From contig NZ_MLCO01000279.1 of the NCBI RefSeq assembly GCF_001982615.1, forward strand, positions 1 to 52,982: 52,982 nucleotides of DNA, written 5' to 3'. Made by a program: the position numbers and the translations under genes. Source of the stretch: Teichococcus deserti (lineage in GTDB: Bacteria > Pseudomonadota > Alphaproteobacteria > Acetobacterales > Acetobacteraceae). A model generated the notes under the pieces. It was not told where the DNA came from and did no database searches. It was given only the letters and a program-made list of their open reading frames with translations. Positions 1 to 52,982 of this stretch are shown here, piece by piece (within the stretch, counting starts at the first letter, position 1; every line of letters starts with the position of its first letter).

Positions 1-215
1 ATCTGCCCGGGGGGGGTGGCGGCCTCGGCCAGCGGCGCGGTGAAGGACCAGGCGGCAAAGCCGCCGACGAAGAGGGCGATCGCCCCCAGGCCGAAGAGCA
101 GCGTGCCGCGGGTGCGCGGGCGCGAGGCCTCGGGCGCCAGGTCGGGGGCGACCGGCGGCAGCGTGCTGACCGGGCGGTCGAGCGCGCCGCCTTGCGGAGT
201 GGTGGTGATGCTCAT
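1..215 (-). CDS. HlyD-family type I secretion adaptor (N-terminal fragment)
   Basis: Only the first 71 codons lie in the window; the rest runs off the left edge. The protein begins MSITTTPQGG, has a Pro-rich cytoplasmic tail to about residue 36, and then one membrane helix (LLFGLGAIALFVGGFAAW) followed by TAPLAEAATPPG. That layout is the usual N-terminus of periplasmic adaptors of type I secretion systems (PrtE/HlyD), which link the inner-membrane ABC exporter to a TolC-like channel. Its ATG overlaps the stop codon of the exporter gene (ATGA), so the two are translationally coupled. The exported substrate is not in view. Confidence 0.8.
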   Translation of the reverse strand, partial: MSITTTPQGGALDRPVSTLPPVAPDLAPEASRPRTRGTLLFGLGAIALFVGGFAAWSFTAPLAEAATPPGQ

Positions 216-1975
216 GCGGCACCTCCGGGCTGGCTGGCGAGGCGGGGCGTGGGCTGGGCCGGGATCTCGGCCGGGCGCGGGCCCATCAGGCGCTTCAGAA
301 CCTCGGCCCGCGGCCCGAACATCTCCACCGCGCCATCCTTCAGCAGCAGCACCTTGTCGACATTCTGCACCAGCTGCGGCCGGTGCGAGACCAGCACCAC
401 GGTGCAGCCATTGGCCTTCAGCCCGTCCAGCGCCTTCTGCAGCGCGGCCTCGCTGTCGCCGTCCAGGTTGGAATTGGGCTCGTCGAGGACCACCAGCTTG
501 GGCTGGCCGAACAGCGCCCGCGCCAGGCCCAGCATCTGCCGCTGGCCGCCCGACAGGTGCTGGCCGCCATCGCCGATCTCGGTGTCGTAGCCCGAGGGCA
601 GGCGCAGGATCATGTCATGGCAGCCGGCCAGCTTGGCGGCGGCGAAGACATCCTCGGGCGTCGCATCGCCCATGCGGGCGATATTGGCGAAGACGGTGCC
701 GTCGAACAGCTCGACATCCTGCGGCAGGTAGCCGACATGGCGGCCGAAATCCTCGCGCTTCCAGGTATAGACATCGGCGCCGTCGAGGCGGACCGAGCCG
801 GCCGAGGGCGCGAGCGTGCCGATCAGCAGCCGGATCAGCGTGGTCTTGCCGGCCGCCGAGGGGCCGATGATGGCCAGGCTCTCGCTGGCGCTGAGCGCGA
901 AGCTGACGCCCTTGATGATCGGCACGTTCTGGCCGGGCAGGCCATAGGTGACGCGTTCGGCCGAGAGCTTGCCGGTCGGGTCCGGCAGCGGCAGGCCGGG
1001 CGGGCGCAGCCGCGGCATGGCCAGGAAGGAGGAGAGGCGCTGCAGCGCCTGGCGGGCCTGGACCAGCCCCTTCCAGCCGCCGATCAGCTGCTCCACCGGG
1101 GCGAGCGCCCGGCCCATGATGATCGAGCCGGCGATCGAGGCGCCCGAGGTCAGCTGCTGCTGCAGCACCAGATAGGCGCCGACGCCGAGGATGGCCAGCT
1201 GCACCGCGAGGCGGAAGAACTTGGTGAGGGAGAGAAGAATGGCGGCGCGGTCGGCGGCCTGCTCCTGCGGCGCCACGGTCTCGGCGACGCCCGCGCGCCA
1301 GCGGCGCATGACGGCGGGCATCATGCCCATGCTGTCGATCACCTCGGCATTGCGGCTGAGCGCATCGACCCGGCGCTGCCCGGCCATGGCCGCGGTGTTG
1401 GCCTTCTTCAGCAGGTTCGAGGTGGTGACCTCGTTCAGCAGGGTCAGGATGAACAGCAGCACCGCGCCGCCGAGCGCGATCAGCCCCATGACGGGATGCA
1501 GCAGGAAGATGGCGGCGAGATAAATCGGCACCCAGGGGACGTCGTAGACGGCCAGCGCGCCGGGAGAGGCCAGCCAGGAGCGGCAGAAGCCCAGGTCGCG
1601 CAGCGCCTCCATCCGGTAGGGGCGGCCGCGCAGCTGGGATTCGAGGCCGCGCTCGAAGCCCTCGGGGGCGACGCGGGCCTCGATCCAGGCGGCGCAGCGC
1701 TGCATGACGCGGCCGCGCACCGCCTCCAGCACCGCCAGCAGGGCCAGGGCGGCCACGGCGATCAGGGTCAGGAACAGCAGGGTGTCGAGGCTGCGGGTGG
1801 CCAGCACCCGGTCGAAGACCTGCATCATGTAGAGCGAGACGGTCAGCTGCAGCAGGTTGACCATGCCGCTGAACAGGCCGACGGCGATGAATTCGCGGCG
1901 GCAGGCCTGGATGGCGCGGGACAGCGGCGTCGGCTCCTGCTGGCCGGGCATGGCCTGGCGCGGGGCGAGGGCCAT
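212..1975 (-). CDS. Type I secretion ABC permease/ATPase (PrtD/LapB-like)
   Basis: This 587-residue ABC exporter fuses a membrane domain (about residues 25-310, several hydrophobic helices) to a nucleotide-binding domain (about 340-565). Visible motifs are Walker A GPSAAGKTT (371-379), the signature LSGGQ (474-478) and Walker B LVVLDEP (494-500). Length and domain order match PrtD/HasD-type exporters, which drive one-step export of RTX-like proteins or adhesins. There is no N-terminal C39-like peptidase domain, which separates it from HlyB and bacteriocin exporters. The gene lies between a small membrane-protein gene and the HlyD-family gene in a minus-strand operon. The substrate is unknown. 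Confidence 0.9.
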   Translation of the reverse strand: MALAPRQAMPGQQEPTPLSRAIQACRREFIAVGLFSGMVNLLQLTVSLYMMQVFDRVLATRSLDTLLFLTLIAVAALALLAVLEAVRGRVMQRCAAWIEARVAPEGFERGLESQLRGRPYRMEALRDLGFCRSWLASPGALAVYDVPWVPIYLAAIFLLHPVMGLIALGGAVLLFILTLLNEVTTSNLLKKANTAAMAGQRRVDALSRNAEVIDSMGMMPAVMRRWRAGVAETVAPQEQAADRAAILLSLTKFFRLAVQLAILGVGAYLVLQQQLTSGASIAGSIIMGRALAPVEQLIGGWKGLVQARQALQRLSSFLAMPRLRPPGLPLPDPTGKLSAERVTYGLPGQNVPIIKGVSFALSASESLAIIGPSAAGKTTLIRLLIGTLAPSAGSVRLDGADVYTWKREDFGRHVGYLPQDVELFDGTVFANIARMGDATPEDVFAAAKLAGCHDMILRLPSGYDTEIGDGGQHLSGGQRQMLGLARALFGQPKLVVLDEPNSNLDGDSEAALQKALDGLKANGCTVVLVSHRPQLVQNVDKVLLLKDGAVEMFGPRAEVLKRLMGPRPAEIPAQPTPRLASQPGGAA

Positions 1976-1980
1976 GGCGG

Positions 1981-2433
1981 TCAGCCTGCGACCGGCAGGT
2001 GGCCGAGCCAGCCCGCGGTGATCGCGACCCAGCCGAGCCCGCCCGCCAGCAGCGTGGCGACGAAGCCGGCGACCACCAGCGTCAGGAAGCCGGGCGGCGA
2101 CTTCATCCCCGCCAGCGCGCCGCGGGCGGCTTCCTGGCGGATGCTCTCGGCATGGTTGTGCAGATGGCGGAAGGACCAGTCGCCCAGCAGCTTCTCGGCC
2201 TCGGCGCGGCGCTGCGGCAGGCGCGTGGCGGCCTCGTCACCGGCGTCCTGGGCCAGGGCGAAGGCCAGCAGCGCGGTCACCCGGTCGCCGCCGGGGGCCA
2301 GGGCCAGCTCGCGCCAGCCGGGCGGCAGGGCCGAGGCCTGAGGTGGCTTGGCGCCGGGCGAGCTGCTGACGGCAGAGACGTCGGAACCGGCGTCGGAGGC
2401 CGCATCGGGCCGAAGGGGATGGGGCGCGGACAT
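1981..2433 (-). CDS. Small membrane protein ahead of the type I exporter
   Basis: A 150-residue protein of no family I recognise. It starts MSAPHPLRPD, has a low-complexity N-terminal third, a helical charged middle (residues roughly 50-105) and one strong membrane helix near the C-terminus (LTLVVAGFVATLLAGGLGWV). The ATG at 2433 is preceded by GGAG at a suitable distance, so a longer upstream reading is less likely. It ends 5 bases before the exporter start and is therefore probably the first gene of the operon. An accessory role in secretion is inferred only from position. The 292 bases upstream (2434-2725) show no gene and no clear promoter. Confidence 0.6.
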   Translation of the reverse strand: MSAPHPLRPDAASDAGSDVSAVSSSPGAKPPQASALPPGWRELALAPGGDRVTALLAFALAQDAGDEAATRLPQRRAEAEKLLGDWSFRHLHNHAESIRQEAARGALAGMKSPPGFLTLVVAGFVATLLAGGLGWVAITAGWLGHLPVAG

Positions 2434-2725
2434 GCCGACGACAACTCCAGTCAAAAGGGCCCAGGGCGTGCGGGCCGGACGGATGTTTAGGCCGAACCGC
2501 GGGACCATAACAGGGCGGCCATACACGGCACGGCGGCATCAGGCCACCGGTTGAAACGAGACAGTTTTCTGGCGGCCGGCATCCCGCTGCCGGTCAATCG
2601 GCCACCCGCGGGCGGCGGCCCGATGGCTGGTCGCCGTCCGAAATCCCGTCCTGCCTAGGCCGGCTTTGTGACCGGGCTGTTGCCAGCCTGGAGCGCGGCC
2701 AGAGCGTGGCAGGTCGCCATCCGGG

Positions 2726-3757
2726 TCAACCAGGATGCACGGCCGGGGTTTCATCGAGCTTAGCGCCAGGCGCTGGCGAAAGGGTAGCAGGCTCACGACA
2801 ACCCGGCCCTGCGATGGCGAGATAGGCGATGCGCCGCGCCTCCTGTCGGCCACGGGTAACGGTGTCGAGGATCAGCCCGACGGCCATTGCGAGAAAACTA
2901 AGCTGCAGGCAGCAGACCGAGGCCAGGAAGGTGGGCAGCCGCGGCACCAGCCCGCTTGCCAGATACGTGGTGAAAACCGGCGCGAAAAAGCCGATGGCGG
3001 CCAGCAGGAACAGGCCGGCGAGGGCGCCGAAGAAGGGCAGGGGACGCTCCCGCTGCAGCAGGGCCAGGATGGTTGCGAGAATCCGAGCGCCGTCATGGAA
3101 AGTGCGCAGCTTGGAGGCCGATCCGGCCGGCCGCGCGCCATAGGCCGAGCGGATCTCGCCGATCGGCATGCGCAGCTCGAGAGCATGCACGGTGAGCTCG
3201 GTCTCGATCTCGAATCCGCCGGACAAGGCTGGAAAAGATTTCACGAAGCGGCGTGACAGCATGCGGTAGCCGGAGAGCATGTCGGCCTGGCGGCGGCCGA
3301 AGATCGCGCCGACCAGCCCGGTCAGCAGCCGGTTGCCCCAGGCATGGCCGGGCCGATAGGCGGCGTCGCCCTGCCCGACGCGGACCGCGGTCACCATGTC
3401 GAGCCGCTTTGCCAGGGCCAGTGCCAGCATCGACGGCGCATCCGCCGCGTCGTAGGTTCCATCGCCATCGGCCATCAGGAAGAAATCGGCCTCGATGTCG
3501 GAGAACATGCGGCGCAGGACATTGCCCTTGCCCTGCAGCGCCTCCTCGCCGAGCCGGGCGCCGGCGGCGCGGGCGGCCGCCACCGTGCCGTCGGTCGAAT
3601 TGTTGTCGTAGACGTGGATCTCCGCCCCCGGCAGCGCGGCGCGGAAGGCCGCGACCACGCCGGCGATGGCCACCGCCTCGTTGTGGCAGGGCAGCAGCAC
3701 GGCGATGCGGGGGGCGGTCGGCATGGCGGGCGAAGCTCCGGCGTCTGCCTGCGACAT
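2726..3757 (-). CDS. GT2 glycosyltransferase, polyprenyl-phosphate type, with C-terminal membrane helices
   Basis: A 343-residue family 2 glycosyltransferase. The start MSQADAG at 3757 is chosen because the preceding GtrA gene ends only 8 bases upstream. The catalytic domain begins IAVLLPCHNEA and carries NNSTDGT and the DXD-containing LMADGDGTYD. It is followed by an acceptor-side region (QADMLSGYRMLSRRF) and two hydrophobic helices around residues 225-300. This is the layout of dolichol- or undecaprenyl-phosphate mannosyl/glucosyl transferases, which load one sugar onto a lipid carrier at the inner membrane. The partner GtrA protein supports that role. The sugar and final acceptor cannot be read from sequence. 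Confidence 0.85.
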   Translation of the reverse strand: MSQADAGASPAMPTAPRIAVLLPCHNEAVAIAGVVAAFRAALPGAEIHVYDNNSTDGTVAAARAAGARLGEEALQGKGNVLRRMFSDIEADFFLMADGDGTYDAADAPSMLALALAKRLDMVTAVRVGQGDAAYRPGHAWGNRLLTGLVGAIFGRRQADMLSGYRMLSRRFVKSFPALSGGFEIETELTVHALELRMPIGEIRSAYGARPAGSASKLRTFHDGARILATILALLQRERPLPFFGALAGLFLLAAIGFFAPVFTTYLASGLVPRLPTFLASVCCLQLSFLAMAVGLILDTVTRGRQEARRIAYLAIAGPGCREPATLSPAPGAKLDETPAVHPG

Positions 3758-3765
3758 GGGGTGGA

Positions 3766-4185
3766 TCAGCCGGCGCGGAAGACGAAGCGGCGGCTCAGCA
3801 GAAAATTCCCCGCCATCCCGGCCAGCGACCCGGCGGCGACGCCGATCACCGGATGGGCGGCGGCGAGCGGCAGGCTGCCGACCAGGACAGCATAGGTGCC
3901 ATAATTCACCGCGAAGCCCACCAGGTTGACCGCCAGGAACAGCGCCCATTGCTTTGCTGCGGGCGTGCCGGTCGCCTGGAAGGTCCAGGCCCGGTTCAGC
4001 GCCCAGTTGCCCGACGCTGCGGCGACATAGGACAGCACGCGGCCGAGATAGAGCCCGGCGCCGAGCTGCAGCGCGGCATAGAGCACCGCCGTGTCGACCA
4101 GGAAGCCGGCGGTGCCGACCACGCCGAAGCGCAGCATCTGGCCGATCAGCGCCACCTGGCCGGGGGAGAGGGGAAGGCTTCGCAT
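3766..4185 (-). CDS. GtrA family membrane protein
   Basis: This 139-residue protein has four hydrophobic helices and the family features FGVVGTAGFLVD near the N-terminus and NWALNRAWTF in the middle, ending LLSRRFVFRAG. GtrA-type proteins are proposed to flip lipid-linked sugars or assist their transfer in O-antigen or cell-wall glycosylation. It is the first gene of a two-gene minus-strand unit with the GT2 gene. The 160 bases between it and the divergent binding-protein gene (4186-4345) hold both promoters, but none stands out. Confidence 0.87.
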   Translation of the reverse strand: MRSLPLSPGQVALIGQMLRFGVVGTAGFLVDTAVLYAALQLGAGLYLGRVLSYVAAASGNWALNRAWTFQATGTPAAKQWALFLAVNLVGFAVNYGTYAVLVGSLPLAAAHPVIGVAAGSLAGMAGNFLLSRRFVFRAG

Positions 4186-4345
4186 GCCGCCCGGTTAAAG
4201 CCTGCGCCAGGCCGTTTCAGCAAGCCGCGCTGAAATCCGCAGGAACCGCGGGGTTTCCGGGGGGCGGCCCCCTTGCATCCTCGCAGGCCCTCGGCTTCCC
4301 TTCGCCGCGCAAGATCGGGCCGAAGGCCCCGGGGAGACCGAGAAT

Positions 4346-5986
4346 ATGTTCCGACGCCAATTGCTCAACGGCGCCGCCGCCATCGCCGCCGCCGCCACCG
4401 GCCTGCCGCGCGCGGCGGCCGCCCAGGGCGCCGCCCCCGCCGCGCCGGCGCCGGCCGCGCCGCGCGTGCTGAAGTTCATCCCCCAGGCCGACCTGGCGGT
4501 GGCCGATCCGATCATCACCACCGCCTATGTCTCGCGCAACCACGGCTACCTGATCTGGGACACGCTCTACGGCTTCGACCAGGACTACAAGCCGCAGCCG
4601 CAGATGGTGCAGTCGCACAGCGTCTCGCCGGACGGGCTGCAGGTCACCATGACGCTGCGCGATGGGCTGAAGTTCCATGACGGCGCGGCGGTGACGGCGA
4701 AGGACTGCGTCGCCTCGATCCGCCGCTGGGCGGCGCGCGACGCGCTGGGCCAGGTGATGGTGGCGACGCTGGCCGAGGAGGCCGGCAAGCCGACCGGCAT
4801 CGCCGCGCCCGACGACAAGACCATCACCTTCAGCTTCAAGAAGCCTTTCCCGCTGCTCTTCGAGGCGCTGGGCAAGCCCGCGACCCCGGTCTGCTTCATG
4901 ATGCCCGAGCGGCTGGCGAAGACCGACCCGGCCGTGCCGGTGAAGGAGATGATCGGCTCCGGCCCGTTCCGCTTCAAGGCGGATGAGCGGGTGCCCGGCG
5001 CCAAGATCGTCTATGAGCGCTTCGCCGATTACGTGCCGCGCGCCGATGGCGACATCAGCTGGACCGCCGGCCCGAAGAAGGCCAATTTCGACCGCATCGA
5101 ATGGACCGTGATGCCGGATGCGGCGACAGCGTCCAACGCGCTGCAGAATGGCGAGGCCGATTGGTGGGAGCAGCCGCCGGGCGACCTGCAGGCCCTGCTG
5201 CGCCGCAACCGCAACGTCAACCTGGAGATCCAGGACCCGACGGGCCTGATGGCCATGGCGCGGTTCAACCACCTGCACCCGCCCTTCAACAACCCGGCGA
5301 TCCGCCGGGCGCTGCTCGGCGCCGTCAACCAGGCCGATTTCATGACGGCGGTGATCGGCACCGACAAGAGCCTGTGGCGCGAGAATGTTGGCATCTTCAC
5401 CCCCGACACCCCGCTGGCCAACGATGCCGGCATGGAGGTGCTGACCAGCCCGCGCGACTACGACAAGGTCAAGCGCGACCTGGCCGCCGCCGGCTACAAG
5501 GGCGAGAAGGTGGTGCTGATCGCGGCGTCCGACTTCCCCTCGCTGAACGCCCTGGCCCAGGTCGGCCATGACATGCTGAAGAAATGCGGCATGAACGTCG
5601 AATTCGTCTCCACCGACTGGGGCAGCGTCGTGCAGCGCCGCGCCAGCAAGGAACCGGTGGAGAAGGGCGGCTGGTCGATGTTCTTCACCTTCTGGGCCGG
5701 CGTGGACATGTTCAATCCGGGCGTCCAGCAGGCCATCCGCGGCCATGGCCAGTCCGCCTGGTTCGGCTGGCCCACCGCGCCGAAGCTGGAAGAACTGCGC
5801 ACCGCCTGGTTCGAGGCGCCGGATCTGGCCGCGCAGCAGGAGATCGCCAGGCAGATCCAGCTGCAATGCTTCCAGGACGTGCCCTACCTGCCCTGCGGCC
5901 AGTATTTCCAGGCCTGGGCCTATCGCCGCAATCTCAGCGGCGTGCTGAAGGGGCTTCCCATGTTCTGGAATGTCCAGCGGAGCTGA
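4346..5986 (+). CDS. ABC solute-binding protein, family 5 (paralogue 1)
   Basis: This 546-residue protein has a Tat-like leader (MFRRQLLNGAAA, then an Ala-rich stretch ending around residue 27) and a family 5 binding fold (DppA/OppA/NikA type). Recognisable blocks are NHGYLIWDTLYG, LKFHDGAAVTAKD, MIGSGPFRF and FNNPAIRRALLGAVNQ. Such proteins deliver peptides, opines, nickel complexes or glycosides to an inner-membrane ABC importer. It is the first of three tandem paralogues ahead of one DppBCDF set. Unlike the other two it is closed by its own strong intrinsic terminator, so it can be expressed independently. The ligand is unknown. Confidence 0.88.
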   Translation: MFRRQLLNGAAAIAAAATGLPRAAAAQGAAPAAPAPAAPRVLKFIPQADLAVADPIITTAYVSRNHGYLIWDTLYGFDQDYKPQPQMVQSHSVSPDGLQVTMTLRDGLKFHDGAAVTAKDCVASIRRWAARDALGQVMVATLAEEAGKPTGIAAPDDKTITFSFKKPFPLLFEALGKPATPVCFMMPERLAKTDPAVPVKEMIGSGPFRFKADERVPGAKIVYERFADYVPRADGDISWTAGPKKANFDRIEWTVMPDAATASNALQNGEADWWEQPPGDLQALLRRNRNVNLEIQDPTGLMAMARFNHLHPPFNNPAIRRALLGAVNQADFMTAVIGTDKSLWRENVGIFTPDTPLANDAGMEVLTSPRDYDKVKRDLAAAGYKGEKVVLIAASDFPSLNALAQVGHDMLKKCGMNVEFVSTDWGSVVQRRASKEPVEKGGWSMFFTFWAGVDMFNPGVQQAIRGHGQSAWFGWPTAPKLEELRTAWFEAPDLAAQQEIARQIQLQCFQDVPYLPCGQYFQAWAYRRNLSGVLKGLPMFWNVQRS

Positions 5987-6061
5987 CGCGAATTGCCGCA
6001 GCGAGGCTGACCTAACCGGACTGCAATCCGCTTGGGCATCTGCTCTTCGCAGATGCAGCAA

Positions 6062-6094
6062 GGCGGGCGGGGCCTGGTCCCGCCCGCCTTTTTT
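6062..6094 (+). terminator. Rho-independent terminator after binding protein 1
   Basis: A perfect 10-bp stem (GGCGGGCGGG at 6062-6071 with CCCGCCCGCC at 6079-6088), a 7-base loop and six T residues immediately after. It lies 75 bases past the stop of the first binding-protein gene and separates that gene transcriptionally from the next paralogue. Confidence 0.9.
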
Positions 6095-6231
6095 CCGCCT
6101 TATTGCCCTTGCGGGCCGGGCGCTCTGCCTGTTCCATCCGGGACCTACAGGCGAGGCCCGACATCCGGGCGACAGGCGGCGGATGACGGGGAAGACCCCG
6201 CGCCGCCGCCGGCTTGCAGGGGAGTGGGTGG

Positions 6232-7833
6232 ATGCAGGGATCCGGTCTGAACCGGCGTGGTTTCCTTGGCGCAGGCGCGCGGCTGGGCCTGGCGGCGACG
6301 CTGTCCCGGCCGGCGGTGGCGCAGAATGCCGCCGCCCAGGTGCTGCGGGTGATCCCGCAGGCGAATCTGACCAGCCTCGATCCCTTCTGGACCACCGCGG
6401 TGGTCACGCTGAACCACGGCTACCTGGTCTATGACACGCTGACCGCGGTCGATTCCAAGGGCGTGCCCAAGCCGCAGATGGCCGAGGGCTGGGAGGTTGG
6501 CGACGAGGGCCGCAGCTGGACCTTCACCCTCCGGCAGGGCCTGCGCTTCCATGACGGCGCGCCGGTGCTGGCGCGGGACTGCGTCGCCTCGGTGACCCGC
6601 TGGGCCAAGCGCGACGCCTTCGGCCAGGTGCTGTGGATGGCGGTGGATGCGCTGGAGGCGCTGGACGACCGCCGGCTGCGCTTCCGGCTGAAGATGCCCT
6701 TCCCCTATCTGGCGCTGGCCTTGGGCAAGAGCTCCTCGCCGGCCTTCATCATGCCGCAGCGCCTGGCCGAGGTGGATGCCTTCACCCAGATCCGCGAGGC
6801 GATCGGCAGCGGCCCCTTCCGCTTCATCGCCAATGAGTGGAATCCCGGGCAGAAGGCGGTCTGGGAAAAATTCGCGCAGTACGTGCCGCGGGATGAGGCA
6901 GCCGACGGGCTGGCCGGCGGCAAGATGGCAAAAGTGCCGCGCGTCGAGTGGACGGTGATCAGCGATCCGGCGACGGCGGCGGCGGCCATGTCGACCGGTG
7001 AGCAGGACTACTGGGAATATCCGCTGCACGACCTGCTGCCGATGCTGAAGCGCTCACGCGACCTGGTGGTGCAGCAGCGGCTGACCGAAGGCACCTATGG
7101 CTGCCTGCGCCTCAACCACCTGCAGAAGCCCTTCGACAATGTGGCCATCCGCCGCGCCGTCGCCATGGCCGTCGACCAGCGCGACTATCTGCGCGCGGTG
7201 GCCGGCGAGGGGCCGGATGCCTGGGGCGAATGCCCGGGCGTCTTCACCTGCGGCACGCCGCTGTCGAACGAGACCGGCAGCGGGATCCTGAAGACGCGCA
7301 ATGTCGAGCAGGCCCGCGCCGCCCTGAAGGCCGCCGGCTATGCGGGCGAACGCGTCGTGGTGGTAGCGCCTGGCGATTATCCCCAGATCAATGCCCTGTC
7401 CCTGGTCACCGCCGATTTGCTGCAGCGCATCGGCATGAATGTTGAACTGGTTTCAACGGACTGGGGGACTTTGGTGCAGCGGCGCACGAGCCGCGAGCCG
7501 GTCGAGAAGGGCGGCTGGAGCGTCTTCCACACGACCTCGCCGGGCACCTCCTTGAACCTGCCGCCGATCCATCTGATGCTGCGGGCCAATGGCAAGGATG
7601 CATGGTTCGGCTGGCCCGACGACCCCGAGATCGAGCGGCTGCGCGCGGCCTGGCTGCAGGCGGCCGATGCGGCCGAGGGCAAGCGGATCGCCGACGCGCT
7701 GAATGCCCGCGCCATGGACACCATCCCCTACATCCCGCTCGGCTTCTACTGGCAGCCCTCGGTCTGGCGCCGCAGCCTGGCCGGCGTGCAGCCTTCTTCC
7801 TCGACCACCTTCTGGAACATCGAGAAGACGTAG
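6232..7833 (+). CDS. ABC solute-binding protein, family 5 (paralogue 2)
   Basis: A 533-residue family 5 binding protein. The ATG at 6232 is chosen because GGGGAG sits 7 bases upstream; an in-frame TTG at 6214 precedes that site and is unlikely. The leader is clearly Tat-type (LNRRGFLGAGA). Shared blocks with its neighbours include LNHGYLVYDTL, GLRFHDGAPVLARDC, AIGSGPFRF and DAWFGWPDDP. It is co-directional with paralogue 3. The 216-base gap that follows contains GC-rich dyads (for example around 7979-7998) but no T-run terminator, so read-through into paralogue 3 is likely. Confidence 0.88.
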   Translation: MQGSGLNRRGFLGAGARLGLAATLSRPAVAQNAAAQVLRVIPQANLTSLDPFWTTAVVTLNHGYLVYDTLTAVDSKGVPKPQMAEGWEVGDEGRSWTFTLRQGLRFHDGAPVLARDCVASVTRWAKRDAFGQVLWMAVDALEALDDRRLRFRLKMPFPYLALALGKSSSPAFIMPQRLAEVDAFTQIREAIGSGPFRFIANEWNPGQKAVWEKFAQYVPRDEAADGLAGGKMAKVPRVEWTVISDPATAAAAMSTGEQDYWEYPLHDLLPMLKRSRDLVVQQRLTEGTYGCLRLNHLQKPFDNVAIRRAVAMAVDQRDYLRAVAGEGPDAWGECPGVFTCGTPLSNETGSGILKTRNVEQARAALKAAGYAGERVVVVAPGDYPQINALSLVTADLLQRIGMNVELVSTDWGTLVQRRTSREPVEKGGWSVFHTTSPGTSLNLPPIHLMLRANGKDAWFGWPDDPEIERLRAAWLQAADAAEGKRIADALNARAMDTIPYIPLGFYWQPSVWRRSLAGVQPSSSTTFWNIEKT

Positions 7834-8049
7834 CGGTCCCACGCCGCAAGTGGCACGCTATGTGCGGGGCGATCGCCGAAGGCGGAGCGGCAGCTTCGCC
7901 AGGGCGGCCGCCGCTCGGGGCTGGTCCCCGGACAGACGACAAGAAGACGGCCGAATGGCCGCACGCCAGAGCAGGGCAGGCGGGGGCTTCCCCCGCCAGG
8001 GGCATCAAGGGGGCGGCCGCAAAGGCCGCGGGGCTGGGAGACGAAGGGT

Positions 8050-9672
8050 ATGACGATCGAGCGACGTTCCCTCTTCAAGGTCGCGGGAGCATCGGCGCTG
8101 GCCGCCGGCGGCCTCGGCAGCCTGGCGGCGCCAGCGCTGGGCCAGGGCGCCGCGGGCGGCGCCAGTGCCCGCACGCTGCGCTTCGTGCCGCAGGCGAACC
8201 TCGCCAATTTCGACCCGATCTGGGGCACCCAGTATGTCGTGCGCAACGCCGGCATGCTGGTCTGGGACACGCTCTACGGCCTCGACGAGAATCTGGCGCC
8301 GCAGCGGCAGATGGTCGAGCAGGAGGAGGTGTCCGCCGACGGGCTGACCTGGACCTTTAAGCTGCGCGAGGGGCTGAAGTTCCACGACAACACCCCGGTC
8401 ACCTCGAAGGACGTGGTCGCCAGCCTGGCGCGCTGGGCGGTGCGCGACCCGATGGGGCAGATGATCCGCGCCATCCAGCAGGAGCTGGTCGCGGTCGACG
8501 ACCGCAGCTTCCGCTGGGTGCTGAAGGAGCCCTATCCGAAGATGCGGCTGGCGCTGGGCAAGAACAATGCGCCCTGCAGCTTCATCATGCCGGAGCGGAT
8601 CGCCAGGACCGATCCGTTCCAGCAGATTACCGAATATGTCGGCTCCGGCCCGTTCCGCTTCGTGCGCGAGGAATGGGTGCCCGGCGCCCGCGCCGTGTTC
8701 CAGAAGTTCGACGGCTACGTGCCGCGCGCCGAGCCGGCCTCCTGGATGTCGGGCGGCAAGCGGGCGATGGTCGACCGCGTCGAATGGGTCGTCATGCCCG
8801 ACCCGGCGACGGCTGCGGCGGCGCTGCAGAACGGCGAGGTCGACTGGTGGGAGAACCCGATCTCCGACCTGGTGCCGCTGCTCAAGCGCAACCGCAACAT
8901 CAACATCGACATCGCCGATCCGCTGGGCAACATCGGCAGCTTCCGCATGAACCACCTGCATGCGCCCTTCAACGATGTGCGCGCCCGCCGCGCCGTGCTG
9001 ATGGCGCTGAGCCAGGAGGACTACATGCGCGCGCTGGTCGGCGACAGTTCCGACCTGTGGAAGTCGCTGCCCTCCTTCTTCACGCCGGGCACGCCGCTCT
9101 ACACCGAGGCGGGCGGGGACCTGCTGAAGGGCCGGCGCGACTACGACGCCGCCAAGAAGCTGCTGGCGGAGACCGGCTACAAGGGCGAGCCGATCACCCT
9201 GGTCGTGGCGCAGGACCAGCCGATCACCAAGGCCTTCGGCGATGTCAGCGCCGACCTGCTGAAGCGCATCGGCATGAATGTCGACTTCGTCGCCACCGAC
9301 TGGGGCACGGTCGGCAGCCGGCGCGCGCTGAAGACGCCGCCCAGCCAGGGCGGCTGGCATATCTTCCACAGCTGGCATGCCGGGGCTGACTGCATCAATC
9401 CCGCCGCCTATACCGCCCTGCGGGCCAATGGCGACGGCGCCTGGTTCGGCTGGCCGAAGAGCGACGCCGTCGAGGCGGCGCGCAACGAGTGGTTCGCCGC
9501 TCCCAACCTGGAGGCCGAGAAGGCGGCTGTTGCCAAGATGAACAAGGAAGCCATGGAGTTCGGGCTTTACGCCCCCACCGGCTTCTTCCTGTCCTACCAG
9601 GCCTGGCGGAAGAACGTGAGCGGCGTCGTGAAGGCGCCGATCCCGTTCTTCTGGGGCGTCACCAAGAGCTGA
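8050..9672 (+). CDS. ABC solute-binding protein, family 5 (paralogue 3)
   Basis: A 540-residue periplasmic binding protein with a Tat leader (MTIERRSLFKVAG) and the same family 5 landmarks as the two preceding genes: NAGMLVWDTLYG, LKFHDNTPVTSKD, YVGSGPFRF and GAWFGWPKSD. It ends 9 bases before the permease gene, so of the three paralogues it is the one most directly tied to this transporter. The high conservation of the WDTLYG, GSGPFRF and WFGWP blocks indicates that the trio arose by duplication. Substrate not predictable. Confidence 0.9.
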   Translation: MTIERRSLFKVAGASALAAGGLGSLAAPALGQGAAGGASARTLRFVPQANLANFDPIWGTQYVVRNAGMLVWDTLYGLDENLAPQRQMVEQEEVSADGLTWTFKLREGLKFHDNTPVTSKDVVASLARWAVRDPMGQMIRAIQQELVAVDDRSFRWVLKEPYPKMRLALGKNNAPCSFIMPERIARTDPFQQITEYVGSGPFRFVREEWVPGARAVFQKFDGYVPRAEPASWMSGGKRAMVDRVEWVVMPDPATAAAALQNGEVDWWENPISDLVPLLKRNRNINIDIADPLGNIGSFRMNHLHAPFNDVRARRAVLMALSQEDYMRALVGDSSDLWKSLPSFFTPGTPLYTEAGGDLLKGRRDYDAAKKLLAETGYKGEPITLVVAQDQPITKAFGDVSADLLKRIGMNVDFVATDWGTVGSRRALKTPPSQGGWHIFHSWHAGADCINPAAYTALRANGDGAWFGWPKSDAVEAARNEWFAAPNLEAEKAAVAKMNKEAMEFGLYAPTGFFLSYQAWRKNVSGVVKAPIPFFWGVTKS

Positions 9673-9681
9673 TCGAAGAGC

Positions 9682-10623
9682 ATGTTCGCCTACATCATCC
9701 GACGTTGCCTGGCGACCATCCCCGTGATGGCGATCGTCGCCTTGTTTGTCTTCAGCCTGCTCTACATCGCCCCGGGTGACCCGGCGGCGGTGATCGCGGG
9801 CGACCAAGCCACGCCGGCTGATGTGGAGCGAATCCGCGCCAGCCTTGGCCTGGACCGCCCCTTCCTGGTGCGGTTCGGCGAATGGGTGTTCCGCATCATC
9901 CAGGGCGACCTGGGGGTGTCGATCTTCACCAACCTGCCGGTCACCCGCATGATCGCGCAGCGCATCGAGCCGACGCTGTCGCTGATGGTGGTGACGCTGA
10001 TCCTGGCGGTCACCATCGCCGTGCCGATGGGCGTCATTGCCGCCTGGAAGTCGGGCAGCTGGATCGACCGCGCCGTCATGGGCTTCGCGGTGCTCGGCTT
10101 CTCGGTGCCGGTCTTCGTGGTCGGCTACCTGCTGGCCTATTGGTTCGCCCTAGAGCTCGACTGGTTCCCGGTGCAGGGCTACACGCCCTTCGAGCGCGGC
10201 TTCGGCCCGTGGATCTCGAACCTGGTGCTGCCGGCGATCGCGCTGGGCGGCGTCTATATCGCGCTGATCGCCCGCATCACCCGCGCCACCATGCTGGAGG
10301 TCCTGCAGCAGGACTATATCCGCACGGCGCGTGCCAAGGGCGCCAACCAGGCCACCATGCTGTTCGTGCATGCGCTGAAGAACGCGGCCGTGCCGATCGT
10401 CACCGTCATCGGCATCGGCGTCGCCCTGCTGATCGGCGGCGCCGTGGTCACCGAAAGCGTCTTCGCCATCCCCGGCCTGGGCCGGCTGACGGTCGACGCC
10501 ATCCTGCGCCGTGACTATCCGGTCATCCAGGGCGTGATCCTGATGTTCTCCTTCGTCTACGTGCTGGTCAATCTGCTGATCGACCTGAGCTACACCCTGT
10601 TCGACCCGAGGATCCGGTATTGA
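9682..10623 (+). CDS. ABC peptide-type permease, DppB family
   Basis: This 313-residue inner-membrane permease has the DppB N-terminal signature (MFAYIIRRCLATIPVM, then LLYIAPGDPA) and about six membrane helices. The cytoplasmic EAA-type coupling loop reads DYIRTARAKGA. It forms the channel with the next gene's product, the two ATPases energise it and the upstream binding proteins supply substrate. Its stop codon overlaps the TTG start of the next permease. Confidence 0.92.
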   Translation: MFAYIIRRCLATIPVMAIVALFVFSLLYIAPGDPAAVIAGDQATPADVERIRASLGLDRPFLVRFGEWVFRIIQGDLGVSIFTNLPVTRMIAQRIEPTLSLMVVTLILAVTIAVPMGVIAAWKSGSWIDRAVMGFAVLGFSVPVFVVGYLLAYWFALELDWFPVQGYTPFERGFGPWISNLVLPAIALGGVYIALIARITRATMLEVLQQDYIRTARAKGANQATMLFVHALKNAAVPIVTVIGIGVALLIGGAVVTESVFAIPGLGRLTVDAILRRDYPVIQGVILMFSFVYVLVNLLIDLSYTLFDPRIRY

Positions 10624-11546
10624 GCACCTCCCTCCAGCCCCCCCGGGCCTCCGTGCCGGAGGGCGTCGCGGTCGCGGCGCCCCTGCCGGACATCATGCAG
10701 CCCAAGGTGGCCCGCAAGGGCTTCCTCGGCTATCTGCTGCGCCATCCGACCATCGCCTTCGGCGGCTTCCTGCTGCTGGTGATGTTCTGCGTCGCCATCT
10801 TCGCGCCCTTCCTGTTCACCAAGGACCCGACGGCGCTGGCGCCGGTGATGCGGACCCGCGACCCGTCGGCGGCGCATTGGTTCGGCACCGACATGCTGGG
10901 CCGCGACGTCTACAGCCGCGTGCTCTACGGCACCCGCGTCTCGCTGATGGTGGGCTTCGGCGTGGCCTTCTGCGCCTCGGTGATCGGCCTGACCATCGGC
11001 CTGGTCTCCGGCATGGTGCGCTGGGCCGACAGCATCATCATGCGCGTCATGGACGGGCTGATGTCGATCCCGTCGATCCTGCTGGCCATCGCGCTGATGG
11101 CGCTGACCCGCGGCTCGGTCGGCAACGTCATCCTGGCCATCACCATCGCCGAGATCCCGCGCGTCTCGCGCCTGGTGCGCGGCGTGGTGCTCAGCCTGCG
11201 TGAGCAGCCCTATGTCGATGCGGCCATCGCCTGCGGCACCCGCACCCCGGTGATCATCTGGCGCCACATCCTGCCCAACACCCTGGCGCCGATGACCGTG
11301 CAGGCCACCTATATCTGCGCCAGCGCGATGATCACCGAAGCCATCCTGTCCTTCATCGGGGCCGGCACGCCGCCGATCATCCCGTCCTGGGGCAACATCA
11401 TGGCCGAGGGCCGCGCGCTCTGGCAGGTGAAGCCGTATATCGTCTTCTTCCCCGCCCTGTTCCTGTCCATCACCGTGCTGGCGGTGAACCTGCTGGGCGA
11501 CGGCCTGCGGGATTCGCTCGACCCGCGGCTCGCGAAGCGGGTGTAA
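10620..11546 (+). CDS. ABC peptide-type permease, DppC family, TTG start
   Basis: A 308-residue DppC-type permease: an N-terminal cytoplasmic tail, a first helix around [19 protein letters not shown], the marker [19 protein letters not shown], and a coupling loop ending in LRDSLDPRL. The TTG start overlaps the previous stop codon (TTGA) and has GAGGA-like Shine-Dalgarno bases about 7 nt upstream. The next ATG (10694) lacks such a site and would remove most of the tail, so TTG with translational coupling is preferred. It pairs with the DppB-type protein. Confidence 0.9.
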
Positions 11547-11551
11547 AGACC

Positions 11552-12540
<989 letters not shown>

Positions 12541-12544
<4 letters not shown>

Positions 12545-13596
12545 GCACGACCATCGCCAAGCCCATGCCGCGCCATGCCGGCGCGCTGCTCGAGGTCAAC
12601 GACCTGAAGAAGCACTTCCCGATCAAGGCGGGCTTCTTCGGCGGCACCACCGGCCATGTCTATGCGGTCGACGGCGTCTCCTTCCACATCGAGAAGGGCG
12701 AGACGCTGTCGCTGGTGGGCGAATCCGGCTGCGGCAAGTCGACCGTCGGCAAGGCGCTGCTGCGGCTGTTCCCGCCGACCGCCGGGCAGGTGGTGCTCGA
12801 CGGCCAGCGCATCGACGACCTGTCCCAAGGCAAGCTGCGGCCGATCCGCCGGCGCGTCGGCGTGGTCTTCCAGGACCCGTTCTCCAGCCTCAACCCGCGC
12901 ATGCGGGTGAAGGACCTCCTCGCCGAGCCGATCCGCAACTACGGCCTGGCCAAGGATTCGGCCGACCTGGACGAGCGCGTCGCCAAGCTGATGGACACCG
13001 TCCGCCTGCCGCGCGACGCGGTGAACCGCTGGCCGCATGAGTTCTCCGGTGGCCAGCGCCAGCGCATCTGCATCGCCCGCGCCCTGGCCGGCGAGCCCGA
13101 CCTGATCATCTGCGACGAGGCGGTCTCGGCGCTGGACGTCTCGGTCAAGGCGCAGATCGTCAACCTGCTGCAGGACCTGCAGAAGGAGCTCGGCCTGGCG
13201 CTGCTGTTCATCAGCCACGACCTGGCCATCGTCGAGCATATGACGCATCGCGTCGCGGTGATGTATCTCGGCAAGATCGTCGAGATCGCGCCGCGCCGCG
13301 AGCTGTTCTCGGCGCCGAAGCACCCCTACACCGAGGCGCTGCTCTCGGCCGTGCCGGTGCCGGAGCCGGGGGCGGCGCGCAAGCGCATCGTGCTGAAGGG
13401 CGATGTGCCCAGCCCGATCAACCCGCCGAAGGGCTGCCGCTTCCACACGCGCTGCCCCTATGCCTTCGACCGCTGCCGGACCGACGAGCCGCAGCTGCAG
13501 CAGACCGAGCCCGGCCAATGGGCGGCCTGCCACCTGCACGACCTGCCCGCGGTGAAGAACCCGCTGGCCCGCAGCGCGCCGAAGCTGGCCTCCTAA
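12541..13596 (+). CDS. ABC peptide-type importer ATPase, DppF family
   Basis: A 351-residue ATPase starting MSTTIAKP; the ATG overlaps the previous stop (ATGA). It has Walker [10 protein letters not shown], signature FSGGQRQR, the DppF-typical Walker [13 protein letters not shown] and the C-terminal CRFHTRCP segment. It completes the importer BCDF set. The operon is then closed by a strong intrinsic terminator, so the hydroxylase genes downstream belong to another transcription unit. Confidence 0.92.
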
Positions 13597-13619
13597 GCCC
13601 GCATCGCCGATCCGAACCG

Positions 13620-13650
13620 GCCCCGGGGGAGCGATCCCCCGGGGCTTTTT
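13620..13650 (+). terminator. Rho-independent terminator of the first dpp-type operon
   Basis: An 11-bp GC stem (13620-13630 with 13635-13645) closed by the tetraloop GCGA and followed by five T residues (13646-13650). It starts 23 bases after the DppF stop codon. Confidence 0.9.
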
Positions 13651-13673
13651 CATGGGCCGGTATTGCAAACGCC

Positions 13674-13685
13674 TCGCAATTGCGA
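13674..13685. promoter_or_regulatory. Palindromic operator candidate upstream of the CoxS-like gene
   Basis: A perfect 12-bp palindrome, TCGCAATTGCGA, lies 116 bases before the CoxS-like start and just after the preceding terminator, where the promoter of this unit should be. Neighbouring bases also contain TTGCAAAC, giving a partly repeated GCAA pattern. Size and AT-centred symmetry suit a dimeric regulator such as a Fur-superfamily protein, but the identity of any binder is a guess. Confidence 0.35.
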
Positions 13686-13800
13686 TAGCTGGGAGCAAGA
13701 ACCTTTCAAGCGGCCGCTTGACGGGCTGCGGTCGGTTGGGGGAGCCTTGCCATCCAGGGACGCTGCGGGGCGCGGCGCCTTTTGCATGGGGAGAGGCGGC

Positions 13801-14304
<504 letters not shown>

Positions 14305-14317
14305 GGGGAGGGGCGCG

Positions 14318-15112
14318 ATGTACGACTTCACCTATCACAAGCCCGCCTCCGTCGCCGATGCGGTGGCGATCCTGGCCGCCGATCCGGACGCCAAGCCGAT
14401 CTCGGGCGGCATGACGCTGCTGCCGGCGCTGAAGCACCGGCTGAACCGGCCGAGCGCGCTGGTCGACCTGTCCGGCATCGCCGAGCTGCGCGGCATCCGC
14501 CAGGACGGCGGCGCGCTGGTGATCGGCGCCATGGTCAAGCATTACGAGGTGGCGACCGACAGCCAGGTGATGGCGGCGATCCCGGCGCTGGCGCGGATGG
14601 CGTCCACCATCGGCGACACCCAGGTGCGCAACCGCGGCACGATCGGCGGGAGTCTCGCCAACAACGACCCGGCCGCCGACTATCCGGCCGCGGCGCTGGC
14701 GCTGCGCGCCACGCTGATCACCGACCGCCGCCGCATCAGCGCCGACGATTTCTTCCTGGGCATGTTCACCACCGCGCTGGAGCCCGACGAGCTGCTGGTC
14801 GCCGTGTCCTTCCCGGTGCCGCAGAAGGCGGGTTACGCCAAGCTGCGCAACCCGGCGAGCCGCTATGCGATGGCCGGCGTCTTCGTGGCGCAGGGCCCGC
14901 AGGGTGTCGGCGTCGGCGTGAACGGCGCCGGGCCCTGCGCCTTCCGCCAGGCCGAGATGGAGGCCGCGCTGTCGGCCGCCTGGTCGGTGGAGTCGGTGGC
15001 GGCCGTGAAGCAGTCTCCCGACGAGCTGAACAGCGACATTCATGGCAGCGCCGAGTACCGGGCGAATCTGGTGACGGTGATGGCGAAGCGCGCGGTGGCT
15101 GACGCCGGCTGA
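14318..15112 (+). CDS. CoxM-like FAD subunit of a molybdenum hydroxylase
   Basis: A 264-residue FAD-binding subunit: the FAD pyrophosphate-binding segments are visible as PISGGMTLLPALK (about residue 30) and TIGGSLANNDPAADYP (about residue 110). The C-terminal CO_deh_flav_C region follows from about 175. It accepts electrons from the CoxS-type protein and passes them to a quinone or oxygen. It is co-transcribed with the small subunit. Downstream, a dyad-repeat element (15147-15200) with a T run probably ends the transcript before any large-subunit gene. Confidence 0.92.
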   Translation: MYDFTYHKPASVADAVAILAADPDAKPISGGMTLLPALKHRLNRPSALVDLSGIAELRGIRQDGGALVIGAMVKHYEVATDSQVMAAIPALARMASTIGDTQVRNRGTIGGSLANNDPAADYPAAALALRATLITDRRRISADDFFLGMFTTALEPDELLVAVSFPVPQKAGYAKLRNPASRYAMAGVFVAQGPQGVGVGVNGAGPCAFRQAEMEAALSAAWSVESVAAVKQSPDELNSDIHGSAEYRANLVTVMAKRAVADAG

Positions 15113-15146
15113 GCGGGCGTCGCCGCAGGCGCGCCCGAGAACCGAC

Positions 15147-15200
15147 AGAAAGAGAAGGGGGTCCGGGGGAATTCATTGCCCCGGGCTCTTTCTTTTTCCG
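15147..15200 (+). repeat. Solitary copy of a dispersed palindromic element; probable terminator
   Basis: Outer arms AGAAAGAG (15147-15154) and CTCTTTCT (15186-15193) and inner arms CCGGGG and CCCCGG flank a GGGAATTCATTGCC-type core, with five T residues at 15193-15197. The core and its AGAAGGGGGTCCGGGGG lead-in match the ends of two larger elements at 37739-37960 and 48106-48334, but no second palindrome is present here. It lies 34 bases after the CoxM stop and can fold as a terminator. Confidence 0.75.
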
Positions 15201-15248
15201 CGCCCCGGCGCGAGACAGGGATCAGGTTTGTCCTTGGTCCGGGTCTCC

Positions 15249-16514
15249 ATGCAGCAAGAGCATGTCGTCGTCATCGGTGCGGGCATCGTCGGTGCCGTGA
15301 CCGCGTTGCAGGCGGCGAAGGCCGGCTATCGCGTCACGATCCTCGAGCCGGGCGAGCCTGGCGGCGAGCAGGCGGCGAGCTACGGCAATGGCGCCTGGCT
15401 GTCGCCGCAATCGGTGATTCCGCCGGCGGGGCCGGGGACCTGGCGGAAGGTGCCGGGCTATCTGCGCGATCCGCTGGGCCCTCTGGCGATCCGCTGGCGC
15501 TACCTGCCGAAGGTGCTGCCCTGGCTGGCGCGCTACCTGTGGTCGGGCTGGACCGAGGCCAGGGTCCTGAAGATCGCCCAGGCGCTGCGGCCGCTGCTGG
15601 CCGATGCGCCGGCGCGGCATCAGGCGCTGGCCGAGGAGGCCGGCGTCGGCCATCTGATCGTGCGCAACGGCCTGATGTACATCTATCCCGACCGCGCGGC
15701 CTATGAGGCCGAGGCGCTGGGCTGGCGGATCCGGCGGCAGCTCGGCTTCGCCTGGCGCGAGGTGGAGCGCGACGAGCTGCGGCAGCGCGAGCCTTCGCTG
15801 GATCCGCGCTACGGCTTCGGCGCGCTGTTCGAGCAGGGCGGGCATTGCCGCAACCCGGGCGCCTATGTGGCGGCGCTGGTGCAGCTGGCGCAGCGGCATG
15901 GCGCGGTGCTGCAGCGGCAGGCCGCGACCGGCTTCCGCATCGAGGGCGGGCGGCTGAAGGCGGTGCTGACGGGCGCCGGCGAGATCGCCGCCGACAAGGC
16001 GGTGATCGCCGCCGGGGCTCGGTCGAAGGCGCTGGCGGCGGCGGCGGGCAGCCGGGTGCCGCTGGAGACCGAGCGCGGCTACCACGCGGTGCTGGCCGCG
16101 CCGGAGGTCGGGCCGCGGATCCCGCTGATGCCGTCCGATGGCAAGATGGCGGTGACGATGACGGAGACCGGGCTGCGCGTCGCCGGCCAGGTGGAGATCG
16201 CCGGGCTCGAGGCGGCGCCGAACTGGAAGCGCGCCGAGATCCTGCGCGACTATCTGCTGAAGGCGTTCCCCGGGCTGCCGCGGGACCTGCCGGCCGAGCG
16301 GATCAAGGTCTGGATGGGGCACCGGCCGAGCATGCCGGACGGGCTGCCCTGCATCGGCGTGGCGCGGGACTCGGCGGATGTGGTGCTGGCCTTCGGGCAT
16401 GGCCATGTCGGGCTGGTCTCCGGGCCGGCGACGGCCGAGGCCGTGTTAACGATTCTGCAACGGCGTTCCCCGGATATTGCTCTGGAAGCCTACGATCCGC
16501 AGCGATTCGACTAG
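15249..16514 (+). CDS. FAD-dependent oxidoreductase, D-amino-acid dehydrogenase (DadA)-like
   Basis: A 421-residue flavoprotein of the DAO family. The N-terminal dinucleotide-binding motif is VVIGAGIVGAVTA, followed by an acidic strand end (ILEPGEPG) and the DadA-like stretch ASYGNGAWLSPQSV. The C-terminal GHGHVGLVSGPATAE completes the FAD site. Such enzymes deaminate D-amino acids or related amines and feed electrons to the respiratory chain. The ATG at 15249 is used; an in-frame TTG at 15228 would add seven residues and cannot be excluded. There is no obvious functional link to the preceding hydroxylase genes. Confidence 0.82.
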   Translation: MQQEHVVVIGAGIVGAVTALQAAKAGYRVTILEPGEPGGEQAASYGNGAWLSPQSVIPPAGPGTWRKVPGYLRDPLGPLAIRWRYLPKVLPWLARYLWSGWTEARVLKIAQALRPLLADAPARHQALAEEAGVGHLIVRNGLMYIYPDRAAYEAEALGWRIRRQLGFAWREVERDELRQREPSLDPRYGFGALFEQGGHCRNPGAYVAALVQLAQRHGAVLQRQAATGFRIEGGRLKAVLTGAGEIAADKAVIAAGARSKALAAAAGSRVPLETERGYHAVLAAPEVGPRIPLMPSDGKMAVTMTETGLRVAGQVEIAGLEAAPNWKRAEILRDYLLKAFPGLPRDLPAERIKVWMGHRPSMPDGLPCIGVARDSADVVLAFGHGHVGLVSGPATAEAVLTILQRRSPDIALEAYDPQRFD

Positions 16515-16597
16515 CAATCGTGGCGCAGGGGTGCGACAGTGTAGCCAGTCGGTTCTACATCCCGTGGGGCCGCGCACTTTTACGGATTATAGACGCA

Positions 16598-17458
16598 GTG
16601 CTTCCGGATAACGATTCGCAGGGCAGCGCCGGGGCCATCGAGGCCGAGGTCAAGTGGTACAACGGTCGCAAGGGTTTCGGCTTCGTGCTGGGCCCGGATG
16701 GCCAGGATGTGTTCTTCCACGCCTCGGCTCTGACCGAGGCCGGGATCGAACCGCCCGAGACCGGCGACAAGCTGGTCTGCGAGATCGGCACGGACCGTCA
16801 GGGCCGCCGGCTGGTCACCAAGATTTTTGAGCGGAAGCTTGGCCCCGGCGCTCCGGCCGGCGGCGACCGCCCGCGCCGCGACTTCGGCGCCCCCGGCGGC
16901 TTCGGCGATCGTCCGCCGCGCCGCGACTTCGGCGACCGTCCCCCGCGCCGTGACTTCGGCGACCGCGGTGGTTTCGGCGGCGGCTTTGGTGGCGGTGGTG
17001 GCGGCTTCGGCGATCGTCCGCCGCGTCGCGACTTCGGTGCGCCGGGCGGCTTCGGTGGCGGCGGTGGCTTCGGCGATCGTCCGCCGCGCCGTGACTTCGG
17101 TGGCGGCGGCTTCGGCGGCGGCGACCGTGGTGGTTTCGGTGGTGGCGGCTTCGGCGGCGGCGATCGTGGCGGCTTCGGCGGCCCGCGCTCCTTCGGCGAC
17201 CGTCCGCCGCGCCGCGACTTCGGCGGCGGCCGCGACGAGGGTGGCCCGACCGAGTCCGTGAACGGCACCGTCAAGTGGTTCGACCAGGTCCGTGGCTTCG
17301 GCTTCGTGACGCCGGATGACGGCGGCGCGGATGTCTTCCTGCACAGCTCGGTGCTGCAGCGCGCCGGCAAGCAGGATGTGCAGCAGGGCGAGAAGCTGGC
17401 GCTGGAGGTCCGTCAGGGCCAGCGCGGCCGCCAGGCCGTGATCCTGAAGGGCGAGTAA
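16598..17458 (+). CDS. Double cold-shock-domain protein with RG/FG-rich linker
   Basis: A 286-residue protein with an unusual architecture. Cold-shock domain 1 (about residues 12-75) has RNP1 KGFGFV and RNP2 VFFHAS. Domain 2 (about 222-286) has RGFGFV and VFLHSS. Between them, about 140 residues are almost only G, R, F, D and P, with six copies of a (G)DRPPRRDFG-type unit and blocks of GGFGGG. Cold-shock domains bind single-stranded RNA or DNA, and RG/FG-rich segments often drive multivalent RNA binding. No ATG is available, so GTG 16598 is proposed from the domain position; the ribosome site is weak and the start is the least certain part. Confidence 0.85.
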   Translation: MLPDNDSQGSAGAIEAEVKWYNGRKGFGFVLGPDGQDVFFHASALTEAGIEPPETGDKLVCEIGTDRQGRRLVTKIFERKLGPGAPAGGDRPRRDFGAPGGFGDRPPRRDFGDRPPRRDFGDRGGFGGGFGGGGGGFGDRPPRRDFGAPGGFGGGGGFGDRPPRRDFGGGGFGGGDRGGFGGGGFGGGDRGGFGGPRSFGDRPPRRDFGGGRDEGGPTESVNGTVKWFDQVRGFGFVTPDDGGADVFLHSSVLQRAGKQDVQQGEKLALEVRQGQRGRQAVILKGE

Positions 17459-17512
17459 TCCGGCCCGCCCTGCCTTCGGGCGGGGTACACGGAAGCGTGT
17501 TGACCCTCGGTG

Positions 17513-17532
17513 CCCCTGGCGCCGGGGGTTTT
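17513..17532 (+). terminator. Weak intrinsic terminator after the cold-shock gene
   Basis: An 8-bp arm (17513-17520) facing 17521-17528 with one G-U pair, followed by four T residues. An extra GC dyad (CCCGCCC...GGGCGGG, about 17465-17485) lies closer to the stop codon. Together they probably end the cold-shock transcript, but the T run is short. Confidence 0.45.
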
Positions 17533-17625
17533 CGCATTGTTCAGCCTGCGTTCAGCATTGCGCCGCCACACTCCCGGGGCAGCCACCGGTCCGGCCGGAG
17601 GGAAACGCCCCAAGGGAAGAGCCCA

Positions 17626-18339
17626 ATGATCGTCGAACCAGGATTTCCGCAGCCCATGATCTCCACCGGCGGGGGGCGTCCCGCGACGGGGCCGGAAGCC
17701 GGGCTGGCGGCGACGGCCCGGCTGGACGGCATCCTCTCCTTCGGCCGGCAGCTGAGCAGCGCCAAGGCGCTGCTGGATGTGGTGCGGCAGGTGCTGGAAG
17801 ACGTCTCGGTCATGGTGGACGAGGCTAGCCGCATCCTCGGCGTGCTGAGCGAGCCCGGGCTGCCCAGCGCCTCCTGGGAGGCGGCGACGCTGCGCTACCA
17901 GCATGCGGTGCATGAGGTGGTCGGGCTGCTGGCGGCCTCGCGCAATGTCGGCCACATGCTGCTGCAGGGGGAGGACAGCCAGGGGCTGGTCGCCGTCGGG
18001 CTGCAGCGGATGGAGCGGATCGCCAGCCTGCTGCCGCGGGTGCCGGCGGACCATCATGCGGCGCATCAGGCGGCGGAGAATTTCGCGCCGGTGCAGCGCA
18101 GCCTGGAGGAGGCGCGCAGCCGGCTGGAGGAGGCGCATCGCTCGGTCGAGGCGCAGCTGGCCATGGCGCTGGAGCGGATGGACGACGAAAGCGCTGCCCT
18201 GGGCGCGATGGAGGATACTGACGTGCTGAAGGAGGCGGCGCGGCTGCAGGCGCTGCAGATCCGGCAGCAGCTGGCCGGGCATGCCATCGGGCTGGGCGCG
18301 CTGGTGCCCCGATGCCTGCAGGACCTGCGCCAGTTTTAG
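17626..18339 (+). CDS. Helical protein with flagellin-like C-terminus
   Basis: This 237-residue protein is rich in Ala, Leu, Glu and Arg and is predicted largely helical. The last 45 residues (MEDTDVLKEAARLQALQI, then RQQLAGHAIGLGALVP and LQDLRQF) resemble the flagellin D0 tail pattern, in which a D-T/A-D-x3-E motif precedes a Leu/Gln-rich helix. The N-terminal part lacks the usual flagellin NAKDDAAG-type motif, so it is not an ordinary flagellin. The ATG has AAGGGAAGAG upstream. No flagellar gene is nearby. It could be a divergent filament or hook-associated protein, or an unrelated coiled-coil protein. Confidence 0.6.
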   Translation: MIVEPGFPQPMISTGGGRPATGPEAGLAATARLDGILSFGRQLSSAKALLDVVRQVLEDVSVMVDEASRILGVLSEPGLPSASWEAATLRYQHAVHEVVGLLAASRNVGHMLLQGEDSQGLVAVGLQRMERIASLLPRVPADHHAAHQAAENFAPVQRSLEEARSRLEEAHRSVEAQLAMALERMDDESAALGAMEDTDVLKEAARLQALQIRQQLAGHAIGLGALVPRCLQDLRQF

Positions 18340-18443
18340 GCAAAGCGCGGCTGGCAGGCTGGGATTTTTAGGAAAGGCGGGTTCCCGGGAGGGTGATGGC
18401 AGGGATAACCTCTGCGTAACAAACACCACGGGATTGGCTTTCG

Positions 18444-19439
18444 ATGCGTCGTTCTTTCCTCGGCCTGGCGGTTGCCGGTCTGCTGCCCCTCCTGGCTCCC
18501 CTGGCGGCGGGGGCGCAGGAAGCGCCCTGGCCGAACCGGCCGATCACCCTGATGGGCGGCTTCCCGAACGGGGCCGGCACCGACATCTATTCGCGCAAGC
18601 TGGCCGAGCCGCTGTCGCGGGCGCTGGGCGTGCCGGTTGTGGTGGACAGCCGCTCGGGCGCTGGCGGCAATATCGCCAGCGACCTCGTCGCCAAGGCGCG
18701 GCCGGATGGCTACCTGTTCCTGTTCGGCACCGCCGGCACCCACGCCATTAACGCCTCGCTGTATCGCAGCCTGCCCTTCGACGTGGTCAAGGACAGCACA
18801 GCGATCACCCATCTGGGCGACGTGCCGAACGTGCTGACGGTCAGCGCCGAGAAGCGGCCGCAGCTGAACAGCTGCCAGGCGGTGCTGGCGGCGGCGCGGG
18901 CGAAGCCGGGATCGCTGAACTACGCCTCGACGGGCAACGGGGCCTCGACGCATCTGGCCGGCGCCCAGTTCGCCCAGGTCACCAATATCGACATCGTGCA
19001 TGTGCCGTTCCGCGGCCAGCCGGGGGCGCAGACGGCGCTGCTGGCCGGCGATGTCGACCTGTTCTTCAACCAGTCGGGGCCGGCGATCGGCTATATCAGC
19101 CAGGGTCAGGTGCGCGGGCTGGCGGTGACCACGGCGAAGCGCCTGCCGGCGCTGCCGGACGTGCCGACGGTGGCCGAGGCCTGCAACCTGCCGGGCTTCG
19201 ACAGCAGCACCTGGTACGGCATCTTCGCGCCGCCCGGCCTGCCGCCGGCGATCGCCGAGCGGATGAATGCCGAGATCCAGAAGATCATCAGCACCGACGA
19301 CTTCAGGACGTGGCTGGTGGAGAGCCAGGGCATCACGCCCAGCACGCTGACGACCTCGGCCGAGTTCCGCGCGCTGCAGGAGCGCGACATCGCCCGCTGG
19401 GCCGAGGTGGTGCGCCGCTCCGGCGCCCAGGTCGACTGA
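18444..19439 (+). CDS. TctC/Bug-family tripartite tricarboxylate transporter binding protein
   Basis: A 331-residue secreted protein: a Tat-like signal (MRRSFLGLAVAGLLPLL, cleavage near AGAQ) and the Bug-family pattern WPNRPITLMGGFPNGAGTD, SGAGGNIASDLVAK, PDGYLFLFGT and TYGIFAPPG-like WYGIFAPPGLP. Bug proteins bind organic acids or amides for TctAB transporters, and many are orphan. No tctA or tctB gene lies in the window, so this one is an orphan here. The Val-Pro-Phe-Arg-Gly segment (VPFRG) after residue 185 is also typical. It converges on an SDR gene across a symmetrical terminator. Confidence 0.88.
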   Translation: MRRSFLGLAVAGLLPLLAPLAAGAQEAPWPNRPITLMGGFPNGAGTDIYSRKLAEPLSRALGVPVVVDSRSGAGGNIASDLVAKARPDGYLFLFGTAGTHAINASLYRSLPFDVVKDSTAITHLGDVPNVLTVSAEKRPQLNSCQAVLAAARAKPGSLNYASTGNGASTHLAGAQFAQVTNIDIVHVPFRGQPGAQTALLAGDVDLFFNQSGPAIGYISQGQVRGLAVTTAKRLPALPDVPTVAEACNLPGFDSSTWYGIFAPPGLPPAIAERMNAEIQKIISTDDFRTWLVESQGITPSTLTTSAEFRALQERDIARWAEVVRRSGAQVD

Positions 19440-19464
19440 ACGAATAGAAGGAGATGATGGGGGC

Positions 19465-19492
19465 CTGGGGGAAGAATACCTTCTTCCCCCAG
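19465..19492. terminator. Bidirectional hairpin terminator between convergent genes
   Basis: A perfect 12-bp inverted repeat, CTGGGGGAAGAA and TTCTTCCCCCAG, with a four-base loop lies between the TctC stop (19439) and the SDR stop (19508). The position between convergent genes indicates termination in both directions. T runs are short. Its GGGGGAA...TTCCCCC composition recalls the repeat family described at 37739 and 48106, but the core differs. Confidence 0.75.
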
Positions 19493-19507
19493 CCTTGCTT
19501 GTCCTGC

Positions 19508-20257
19508 TTACCCGCGCCCGACGAAGGGCATCTTGGTGGCCATGATCGTCATGAACTGCACGTTGGTATCCAGCGGCAGGTTGGCGATCTGGACGACGGC
19601 ATTGCCGACATGGCGGGCGTCCATGCGCGGCTCGACCATGCTGGTGCCATTCGCCTGGGGCACGCCCTTGGTCATGCGGTCGGTCATCTCCGTCGCCGCA
19701 TTGCCGATGTCGATCTGGCTGCAGGCGATGTCCCACTTGCGCCCGTCGAGGCTGATCGACTTGGTCAGGCCGGTGATGGCATGCTTGGTCGCGGTATAGG
19801 GCGCCGAGCCCGGCCGCGGCGCATGGGCGCTGATCGAGCCGTTGTTGATGATGCGGCCGCCGACCGGATCCTGGTGCTTCATGATCCGGTAGGCTTCCTG
19901 GGCGCAGAGGAAGGCGCCGTTCAGATTGGCCGCGACCACGCCGAACCAGTCCTCATGGGTGAGCTCGTCGAAATCGACCGAAGGGCTGCCGCGCCCGGCA
20001 TTGTTGAACAGCAGGTCCAGGCGGCCCCATTTCTGCTTCACCGCGGCGAAGAGGCCGGCCACCGACGCCGCGTCGCCGACATCGGTCGCGACCGGCAGGC
20101 AGCGATCGGCGCCGCCGCCGGCGGCGGCCACCGTCGCCTCCAGCGCCTCGGCGCGCCGGCCGGCAAGGGCCACGCTCCAGCCCGCTTCCAGCAGCGCCAG
20201 CGCGGCGGCGCGGCCGATGCCGCTTCCCGCGCCAGTGACGACGGCGATCTTGCTCAT
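19508..20257 (-). CDS. Short-chain dehydrogenase/reductase
   Basis: A 249-residue classical SDR: cofactor motif TGAGSGIG at residues 9-16, an AGRR turn after strand 2 (favouring NADP), NNAGRG, and the catalytic S-Y-K set with YTATKHA. The C-terminal part contains TEMTDRM, a common substrate-loop feature. It oxidises or reduces a small alcohol or ketone; the substrate is unknown. The ATG at 20257 follows GGAAGAAA. The gene stands alone between two plus-strand genes. Confidence 0.88.
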
Positions 20258-20393
20258 GGACGTTTCTTCCTTCATGCAGGGCTGGGTCGGCCGCAGGGTG
20301 CGGCCAGCGGCCCGGGAGTGCAAGCCACCCTCAGGCTTGGCCTCCGGCGATGACCTGCGGCCCCGCGCGCGGGGCGGCGAAGGAGCCTGCCGA

Positions 20394-20999
20394 ATGAAGC
20401 ATCCGACAATCGCCGCGGCCGCGGCCGCCCTGCTGGTGGCGCTGCCGGCAGTGGGGCAGCAGCCCGCCCCGGCGCAGCTGCGGCCGCAGCGCGACGTGGC
20501 GGTGACCTACCGGATGACCGCCGGCAACCGCCCGCCGCAGACCGTCGCCGCCAGCTGGCTGGCGGCGGCGCAGCGGCTGCGGATCGAGCCGCCGGGCCTG
20601 CCGGGCTGGCTGCTGCTCGACCTGCCGTCGAGCCAGGCGCAGATGGTGATGGACAGCACGCGGATGGTGGTCCGGCTGCCGGGCAAGGGGCCCTGGCCGA
20701 TGCTGGACAGCCTGCCGGCCGGAACGCGGATGACGCCGGCGGGCAGCGCGACAGTGGCCGGGCTGCGCTGCGACAACTGGCAGGTGGTGAATCGCGAGGG
20801 CACCGGCCAGGTCTGCCTGACCGCTGATGGGGTGATGCTGCGCGGCAGCGGCACGCATGACGGGCAGCAGGGCAGCCTGGAGGCGACCAGCGTCGCCTAT
20901 GTCGCGCAGGATCCGGCGCGGTTTCAGGTGCCGCCGGGCTACCAGGCGGTCAGCCTGCCGCAGGGCCTGCCCTCGGGGCTGATCCCGGGGATGCGCTGA
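20394..20999 (+). CDS. Secreted protein of unknown function (DUF4412-like)
   Basis: A 201-residue protein with a Sec signal peptide ([23 protein letters not shown], cleavage near 21). The mature part looks like a beta-rich lipoprotein-carrier-like fold: it contains [34 protein letters not shown] and [10 protein letters not shown]. The pattern of a modified Cys-containing GLRC-x-W segment and a C-terminal PPGYQ recalls DUF4412 proteins, but this is a loose resemblance. Two Cys residues (CDNW and QVCLT) may form a disulfide. It ends 9 bases before the convergent HD-GYP gene. Confidence 0.65.
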
Positions 21000-21008
21000 G
21001 CCGCGGCC

Positions 21009-21767
21009 CTACCAGGGGCAGGGTGGCAGGCGGAGGGCGCGTTCCAGCAGGTGCGAGGGCAGCAGCCCGGCCACCCCGGTGCCCAGCTGGCCCGGTGGCG
21101 GAATGGTGTGCTGGCCGGGCGGCAGGTCGAGGCGGAGCTCGGCCTGGAAGGCGGGGCCCAGCCCCTCGACCAGCAGCTGGGCGAAATCGGGGTCGAACTG
21201 CGCGCCGGAGCAGACCTCGATCTCGGCCAGGGCAGCGGCGACCGACAGGGTCGGGCGATAGGCGCGGCCGGGCTCGATCATGGCGACAAAGGCGTCTGCG
21301 ACGCAGACGGCCCGGGCCAGCGGCAGCAGCCGGTCGCCGGGCAGGCCGCTGGGATAGCCGCCGCCCTGCCAGCGCTCGTGATGGTCGCGGGCGGCGGCGA
21401 CCACCGGCTCGGGGAAGCGCAGCGCGGCCAGGGTCTCGGCGCCGGTGACCGGATGGGCGCGGATGGCGCGCATCTCGCTCTCGGTCAGGCCACGCGGCGC
21501 ATCCAGCAGCGGCAGCGGCAGGAACAGCTTCCCCAGGTCATGCAGCAGCCCGGCGGAGACCACGAGGGCGGCGTCGCCCATCACCTCGGGCCGGCGCGAC
21601 CACATGGCCAGCAGCACGGTGGCGACGCGCACCGAATGATCGGCCGTTGCGGGATGGTGACGCCGGATCGCGGCCAGAAGGCGCAGGCTCTGCCGGGGCA
21701 GATCCTTGGGCACGCCCTGCTGTGGCAGCGACGCGCGTGCCTCCAGCACGGTGTGGCAAATCTGCAT
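21009..21767 (-). CDS. HD-GYP domain protein, probable cyclic-di-GMP phosphodiesterase
   Basis: A 252-residue protein made of an HD-GYP hydrolase domain with no recognisable N-terminal sensor. Visible metal-binding motifs are ADHSVRVA (His44), LLHDLGK (His76-Asp77), the HPVTGAETL His, and DHHERWQGGGYPSGL with the GYP triad. A later CVADAF carries the final Asp. HD-GYP proteins hydrolyse cyclic di-GMP, lowering the signal for attachment and polysaccharide production. The neighbouring endoglucanase and degenerate hybrid kinase are consistent with a surface-polysaccharide theme. The region upstream (21768-21888) carries no gene. Confidence 0.88.
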   Translation of the reverse strand: MQICHTVLEARASLPQQGVPKDLPRQSLRLLAAIRRHHPATADHSVRVATVLLAMWSRRPEVMGDAALVVSAGLLHDLGKLFLPLPLLDAPRGLTESEMRAIRAHPVTGAETLAALRFPEPVVAAARDHHERWQGGGYPSGLPGDRLLPLARAVCVADAFVAMIEPGRAYRPTLSVAAALAEIEVCSGAQFDPDFAQLLVEGLGPAFQAELRLDLPPGQHTIPPPGQLGTGVAGLLPSHLLERALRLPPCPW

Positions 21768-21888
21768 GCCCGCAACGATAGCAGAAACTTGACGGCAATG
21801 TCTTGTAGGTAAGTGTCAAGAAAGCCATCTCGCGCAAAAGTTGTGGCGCTCAAGCCTCGCCTTGGAGCAAGGTCGGAGAGCGAGGCGG

Positions 21889-24744
21889 TCACCCGCCCGG
21901 CGTCAGCAGCGCGGCCAGCCGTGCGCCGAGCTCGGCGGTGCCCACCGGCTTGGCCAGCAGCGGCAGAGCGCCGGCCGGCCCGCCCGCCTCGGGCTGCGGG
22001 GTGAAGGCGGAGACCAGCAGCACCGGCAGGCCGGGCTGGCGGGCGCGCAGCTCGGCGGCGAGGCGCACGCCGCTGAGCCCGCCGGGCAGCACCACGTCGG
22101 TCAGCAGCAGGTCGGGGCGGGTGCCGTCGGCGAGCGTCCCGATGGCCGCGGGCCCGTCGGCGACGGCCGTGACGGCATAGCCCAGCTCGTGCAACTGCCC
22201 GGCCATGCGGGCGCGCAACGGCGCCTCGTCCTCGACCAGCAGGACATGGGCGGCGAGCGGCGGGCGGGGTGGCGCGGCCGGCGCCAGCGGCAGCAGCAGG
22301 GCCAGGCGCCAGCCGCTGGCGGGGCCGTGCGGCGGCACCGGCTCGGCGCGCAGCAGCCCGCCCTGGCGGCGGGCGAAGCCGGCAACGGCCCCGAGGCCGG
22401 CCTCGGAGAGCGGCTCGATCGTCCCCGACAGGGGGCCGGCAGGCGCGGTCCAGCCGGGCGGGCCGCGGCCTTCCAGGCGCAGCGCCAGCACCTGGGCCGG
22501 GCGGGCATGGCCAGGGTCGCCCGCGACCGGCAATGGCTGGCGGCTTTCCTCCAGGCTGAGGGCCAGGCGGCCGCCGGGCGGCAGCCGCTCGGCCAGATGC
22601 CCCAGCATGCCGAGCAGCGCATCCTCCAGCGCCGCCGCGGCCAGCACCGGCTGCGGCAGCCCCTCTGGCGCCGCCAGGGTCAGGGTGAGATCCGGCCCCG
22701 CCAGACGGTGCAGGACCGGCAGGACATCGCGCAGGCGGGCGGCCAGGTCGATCGGCTGCGGCGGCCGCGGATAGGGCCGCGCCATGTCCTGCAGCCGGTT
22801 CCATTGCGCCGTCCCGCGCTGCGTGGCGGACAGGATCTGGCGGGCGATGCCGGCCAGCCCCGGGGCGCTGTCGCGCAGCGCGGCGTCCAGCGTCTCGGCC
22901 TGGCCGGCGACCTGGGCCAGCAGCCCGCGCACATCGGCGCCGAGCCGTCCTGCCATCCGCCCGGCCAGGGCCAGACGCCGCTGCTGCAGCCGGCGGGAGG
23001 GGGATGCCGGGGCTTCGGCCAGCGGGCGCAGGTAGAGCGCCACGCCATCGCCGGCGGGATGGGCGATCAGCCGGAAGCTGCGGTCGAGGCCGGGCAGGGC
23101 CGCCTGGAAATCGGCATGCTCGGCGCGGGCGGCGACGCGGTGCAGCCGGGTCAGTGCGCAGCCGGCAGCGAGGTCGGGCAGGCGCTGCCACAGCACCTGG
23201 TCCTGCAGCGGCCGCGCCGCATCGCCCAGCAGCCGCCGCGCCGCGCCATTGGCATAGGTGATGCGCCAGTCGAGATCGAGCGCCAGGAAGCCGTCATCGA
23301 GCGATTCCAGCACCGCCTCGACCCGGGCGCGGCCGCTCTCGGCCTCTTCCACCGCGGCGCGCAGCGCGGTGATCAGGCCGCGGTTGCGCAGCGCGATCTC
23401 GGCCAGCCGCGCCAGCGGCTGCAGGGTGGCGATGTCGTCGGCGCTGAAGCGGCCGGACTCGGGCCCGGCCAGCAGCAGCAGGCCGAGCGGCGCGCCCTCG
23501 GCATCCTGCAGCGGCAGGGCCAGCGCCGGCAGCCGGCCACCCGGGGGATCGCCGGGCAGGGCGAGGGGGGCGGCGCCGGTGGCCAGCACCGGCGTCGCGG
23601 CCAGGGCCAGCAGCCGGGCGCGCTCGGCCTCGGGCAGGGCGGTGCCGGGGGCGAGGTCCAGCACCGCGCGGCGCGGCATGCCATCCTGCAGCGCCAGGGT
23701 GGCAAAGCCGGCGCCGCCGGCCTGCCGCGCCAGCCGGGCGATCCGCTGCAGCATGTCCGGCAGCTCGCCCTGCAGTCCGATCTCGGCGGAGGCCTGGGCC
23801 AGCCCCTCCAGCCGCCGGGTCGCGGCGGTCTGGCCGGCCAGGCGGCGGCCGGCCTCGCGCAGCAGCAGCCAGGCGCCGCCGCCGATCGCCAGCAGCGACA
23901 GGCCGGTCAGCAGCGCCGCCCAGCGCGCCCGCCGCGCCCAGGGCGCCAGCGCTGCCGATTCGAGCTGCGTCGCCAGCTGGATGGCCGGCAGGCTGGGCAG
24001 GGCGGCGGCGACGGCGAAGGCCGGGCCGGCCGGCAGCTCGAGCGCGCCCCGCCAGGGGCTGGGGCCGGCAACGCGGCCAGCCTCGGGCAGGCCGGGCAGC
24101 GGCAGGCCCAGCGCCCCGGGCCGCGGCGGCAGGCTGGCCAGCAGCCGGCCCTGGCGGTCGAGCAGCGCCAGCCCGCTGCCGGGCGGCAGGCCGATGCGGG
24201 CATAGGTGGCCTCGACCAGGCGCAGCGGCAGCAGGGCGATGCCGACCTGGCCGTCGGGCAGGCGGCGCAGCAGCGGCAGCATCGGCCCCACCGTGCTGCG
24301 CAGGGGGGCGGCCATCACCAGCTCCGGCGCCCCCGGCAGGGCCGCGATGGTCGCGGCGAGCGGCGCCAGGTCGGGGGAGGCGAGGTAGCGCGCGGCGGCC
24401 GGCGTCAGCAGGCGGAGCTCGCCGTCGGGGCTGGCCAGGGCCAGGCCGGCGCCGGCGGGGCCCGCGCGCTCCCGCCGTTCCATCTCGGCGCGGGCGAGGA
24501 CCGGGTCGGGCGGCAGCCACTGCAGCCCCTGGACCAGCCGGTCCAGGCTGTCGAGCAGCGTCGCCGCCTGATCGGCCATGGCGGCAGCCCAGGCGCCGGC
24601 GGCGTCTTCCGCGGCGCGGGTCGCGTTGCGGTGGTCGAGCCAGACGGTGGCGCCAAGCCCGCCAGCCAGCAGCAGGGCGACGGCGCCGAAGGCGGCCAGG
24701 CCGCGGCGGCGCCAGGGATAGGCAGGGGTCGCCGGCAGGCGCAT
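21889..24744 (-). CDS. Hybrid sensor protein with degenerate kinase core and intact receiver
   Basis: A 951-residue protein. In order: membrane helix 15-33, periplasmic sensor domain about 40-270, helix 276-297, GAF-like domain about 320-455, PAS-like domain about 475-575, a histidine-kinase-like core about 590-820 and a receiver 832-948. The kinase core is abnormal: the H-box position reads LALAGRMAGRLGADVRGLL with no His, the N-box reads ALLGMLGHLAERLPPGG with the usual Asn lost, and the G1 Asp is replaced in LEGRGPPG. The receiver keeps Glu838-Asp839, Asp883, Ser912 and Lys932. It probably does not autophosphorylate and may be a receiver-driven sensor. It follows the endoglucanase gene by 19 bases. 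Confidence 0.8.
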   Translation of the reverse strand: MRLPATPAYPWRRRGLAAFGAVALLLAGGLGATVWLDHRNATRAAEDAAGAWAAAMADQAATLLDSLDRLVQGLQWLPPDPVLARAEMERRERAGPAGAGLALASPDGELRLLTPAAARYLASPDLAPLAATIAALPGAPELVMAAPLRSTVGPMLPLLRRLPDGQVGIALLPLRLVEATYARIGLPPGSGLALLDRQGRLLASLPPRPGALGLPLPGLPEAGRVAGPSPWRGALELPAGPAFAVAAALPSLPAIQLATQLESAALAPWARRARWAALLTGLSLLAIGGGAWLLLREAGRRLAGQTAATRRLEGLAQASAEIGLQGELPDMLQRIARLARQAGGAGFATLALQDGMPRRAVLDLAPGTALPEAERARLLALAATPVLATGAAPLALPGDPPGGRLPALALPLQDAEGAPLGLLLLAGPESGRFSADDIATLQPLARLAEIALRNRGLITALRAAVEEAESGRARVEAVLESLDDGFLALDLDWRITYANGAARRLLGDAARPLQDQVLWQRLPDLAAGCALTRLHRVAARAEHADFQAALPGLDRSFRLIAHPAGDGVALYLRPLAEAPASPSRRLQQRRLALAGRMAGRLGADVRGLLAQVAGQAETLDAALRDSAPGLAGIARQILSATQRGTAQWNRLQDMARPYPRPPQPIDLAARLRDVLPVLHRLAGPDLTLTLAAPEGLPQPVLAAAALEDALLGMLGHLAERLPPGGRLALSLEESRQPLPVAGDPGHARPAQVLALRLEGRGPPGWTAPAGPLSGTIEPLSEAGLGAVAGFARRQGGLLRAEPVPPHGPASGWRLALLLPLAPAAPPRPPLAAHVLLVEDEAPLRARMAGQLHELGYAVTAVADGPAAIGTLADGTRPDLLLTDVVLPGGLSGVRLAAELRARQPGLPVLLVSAFTPQPEAGGPAGALPLLAKPVGTAELGARLAALLTPGG

Positions 24745-24763
24745 GCGGGGCGGCGATGCCGCC

Positions 24764-25828
24764 TCAGGCCATTGGCGGCCTTTCGAAGGCGGCCATCCGC
24801 GACAGCAGGGTCAGGGCGGCGGCGTAGTAGTGCGGCGCCTGGCGGACCTGCGGCAGCTCCTCGGCGCGGGCGCGCGGCTGGCCGACCAGCTGGGCGATGG
24901 CGCGCATGCCGTGATCGGCCGGATAGGGCGAGACGCCGTTGGTGCCGAACTCGGTCCAGGCCGGCATGGCGACCGGGGAGGAATGCCAGAAGCTGAGCGC
25001 CGCCTGCGCCGCCGGCTCGTCGCCAAGCCCGGCCCAGGCGAGGTAGAGCGGCACCCGCACGGCGTCGTAGGAGAAGCGCGGCGGCCAGCCCCAGGCGGGC
25101 TTCGGCCGCTCGCCCATGGCCACGCGCACCCAGTCGGCCGGCAGGCCCCAGCGGCCGAAGCGGGCCTCGCGCAGCAGGGCGATGCCATGCTGGTGCAGCT
25201 CCATCCAGCGGCCTTCCGGCATCAGCGCGGCCATCGCCGGAAAGGCCGGGAAGACATAGTAGGAGGGGTTCACGACGACATAGCCGGAATGCTCGAAGCC
25301 ATAGGCGGCCGGCAGCAGCACGGCGCGGCCATCGACCTCGCGCACGCAGAGCCGGTGCAGGTCGCGGGCGATGGCGCGGGCATCCTCCAGCAGCTCCGGC
25401 CGCTTCCAGCGCTTGGCGGCGCGGTACAGCGCCCAGGCCATGCAGAGGTCGCCGTCGGTGGCGTTGTTCATGTCCTCGACGGGGCGCTGGCGGTTCGGCT
25501 TCCAGCTCCAGGCGGAGAGGGTGTCGTAGGGCCGCCGCATGGTCATGCGGGTCCAGTTGTAGACCCGGTCGAAGGTGGCCTCGTCGTCGAAGGCGGTGGC
25601 CAGCAGCATGGCCCAGCCCTGGCCCTCGGAATGCGACTGGTCCTTGTTGCCGGTGTCCACGACGCGGCCGGCATCGGTCATGTAGATGCGCTTGAAGTCG
25701 GCCCATTCGGCAGGGCCGTCCATGGTCGGCTCCAGCGCCAGCTCGGCATGGCCGGACAGACGCGGCGTCGCGGACAGCACCAGGGCGCTGAAAGCAAGCA
25801 GGCTGCGCCGCTTGACCGAGCCAGACAT
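24764..25828 (-). CDS. Glycoside hydrolase family 8 endoglucanase (BcsZ/CelC-like)
   Basis: A 354-residue exported GH8 enzyme. The start at 25828 has GAGGA upstream and opens a Tat-type leader (VKRRSLLAFSALVL). Typical GH8 stretches are SHSEGQGWAMLLA (candidate catalytic Glu), NATDGDLCMAWAL (Asp) and DAVRVPLYLAW. GH8 proteins of this type cut beta-1,4-glucans and accompany bacterial cellulose synthesis or trim it. No bcsA or bcsB gene is present in the window, so its polymer is unproven. It forms a pair with the degenerate hybrid kinase gene. Confidence 0.88.
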   Translation of the reverse strand: MSGSVKRRSLLAFSALVLSATPRLSGHAELALEPTMDGPAEWADFKRIYMTDAGRVVDTGNKDQSHSEGQGWAMLLATAFDDEATFDRVYNWTRMTMRRPYDTLSAWSWKPNRQRPVEDMNNATDGDLCMAWALYRAAKRWKRPELLEDARAIARDLHRLCVREVDGRAVLLPAAYGFEHSGYVVVNPSYYVFPAFPAMAALMPEGRWMELHQHGIALLREARFGRWGLPADWVRVAMGERPKPAWGWPPRFSYDAVRVPLYLAWAGLGDEPAAQAALSFWHSSPVAMPAWTEFGTNGVSPYPADHGMRAIAQLVGQPRARAEELPQVRQAPHYYAAALTLLSRMAAFERPPMA

Positions 25829-25984
25829 CTGTTGTCCTCGCGTGTGCCCGGGAGCGATTCCCAGGCGCTCTGATAGCAACTCGTTTACCGTTGCATCCTA
25901 TGCGAGCACAAGGCTTTGTGTAGGCCGCGCGAAAATTGCTGTCCCGCCGTATTTGCAGGGGTTTTCGGCCAAGCTAGCGGCAAC

Positions 25985-27286
25985 CTAAGGTTGTCTCGCG
26001 GGTTTCTGAAGGTTTTCCCGCGCTCTGTCCTGCAGGCCGCGGGCCAGCACCAGGGCCAGGCCCAGGCTGCACAACCACCAGCTTTGCCAGGCACCGAAGC
26101 TGGCGAGAAAGGTGACGTAGCCGGAGACCAGGCTGCCCAAAACGCCGGCACCCAGCGGCAGCAGGCCGGCCTGCATGGCCAGCAGCATCACCGCCGCCGC
26201 CGCCAGCAGGCTGCCCACCGTGCCGAGCTCCAGCCTGAGCTGCAGCGGGCCGTTATGCGGGTGCAGCGGCATCAGCTTCACATGCGGCTGGGCGAACCAG
26301 TCGCGCAGGCCGGGGCTGGTGACGCCGAGGGCCGCCAGGCGCGCCGCCTCCGGCCGGTCGTCGCCGCCGGGCAGGGCGCGGGAGGCCTCCATGCCCCAGC
26401 CGAGCAGCGGCCTCTCCGCCGCCCGCCCGGCGCCGAAATGCCAGATCACCAGCCGGTGGATGGCCGAGGGCGGCAGCCGTTCGGCGACCGGCGCGACCTT
26501 CTGCAGCAGGGCCGGCAGCAGCGGCGGCGTGGCCAGGATGATGGCGGCCAGCGCCAGCCCGACCACGGCGGCCAGCCGCCCGGGCGCCCAGCGCTGCAGC
26601 AGCGCCGCCAGCCCGGCCGCGGCCAGGCCCGCCACCACGGCGATCCGCGCGGTGTCGCCGGGGATGGCGAGGAGTAGCGCCCCGCCCGCCAGCGGCAGGC
26701 CGATGCGCCAGGCGCGGCTCCAGGGGGTGGCGGCCAGCAGCGGCAGCAGCAGCGCCATGACCGAGGCCGCCGGCTTCAGCCCGAAGGCCAGCTGCGGCGT
26801 GGGCTCGGCGATGCCGCGCACCGCCGCGCGGATCATCGAGCCGGAAAGATGGTCGGCCAGGGCGAGGCCGAGGCCGAGGAACAGCCCGGCCGTCAGCGCA
26901 TAGGGCAGGGGGGCGCGTGCCTCCGGCCCGCTCTGCGCCACGGCGCGCGCGGCGGCGGCGGCCAGCAGCACCAGGCCGGCAAAGGACAGGCCATCCTTCA
27001 GGGCGCGGGCCGGCTCCGGCGCCCAGGCGGCCGAGGCGGCGCCCCAGAGCCCGAGCAGCAGCCCGAAGCCCAGCGCCGCCTGGCCGGGGGTGACGCCCGC
27101 GCCGTCACGGACCGGCCAGGGCCAGCGGCCGCTCTCGCGCCGGGCCAGCAGCACGGCGGCGACCAGGGCGACCAGCCCGATCGGCGCCATGGCCTTGGAT
27201 TGCAGCACGGCGACGGCCGGCGCCAGCAGGGCGGCCAGCAGGATCGGCGCGGTCGGCGCCGTCCAGATGATCCGGGGCAGCGGCAT
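25985..27286 (-). CDS. O-antigen ligase/polymerase family (WaaL/Wzy-like) membrane protein
   Basis: A 433-residue integral membrane protein with about ten hydrophobic helices. The Wzy_C-type signature is present: RPLLGWGMEAS, then a long periplasmic loop and PLHPHNGPLQLRLELGTVG. In this family the conserved loop His and Arg are needed for joining lipid-linked glycan to lipid A core or for polymerisation. It stands alone, so ligase and polymerase cannot be told apart. With GtrA/GT2 at the left of the window it fits surface glycan synthesis. The 156 bases between it and the endoglucanase gene hold no gene. Confidence 0.8.
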   Translation of the reverse strand: MPLPRIIWTAPTAPILLAALLAPAVAVLQSKAMAPIGLVALVAAVLLARRESGRWPWPVRDGAGVTPGQAALGFGLLLGLWGAASAAWAPEPARALKDGLSFAGLVLLAAAAARAVAQSGPEARAPLPYALTAGLFLGLGLALADHLSGSMIRAAVRGIAEPTPQLAFGLKPAASVMALLLPLLAATPWSRAWRIGLPLAGGALLLAIPGDTARIAVVAGLAAAGLAALLQRWAPGRLAAVVGLALAAIILATPPLLPALLQKVAPVAERLPPSAIHRLVIWHFGAGRAAERPLLGWGMEASRALPGGDDRPEAARLAALGVTSPGLRDWFAQPHVKLMPLHPHNGPLQLRLELGTVGSLLAAAAVMLLAMQAGLLPLGAGVLGSLVSGYVTFLASFGAWQSWWLCSLGLALVLARGLQDRARENLQKPARQP

Positions 27287-27435
27287 CGTCAGGCGGCCAC
27301 GGCTTGCAGGCCGGCGGCGCGCGGGCTGTAACCGCGGACGGTCGAGGCAGGAGAAAAAGACATGCAGCCGGTCCTGAAGCGATGCGAAGGGGGCGCAGAC
27401 TACGCGCCCGCGCTCTCTGCCCCAAGCGGCCGGGC

Positions 27436-27984
27436 ATGAGGCGCCCCATCCTGGCGGTGCTGGGCATCGCCGTGGTCATGGCGACGGTCCTGCTGGCCAT
27501 GGGCCGGGTGCCGATCTGCACCTGCGGCGAGGTGCTGCTCTGGTACGGAAAGGCCGACGGCCCCGGCAATTCCCAGCATATCGCCGACTGGTACACGCCC
27601 AGCCACATCATCCACGGGCTGCTGTTCTATGCGGCGCTCGCCTGGCTGCGGCCGGGCTGGTCGGTTGGCGCGCGGATGGTGGTGGCCAGCCTGGTCGAGG
27701 CCGCCTGGGAGATCGCCGAGAACACGCCGATGGTGATCGACCGTTACCGCGAGGCGACCCTGGCCGCCGGCTACCAGGGCGACAGCGTGCTGAACTCGCT
27801 GGCGGACCTGGGCTGGATGCTGCTGGGCTTCGCCATCGCCGCCCGGCTGCCCTGGAAGGCCAGCCTGGCCTTGGGCGTGTTCTTCGAGCTGCTGGCCCTC
27901 TATGCCATCCGCGACAACCTGACGCTGAACGTGCTGATGCTGCTCTGGCCGATCCAGGGCATCCGCGAATGGCAGGCGGGGTAG
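27436..27984 (+). CDS. UPF0314 (DUF2585) family membrane protein
   Basis: A 182-residue inner-membrane protein with four or five hydrophobic helices. It contains the family-like blocks CTCGEVLLWYG, HIADWYTPSHIIHGLLFY, EAAWEIAENTPMVIDRYR and IRDNLTLNVLMLL, which match UPF0314/DUF2585, common in alphaproteobacteria. Function is unknown. The ATG at 27436 gives a normal N-terminus; the upstream open frame shows no protein-like pattern. It ends 4 bases before the convergent aldolase-type gene. Confidence 0.82.
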   Translation: MRRPILAVLGIAVVMATVLLAMGRVPICTCGEVLLWYGKADGPGNSQHIADWYTPSHIIHGLLFYAALAWLRPGWSVGARMVVASLVEAAWEIAENTPMVIDRYREATLAAGYQGDSVLNSLADLGWMLLGFAIAARLPWKASLALGVFFELLALYAIRDNLTLNVLMLLWPIQGIREWQAG

Positions 27985-27988
27985 CGGC

Positions 27989-28753
27989 CTACTCCTTGTA
28001 GGCCGGCTCCTCCCGGTCGAGGATGCGGCGCCAGGCATCCAGATGCAGCCTGGCATCGACCTTGTCGCCCCAGGGGCCGTGATGCTTCCGCCGCAGCCCC
28101 TCGGGCAGGCGGTGCAGCGGCTGCCCGGTCTGCAGCGCGGTCAGCTGCACCATCGCCGTGCGTTCCGCAAAATAGCATTCGTCGAAGGCGTCCTCGACCC
28201 GCGGGCCGACCACGGTGACGCCATGGCCGCGCATCACCATCACCGTCTTGTCGGCCATCAGCGCCGCGATGCGGTCGCCCTCGGCATTCTGGTGCACCGG
28301 CTCGTCGCCCTCATGGTCATAGACGATGCGGTCGTTCAGCAGCAGGTTGTTGTGGTGCGACAGCGCCAGCTCGGTGTCGCGCAGCAGCGACAGCGCGGTC
28401 AGCCAGCGCGGATGCACATGGATGACGCAGGCCGCCCCCGGGTTCTGCACATGGATCCGCGCATGGATGTGGAAGGCGACCTTGCGCAGCTCGCCGCTGC
28501 CCTGCAGCACGCGGCCGTCCAGGTCGCAGACGATCAGGTCGCTGGCCCGCAGCTCCTGGAACAGATAGCCGCGCGGATTGATCAGGAAGCGCGGCGGCCC
28601 CTCGCCCGGCAGCATCAGGCTGTTGTGGTTGCCGATCTGCTCGTTCCAGCCGAGCCGGGCGGCGACGCGGAACACCGCCGCCATGTCGCAGCGCAGCGCC
28701 CATTCCCGCTCTTCGGCGGCGCTGCTGCTGAGGTTCTGGATGGCCACGCTCAT
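27989..28753 (-). CDS. Class II aldolase/adducin family protein
   Basis: A 254-residue protein of the AraD/FucA fold. Zinc-binding His residues are visible in VIHVHPRW (HVH) and in MRGHGVTVVGP. The glycine-rich NHNSLMLPGEG and NPRGYLF segments form the phosphate or substrate side. Members cleave or epimerise sugar phosphates, or decarboxylate and lyse small hydroxy-acids. The start at 28753 begins MSVAIQNLSSS. It is divergent from the amidase-type gene across a control region with a 9-bp inverted repeat, suggesting joint regulation. The substrate is unknown. Confidence 0.85.
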   Translation of the reverse strand: MSVAIQNLSSSAAEEREWALRCDMAAVFRVAARLGWNEQIGNHNSLMLPGEGPPRFLINPRGYLFQELRASDLIVCDLDGRVLQGSGELRKVAFHIHARIHVQNPGAACVIHVHPRWLTALSLLRDTELALSHHNNLLLNDRIVYDHEGDEPVHQNAEGDRIAALMADKTVMVMRGHGVTVVGPRVEDAFDECYFAERTAMVQLTALQTGQPLHRLPEGLRRKHHGPWGDKVDARLHLDAWRRILDREEPAYKE

Positions 28754-28828
28754 GTCGAAGGCCTCGCTCTGTGCGGCGACCAGACTGCACGCATGACGCG
28801 CCGCTGACCAGTGCGTTCGCGCAGCGAC

Positions 28829-28861
28829 CGGAAAGCCTTTGTTCGAGACAGGGGCTTTCCG
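28829..28861. promoter_or_regulatory. Inverted repeat in divergent control region (operator candidate)
   Basis: Arms CGGAAAGCC (28829-28837) and GGCTTTCCG (28853-28861) form a perfect 9-bp inverted repeat with a 15-base spacer. It lies between the divergent aldolase and amidase-type starts, 76 and 95 bases away. The 24-base arm-to-arm spacing equals about two helical turns and suits a dimeric regulator. No regulator gene is adjacent. It could also fold in RNA, but lacks a T run. Confidence 0.45.
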
Positions 28862-28955
28862 AACCCCTCGCGCCGCGCAAGACTGACCGCCCTGCCGTTG
28901 ATGGAGCTGAGCGCATGCGCATTCCCCCGCACTGCAGCATGGTCCGATCCGCGCG

Positions 28956-31148
28956 ATGACCGCGGCGCCGCGCGAGCTGCCGATCACCGGCTATCTCGAC
29001 CGCTTCTCCCGCCGGCCAGGTGATTCCTTCAGTGTGCAGGTGAGCGTGCCCTCCGGCGCCCGCTACCGCGCGCGGCTGCTGCGGGTGATCAGCGGCGATC
29101 CCAACCCGGCCGGTCCCGGGATCCGCTTCGAGGATCTGTCGGGGACATTCGACGCCGAGTTCCCGGGGCGGCACCAGCCGATCCAGCTCGGCTCCTGCGC
29201 CGTCATCCCCTCCGGCCCGCGGCGCGGGCCGGGGCCGGTGACCTGGACGGTGCTGGCCTGGGCCGGCGCGCTGCCCAAGGCGCCGGCGGCGCTGCTCAGC
29301 GAGGCGCAGGGCGGCCGCCGCGTCACCCTGGCGCTGGGGCCGCAGGGGGCGGTGGCGCGGCTGGCGCAGGATGGCGCGGTGCGGGAGGTGGCGACCGGCG
29401 TGCCGGTGGCGGCGCGCGGCTGGTACCGGCTGTGGCTGTCGCTGGATGCCGAGGCGGGCTGCCTCTGGCTCGGCCAGGTGCCGGTGAACCCGGCCTCGGG
29501 CGGCACGGCGGTGCTGCGCGAAGGGCTGCAGGGTTTTCTTCCCGTCTCCGGCGGCGGCGAGTTCCTGCTCGGTGCCGAGCGGGAAGGGGGCGTGCTGGCG
29601 CGCCATTTCACCGGCAAGCTGGAAGACCCCGCGATCGTCGCAGGCACGCGCGAGACCTGGCCGCGCCCGCTGGAGAACCCGGCCCAGCCCCTGGCGCTCT
29701 GGGATTTCGCCGAGAAGATCGCCAGCCAGACGGTGATCGACACCGGCCCCCAGGCCTGCCACGGCCGGCTGCTGAACGTCCCCACCCGCGCCGTGGTCGG
29801 CGCCCGCTGGTCGGGGGAGGAAATGTGCTGGCGCCATGCGCCGCGCGACTATGCCGCCATCCATTTCCACGCCGACGACCTGGGCGATTGCGGCTGGCAA
29901 TCCGACTTCCTGTTCCGCATCCCCGAGGGGCTGAAGAGCGGCGCCTATGCCCTGCGCCTGACCTGCGCCGGCGGCGAGGATTTCTTGCCGTTCTACGTGC
30001 TGCCGCCGCGGGGGGAGAAGCCGCGGGCCAAGGTGGCCTTCCTGGCCTCGACCTTCACCTACCAGGCCTATGCCAATCATTCGCGCGGCAATGCCGATGC
30101 TGCCTATCGCGCCCGCGTCGCCGCCTGGGGCGCCTATCCGCACAACCCCGACGATTTCCCAATCTATGGCCGCTCCACCTACAACCGGCATCCGGACAAT
30201 ACCGGCATCGCCTTCTCCTCGCGGCTGCGGCCGATGCTGACCATGCGGCCCGGCTTCCTGACCTTCAACGACGCGCGGGGATCGGGGCTGCGGCACTATC
30301 CGGCCGACACGCATCTGCTGGCCTGGCTGGAGGCGCAGGGCATCGACTTCGACGTCGTCACCGACGAGGACCTGCATGACGAAGGCGTCGGCTTGGTTGC
30401 GCCCTACAACGTCGTGCTGACCGGCTCGCATCCCGAATACCACACGGCGCAGACGCTGGACGCGCTGGGCGCCTTCACCGCGACGGGCGGCAAGATGGTC
30501 TATCTGGGCGGCAACGGCTTCTACTGGCGCATCGCCTGCGTGCCCGAGCTGCCCGGCATGATCGAGCTGCGCCGCGCCGAAGGCGGCATCCGCGCCTGGG
30601 CCGCCGAGCCGGGCGAATACTACCACCAGCTCGACGGCGCCTATGGCGGGCTGTGGCGGCGCAACCGTCGGCCGCCCCAGGCCCTGGCGGGCGTCGGTTT
30701 CTCGGCGCAGGGGCTGTTCGAGGGCACCTATTACCGCCGCATCGAGGCGGGCCTGACGCCGGAATTCGCCTGGGTCTTCGAGGGCATCACCGAAGAAAAG
30801 ATCGGCGACTACGGCTTGTCCGGCGGCGGCGCCGCGGGCTTCGAGCTCGACCGCGCCGATGCCGCGCTGGGCTCGCCGCCGGGAACGGTGGTGCTGGCGC
30901 GCTCGGTCGAGCCGCCGTCCTCCTTCATCACCGTTCCGGAAGAGCTGCTGTCGCATCTGGCCACCGTGTCCGGCGAGCCGCCGGAGGCGCTGAAGCGCGG
31001 CGAGCTCGCCTATTTCGAGACGCCCGGCGGCGGCGCGGTCTTCGCCGTCGGCTCCATCACCTTCTGCGGCAGCCTGTGGCGCGACGACGGCTTCGACGGG
31101 CCGGTCAGCCGGCTGCTGCTGAACGTGCTGCGGCGCTTCATGGGCTGA
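28956..31148 (+). CDS. N,N-dimethylformamidase large-subunit-type protein
   Basis: A 730-residue protein matching the large (beta) subunit family of N,N-dimethylformamidase. The N-terminal half has a jelly-roll/lectin-like region (GLKSGAYALRL, near residue 325). The C-terminal half has a glutamine-amidotransferase-like fold with LTGSHPEYHTAQTLDALG (about 490-507) and MVYLGGNGFYWR (about 515-526). In the characterised Paracoccus enzyme a mononuclear iron is held by two Tyr and one Glu; HPEY and GFYW supply Tyr residues at equivalent-looking places. No small-subunit gene was found. It heads an operon with a peptide-type importer and an M14 hydrolase, so the true substrate is probably another amide. 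Confidence 0.8.
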   Translation: MTAAPRELPITGYLDRFSRRPGDSFSVQVSVPSGARYRARLLRVISGDPNPAGPGIRFEDLSGTFDAEFPGRHQPIQLGSCAVIPSGPRRGPGPVTWTVLAWAGALPKAPAALLSEAQGGRRVTLALGPQGAVARLAQDGAVREVATGVPVAARGWYRLWLSLDAEAGCLWLGQVPVNPASGGTAVLREGLQGFLPVSGGGEFLLGAEREGGVLARHFTGKLEDPAIVAGTRETWPRPLENPAQPLALWDFAEKIASQTVIDTGPQACHGRLLNVPTRAVVGARWSGEEMCWRHAPRDYAAIHFHADDLGDCGWQSDFLFRIPEGLKSGAYALRLTCAGGEDFLPFYVLPPRGEKPRAKVAFLASTFTYQAYANHSRGNADAAYRARVAAWGAYPHNPDDFPIYGRSTYNRHPDNTGIAFSSRLRPMLTMRPGFLTFNDARGSGLRHYPADTHLLAWLEAQGIDFDVVTDEDLHDEGVGLVAPYNVVLTGSHPEYHTAQTLDALGAFTATGGKMVYLGGNGFYWRIACVPELPGMIELRRAEGGIRAWAAEPGEYYHQLDGAYGGLWRRNRRPPQALAGVGFSAQGLFEGTYYRRIEAGLTPEFAWVFEGITEEKIGDYGLSGGGAAGFELDRADAALGSPPGTVVLARSVEPPSSFITVPEELLSHLATVSGEPPEALKRGELAYFETPGGGAVFAVGSITFCGSLWRDDGFDGPVSRLLLNVLRRFMG

Positions 31149-31240
31149 CACCATGAAATAGTGTTGACGCCGCAACGCCCTGCTTCGAAGCTGTCCCCGA
31201 GGCTTCAAAAGAAACGACGACACAACTGGGGATTCTCGCG

Positions 31241-32839
31241 ATGCAGCGATCCTTGCTGGCGTCCTGTCGCCCTTCGGCCGTCGCGGCCCTGGGCTTGGCC
31301 TTGGCGGCGGGCATCGCCGCGACGCCGGCGGCCGCCGCGCCCTTCCAGTGCCCGCAGCGCGGCGGCGACCTGGTCTTCGGCCAGGAAGCCAATGTCAACA
31401 GCCTGGACCAGATGACGTCCAGCACCATCTCCACCCGCAACATCGCGATGAACATCTACGAATCGCTGGTGACGCGCGACGAGAACAACCGGCCGATCCT
31501 CGAGCTGGCCGAGAAGATGGTCGAATCCGACGACCGTCTGACCTATACCTTCACGCTGCGCAGCGGCGTCACCTTCCACAACGGCAAGGCCCTGACCTCG
31601 GCCGATGTCGCCGCCTCCTTCGACCGCTACAAGCGGATCGGGTTGCAGCGCAGCACGCTCGACAATGTCGACCGCTGGGAGACGCCGGACGCCGCCACCT
31701 TCGTCATCCGCATGAAGGTGGTGCAGCCGACCTTCATCGAGGCGCTGTCCTCCTTCAGCGTGCCGATCGTCATCATCCCTGCCGAGCACAAGGATGATGC
31801 GCCGCAGCAGTTGCGCCCCGTCGGCACCGGCCCCTTCCGCCTGCTGGAGTTCACCCCCGGCGCCCAGGCGCGGCTCGGCCGCTATGACGGCTACAAGCCG
31901 AACACCGCCTATGAGCAGGCGACCGGCTTCGGCGGCTACAAGCTGGCCTGCCTCGACACCGTGACCTTCCGCATCGTCACCGAAGCCTCGGCCCGCGTCG
32001 CCGGCCTCGAGACCGGCGAGCTGCAGGGCGTCGAGGACGTCCCCACCAAGTCCGTCGCGGCGCTGCGCGGCAATCGCAACGTCACCGTGCTGCCGCTGGA
32101 GAACTGGTGGATCCAGATCGCCCTGCCCAACACCGCGACGCCGCCCACCGACAACCTGAACTTCCGCCGCGCGGTGCAGGCGGCGCTGGGCGCCGAGGAC
32201 ATCATGGATGCCGCGACCGACGGCAATTTCCGCCTCAATGTCGGCTTCCAGTTCCCGAACCAGCCGAGCTACACCGATGCCGGCAAGCAGTTCTACAACA
32301 TCAACGACATCGCCGCCGCCCGGCGCTTCCTGGCGCAGTCGCCCTACAAGGGCGAGCCGATCACCATCCTGACCAACCGCGACTATCCGGCGATGTACAA
32401 TGCCGCCCTGGTGATGCAGCAGCAGATGAAGGCCGCCGGCATCAACGCGCAGCTGCGCGTGGTGGACTGGCCGACCTCGGTGCAGATGTCGCAGCAGGTC
32501 AACAGCAACGAATGGCATTTCTTCCATTCCGGCTGGGGCACGCAGCCGGCGCTGGGGGCGCTTGCCACCATGCAGTTCCTGGCCTCGCCCGGCGCCAACT
32601 ACCGCCCGCGCGACGACAAGGGCGACCCGGATGTCGAGGCCGCCTGGAACGACATGAACACCAAGCCGACGGAAGCCGAGCGCAACGCCGCCTTCGCCCG
32701 CATGCAGCAGCTGGTGATGGAGCGGGCGCTGGCCTATCCCTTCGGCTCGCTGACCAAGGTGCAGGCGACGCGGGCCAATGTGAAAGGCTTCCGCCCGTTC
32801 CGCATCCCGCGCTTCGCCAATGTCTGGATGGAACGGTGA
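31241..32839 (+). CDS. ABC solute-binding protein, family 5 (second importer)
   Basis: A 532-residue binding protein with a Sec-type leader (ending AAAAAP-like TPAAAAP near residue 30), unlike the Tat leaders of the three paralogues at 4-10 kb. Family 5 markers are NIYESLVTRDE, VTFHNGKALTSADV, PVGTGPFRL and LNFRRAVQAAL. Two Cys (FQCPQ and KLACLD) may form a disulfide. It delivers substrate to the permeases that follow, and the location behind the amidase-type gene suggests that both act on the same compound or its product. Confidence 0.9.
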   Translation: MQRSLLASCRPSAVAALGLALAAGIAATPAAAAPFQCPQRGGDLVFGQEANVNSLDQMTSSTISTRNIAMNIYESLVTRDENNRPILELAEKMVESDDRLTYTFTLRSGVTFHNGKALTSADVAASFDRYKRIGLQRSTLDNVDRWETPDAATFVIRMKVVQPTFIEALSSFSVPIVIIPAEHKDDAPQQLRPVGTGPFRLLEFTPGAQARLGRYDGYKPNTAYEQATGFGGYKLACLDTVTFRIVTEASARVAGLETGELQGVEDVPTKSVAALRGNRNVTVLPLENWWIQIALPNTATPPTDNLNFRRAVQAALGAEDIMDAATDGNFRLNVGFQFPNQPSYTDAGKQFYNINDIAAARRFLAQSPYKGEPITILTNRDYPAMYNAALVMQQQMKAAGINAQLRVVDWPTSVQMSQQVNSNEWHFFHSGWGTQPALGALATMQFLASPGANYRPRDDKGDPDVEAAWNDMNTKPTEAERNAAFARMQQLVMERALAYPFGSLTKVQATRANVKGFRPFRIPRFANVWMER

Positions 32840-32863
32840 GGGGGTGGCTGCCGGATTAGCGCC

Positions 32864-33808
32864 ATGATGGGCGTCGCCCTGCGGCGGCTGGCCAGCGCCC
32901 TGCCGGTGCTGCTGCTGGTCAGCCTGATCACCTTCGGCATGATGCGGCTGATCCCGGGCGATCCGGCGGCCGCCATCGCCGGCCTCTCCGCCACGCCGCA
33001 GCAGGTGGCGCAGATCCGCGCCGATCTGGGCCTCGACCAGCCTTTCCTGCAGCAGCTCGTCCATTGGTATGGCGGGCTGCTGCAGGGCGACCTGGGGCGC
33101 TCGATCCTGATGGGGCGCGGCGTCTTCGCCGTCACCATGGAGCGCCTGCCGGTCACCCTCGGCCTCTCCGCCTATGCGCTGGTGCTGACCCTGCTGATCG
33201 GGCTGCTCTGCGGCATCGCGGCGGCGCTGAAGCAGAACACCATCATCGACCAGCTGGCCATGGTCTTCGCCATGATCGGCATCTCGGTGCCGAGCTTCTT
33301 CCTGGGCCTGGTGATGATCATCGTCTTCGCGGTGCATCTCGGCTGGCTGCCGACCGGCGGCTATGTGCCCTTCGCCCAGGATCCCTGGGGATGGTTCCGC
33401 AGCGTCACCATGCCGGCGATCTCGCTGGCGCTGCTGCAGGCCGGGCTGCTGGCGCGCATCACCCGCTCCACCATGCTGGAGGTGATGCGCCAGGACTATA
33501 TCCGCACCGCCCGCGCCAAGGGCCTGCCCTACCACCAGGTGGTCTTCCGCCATGCCCTGGCGAATGCGCTGATCCCGATCACCACCGTGGTCGGCATCAT
33601 CATCAGCCTGCTGCTGTCGGGCGCGGTGGTGACCGAGGCGCTGTTCTCCATCCCCGGCATCGGCCAGCTGCTGACCCAGGCGGTGCTGAACCGCGACTAT
33701 CCGATGGTGCAGGGCGGGCTGCTGCTGGTCACTGGCTTCCTCGTCCTCGTCAATATCGGCATCGACCTGCTCTATGCCGTGCTGGATCCGCGGGTGCGCT
33801 ATGAGTGA
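32864..33808 (+). CDS. ABC peptide-type permease, DppB family (second importer)
   Basis: A 314-residue permease with the usual DppB start (LRRLASALPVLLLVSLITFGMMRLIPGDPA split over the first helix) and an EAA-type loop reading DYIRTARAKG. About six membrane helices are present. Two consecutive ATG codons open the gene; the first is used here. Its stop lies inside the next gene's start region, giving an 8-base overlap. Confidence 0.92.
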   Translation: MMGVALRRLASALPVLLLVSLITFGMMRLIPGDPAAAIAGLSATPQQVAQIRADLGLDQPFLQQLVHWYGGLLQGDLGRSILMGRGVFAVTMERLPVTLGLSAYALVLTLLIGLLCGIAAALKQNTIIDQLAMVFAMIGISVPSFFLGLVMIIVFAVHLGWLPTGGYVPFAQDPWGWFRSVTMPAISLALLQAGLLARITRSTMLEVMRQDYIRTARAKGLPYHQVVFRHALANALIPITTVVGIIISLLLSGAVVTEALFSIPGIGQLLTQAVLNRDYPMVQGGLLLVTGFLVLVNIGIDLLYAVLDPRVRYE

Positions 33809-34703
33809 GGTCCTTCCCCTGGCCGCGGCGCCCGAGGCGGTGGAACGCGCGCCGAAGCGCCGCCACCCGGCGCTGGCCGCGCTGCGCCGGCTGTTCAGGC
33901 ACCGGCTGTTCCTGACCGGGCTGTTCCTGTTCGGCATCATCGCCTTCCTGGCGGCCGCGGCGCCCTGGATCACCACGGCCGACCCGAACCGCCTGTCGAT
34001 GCGCAACAAGTTCCTGCCGCCCGGCGGCGACTATATCCTGGGCACCGACAATTTCGGCCGCAGCCTGTGGTCGCGCGTGGTCTGGGGCGCGCAGCTGTCG
34101 GTGATCATCGGCATTTCGGTGGTGGCGCTGAACGCCGTCTTCGGCACGCTGATCGGCGCGCTGGCCGGCTATTTCCGCCGCGTCGACAATGTGCTGATGC
34201 GCATCAACGACGCGCTGATGGCCTTCCCGGCCATCCTGCTGGCGATCGGCGTCACGGCGATGCTCGGGCCGTCGACGATGAACGTCATCCTGGCGCTGGG
34301 CATCGTCTATGTGCCGCGCACGGCGCGCATCGTCCGCGCCTCGGTCATTGTCCTGCGCGAGATGGAATACGTCCAGGCCGCGGTCGCCGCCGGGGCCGGC
34401 CACTGGCGCATCCTGCGGCACCATATCCTGCCCAATGCCATGGCGCCGATGATCGTCCAGCTGTCGTTCCTGTTCGCCTACGCCGTGCTGTCCGAGGCGA
34501 CGCTGTCCTTCCTCGGTCTCGGCGCGGTGCCGCCGACGCCGACCTGGGGCAATATCATGGCCGAGGGCCGCGACTTCATGCGCGACGCGCCCTGGATCAT
34601 CGCCATCCCCGGCGTCGCCCTGATGCTGACCGTGCTCGGCCTCAACATGCTGGGCGACGGTCTGCGCGACGTGCTCGACCCGCGGCTGAGGATCCAGCAA
34701 TGA
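33801..34703 (+). CDS. ABC peptide-type permease, DppC family (second importer)
   Basis: A 300-residue DppC-type protein: a short cytoplasmic tail rich in Arg and Pro, a helix LFLTGLFLFGIIAFLAA, the marker LGTDNFGRSLWSRVVWG, and the C-terminal LRDVLDPRLR. The ATG at 33801 sits within the end of the DppB-type gene (ATGAGTGA), indicating coupled translation. It makes the membrane channel together with that protein. Confidence 0.92.
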   Translation: MSEVLPLAAAPEAVERAPKRRHPALAALRRLFRHRLFLTGLFLFGIIAFLAAAAPWITTADPNRLSMRNKFLPPGGDYILGTDNFGRSLWSRVVWGAQLSVIIGISVVALNAVFGTLIGALAGYFRRVDNVLMRINDALMAFPAILLAIGVTAMLGPSTMNVILALGIVYVPRTARIVRASVIVLREMEYVQAAVAAGAGHWRILRHHILPNAMAPMIVQLSFLFAYAVLSEATLSFLGLGAVPPTPTWGNIMAEGRDFMRDAPWIIAIPGVALMLTVLGLNMLGDGLRDVLDPRLRIQQ

Positions 34704-35692
34704 GCCTGCTCGAGATCCGCAACCTCACCACCGCCTTCGGCACCGAAAGCGGCCAGGTCACCGCCATCGAGGATATTTCTTTCGGTATCGAGCCAGGGGA
34801 AATCCTGGGGATCGTCGGGGAGTCCGGCAGCGGGAAAAGCGTCACGGCGCTGACGGTGATGGGGCTGCTGCCGCGGCCACCCGCAAAGATCCTGTCGGGC
34901 TCGGTGATGTTCGACGGGCAGGATCTAACAAAACTGTCCGAGCGGCAGCTGCAGAAGATCAGGGGCCCGGGGATCGCCATGATCTTCCAGGAGCCGATGA
35001 CCTCGCTCAACCCGGTCTTCCGCATCGGCGAGCAGATCATGGAGACCATCCGCGCGCATGAGCGCCTGTCGCCGCGGGCCCTGCGCGACCGCGCCGTGCA
35101 GCTGCTGGCCAAGGTCGGCATCCCGTCGCCGGAGCGGCGGATGGACGACTATCCGCACCAGCTCTCCGGCGGCCAGCGGCAGCGCGTGATGATCGCGATC
35201 GCCTTGGCCTGCAACCCGCGCCTGCTGATCGCCGACGAGCCCACCACCGCGCTCGACGTCACCATCCAGGCGCAGATCCTCGACCTGCTGATGGACCTGC
35301 GCGACGAGCTCGGCATGGCCATCATGATCATCACCCACAACATGGGCGTGGTCGCCGAGACCGCCGACCGCGTGCTCGTCATGTATGCCGGCCGCATCGT
35401 CGAGCAGTCGCCGGTCGAGCGCCTGTTCGACGCGCCGCTGCATCCCTATACCCGCGGCCTGCTCGACTGCGTCCCCTCGCTGGAGCATGACCGGCCGCGC
35501 CTGGTCGCCATCCCGGGCAGCCTGCCGGAGCCGGCGCGCCGCCCCTCCGGCTGCCGCTTCCGCCCGCGCTGCGCCCATGCCGCGCCGGCCTGCGCCGAGA
35601 CCCTGCCCATCCTCGCCGAGCGCGCGCCGGCCCATGCCGCCGCCTGCATCCGCCTGCCGGAGATCGCCGCCGCCATGGCCGAGCCCGCATGA
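34700..35692 (+). CDS. ABC peptide-type importer ATPase, DppD family (second importer)
   Basis: A 330-residue ATPase. Walker A is GESGSGKSV, the signature LSGGQRQR, and Walker [13 protein letters not shown]. The oligopeptide C-terminal extension includes [10 protein letters not shown] with paired Cys residues, a possible iron-sulfur site. ATGA overlaps join it to both neighbours. Its early region (34760-34940) uses a few more A/T-ending codons than the surrounding genes, a mild oddity with no obvious meaning. Confidence 0.92.
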
Positions 35693-36687
35693 ACCGCCCG
35701 CTGGTCGAGGCGACCGCCCTGTCCAAGCATTTCCATGTCGGCCCTGCCGGCTGGTTCGGCCGCCGCATCGGCGGCGCCGTGCTGCGCGCGGTGGACGATG
35801 TCTCCCTGCGCATCATGCCAGGGGAGACGCTGGGCCTGGTCGGCGAGTCCGGCTGCGGCAAGTCGACGCTCGGCCGGCTGCTGATCCGCCTGCTGGAGGC
35901 CAGCGACGGCCATGTCCTGTTCGACGGCGCCGACATCACCGGCCTGGCGCCGAAGCAGCTGCGCGAGACCCGCCGCGGCATGCAGATCGTCTTCCAGGAC
36001 CCATATGGCGCGCTGAACCCGCGCATGACGGTGGAAGACATCGTCATGGAGCCGCTGGTCATCCATGGCGCCAAACCCGACGCCGCCGCACGCGACAAGG
36101 TGGCGGCGATGCTGGAACGCGTGGGTCTCTCCGCCCGCGCCGCCTCGCGCTTCCCGCATGAATTCTCCGGTGGCCAGCGCCAGCGCATCGGCATCGCCCG
36201 CGCGCTGATCCTGCGCCCGCGCTTCATCGTCTGCGACGAGGCGGTCTCGGCGCTCGACGTCTCGGTGCAGGCGCAGATCGTCAACCTGCTGCAGGACCTG
36301 CAGCAGGAGATGGGGCTGACCTACCTGTTCATCGCGCATGACCTGTCGGTGGTGCGCCACATCTCCGACCGCGTCGCCGTGATGTATCTCGGCCGCATCG
36401 TCGAGCTGGCGCGGAAGGAAGAGCTCTACGCCGCGCCGCTGCATCCCTATACCCAGGCGCTGCTGGCCGCCGTCCCCGCGCCGCATCCGGCCGGGCGCGC
36501 CGCCCGCCGCGCCGCCCGGCTGCGCGTCGCCGGCGACATGCCCAGCGCCATCAACCCGCCGCCCGGCTGCCGCTTCCACACCCGCTGCCCGCACGCCATG
36601 GCGATCTGCCGCGAGGTCGCGCCGCCGCTGGCCGAGACCGCGCCAGGCCATCTCGCCGCCTGCCACCTGCTGACCAAGACCCACTGA
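35689..36687 (+). CDS. ABC peptide-type importer ATPase, DppF family (second importer)
   Basis: A 332-residue ATPase with Walker [10 protein letters not shown], signature FSGGQRQR, the DppF-type Walker [13 protein letters not shown] and the [10 protein letters not shown] extension. It completes the second BCDF set. The M14 hydrolase gene begins 19 bases after its stop, with no terminator between, so importer and hydrolase probably share a transcript. Confidence 0.92.
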
Positions 36688-36706
36688 ACGCCGGAGCCAA
36701 GCTGCG

Positions 36707-37726
36707 ATGCCTGAACCCCGCAAAAGCCGCATCCTCTGCGATGTGGATTTCGACCGCGATGGCGCCCAGCACGGCTTCCTGCGGCTGTTCCATTCCAGCC
36801 ACGCCTCGGCCTATGGCTTCCTGCCGATCCCGATCGTCGTCATCCGCAACGGCGAGGGCCCGACCGCGCTCTTCGTCTCCGGCAACCACGGCGACGAATA
36901 CGAAGGCCAGGTGGCACTGGCCAACCTGGTCAAGCGCCTGACGCCGGAGGCCATCAAGGGCCGCGTCATCATCCTGCCGACGGCCAACTTCCCCGCCGCC
37001 ATGGCCGGCAACCGCGTCTCGCCGATCGACAACCTCAACCTGAACCGCATTTTCCCCGGCGATCCTGATGGCTCGGTCACCCAGCAGATCGCCTATTTCA
37101 TCGCGACCGAGCTGATCCCGCGCGCCGACCTGATCTGCGACCTGCATTCCGGCGGCTCCTCGCTGCTCTACGTGCCCTGCGTGCTGACCAGCCAGGTGCC
37201 CGACCGGGCGCTCTACGCGAAGCACATGGCGGCGCTGCGGGCCTTCGGCGCGCCGCTGGCCTATGTGCAGGGCCGCGCCCAGGGGCAGGGCGGCAACCAG
37301 ACGCTCGGCGGCTATGCCGAGACGCTCGGCATCCCGACGCTGGGCAGCGAGCTCGGCGGCGGCGGCTGCGTCACCCCGGCCGGGCTGCGCATCGCCGAGC
37401 GCGGCGTGAACAACCTGCTGGTCCATCTCGGCATCCTGCCCGAGAGCGAGCGCCTAGAGGGCGAGGCCACCGAGGTCTTCGGCCTCGCCGGCCAGGACCA
37501 CTTCGTCTACACGCCCGAGGCCGGCGTCTTCGAGCCGCTGGTCGAGCTTGGCGACCGCGTGAAGGCCGGACAGCCGGCAGCGCGGATCCATTTCCCGGAG
37601 ACGCCCTGGGCGCCCTTCGTCGAATGCACCTTCGCCAATGACGGCTTCGTCCTGTGCAAGCGCCAGCCGGGGCGGACGGTGCGGGGGGATTGCCTGTTCG
37701 TTTTGGGCGGCGCGTTCCAGGAATAG
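36707..37726 (+). CDS. Succinylglutamate desuccinylase/aspartoacylase family (M14) deacylase
   Basis: A 339-residue zinc hydrolase. Ligands are visible in GNHGDEYEG (His and Glu) and DLHSGG (His). The catalytic Glu is probably in the LGSELGGGG segment. The C-terminal beta domain (HFVYTPEAGVFEP) is as in AstE, aspartoacylase and the N-acetyl-diaminobutyrate deacetylase DoeB. These enzymes remove an acyl group from an N-acyl amino acid. As last gene of the amidase/importer operon it probably removes an acyl or amide group from the imported molecule. A palindromic terminator (37739-37760) follows 12 bases later. Confidence 0.85.
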   Translation: MPEPRKSRILCDVDFDRDGAQHGFLRLFHSSHASAYGFLPIPIVVIRNGEGPTALFVSGNHGDEYEGQVALANLVKRLTPEAIKGRVIILPTANFPAAMAGNRVSPIDNLNLNRIFPGDPDGSVTQQIAYFIATELIPRADLICDLHSGGSSLLYVPCVLTSQVPDRALYAKHMAALRAFGAPLAYVQGRAQGQGGNQTLGGYAETLGIPTLGSELGGGGCVTPAGLRIAERGVNNLLVHLGILPESERLEGEATEVFGLAGQDHFVYTPEAGVFEPLVELGDRVKAGQPAARIHFPETPWAPFVECTFANDGFVLCKRQPGRTVRGDCLFVLGGAFQE

Positions 37727-37738
37727 GGCAGGGGTAGG

Positions 37739-37960
37739 CCAGGGGAATGAATTCCCCTGGATTTTTCTGTTCATCGGCCGTCACGAGACCAGCGCCATAC
37801 CGCAGGCCACACCAGGGCAGCGCGGCGGGACGCCATCAGACAAGAACGGCGCCACCCCAAAGGTCGTGCTGCGGATTGGCCGTTTCACGTCCTGTCTCCA
37901 CGTGGACACGGCAGTCACCGCAGAAAGAAGAAGGGGGTTCGGGGGAATTCATTCCCCCGA
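37739..37960 (+). repeat. Dispersed non-coding element, copy 1, palindrome-bounded
   Basis: It starts with CCAGGGGAAT-GA-ATTCCCCTGG (37739-37760), followed by ATTTTT, and ends with TCGGGGGAAT-TC-ATTCCCCCGA (37939-37960). Inside are GGCGGGACGC (37823-37832), AAGGTCGTGCTG and the block CACGTGGACACGGCAGTC (37899-37916). The same order, inverted, recurs at 48106-48334. It codes for no convincing protein. The left palindrome plus T run can terminate the M14 hydrolase transcript. It is either a MITE-like mobile repeat or a structured transcript element. Confidence 0.8.
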
Positions 37961-37983
37961 GCTTATTCTGTCTTCTCTTTTAT

Positions 37984-38001
37984 CTGTCACACCCCCGTCA
38001 T
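37984..38001 (+). promoter_or_regulatory. Pho box upstream of the plcP-like gene
   Basis: Reads CTGTCAC-ACCC-CCGTCAT: two seven-base direct repeats with an 11-base period, close to the PhoB consensus CTGTCAT-N4-CTGTCAT. It lies 98 bases before the ATG of the PlcP-like gene and just beyond the repeat element. This suggests phosphate-starvation induction of that gene and the following glycosyltransferase. Confidence 0.65.
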
Positions 38002-38099
38002 GGCGACGTCGCGAAGCTCCGATAAGGCCTCCCCTCGGATGCAACGCTCAGGCCACCGGTCGCGGACTCGGATCCTGGGCACAGCCGAGGGAAGCCGGA

Positions 38100-38921
38100 A
38101 TGCCGCCGAGCCCCGCCACGCGCCGTTATCGGACGCTGTTCATTTCCGACACCCACCTGGGCCAGCGCGGCTGCCGGGTCGACCTGCTGCTCGAGTTCCT
38201 CAACGAGGTGGAGTGCGAGCATCTCTACCTGGTGGGCGACATCATCGATGGCTGGCGCCTGAAGCGCTCCTGGTACTGGGATGCCGGGCATGACCAGGTG
38301 ATCCGCAAGGTCCTTTCCATGGCCAAGCGGGGCACCAAGGTCACCTATATCCCGGGCAACCACGACGAGGTCTTCCGCGACTGGGCCGGGCCGGAGTTCC
38401 AGGTGGCCGGCATCGCCCTGATGAAGGAGGCGGTCCACACCGCCGCCGACGGCCGCCGCTTCCTGGTCATCCATGGCGACGAGTTCGACAGCGTGGTCCG
38501 CTATGCCACCGTCATCGCGCATCTGGGCGACTGGGCCTATGACGCGGCGCTGGCGGTGAACCGCTGGTTCAACGCGGTGCGCCGGCGCCTGGGCTATCCC
38601 TACTGGTCGCTCAGCCAGTGGCTGAAGCGCCAGGTGAAGGAGGCGGTGAAGGCCATCGACCGCTTCGAGGTGGCGCTGGCCGAGGAAGCCCGTCGCCGCG
38701 GCCTGGACGGCGTCATCTGCGGCCATATCCACCATGCCGAGATGCGCCAGGTGAACGGCGTGACCTATATGAACGACGGCGACTGGGTGGAGAGCTGCTC
38801 GGCGCTGGTCGAGCATGCCGATGGCCGCTTCGAACTGATCGACTGGGCCGCCGAGCACCGCCGCCGCCACAACGCCACCCCGCGCGCCCTGCCGGCGCCG
38901 GTCGCCGTCGCCGCCGAATAA
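38100..38921 (+). CDS. plcP: PlcP-like phospholipase C (calcineurin-type metallophosphoesterase)
   Basis: A 273-residue metallophosphoesterase with all five metal motifs: SDTHLG (Asp17, His19), LVGDIIDGW, PGNHDE, VIHGDEFD and GHIHHAE, plus NDGDWVESC. Databases often label this type UDP-2,3-diacylglucosamine hydrolase (LpxH-like). The Sinorhizobium PlcP protein of the same family instead removes phosphocholine or phosphoethanolamine headgroups from membrane lipids when phosphate is scarce. The Pho box upstream, an Agt-like gene one base after its stop, and the nearby pst genes favour PlcP. The start at 38100 is chosen by domain position. Confidence 0.75.
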   Translation: MPPSPATRRYRTLFISDTHLGQRGCRVDLLLEFLNEVECEHLYLVGDIIDGWRLKRSWYWDAGHDQVIRKVLSMAKRGTKVTYIPGNHDEVFRDWAGPEFQVAGIALMKEAVHTAADGRRFLVIHGDEFDSVVRYATVIAHLGDWAYDAALAVNRWFNAVRRRLGYPYWSLSQWLKRQVKEAVKAIDRFEVALAEEARRRGLDGVICGHIHHAEMRQVNGVTYMNDGDWVESCSALVEHADGRFELIDWAAEHRRRHNATPRALPAPVAVAAE

Positions 38922-38922
38922 G

Positions 38923-39957
38923 ATGCGGCTTCTGCTGGTCACGGATGCCTGGACGCCGCAGGTCAACGGCGTCGTCCGCACCCTGAGCATGGTGGCCGAG
39001 ACGCTGAAGCGCGCCGGCGACAGCGTCACGGTGATCAGCCCCGACCGCTTCGGCAGCCTGGCGGTGCCGGGCGAGCCGGGGCTGCGGCTGGCGCTGTTCC
39101 CGCGCCGCCGCCTGGCGGCGATGGTGGAGGAGGCCAGGCCCGATGCGGTGCATATCGCCACCGAAGGGCCGCTGGGATGGTCGATGCGGGGGCTGTGCCG
39201 CCAGCGCGGCTGGCGCTTCACCACCGCCTTCCACACCCGCTTCCCCGATTATCTGGCGGCGCGCTTCCGGGTGCCGCTGGCCTGGTCCTGGCCGGTGCTG
39301 CGGCGCTTCCACGCGGCGGCCTCGGGCACTTTCGTCGCGACCGAAAGCCTGCATCGCGAACTGGACGCCCAGGGCTTCGGCCGGCTGCGCCACTGGTCGC
39401 GCGGCGTCGACACCGCGCTGTTCCAACCGGGGGCGCGCGACGCGTTCCCTGGCCTGCCGCGACCGATCTTTCTGCACGTCGGCCGCGTGGCAGTCGAGAA
39501 AAATATCGAGGCCTTCCTGTCGCTCGACCTGCCGGGGTCGAAGGTGGTGGTGGGCGACGGGCCGGCGCGGGCAGGGCTGCAGCAGCGCTTTCCCCAGGCG
39601 CATTTCGCCGGCTTCCGCCATGGCGAGGCGCTGGCCGCCGCCTATGCCTCGGCCGATGTGATGGTGTTTCCCTCGCGCACCGACACCTTCGGCCTGGTGC
39701 TGCTGGAGGCGCTGGCCTGCGGCACCCCGGTCGCCGCCTTCCGGCAGCCCGGACCGCTGACCGTGCTGGGCGATGCGCCCGTCGGTGCCGTCGACGACGA
39801 CCTGCAGCGCGCCTGCCTGGCCGCGCTGACCGCCGACCGCGCCGCCTGCCGGGCGCGGGCCGAGGGCTTCAGCTGGCAGGCCTGCGCCGCGCAGTTCCGC
39901 GCCCAGCTGGTCTCGCTGCGCGGCGAGCTGCCGGCCGGGCTCGCCGCGGCCGGCTAG
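38923..39957 (+). CDS. GT4 glycosyltransferase, Agt-like (probable glycolipid synthase)
   Basis: A 344-residue GT-B enzyme. The N-terminal domain begins LLLVTDAWTPQVNGVVRT, a pattern of MgtA/SqdX-like GT4 enzymes; the sugar-nucleotide site is in HVGRVAVEKNIEAFL and FPSRTDTFGLVLLEALACG. Related Agt enzymes glycosylate diacylglycerol to make phosphate-free glycolipids. Its ATG follows the PlcP stop after one base, so PlcP would release diacylglycerol and this protein would use it. The sugar donor is unknown. It converges with the lysozyme-like gene. Confidence 0.78.
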   Translation: MRLLLVTDAWTPQVNGVVRTLSMVAETLKRAGDSVTVISPDRFGSLAVPGEPGLRLALFPRRRLAAMVEEARPDAVHIATEGPLGWSMRGLCRQRGWRFTTAFHTRFPDYLAARFRVPLAWSWPVLRRFHAAASGTFVATESLHRELDAQGFGRLRHWSRGVDTALFQPGARDAFPGLPRPIFLHVGRVAVEKNIEAFLSLDLPGSKVVVGDGPARAGLQQRFPQAHFAGFRHGEALAAAYASADVMVFPSRTDTFGLVLLEALACGTPVAAFRQPGPLTVLGDAPVGAVDDDLQRACLAALTADRAACRARAEGFSWQACAAQFRAQLVSLRGELPAGLAAAG

Positions 39958-39960
39958 GCC

Positions 39961-40539
39961 TCAGCCGGGCAGGGGCGGCCAGTCCTCCGGCGACTGGATG
40001 GCGCCCCAGGCCTTCTGCCGTGCCAGGGCCGCCTCCATGCCCAGGCTGAAGGCGGCTTCGGCCCAGCGGCGGCGGCGCAGTCCGGTCACCGGCTTGCCGG
40101 CGCTGTTGCGGTAGATCTTGAACAGGTCGGCGGCGGCCTTCCAGTCGCGGCCGTTCACCAGCTTCAGCAGGCTGGGCGCCGCGACGGTCAGCGCGCCCAG
40201 GTTGTTGGCCAGCAGGATCAGCGCCGCCGCCTGGCGCGGGGTCAGCGGCGCGGTGACCGCCCGGGTGACCAGCAGGGCCGCCTTGTCCAGGTCGCGCTGC
40301 GCCAGCAGCTCGGCCATCGCCCGGTCGATCGAGGGGCCACCAAGCCGCACCGGCGCGCCGTCCAGATAGCTGCGGCTGCCGATGCCGATGGTCGGGAAGC
40401 CGAAGCCGTCATTGTAGGGGGTGAGGATGCAGCCCTCGAAGGCCTCGGACAGGGTCACGGCCTCGGCCGGCACGCCGCCTTGCCAGAGCGCTTCCGGCTC
40501 GGCCGCCGCCATCGGTGCCATTTGCAGAATGCCGCCCAT
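39961..40539 (-). CDS. GH24 phage-type lysozyme
   Basis: A 192-residue T4-lysozyme-family protein. The E-x-G...D...T arrangement is visible in LSEAFEGCILTPYNDGFGFP followed by TIGIG, and the family VTAPLTPRQAAALI and FKIYRNSAGKPVTGLRRRR segments follow. The enzyme cuts peptidoglycan between MurNAc and GlcNAc. There is no clear signal peptide and no phage gene nearby. The ATG at 40539 is set by GGGGAGG 8 bases upstream, which lies inside a perfect hairpin (40541-40568). It may be a domesticated prophage or gene-transfer-agent gene. Confidence 0.82.
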   Translation of the reverse strand: MGGILQMAPMAAAEPEALWQGGVPAEAVTLSEAFEGCILTPYNDGFGFPTIGIGSRSYLDGAPVRLGGPSIDRAMAELLAQRDLDKAALLVTRAVTAPLTPRQAAALILLANNLGALTVAAPSLLKLVNGRDWKAAADLFKIYRNSAGKPVTGLRRRRWAEAAFSLGMEAALARQKAWGAIQSPEDWPPLPG

Positions 40540-40540
40540 C

Positions 40541-40568
40541 GCTGCCTCCCCGGGGTTGGGGAGGCAGC
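40541..40568 (-). promoter_or_regulatory. Hairpin that masks the ribosome-binding site of the GH24 gene
   Basis: On the minus strand an 11-bp perfect stem (40558-40568 with 40541-40551) and a six-base loop directly precede the ATG by one base. The 3' arm holds the Shine-Dalgarno GGGGAGG and the 5' arm its complement CCTCCCC. In mRNA this should hide the ribosome site, so translation would need melting or a ligand. It lacks a T run, so it is not a terminator. Confidence 0.6.
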
Positions 40569-40599
40569 ACAGCATGGGCGTTATCGTTACGTCAACGTA

Positions 40600-41196
40600 T
40601 CAGACGGCGTCGGGCGTGTAGCGCCAGACGCTGGCGGGGGGGAAGTTGCGCGGCGTCCAGGCGCGGCGCTCGGCCTTCAGCGCCAGCTTGCGCCAGGGCA
40701 GCGGGGAGGTGATGCAGTAGGTATAGAGCAGGAAGCCCTGGCCCGGCGCCACCGCCTCGACGCTGTCGAGGAATCGCCGCTGCTTCTCCAGCGGCAGCAG
40801 GACCAGCGGGATGCCGCAGATCGCCGTGGAAATCCGGTGATGCGCCTCGGGCGGGATGCAGGCGGCCAGGTCGAAGGCGTCGCCGCAGACCACGCGCACC
40901 CCGGGCAGGGTGTCGCGCAGATGCGCCGCCATCTCGGGGACGATCTCGACCACGATCAGCCGCTCGGCGGGGACGCCGCTCTCGAGCAGGGCGCGGGACA
41001 CCACGCCAGTGCCGGCGCCGAGCTCCAGCACATAGTCCTGGGGCCCGCGCTTCACCTCGCGCGCGATCCGGCGGCAGAGGCTGGGGGAGGACGGCACCAC
41101 CGAGCCCATCTGCAGCGGATTGGCCGACCAGCGCTTCAGGAAGAGCGCGGCATTGGCCGTGTGCTGGCGGGTGATCCGGGGCAAGGCGTCGGGCAT
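40600..41196 (-). CDS. PmtA-like phospholipid N-methyltransferase
   Basis: A 198-residue class I SAM-dependent methyltransferase. The N-terminal FLKRWSANPLQMGSVVPSS is the hallmark of rhizobial/Rhodobacter-type PmtA and related lipid methyltransferases. SAM motif I is VLELGAGTGVVSRAL; acidic VVEIVPEM and CGDAFDL follow. Such enzymes methylate phosphatidylethanolamine to phosphatidylcholine; BtaB (betaine lipid) and ornithine-lipid enzymes are relatives. The ATG at 41196 follows GGAG. Three Pho-box-like units lie 48-76 bases upstream, which would favour a phosphate-linked lipid role. Confidence 0.72.
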   Translation of the reverse strand: MPDALPRITRQHTANAALFLKRWSANPLQMGSVVPSSPSLCRRIAREVKRGPQDYVLELGAGTGVVSRALLESGVPAERLIVVEIVPEMAAHLRDTLPGVRVVCGDAFDLAACIPPEAHHRISTAICGIPLVLLPLEKQRRFLDSVEAVAPGQGFLLYTYCITSPLPWRKLALKAERRAWTPRNFPPASVWRYTPDAV

Positions 41197-41243
41197 GCGG
41201 CGACTCCGCGAAGGGGCAGACGCCTCCTGTTGGACCCGACGCG

Positions 41244-41272
41244 GCGACAGCGGCGTGGCGGTGCCGTGACAG
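41244..41272 (-). promoter_or_regulatory. Pho-box-like triple repeat upstream of the PmtA-like gene
   Basis: On the minus strand three heptamers at an 11-base period: CTGTCAC (41272-41266), CCGCCAC (41261-41255) and CTGTCGC (41250-41244). Units 1 and 3 fit the PhoB repeat well, unit 2 poorly. The position, 47 bases before the ATG, is plausible for PhoB activation. Chance occurrence in GC-rich DNA cannot be excluded. Confidence 0.35.
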
Positions 41273-41289
41273 TCCCGCGAAGCCGCGGT

Positions 41290-41457
41290 TCAGCCTTGGT
41301 GATCATCCTGCGGCGGCGGGCCACGCAGCAGGCCCAGAAGCCGTGGCGGCAGCGGCTCGGCGCTGTCCTGCGCGAAGCTTTGGCGCAGCTTCGCCTCCAG
41401 CCAGGCGGCCGCCGCCTCGGGCTGCGTCGCAGGGTCAGGGCAGGGCGGTTCGGCCAC
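41290..41457 (-). CDS. Small NepR-like anti-sigma factor candidate
   Basis: A 55-residue reading frame in an otherwise empty stretch, opening with GTG (VAEPPCPDPATQ). The C-terminal half reads LEAKLRQSFAQ, then EPLPPRLLGLL, matching the short two-helix NepR pattern (LR..Y/F...EP-V/L-P-x-R-x2-x-LL). NepR proteins hold the general-stress sigma factor EcfG until PhyR frees it. High third-position GC supports coding. No ecfG or phyR gene is adjacent and the ribosome site is weak, so both identity and start are tentative. The rest of 41197-41682 holds no other gene. Confidence 0.35.
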   Translation of the reverse strand: MAEPPCPDPATQPEAAAAWLEAKLRQSFAQDSAEPLPPRLLGLLRGPPPQDDHQG

Positions 41458-41682
41458 CCGGGGGCGGGGCGGCGGCCGGCGGGGAAGAAAGGCGATCGTC
41501 GCTGCCGGTCGGGTCCATGGCGCCGCTCCATCAAGGCGCCGTGAGCTTAGCCTTGGGCGAGGATTTGCTCGACCGGAAAAATCGCGGATTCGCGAGCTGG
41601 CAACCCGGCCGGCGCGCCATCGGTTCTTCCATCACAGGCGCCCGGCCGCGGCGGCAGGGCGCGCAACGGGAGGAAACCCGCC

Positions 41683-41895
41683 ATGGCCAACCCGACCCCG
41701 CAAGGCGCCGGCGACAAGCAGGCCGAGAAGGACCGTCCGGTCGAAGAGCACCGCAAGGCGAAGGGCGAGGACGCCAAGCTGGAGCGCTCGCTGGAGGACA
41801 CCTTCCCGGCCAGCGATCCGCCGTCGCAGTCCAGCCCCGGCACCAACACGGTGGGCTGGGAGGAGCCGCTGAACGACGGTACCAAGAAGTCCTGA
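41683..41895 (+). CDS. Small hydrophilic protein of unknown function
   Basis: A 70-residue, highly charged protein with a clear ribosome site (GGGAGGAAA) and ATG. The central motif LERSLEDTFPASDPPSQ is shared by many small uncharacterised alphaproteobacterial proteins, some encoded with stress genes; the remainder is Lys/Glu-rich and probably disordered. No catalytic residue is recognisable. It is monocistronic and converges on the PRC-barrel gene. Confidence 0.75.
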   Translation: MANPTPQGAGDKQAEKDRPVEEHRKAKGEDAKLERSLEDTFPASDPPSQSSPGTNTVGWEEPLNDGTKKS

Positions 41896-41917
41896 GCATC
41901 GCCGGCGGGACGGTGGC

Positions 41918-42337
41918 CTAGCGGCTTTCGGCGTCGAGGTCGAAGGCCGGCGCCTCGCGCAGCGCCTCGCGGGTCATCCCGGTGACCAGGCGGGGCGCGC
42001 CGCGCGGGCCGGGCAGGAAACGCAGCTCGGCCATCGGCACCCCCACGTATTTCGTGCCCACCCCCAGGAAGCCGCCGACGCCCAGGACCAGCGAGGCGAC
42101 GCGGCCATCCTCCAGCAGCACCAGGTCGACCACGGCGCCGACCTGCTCCTCCTCCGCGTTGAAGACCGGGCTGCCGATCACCCGGCTGGCGCGCCAGGCC
42201 GGCTGCGGCTCCGCCAGGACAAGGGCCGCGGCCGCCGGCGGCGGTGCCGATGGCGATTCGGCCCGGACGGGACGGTTCGGCGGGCCGAGGAATGTGACAA
42301 GAACGGCCAGGGCCGTGGTGCTGGGCAGCCGGGGCAT
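41918..42337 (-). CDS. Secreted PRC-barrel domain protein
   Basis: A 139-residue protein with a signal-like N-terminus (MPRLPSTTALAVLVTFLG) and a Pro/Ala linker. The PRC-barrel domain covers about residues 50-125: SRVIGSPVFNAEEEQVGAVV, LVLLEDGRVASLVLGVGG and YVGVPMAELRF. PRC barrels occur in photosynthetic reaction centre H subunits and in RNA or stress-related proteins; here the function is unknown. ATG 42337 is preceded by GGAGG. It is divergent from pstS. Confidence 0.78.
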   Translation of the reverse strand: MPRLPSTTALAVLVTFLGPPNRPVRAESPSAPPPAAAALVLAEPQPAWRASRVIGSPVFNAEEEQVGAVVDLVLLEDGRVASLVLGVGGFLGVGTKYVGVPMAELRFLPGPRGAPRLVTGMTREALREAPAFDLDAESR

Positions 42338-42485
42338 GGCAGGATCCTCCACGGCCCCGCGCGATAGCGCGGCACCGGCACCGGCGAAAAGCCCAGCCCC
42401 CGCCTGGGGTTTCAGGCAGCGCTCCGCGCGCGCGGCGATGAGGTGGGGGAGACAACCGGATGACTGTCTCTGGAGGTCTAGGCGG

Positions 42486-42514
42486 CCGTCATCGAAGCTT
42501 CATATTTCTGAAAT
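42486..42514 (+). promoter_or_regulatory. Pho box array upstream of pstS
   Basis: Three heptamers at an 11-base period: CCGTCAT (42486-42492), GCTTCAT (42497-42503) and CTGAAAT (42508-42514). Each keeps part of the PhoB repeat CTGTCAT. It starts 129 bases before the pstS GTG in the divergent region. A pst operon is the expected PhoB target, and PhoB itself is the last gene of this operon. Confidence 0.65.
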
Positions 42515-42614
42515 AGAACCGTCGCTCCTCCGTCCTAGAAGGCGCCTCACCGAACCGGCCGGACCGGCTGCCACCAGCGGACACCGGACGGCCCCAAGGA
42601 CGGAGAGATACAAG

Positions 42615-43661
42615 GTGAGCAATCGGATTCTGGCCCTGGCGGCCGGCCTCGTGGCGTCGATCAGCCTCTCGATGGGCGCTGTCGCGCAGCAGGCCACCAT
42701 CACCGGGGCCGGCGCGAGCTTCCCGAACCCGCTGTACCAGAAGTGGGGCGAGGCGGCCCGCTCGGCGATCAACATCCAGCTCAACTACCAGTCCGTCGGC
42801 TCGGGCGCCGGCCAGGCCCAGATCCGCAACCGCACCGTCGACTTCGGCGCCTCCGACGCGCCGATGACCGCCGAGCAGCTGCAGGAGCACAACCTGCTGC
42901 AGTTCCCGGCCACCATGGGCAGCCTGGTCGCCATCGTGAACGTCCCCGGCGTCGAGGACCACAAGATGCGCCTGACCGGCGAGGTCCTGGCCGACATCTA
43001 CCTGGGCAAGATCACCAAGTGGAACGACCCGCGCCTGGTCGAGATGAACCCGGGCCTGAGCCTGCCGAACCTGGCGATCGCGCCGGTCTACCGCGCTGAC
43101 GGCTCGGGCACGACCTTCGTCTGGGTGTCCTACCTCTCCGCCGTCTCCGGCGACTTCAAGACCCGCGTCGGCGTCGGCACCTCGGTGCGCTGGCCGTCGG
43201 GCACGGGCGCCCGCGGCAACGAGGGCGTCGCCGGCACCGTCCGCAACGTCCGCGGCGCCATCGGCTATGTCGAGCATGCCTATGCCATGCAGAACAAGCT
43301 GGTGACCACGCAGCTGCGCAACCGCGCCGGCAACTATGTCGAGCCGACGACCGCCGCCTTCCAGGCCGCCGCCGCCAATGCCGACTGGACCGCGCCGAAC
43401 TTCGCCGCCAGCCTGATCGACACCCAGGGCGCCACCTCCTGGCCGATCGTCTCGCCGACCTTCATCCTGCTGCCGCGCAACCCGACCGACGCCACCCGCG
43501 CGCAGAACGTGATGAAGTTCTTCGACTGGGCCTTCCGCTCGGGCGATGCCACGGCGACCGAGCTCGACTACATCCCGGTGCCGGAAGCGGTCGAGAACGC
43601 CATCCGCGCCGCCTGGGCGACCATCCAGGTCGACGGCAAGCCGGTCTGGCCGGCGAACTGA
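42615..43661 (+). CDS. pstS: Phosphate ABC transporter substrate-binding protein PstS
   Basis: A 348-residue periplasmic phosphate binder. Start GTG 42615 has GGAGAGA 6 bases upstream. The signal peptide ends at SMGAVAQQA (about residue 26). Phosphate-site features are ITGAGASFPNPLYQKW, RTVDFGASDAPM and RADGSGTTFVW. Length is typical. It captures phosphate and passes it to PstCA. It opens pstSCAB-phoU-phoB and a stable hairpin separates it from pstC, a usual arrangement for making more of the binding protein. Confidence 0.95.
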   Translation: MSNRILALAAGLVASISLSMGAVAQQATITGAGASFPNPLYQKWGEAARSAINIQLNYQSVGSGAGQAQIRNRTVDFGASDAPMTAEQLQEHNLLQFPATMGSLVAIVNVPGVEDHKMRLTGEVLADIYLGKITKWNDPRLVEMNPGLSLPNLAIAPVYRADGSGTTFVWVSYLSAVSGDFKTRVGVGTSVRWPSGTGARGNEGVAGTVRNVRGAIGYVEHAYAMQNKLVTTQLRNRAGNYVEPTTAAFQAAAANADWTAPNFAASLIDTQGATSWPIVSPTFILLPRNPTDATRAQNVMKFFDWAFRSGDATATELDYIPVPEAVENAIRAAWATIQVDGKPVWPAN

Positions 43662-43704
43662 GGACCTGGTCCGGACGCCCGCGTCCGGCCGGATGACAGG
43701 ACAG

Positions 43705-43732
43705 GCGGGCGGCATCACGCGGTGCCGCCCGC
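43705..43732 (+). promoter_or_regulatory. Intercistronic hairpin between pstS and pstC
   Basis: A perfect 10-bp stem (GCGGGCGGCA at 43705-43714 with TGCCGCCCGC at 43723-43732) and an 8-base loop lie 43 bases after the pstS stop. No T run follows. It may protect the pstS message from 3' decay or partly attenuate transcription, so that PstS exceeds the membrane components. Confidence 0.6.
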
Positions 43733-43859
43733 TTCCGCGGATCGGCCGGGGCGGTTAAGCCCGGCCTCCTCAGGACCGACCGCCGCGGCCGCCGCGCCGC
43801 CGGCCCAGGCCCGTCCCGCCGCCGGGGGCTACCCGGAACCCGCGACCCGGAGCGCGATC

Positions 43860-44855
43860 TTGCCGCCGTCCGCCACCCTTGCCCCTGACGCCATCGCCGC
43901 CAGCGGCTCGCCGCCCGGCCTGAGGCGCGGCAGCGCCTCCGGCGCCATGGGCGACGCCATCTTCGCCGCCGCCTGCCGCATCGCCGGCCTCCTGGTGCTG
44001 GCGCTGCTCGGCGCCATCATCATCGGCCTGTTCATCGGCGGCCTGCCGGCCTTCCGGGCCTTCGGCTTCGGCTTCGTCTTCTCGACGGAGTGGGATCCGG
44101 TGCAGGAGGTCTTCGGCGCCGGCGTCTCGATCTACGGCACCGTCATCACCGCCGTGCTGGCGCTGGTGCTCGCCGTGCCGCTGGCCTTCGGCGTCGCCTT
44201 CTACCTGACCGAGCTGGCGCCCGCCTGGCTGCGCCGCCCGGTCGGCACCGCGGTCGAGCTGCTGGCCGCCGTCCCCTCGATCATCTACGGCATGTGGGGC
44301 TTCTTCCTGATCGTGCCGTTCATGGCGCAGACGGTGCAGCCCTTCGTCATCGACACGCTGGGCGAGCTTCCGCTGATCGGCGACCTCTTCGCGGGCCCGC
44401 CCTTCGGCACCGGCATCTTCACCGCCGCCCTGATCCTGGCGATCATGGTGCTGCCCTTCATCGCGGCGACCATGCGCGACGTCTTCGAGACGGTGCCCGC
44501 CGTCTACAAGGAGAGCGCCTACGGCCTGGGCTGCACCCAGTGGGAAGTGGTCCGCAGCGTGGTGCTGCCCTATACCCGCATCTCGGTGGTCGGCGGCATC
44601 ATGCTGGGCCTCGGCCGCGCGCTGGGCGAGACCATGGCGGTCACCTTCGTCATCGGCAACGCCAACCGCATCTCGACCAGCCTGTTCGGGCCGGGCAACA
44701 CCATTGCCTCGGTGATCGCCCTCGAATTCGGCGAGAGCGAGCTCGGCAGCCTCAAGCTCTCCGCGCTGCTGGCGCTGGGCTTCCTGCTCTTCGTCATCTC
44801 CTTCATCGTGCTGGCGGCCTCGCGCTTCCTGCTGCGCCAGCGTCGGAAGGCCTGA
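43860..44855 (+). CDS. pstC: Phosphate ABC transporter permease PstC
   Basis: A 331-residue permease with about six helices. After a Pro/Ala-rich tail, the family core begins [20 protein letters not shown]; later markers are [27 protein letters not shown] and the coupling loop [20 protein letters not shown]. The start is uncertain: TTG 43860 has GGAG at a 7-base spacing and gives a normal-sized tail. GTG 43722 would add 46 residues; ATG 43944 would remove the tail. It pairs with PstA. Confidence 0.9.
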
Positions 44856-44859
44856 TCCC

Positions 44860-45765
44860 ATGAGCGCCACGACCCACGCTGCCCTCCCCAAGGCCAGCCT
44901 GCCGGGCGGCCCCGCCAAGAACCAGGCCGTCGCCGCCGCCCTCGGCCGCCGCCGCCGCGCCACCGCGCTGACCGTCAAGCTCGCCTGCTACGCGGCGACC
45001 GGCATCGGCCTGGCCCTGCTGCTGTCGATCCTGGGCACGCTGTTCTGGAACGGCTTCACCGCGCTGTCGCCGCGGGTCTTCACCGAGGTCACCAAGCCGC
45101 CCGGTTCCGACGGCGGCCTGCTGAACCCGATCATCGGCAGCCTGATCCAGGCCGGCATCGGCACCCTGATCGGCACCCCGATCGGCCTGCTGGTCGGCAC
45201 CTACCTGGCCGAATACGCCAAGGCCTCGCCGCTGGCCAATGCCGTGCGCTTTGTCTCCGACATCCTGCTCTCGGCGCCCTCGATCCTGATCGGCCTCTTC
45301 GTCTACCAGATCCTGGTGGTGCCCTTCGGCGGCTTCTCCGGCTGGGCCGGGTCGGTCGCGCTGGCCATCATCGTCATCCCCATCGTGGTCCGCACGACGG
45401 AAGACATGCTGCGCCTGCTGCCCGACACGCTGCGCGAGGCGGTGATCGGCCTGGGCGCGCCGAAGTGGAAGATGATCACCCTGGTCTGCTGGCGCGCCGC
45501 CGCCTCGGGCATCGTCACCGGCGTGCTGCTGGCGGTCGCCCGCGTCGCCGGCGAGACCGCGCCGCTGCTCTTCACCTCTCTCGGCAACCTGAACTGGTCG
45601 CTCAGCCTCTCCGGGCCGATGTCCAGCCTGCCGATCACCATCTACTCCTATGCCGGCTCGCCGTATCAGGACTGGATCGCGCTGGCCTGGGCGGGCGCGC
45701 TGATCATCACGCTCGGCGTCCTCGGGCTCAACATCGCAGCGCGCACGCTGCTGCGCCGCAAGTGA
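44860..45765 (+). CDS. pstA: Phosphate ABC transporter permease PstA
   Basis: A 301-residue permease, ATG 4 bases after the pstC stop. It has six predicted helices, the PstA motif [31 protein letters not shown] and a coupling segment [13 protein letters not shown], ending [11 protein letters not shown]. It forms the inner-membrane phosphate channel with PstC. Confidence 0.95.
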
Positions 45766-45773
45766 GGCAGATC

Positions 45774-46601
45774 ATGAGCGCTTCCATGACCCAGACCGCC
45801 ACCGACGCCATGCCCGGCCTGCAGGCCCGCAGCGCCGAGACCCTGAACCCGGCCCGCATCTCGGTGCGCAAGCTCGACTTCTACTACGGCGACCACAAGG
45901 CGCTGAAGTCGATCGACTTCGACCTGCCGGACCGCCAGGTCACCGGCATGATCGGCCCCTCGGGCTGCGGCAAGTCGACCCTGCTGCGCGTCCTGAACCG
46001 GATGTACAGCCTCTATCCGGGCCAGCGCGCCACCGGCGAGGTGCTGCTCGACGGCAAGAACATCCTGGATGACGACGTCGACATCAACGCGCTGCGCTCG
46101 CGCGTCGGCATGGTGTTCCAGAAGCCGACGCCCTTCCCGATGACCATCTACGAGAACATCGCCTTCGGCATCCGCCTGCACGAGAAGCTGTCCAAGGCGC
46201 AGATGGACGAGCGGATCGAATGGGCGCTGACCCGCGCCGCCATCTGGGGCGAGGTCAAGGACCGGCTGAACAGCTCGGCCATGGGCCTCTCCGGCGGCCA
46301 GCAGCAGCGCCTCTGCATCGCCCGCACCATCGCGGTGCGGCCCGAGGTGATCCTGCTGGACGAGCCGACCTCGGCGCTCGACCCGATCTCCACCCTCAAG
46401 ATCGAGGAGCTGATCGACGAGCTGAAGCGCGACTTCACCATTGCCATCGTCACGCACAACATGCAGCAGGCGGCGCGCTGCGCCGACCAGGTGGCCTTCT
46501 TCTATCTCGGCGAGCTGATCGAGGTGGCGCCGGCGGAAGAGATGTTCACCGCGCCGAAGCAGAAGAAGACCCAGGAATACATCACCGGCCGGTTCGGCTG
46601 A
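45774..46601 (+). CDS. pstB: Phosphate ABC transporter ATPase PstB
   Basis: A 275-residue ATPase with Walker [10 protein letters not shown], the PstB-typical [19 protein letters not shown], signature [12 protein letters not shown] and Walker [16 protein letters not shown], then THNMQQAAR. It powers PstCA and, with PhoU, reports phosphate status. The ATG is 8 bases after the pstA stop. Confidence 0.96.
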
Positions 46602-46612
46602 TCGGGGCTCCC

Positions 46613-47338
46613 ATGGAAGACACTTTGCAGAGCGAGCACATCGTGAAGTCGTACGAAGAACAGCTGAAGCGCCTGCGTGACATGGTCGCCCGCATGGGCG
46701 GCCTGGCCGAGCGCCAGGTGGCCGATGCCGCCGCCGCCCTGATCCGCCGCGACACCGAGCTCGCCAGCGCCGTCGTCGGCCGCGACGGCGAGATCGACGC
46801 GCTCGAGACCGAGATCGAGAACTTCTGCGTCCGCCTGCTGGCGCTGCGCCAGCCGATGGCCGCCGACCTGCGGCTGATCGTGGCCGCGATGAAGGTCTCG
46901 ACCGACATCGAGCGCATCGGCGACTACGCCCGCAACGCGGCGAAGCGCGCCATCGTCGTCTCGCAGCAGCCGCAGCTGGGCAGCCTGAACGGCTTCCAGT
47001 GGATGGCCAAGCTGGTGCAGGAGAACCTGAAGGACGCGATCGACGCGCTGGTCAAGGAAGACGCCAACGCCGCCGAGCGCGTCTGGGGCGCCGACGCGCC
47101 GGTCGACGACATCTACAACGGCATCTTCCGCGAGATGCTGACCCACATGATGGAAGACCCGCGCAACATCACCGCGGCGACCCACCTGCTGTTCATCGCC
47201 AAGAACTTCGAGCGGATCGGCGACCACGCGACCAACATCGCCGAGACCGTGCACTACGCCGTGCTCGGCCACATGCTGCCCGAGGACCGGCCGAAGTCGG
47301 ACAGCTCCGCCTACACCGTCGTCCGCCCGCCGGTCTGA
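46613..47338 (+). CDS. phoU: Phosphate signalling protein PhoU
   Basis: A 241-residue all-helical protein with two PhoU repeats. Metal-binding motifs E/DxxxD are visible as STDIERIGDYARN in the first repeat and NFERIGDHATNIAE in the second. PhoU holds PhoR and PstB in the off state when phosphate is ample. The gene is 11 bases after pstB and 31 before phoB. Confidence 0.95.
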   Translation: MEDTLQSEHIVKSYEEQLKRLRDMVARMGGLAERQVADAAAALIRRDTELASAVVGRDGEIDALETEIENFCVRLLALRQPMAADLRLIVAAMKVSTDIERIGDYARNAAKRAIVVSQQPQLGSLNGFQWMAKLVQENLKDAIDALVKEDANAAERVWGADAPVDDIYNGIFREMLTHMMEDPRNITAATHLLFIAKNFERIGDHATNIAETVHYAVLGHMLPEDRPKSDSSAYTVVRPPV

Positions 47339-47369
47339 CCGAACGACCGCCTGAGGAGAAGTGCCACCG

Positions 47370-48086
47370 ATGGCCGAGCTGCATTCCGGTATGTCGCGTC
47401 CGACGATCCTGGTGGTCGAGGACGAGGCGCCGCTGCTGACCCTGCTGCGCTACAACCTGGAAAAGCAGGGCTTCCGGGTCGACGAGGCCGCCGACGGCCA
47501 GGAAGCCCTGATGCGGGTCGCCGAGGCTCCGCCCGACCTGGTGCTGCTGGACTGGATGCTGCCGGCCCTCTCCGGGCTGGAAGTCTGCCGCCAGCTGCGC
47601 CGCCGCCCCGACACGCGTGACCTGCCGATCATCATGGTCACCGCCCGCACCGAGGACCAGGACGCCGTGCGCGCCCTGGACACCGGCGCGGACGACTACA
47701 TCGCCAAGCCTTTCGTCATGGATGCGCTGATGGCGCGCATCCGGGCGCTGCTGCGCCGCTCCGGCGGGGTCGCGACCAAGGGCGTGCTGGCCTGGCAGGA
47801 CGTGTCGATGGACCAGGACGCGCACCGCGTGACTCGCGCCGGCCGCGCGCTGCATCTGGGCCCGACCGAGTACCGGCTGCTGGAATTCTTCATGCAGCAC
47901 CCGGGCCGCGTCTTCTCGCGGGAGCAGCTGCTGGACGCCGTCTGGGGCCGCGACATCCATGTCGAGCCGCGCACCGTCGACGTCCATATCCGCCGTCTGC
48001 GCAAGTCGGTGAACGCCGATGGGGAGGTGGATATCATCCGCACCGTCCGTTCCGCCGGCTATGCGCTGGATCTCGAGCACGCCTGA
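47370..48086 (+). CDS. phoB: Phosphate response regulator PhoB
   Basis: A 238-residue OmpR/PhoB-type regulator. The receiver (about 11-126) has Glu17-Asp18, phosphoacceptor Asp61 in LLDWMLP, VTART and the Lys in AKPF. The DNA-binding wing (about 140-236) has GPTEYRLLEFFMQHPGRVFS and RTVDVHIRRLRK, which are characteristic of PhoB. ATG 47370 is set by GAGGAG. Its kinase PhoR is not in the window. It likely acts on the Pho boxes found here. Confidence 0.93.
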   Translation: MAELHSGMSRPTILVVEDEAPLLTLLRYNLEKQGFRVDEAADGQEALMRVAEAPPDLVLLDWMLPALSGLEVCRQLRRRPDTRDLPIIMVTARTEDQDAVRALDTGADDYIAKPFVMDALMARIRALLRRSGGVATKGVLAWQDVSMDQDAHRVTRAGRALHLGPTEYRLLEFFMQHPGRVFSREQLLDAVWGRDIHVEPRTVDVHIRRLRKSVNADGEVDIIRTVRSAGYALDLEHA

Positions 48087-48105
48087 AGGGAAAAAAAGAG
48101 GCAGG

Positions 48106-48334
48106 CCAGGGGAATGAATTCCCCTGGACCCCTTCTTTTTTCTGTCCGACTGCCGTGTCCACGTGAAGACGTGGGGCACAACGGACCATCAACAGCGCGA
48201 CCTTCGAGGTCGCGCTGTTTTTTTATGCCTGCGTCCCGCCATGATGCCCGGGCGACGGTGCAGGCAAGGCGCAGGTCCCCGAACGGCCGGTGATCAGAAA
48301 AAAGATGGGGGCTCGGGGGAATTCATTCCCCCGA
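48106..48334 (-). repeat. Dispersed non-coding element, copy 2 (inverted relative to copy 1)
   Basis: It is bounded by CCAGGGGAAT-GA-ATTCCCCTGG (48106-48127) and TCGGGGGAAT-TC-ATTCCCCCGA (48313-48334). Read on the minus strand it gives the same internal order as copy 1: TTTTTCTG, a GGCCGT block, GGCGGGACGC, AAGGTCG-GCTG, and the identical CACGTGGACACGGCAGTC (48165-48148). It fills the gap between convergent phoB and the Na/Pi gene. It contains a perfect hairpin at 48191-48219 that is poorly kept in copy 1. Confidence 0.8.
48191..48224 (+). terminator. Strong intrinsic terminator downstream of phoB
   Basis: A 13-bp perfect stem (48191-48203 with 48207-48219), a three-base loop TCG and T residues to 48224. 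It lies 105 bases after the phoB stop, within the dispersed element. It should end the pst-phoU-phoB message. Confidence 0.88.
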
Positions 48335-48356
48335 CCTTCCCCCCTGTCTTCTCTGC

Positions 48357-49943
48357 TCAGACGGTCGCTTCTCCCAACAACAACGTCTGCCGCCGGATCA
48401 GCCACACCGCGCGTTCGAAGAGCGTGGTGACCCGGAACAGCAGGCTCTGATCTTCCGGCGTCAGCGCTTCGGTCGTCGACACCCGGCGGCGCAATTGGTC
48501 CATCATCTCCGAGCGGTCGGCCGAAAGCTCGCGCAGCATCGCCAGGTCCTCGCTGTCGCCGCGGCTGCCGACGTCCTCGAGCTGCAGCAGCAGCAGGTGC
48601 AGCGCTTCCGACAGCTGCAGCACGCGGGTGGCGACCGGCGCCTGGGACGGGCCCGCGGCGGCGATGGCGAAGTCGCCGATGGTCTCGCGCAGCGCCGCCA
48701 GCAGCTCGTTGCGGTTCTCCAGCAGCACGGCGCGGTCCAGCGTGCCGCGGTCGGGGTCGCGCGCCAGCAGCTCGGCCAGGAAGGTCTTGGTGGCCTGCTC
48801 GACGCTGGCGGCGGCAGCCAGCTGGGTGGCGACCGGCGGCGTCGCAGGCGTGCCGTCCAGCACCGGGGCCAGCAGGCCGGGCAGGCGGGCGGCGAGGCCG
48901 GCCTGCTCGCGCTCGACCAGGTCGAGGGCGCTGGGCGGATGGTCGAGCGCCTGATCGTACAGAAAGCGCGGACGGCCCAGCGCCTCGGCCGGCGTCGCCG
49001 GCGACAGCCGCTCCAGCAGGGCGCGCATCGGGCGGCCGAGTGGTGCGAGGAACAGCGCCGTCACCACCTGAAAGATCAGGAACAGCCAGCCGATGCGCTC
49101 GGGCAGGCGCTCGGCCAGGTGCTCGGTCAGCCAGAGGACGAGCGGGATGCCGCGCTGCTCCAGCACGAAGAGGCCGAGGAACAGGACCGTGCCGATCACC
49201 TTGAAGAGGGTCTGGAACCAGGCGAGCTGGCGGGCCGAGCCGGACAGGTTGCCCGACAGCAGCAGCACCGACAGGCCGGAGCCGAGCGAGGCGCCATAGA
49301 CCACCATCACCGTCTGCTCGAAGCCGAGCAGGCCGAGGCTGGCGAGCGTGATCGCCAGGATCGAGACGGTGGAGGAGGATTGCGCGACGATGGTCACCAC
49401 CACCCCGACCAGGAAGGGCGGGGTGAGGGCCTGGCCGGAGAAGGCCAGCAGCTCGCGCACCATGGGCAGGTCGCGCAGCGGCGCGGCGCCGGCCTTGATG
49501 GTGGCCAGGCCCAGGAACAGCAGGCCAAGCCCCGCCAGCGCCCCCAGCAGCGGCCGCAGGCGCCCGCCGTGGTCGATGCCGAAATAGCTGGCGAAGCCGA
49601 CCAGGCCGAACAGCCAGAGCACCGCCAGCCGCAGGTCGATGGTGGCCAGCAGCACCAGCCCCGCGGTGCCGGCATTGGCCCAGGCGAGCGCCGGCAGCGC
49701 GCGCGCCAGCGGCAGCAGCCCGGCGGTGTAGAGGCTGGTGGCGATGAAGGTGACGGCGTTGGAGCTCTGGGTCAGCGCGCCCAGCAGCAGGCCGGTGCCG
49801 GCGGCCGAAACCGGCCCGCGGGTCGCCAGCCGCATGGCGCCGCGCAGCCGTGGGCCGGCCATGGCCTGCAACCCGCTGCCGACCGCCTTGATGCCCAGGA
49901 AGAACAGGCCGAGGCCCCCGAAGAGGCTGGCGAAGAGTTCCAT
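48357..49943 (-). CDS. Na/Pi cotransporter family protein with PhoU-like tail
   Basis: A 528-residue membrane protein with two inverted transport repeats, each with the family QSS signature: LLGALTQSSNAVTF and VTIVAQSSSTVSIL. About eight helices span residues 1-310. The C-terminal 200 residues are helical and PhoU-like (LLENRNELLAALRETIGDF). Such proteins import phosphate with sodium, or regulate Pi export. It lies downstream of the small sensor-like gene, convergent with phoB. Confidence 0.88.
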   Translation of the reverse strand: MELFASLFGGLGLFFLGIKAVGSGLQAMAGPRLRGAMRLATRGPVSAAGTGLLLGALTQSSNAVTFIATSLYTAGLLPLARALPALAWANAGTAGLVLLATIDLRLAVLWLFGLVGFASYFGIDHGGRLRPLLGALAGLGLLFLGLATIKAGAAPLRDLPMVRELLAFSGQALTPPFLVGVVVTIVAQSSSTVSILAITLASLGLLGFEQTVMVVYGASLGSGLSVLLLSGNLSGSARQLAWFQTLFKVIGTVLFLGLFVLEQRGIPLVLWLTEHLAERLPERIGWLFLIFQVVTALFLAPLGRPMRALLERLSPATPAEALGRPRFLYDQALDHPPSALDLVEREQAGLAARLPGLLAPVLDGTPATPPVATQLAAAASVEQATKTFLAELLARDPDRGTLDRAVLLENRNELLAALRETIGDFAIAAAGPSQAPVATRVLQLSEALHLLLLQLEDVGSRGDSEDLAMLRELSADRSEMMDQLRRRVSTTEALTPEDQSLLFRVTTLFERAVWLIRRQTLLLGEATV

Positions 49944-49967
49944 CGGTCAGGTCTCTCGAGGCGGGTC

Positions 49968-50624
49968 TCAGGCCGGGCGGCGGGCGGTGGCGAGGGTCAG
50001 CAGCAGGGCCAGCACCAGCACCAGCCCGGCGGCCGAGCCGATCAGCAGCAGGCGCCGGGTCTCCTCGTAGCGGGCGGCGGAGTCGCGCAGCATGGCCTCG
50101 CGGCTGGCATGGAAGGCCTGGGCAATGGCCTCGGCGGCGGCGTCCAGCTTCTGCTCCAGCGCGCGATCGACGCCTCGCACCCGGGCATCGATGGCGCGCG
50201 GGCCCTCGGGCGTGGTCGGATCGGCGCCGGCCAGGGCCTCGGCATAGCGCGCAGCCAGCGTCGCATGGTCGGCGACCAGGGCGGGCAGGCCGGCGCCGGC
50301 GGCCTCCGGCAGGCGCGGCGCCGCCCGGGCCAGGCCCTGCAGCAGCGCGGCGGTGCGCGTCTGCTCGGCCAGGAAGCGTTCCTCCAGCGCGCGCCGGCTG
50401 GCTTCGTCGCGGGAGCGGAGCAGGAGATTCTTCCATTCCTGCACCTGCCGCTTGAAGCCGGTCTCCGCCTGGCGGCCGGTGTCGAGGATGCCCTGCAGCT
50501 CGGCCAGCCGGGTCGAGGTCGCGCGGCTGGCGGCATCGGTCTGGTGCAGGGCGAAGAGGCCGAGCCCGGCCATGCCGAGCAGCACCAGCATCACCAGCCC
50601 GCCCAGCATCAGGCGCATGCGCAT
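49968..50624 (-). CDS. Receptor-like four-helix periplasmic protein without output domain
   Basis: A 218-residue protein with a helix at residues 6-26, a long helical periplasmic region and a second membrane helix near 190-210, then only five residues. The stretch GRQAETGFKRQVQEWKNLLL matches the ligand-binding part of many methyl-accepting chemotaxis proteins, but no HAMP or MCP signalling domain follows. Start ATG 50624 has AGGA 10 bases upstream. It is 24 bases before the Na/Pi gene, so a sensing or accessory role in phosphate uptake is suggested by context only. Confidence 0.68.
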   Translation of the reverse strand: MRMRLMLGGLVMLVLLGMAGLGLFALHQTDAASRATSTRLAELQGILDTGRQAETGFKRQVQEWKNLLLRSRDEASRRALEERFLAEQTRTAALLQGLARAAPRLPEAAGAGLPALVADHATLAARYAEALAGADPTTPEGPRAIDARVRGVDRALEQKLDAAAEAIAQAFHASREAMLRDSAARYEETRRLLLIGSAAGLVLVLALLLTLATARRPA

Positions 50625-50653
50625 CAATCAGATGTCCTGCATGGCCCCGCGAC

Positions 50654-50671
50654 CTGTCATGAAACTGTCAC
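50654..50671 (+). promoter_or_regulatory. Near-perfect Pho box
   Basis: Reads CTGTCAT-GAAA-CTGTCAC on the plus strand, matching both heptamers of the PhoB consensus at the exact 11-base period. It lies between divergent genes, 30 bases from the minus-strand start of the receptor-like gene (50624) and 188 bases from the RsbW-like start (50859). The plus-strand reading points to the RsbW-like gene, while function points to the Na/Pi operon; the very short distance on that side leaves little room for a leader. Confidence 0.65.
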
Positions 50672-50858
50672 GAAGCGCTTGTTTTCACGAAAGAAAGCCC
50701 GCTTGCGGCGGTGCGCCGCATCGATGCCGCGCCGGCCTGCCAGCGTCAAGCTGGCGGCCGTCGCCGGGGCGCCCGCCGCTGCCGTCCTGACAAGCGTCGT
50801 GCGCTTGGGTAATCTGGCGCGGAAACGTCCGTCCGAGTCGAGAGGAAGGCAGCCGAGC

Positions 50859-51272
50859 ATGGCGATGAGCACGCAACTGGCGCTGCGGCTGCGGCCCGAG
50901 GCGGAGGCGGTGCCCGAGCTGCTGGACCGGCTGGAGGCCTTTGCCGAGGAGGCGGAGCTCAGCCCGGGCGTGGCGCATCGCCTGGCCCTGGTCGCCGAGG
51001 AGCTGGTAGCCAATGTCGCCATGCACGGCGTCGGCGCCAGCTTCGTCGAGGTGGCGCTGCGCCAGGCGGAGGGCGCGCTGCTGCTCGACATCGTCGATGA
51101 CGGCCCGGAATTCGATCCGCTGGCCGAGGCTGCGCCCGACACCGAGGCCGGCATCGAGGAGCGCGAGATCGGGGGCTTGGGCATCCATTTCGTCCGCAAG
51201 ATGGTCCGCAGCCTGGACTATCGGCGGCAGGACGGCTGCAACCGCCTCGCGGCGGTGCTGGACGCGGGCTGA
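50859..51272 (+). CDS. RsbW-like anti-sigma/serine kinase (GHKL ATPase)
   Basis: A 137-residue GHKL-fold protein. The N-box is EELVANVAMHG, G1 DDGPEFDPL and G2 GGLGIHFVRKMV. Such kinases bind a sigma factor or phosphorylate a STAS partner on Ser. ATG 50859 has AGAGGAAGG upstream. It is followed 67 bases later by a STAS-domain gene, a classical partner-switch pair. No sigma-factor gene is present in the window. Confidence 0.88.
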   Translation: MAMSTQLALRLRPEAEAVPELLDRLEAFAEEAELSPGVAHRLALVAEELVANVAMHGVGASFVEVALRQAEGALLLDIVDDGPEFDPLAEAAPDTEAGIEEREIGGLGIHFVRKMVRSLDYRRQDGCNRLAAVLDAG

Positions 51273-51339
51273 AGCGCGCGGCACTTTGACGGCCACGCGT
51301 CAGAGACGATTGAGAGACGCATAGAGGAGCGTGACGAGT

Positions 51340-51663
51340 ATGCAGATCGCCGAGATCAAGTCCGGGGCCGTGACGGTCGCTGCCTTCGAAGGGCGGCTCG
51401 ACACCGCCACCGCCGCGGCGGCGGAGAGCAAGCTGCTCGCCCTGTTGGAGGAAGGCGGCGTGGTCGCCGATCTGGAGGGGGTGCGCTACGTTTCCTCCGC
51501 CGGGCTGCGCGTGCTGCTGAAGGCCGCCAAGCAGGCCAAGACCGCCGGCAAGCCGTTCAGCGTCTGCGGCCTGCAGGCGCCGGTGCGCGAGGTCTTCGAG
51601 ATCTCCGGCTTCGACAAGATCATCCCGGCCTATGCCACCCGCGCCGAGGCGCTGGCGGCCTGA
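51340..51663 (+). CDS. STAS-domain anti-anti-sigma protein
   Basis: A 107-residue SpoIIAA/RsbV-type STAS domain. The phosphorylatable Ser is most likely Ser53 in RYVSSAGLRVLL. ATG 51340 is preferred because GAGGAG is 10 bases upstream; GTG 51331 lies too close to it. It should bind the RsbW-like kinase when unphosphorylated. The CheR-like gene follows after 64 bases. Confidence 0.9.
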   Translation: MQIAEIKSGAVTVAAFEGRLDTATAAAAESKLLALLEEGGVVADLEGVRYVSSAGLRVLLKAAKQAKTAGKPFSVCGLQAPVREVFEISGFDKIIPAYATRAEALAA

Positions 51664-51727
51664 TCCCGCGCCGGCGGACGCCCTTCCTCGGGATGGCGCC
51701 CGCCGGGCTTTCCCGGCCGGAGGCATG

Positions 51728-52513
51728 ATGCAGGGACCTCCTGGCGCGGATGGCTTGCAGCTCGGCCTGCTGGACGGGCTGGCGCGGCTCGCCGGCCTGG
51801 CGCCGAGCGAGGTGCTGCTGGGCCGGCTGCGCCGCGCCGCCCTGCTGCTCTCCGGCATGACCGAGGCGCGGCTGCCGCCCGCCGATCCTGAGGATCCTTT
51901 CTGGGCCGCGCTGCTCGACGCCGTGACCGTGCAGGAGACGCGGCTGTTCCGCGCCGCCTCCCAGCTCGAGGCGCTGGCTGCTCTGGTCTTCCCGGGCCTG
52001 CGCGGGCTCGGCCGCCCGCTGCGCCTGCTCTCCGCCGGCTGCGCCACGGGGGAGGAGGGCTGGACGCTCGCCGCCCTGGCCGGCAAGGCCGGCTTCGCCG
52101 CGGCGGTCACCGGCATCGACCTCTGCCGCCCGGCCCTCGCCCGGGCCGCGACGGGCCGCTTCCCGCCCGGTCCGCCGGACCCGCTGCGCGACGTGCCGAC
52201 GGCCTATCTGCGGCATTTCCCGCGCCTGCCCGATGGCGGGGCGCGCGCCCAGCCGCCAGCCGGTGTGACCGTGTCCTGGTCGCGCCAGAACCTTTGCGAA
52301 CTGGCCGAGCCGGAAGAAAGCTTCGACATCATCCTGTGCCGCAACGTACTGATCTACCTGACCGCGCCCGCCCGCGCCGCGGTGGTCGAGGGCCTCTTCG
52401 CCCGGCTCGCCCCGGGCGGGGCGCTGCTGCTGGGCGCCACCGACGCGCCGCCGCCCTCGCTCGGCCTGGTGCTGTGGTCGGAGACGCAGCCCTCGCTGTG
52501 GCGGCGGGCATGA
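51728..52513 (+). CDS. CheR-family protein methyltransferase
   Basis: A 261-residue CheR methyltransferase. An N-terminal helical domain is followed by the catalytic domain with LLSAGCATGEEGWTLA (SAM site) and FDIILCRNVLIYLT. CheR methylates Glu residues of chemoreceptors. Start ATG 51728 has GGAGG 5 bases upstream. It overlaps the CheW-like gene by ATGA. A dyad upstream (about 51673-51710) has one mismatch and no strong T run, so it may not terminate. Confidence 0.88.
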   Translation: MQGPPGADGLQLGLLDGLARLAGLAPSEVLLGRLRRAALLLSGMTEARLPPADPEDPFWAALLDAVTVQETRLFRAASQLEALAALVFPGLRGLGRPLRLLSAGCATGEEGWTLAALAGKAGFAAAVTGIDLCRPALARAATGRFPPGPPDPLRDVPTAYLRHFPRLPDGGARAQPPAGVTVSWSRQNLCELAEPEESFDIILCRNVLIYLTAPARAAVVEGLFARLAPGGALLLGATDAPPPSLGLVLWSETQPSLWRRA

Positions 52514-52982
52514 GCGCGCTGCTGGCCGGTGGCCGCGCCTGGCGCCTGCCGCCCGGGGTAGAGGCCGTCCCGCCGCTGCGCCCGCGCCCGCTGCCCGGCG
52601 CCGCGCCCGGGCTGCTCGGCCTGGCGCTGCAGGGCGGGCAGCTGCTGCCGGTGCTGGCCCCGGGCGGCGTCGCCGGCCCGGTCTGGCTGCTCTGTCCCGC
52701 CAGCGAAGGCGGCGCCCGCCTGCTGCTGACCGGCGAGGCGCTGCTGGCCCAGGTGCCGGAGGACGCCCAGCCGCTCGACCTGCCGCTGGCGCTGCTCTCC
52801 GCCACGCCGACCGCGGCCGTCGCCCCGCTGCCCGCCGCCGCCCTGCCGCCGCGCCCGGTGGCCGAGCGGGCGCGGGCCGGCCTGCTCGGCCTCGGCCTGG
52901 CGGGGGGCAGGATGCTGCTGCCCCTCGACCGGCTGGCGCGGGTGGTGCCGATGCCGGCGCTGGCCCCGGCGCCGGCATCGGC
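52510..52982 (+). CDS. CheW-like protein (partial)
   Basis: The first 157 residues; the gene continues past the window. It opens MSALLAGGRAWRLPPG with a CheW-like GLLGLALQGGQLLPVLAPGG and later GLLGLGLAGGRMLLPLDRLA, which looks like the beginning of a second CheW-type repeat. CheW proteins couple receptors to CheA. Divergent sequence and possible tandem domains are unusual. ATGA overlap with CheR. Confidence 0.6.
   Translation, partial: MSALLAGGRAWRLPPGVEAVPPLRPRPLPGAAPGLLGLALQGGQLLPVLAPGGVAGPVWLLCPASEGGARLLLTGEALLAQVPEDAQPLDLPLALLSATPTAAVAPLPAAALPPRPVAERARAGLLGLGLAGGRMLLPLDRLARVVPMPALAPAPAS

Follow-up and report, generated by a model that had tools for sequence, protein, structure and literature searches.

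The window, a stretch of 52,982 nucleotides from Teichococcus deserti, contains two inverted copies of a BIME- or MITE-like interspersed repeat that, on sequence grounds, probably acts as a paired 3'-end element, either a terminator or an mRNA stop. Its terminator-like end hairpins lie about 15 bases past stop codons and the elements are placed mostly between genes facing each other, so they probably mark the ends of messages. The palindrome-bounded inverted copies described in the initial annotation are real and correctly placed, and the phenomenon is larger than it had recorded.

The two copies and their family

The features of the window considered here are the following.
15145..15187, - strand: single end unit of the family, partner not found (48.1 bits)
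19448..19495, - strand: degenerate single end unit between convergent genes (35.1 bits)
36707..37726, + strand: gene upstream of copy 1, AstE/AspA catalytic domain
37736..37963, + strand: element copy 1, between two + strand genes (nhmmer match 37736-37959)
37736..37769, + strand: left end of copy 1, stem CCAGGGG/CCCCTGG with a UGAA loop, then A and TTTTTCTG (34.5 bits)
37770..37920, + strand: interior of copy 1, including the 18-nt block (37899-37916); the helices tested in it show no covariation
37921..37963, - strand: right end of copy 1, hairpin unit with a CCCCCTTCTTCTTTCTG tract and an inward T-run (66.7 bits)
38100..38921, + strand: gene downstream of copy 1, metallophosphoesterase
47370..48086, + strand: gene left of copy 2, a response regulator that we take from its neighbours to be phoB
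48103..48337, - strand: element copy 2, between convergent genes
48103..48144, + strand: end of copy 2 by the response-regulator gene, hairpin then CCCCTTCTTTTTTCTG, 3' of that gene's stop (60.8 bits)
48191..48219, + strand: internal hairpin and T-run of copy 2 that fit a terminator pattern (1 such match versus 0.5 in shuffles), without covariation support across copies
48295..48337, - strand: end of copy 2 by the Na/Pi cotransporter gene, hairpin then CCCCCATCTTTTTTCTG, 3' of that gene's stop (68.3 bits)
48357..49943, - strand: gene right of copy 2, Na+/Pi cotransporter

The element is composed of two inverted 43-nt end units flanking an interior, and the unit itself is an 11-bp bulged hairpin, whose loop in own and sister genomes is UGAA, followed by CCC[AT]TC and an inward T-run. 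In the left hairpin of copy 1 the C-rich spacer is missing, and the T-run therefore comes almost directly after the stem. The bounding palindromes were borne out as GGGGAATTCATTCCCC-type cores at 37742-37757, 37942-37957, 48109-48124 and 48316-48331. With up to 3 mismatches this core matched 10 times in the window (5 places on both strands), a number never reached in 100 shuffles (mean 0.30). The 18-base block CACGTGGACACGGCAGTC is exact at 37899-37916 (+) and 48148-48165 (-), with no match within 3 mismatches elsewhere in the window; its exactness is what counts, since 2 of 100 shuffles also gave two matches at that tolerance. The two copies share an ungapped inverted match of 155 nt at 72%, and the common TTTTTCTG, GGCGGGACGC and AAGGTCG...GCTG segments pointed out before all turned out to be family consensus. 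The single end units at 15145..15187 and 19448..19495 are additions to the first description.

Further copies, whose absence had initially been named as the refuting condition, number in the scores. Full-length BLAST matches to copy 1 were restricted to the own genome and one sister genome, and the profile search also recovered diverged full-length relatives, such as one in P. cervicalis (L056, 86 bits). The own draft genome (G000) contains 61 inward-facing exact-core pairs at element spacing and the sister genome (G015) 64, and outward-facing pairs at this spacing are absent from all 17 genomes. Within the subfamily of these two genomes the element length is near-fixed and an interior block is conserved. 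In another species (G006) the interiors differ and the placement is looser, and the paired inward ends are retained: in 400 kb of its genome, neighbouring ends up to 300 bp apart were in +- order in 23 of 23 cases. In other genera the pair was present at 8 of 14 loci, with stop-side distances of -9 to 16 nt. The end unit was found in 18 of 102 sampled genera of Acetobacteraceae (4 of the 18 on single weak matches), so that the earlier "genus-specific" was too narrow for it; furthermore, a genome of the own genus (G011) lacks the family, which is thus not essential. Only 2 of 72,556 plasmid records matched, with single ends, and no phage match to the element was found.

End hairpins and stop codons

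Compensatory changes, proposed initially as a check, are present in the stems of the end hairpins, with 107 two-sided cells versus 33 in shuffles. The three variable stem positions were paired in 106, 104 and 105 of 107 cases, versus 79.7, 63.1 and 87.2 expected. The interior helices tested gave no such signal (4 two-sided cells versus 3.1 in shuffles). A long stem formed between the two ends and kept by selection was also considered and rejected, the A/T position being complementary in 26 of 48 elements versus about 22.8 expected from the margins (9 of 57 elements fell outside the expression and were dropped).

Where both flanks were called (n=57), 40 copies stood between convergent genes, 16 between tandem and 1 between divergent genes, versus 61, 248 and 64 background gene pairs (Fisher p 4e-16; where two species share an orthologous site it enters the count twice, similarity to copy 1 guided the choice of copies, and the background is drawn from a mixture of species). 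Stop-side edges lay within 36 nt of the stop codon in 94 of 96 cases (median 15, the other two at -44 and 70), and start-side edges had a median of 73 (n=18). In G006, 12 of 30 elements or singles were convergent versus 48 of 352 in the background (p 7e-4), 15 were tandem and 3 divergent; median distances were 8 on the stop side and 63 on the start side, with 7 of 39 stop-side distances above 40 nt. As in intrinsic terminators, a GC-rich hairpin oriented with the gene is thus found shortly 3' of its stop codon. In a set of 402 genes, drawn from the window and 400 kb of G006, a correctly oriented element hairpin followed 27 within 110 nt, another terminator-like hairpin followed 25, and 350 showed neither; after genes, element hairpins are thus as common as all other terminator-like hairpins from the same scan.

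Among the candidates first offered, a structured transcript end is the one best supported by the sequences, because of the docking at stop codons together with the stem covariation. RNA polymerase leaving either flanking gene would transcribe a hairpin just past the stop codon, and hairpin and T-run would end the message or fix its 3' end. One element would serve both genes of a convergent pair; in a tandem pair it would serve the upstream gene and antisense transcription, and the interior need not be functional. If the elements do end transcripts, much of the machinery that forms 3' ends in a bacterial genus would have come from a mobile-type repeat, and natural copies in which the stem is changed, the spacer missing or a hairpin added would be a test set for the evolution of repeats into terminators. 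The family is also a marker of gene 3' ends for annotators in Roseomonas and relatives.

The T-run is where the ends depart from the textbook terminator, in which it adjoins the stem: here it begins 5-7 nt past the stem in 107 of 114 ends (the remaining ends being outside the search expression) and directly 3' of it in only 2 of 62 copies. A scan for the terminator pattern passed over the outer ends of copy 2, and for copy 1 it reported the right hairpin in the outward direction as well. Folding improved with the purine-rich flank at 73% of stop-side and only 53% of start-side ends. The C-rich spacer that sets the T-run apart, and the strong hairpins (mean -17.5 kcal/mol, 111 ends) directly past stops, would suit a stabiliser of mRNA 3' ends that blocks 3'-5' exonucleases, a role proposed for REPs, with termination further on, for example by Rho. 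However, a pure barrier would not need the inward T-rich tract, which is kept across genera, and in the gap corresponding to copy 2 P. cervicalis (G003) has, between the same convergent genes, an ordinary hairpin and T-run (by eye) in place of the element. We regard the stabiliser as rather unlikely; it overlaps the paired 3'-end element that we prefer, which covers both terminator and mRNA stop.

History of the sites

The best reading of the sites is that the family is old and mostly inherited in place, many copies being probably older than the split of own and sister species. All 11 orthologous pairs compared between these genomes were occupied in both, a comparison biased because the pairs were found through elements in both genomes. 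Less biased are 4 own-genome sites chosen regardless of the sister: there the sister has an element at one, a truncated element at another, a single end at a third and an end at a contig edge at the fourth, so that there is no sign of recent movement. The tree of interiors leaves 38 of 54 inner branches open and is poorly resolved. In it an orthologous pair (L012, L099) clusters at 99/82, and two sister-genome copies from different sites do so at 100/99; the branching suggests that interiors may sometimes be copied between sites by gene conversion, with one clear case.

Past mobility is plausible. Regarding the MITE-like mobile repeat proposed initially, the size (70-300 bp), the terminal inverted repeats and the non-coding nature hold, and no target duplication (flanks inspected by eye), clean empty site or RAYT partner enzyme was found; P. 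cervicalis lacks copy 2, at a divergence too great to place the junction. These traits and the high copy number would also suit a non-functional MITE-like parasite, whose copies survive past stops only since insertions elsewhere were purged by selection. In the excerpted text of PMC3049150 this argument is made for pneumococcal repeats, and supposed genomic parasites are described there with a convergent bias too. An element within 420 nt of the end of the response-regulator gene is absent in 14 of 14 species other than G015 in which that gene end was located, P. cervicalis with its identical gene pair included, and G011 is without the family. Against this stand the tight docking on both sides in own and sister genomes, stems that stay paired through many changes while interior helices do not, and the four sites without recent movement, and we consider the parasite unlikely.

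More improbable still is a DNA-level element resembling E. coli BIMEs, a site for gyrase or a nucleoid protein where transcription units converge. It would account for the convergent bias and the conserved interior block of the G000/G015 subfamily, but the interiors are unlike in G006 and the stem covariation favours a single-strand or RNA role. A multi-copy small-RNA gene in the interior, ending at a terminator of its own, is hardly credible: the internal hairpin and T-run at 48191-48219 pass the terminator pattern, but interior covariation stays at the level of shuffles though helices are good in single copies, no sigma-70-like site was found (by a scan that expects almost none in such GC-rich DNA) and copy 1 has no Rfam family above gathering score (three matches of 12-18 bits in 37700-38000, all far below cut-offs).

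The paired 3'-end element could be taken further, in a version that we offer only tentatively and that is doubtful as a whole: a modular double terminator domesticated from former parasitic palindromes and docked at a fixed distance from two facing stops, which would have come to form a large part of the hairpin-type gene ends in these genomes and whose unlike ends and copyable interior would insulate converging transcription.

Comparison with known repeats

The repeat family is new and the kind of element is already known. No prior report of such a family was found among the matches listed, by titles and abstract openings, in the open-licence literature on repeats of Roseomonas or Acetobacteraceae, or on repeats associated with terminators or with convergent genes. 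The EFAR repeats of enterococci are palindromic, MITE-like and work as bidirectional terminators. They belong to another phylum and are likened here by description, the name being taken from the excerpted PMC3733652.

The short palindromic unit in many intergenic copies is as in REPs and REPINs, and the inverted orientation of two units as in BIMEs, so that the "REP-type" of the initial annotation stands for the kind and fails for the family. REPIN/RAYT was rejected, the own genome having 0 RAYT (Y1_Tnp) genes; among 17 genomes of the genus one has a single marginal 23-bit match. The consensus AAGGTCGGGGGAATGAATTCCCCCGAACCCCCTTCTTTTTTCT (26 ends, 16 genomes) carries no GTAG or CGTC tag at the unit end, by eye. 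BIME/REP of enterobacteria and Pseudomonas, as the excerpted PMC3733652 describes them, are also small intergenic palindromes that frequently form inverted pairs and lie chiefly 3' of coding regions, in the gaps of convergent or tandem genes. Unlike them, as described there, the family has no tag, no own-genome RAYT, a directional T-run in each unit, a single (inward) pair orientation and a near-fixed length in the subfamily. The same text reports CGTC repeats as missing in Acetobacteraceae.

YPAL/RU-2 and ERIC of Yersinia and enterobacteria are likewise intergenic repeats, of 127-168 bp, in the excerpted description of PMC2229807. YPAL targets sites at or adjoining dyad symmetry, may affect upstream RNA and has target duplications and filled and empty sites (PMC2229807), of which none were seen here, the comparison being by description. 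The pneumococcal SPRITE is in the excerpt of PMC3049150 likewise an interspersed stem with a U-rich tract, enriched between convergent genes near the 3' ends of coding sequences and suggested to be a co-opted terminator. Compared by that description, SPRITE consists of a single AT-rich 18-bp duplex and a long U tract, in 30 copies (PMC3049150), whereas the family described here has two GC-rich inward hairpins around an interior, in 61-64 exact-core pairs, in alphaproteobacteria.

Members of the repeat family

The two inverted, palindrome-bounded elements that the initial annotation had placed at 37739-37960 and at the reverse complement of 48106-48334 are present in the window as claimed. Each is a non-coding repeat in which two inverted 43-nt end units (hairpin, usually a C-rich spacer, and T-run) surround an interior. 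The window contains the following full copies and single ends:

37736-37963 (+), copy 1, between two plus-strand genes
48103-48337 (-), copy 2, between convergent genes
15145-15187, single end unit with no partner, between tandem genes
19448-19495, degenerate single end unit with no partner, between convergent genes

A repeat of another kind lies at 16857-17269, inside a gene called at 16598-17458, where a Gly/Arg/Asp-rich segment (families D4, D7 and D11) recurs many times, seemingly in frame.

Copy 1 was used as query against the draft genome of the same organism (G000; 6.25 Mb in 597 contigs), and 40 of the 274 first-look candidates were scored. Thirty-seven of these matches run from within 8 nt of the query start into its last 9 nt and three are partial, with identities over scored matches of 73-100%. 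The exact palindrome GGGGAATNNATTCCCC occurs 230 times in this genome, against 0 for the reversed control. With a two-core pattern, inward core pairs at the correct spacing were found in G000 (61), the sister genome G015 (64), G007 (2) and G008 (1); the remaining 13 of the 17 genus genomes gave no inward pairs, and none of the 17 gave outward pairs at the same spacing. Given these genome-wide match and pair counts, copies 1 and 2 are members of a repeat family.

A covariance model of the end unit (R1) found matches at E up to 0.001 in 47 of 299 family genomes and 18 of 102 genera, in a survey that drops weak matches and in which genome counts reaching 21 mean at least 21. Twelve of the 47 positive genomes have a single match, and four of the 18 genera depend on lone matches with E of at least 3e-4, possibly due to chance. 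No family member was detected by BLAST or R1 in G011, from the genus of the source organism. A pattern scan of named genomes gave at least 80 loci, and those listed all belong to Roseomonas, Pseudoroseomonas or Acetobacteraceae bacterium H6797. In 400 kb of another species (G006) the model made 55 matches, 53 of them with E up to about 0.001. Seven of the resulting elements are single ends and 23 are pairs. Neighbours within 300 bp face inward in all 23 cases; the pairs span 87-204 bp, their interiors are unlike one another and the hairpin loops are frequently AGAA or GGAA. A scan of other genera (14 loci, five genomes) yielded 8 pairs, 114-140 bp core to core, and 6 single hairpins. These pairs share the end structure, contain a T-rich tract and in many cases have a further hairpin in the centre; distances on the stop side range from -9 to 16 nt.

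Some loci were peculiar. In L063 (genome G001) tandem 15-nt repeats GGGGCCAGAAAGGTC run into the hairpin at 1526, and at L225:1660-2353 an element-like pair is spaced 678 bp apart by a long, foreign-looking stretch that by eye seems to be coding on the reverse strand. Downstream of a response-regulator gene, L121 (genome G012) has a different AT-rich inverted repeat sharing GGCGTCCCGCC/GGCGGGACG, possibly another repeat family.

Anatomy and covariation of the ends

We aligned 57 full copies from G000 and G015, after excluding L006, L026 and L108 (enlarged hairpins) from 60. The end hairpin has a GG-YY-GGGG-AA stem, a UGAA loop and a single bulged purine, which among 107 ends is A 101 times and G 6 times. 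It is followed by a C-rich spacer with [AT]TC and the T-run TTTTTTCTG, then by an interior of ~140 nt and the inverted second end, so placed that both T-runs face inward. RNAalifold recovered both end hairpins with many two-sided changes. In the alignment the end stems had 107 two-sided-change cells against 33.0 in shuffles, although covariation events are fewer than cells because the copies share kinship, and their covariation score was 0.263 (0.121 shuffled, at most 0.089 when slid). The three variable stem positions were paired in 106, 104 and 105 of 107 single ends, where independence expects 79.7, 63.1 and 87.2. The interior helices had 4 two-sided cells against 3.1 in shuffles, and end-to-end pairing showed no covariation at the A/T position. 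Structure is thus conserved locally within each end.

The two ends of an element are commonly unlike (43 of 48 aligned elements, GGGGG versus AGGGG stem; ~24.5 expected from the margins), which may reflect descent from a few founder arrangements. Eight aligned copies (L103, L029, L106, L042, L019, L028, L039 and L112:3053) carry two joint changes, from ACTGCCG to ATTGCCA, and G015:C16:53391 only the first of them; no partner helix was found for this segment. An extra perfect hairpin, e.g. near CATATATG, GTATAC or GCAGTGC, lies between the C-runs of an end in L006, L026, L116, L226:1633, L229:1610, L232, L233, L236 and L242, its sequence differing between genera though the insertion spot is the same.

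Gene 3' ends and the history of the sites

Genes were called with a purpose-written simple caller, which called 90% of the G006 sequence as coding. Both neighbours were called for 57 of 60 unique full copies in G000 and G015, lying between convergent (40), tandem (16) or divergent (1) genes, against 61, 248 and 64 background adjacent pairs (Fisher p 4e-16), in a test where some sites count twice (both species), copies were picked for their resemblance to copy 1 and the background combines species. Stop-side edges lie within 36 nt of the stop codon in 94 of 96 cases (median 15 nt; the other two at -44 and 70, negative values being overlaps in gene calls), and start-side edges at a median of 73 nt (n=18). 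Between tandem genes the interior is oriented with the genes in 7 cases and opposite in 9. In G006 the elements are placed less strictly, 12 between convergent, 15 between tandem and 3 between divergent genes, with stop-side distances up to 30 nt in 32 of 39 (median 8) and a start-side median of 63 nt.

At the site of copy 2 the element is present in G015, and there is none within 420 nt in any of the 14 other species in which the gene end was found. One of these, P. cervicalis (G003), has the same convergent genes, a preceding stretch 91% identical and, by eye, an ordinary hairpin with T-run; in the others the following sequence is different. At 11 orthologous G000/G015 sites the element with 60 nt per side is 84-90% identical and the flanks 89-96%, and the compared copies look old and stable in place. 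Two G015 copies from separate sites have a common patch and cluster at 100/99 in the tree, which suggests gene conversion; one orthologous G000/G015 pair likewise clusters. The full G000 element L230:9300-9520 marks a breakpoint of a rearrangement between the two genomes: in G015 its flanks are on separate contigs (L252, L253), and one of them retains a truncated element.

We propose that a transcript passing the stop codon would fold the end hairpin within about 15-40 nt and then reach the T-run. Place, direction, the conserved T-run and stem covariation favour such a terminator, as does the element's occupation of the place of an ordinary terminator in a relative. The left end of copy 1 and L104, both without the C-rich spacer, resemble textbook terminators. 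Against the proposal, the T-run begins 5-7 nt past the stem and the outer ends of copy 2 were missed by a standard terminator scan, which called the right hairpin of copy 1 in the outward direction too. Scanning 402 genes (G006 and window), an element hairpin was found within 110 nt in 27, another terminator-like hairpin in 25 and neither in 350; at least 3 of 15 of the other hairpins shown resemble decayed element ends. A longer fold is possible with a purine-rich stretch 3' of the stop (median gain 1.4 kcal/mol versus shuffled flanks), its energy being below shuffled flanks in 73% of stop-side and 53% of start-side ends. The end hairpins may alternatively protect the 3' end, a role inseparable here from termination.

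Comparison with known repeats

Stable stem-loops have been described as generally favouring the 3' side of genes (PMC1590033), and by analogy the present family can be likened to REP, SPRITE, YPAL and MITE repeats. SPRITE repeats are described as resembling terminators and as enriched where genes converge, with co-option suggested (PMC3049150), YPAL as located at or near dyad symmetry (PMC2229807), and a terminator function of MITEs was deemed conceivable in a review (PMC10969869). REPs are described as sitting chiefly in the gaps of convergent and tandem gene pairs and as mostly tagged with GTAG or CGTC, and Acetobacteraceae are reported there as being without CGTC repeats (PMC3733652). In contrast to REPs, the present family failed both the tag (GTAG/CGTC) and the RAYT tests, and we therefore class it not as a REP but as a new family of interspersed 3'-end repeats.
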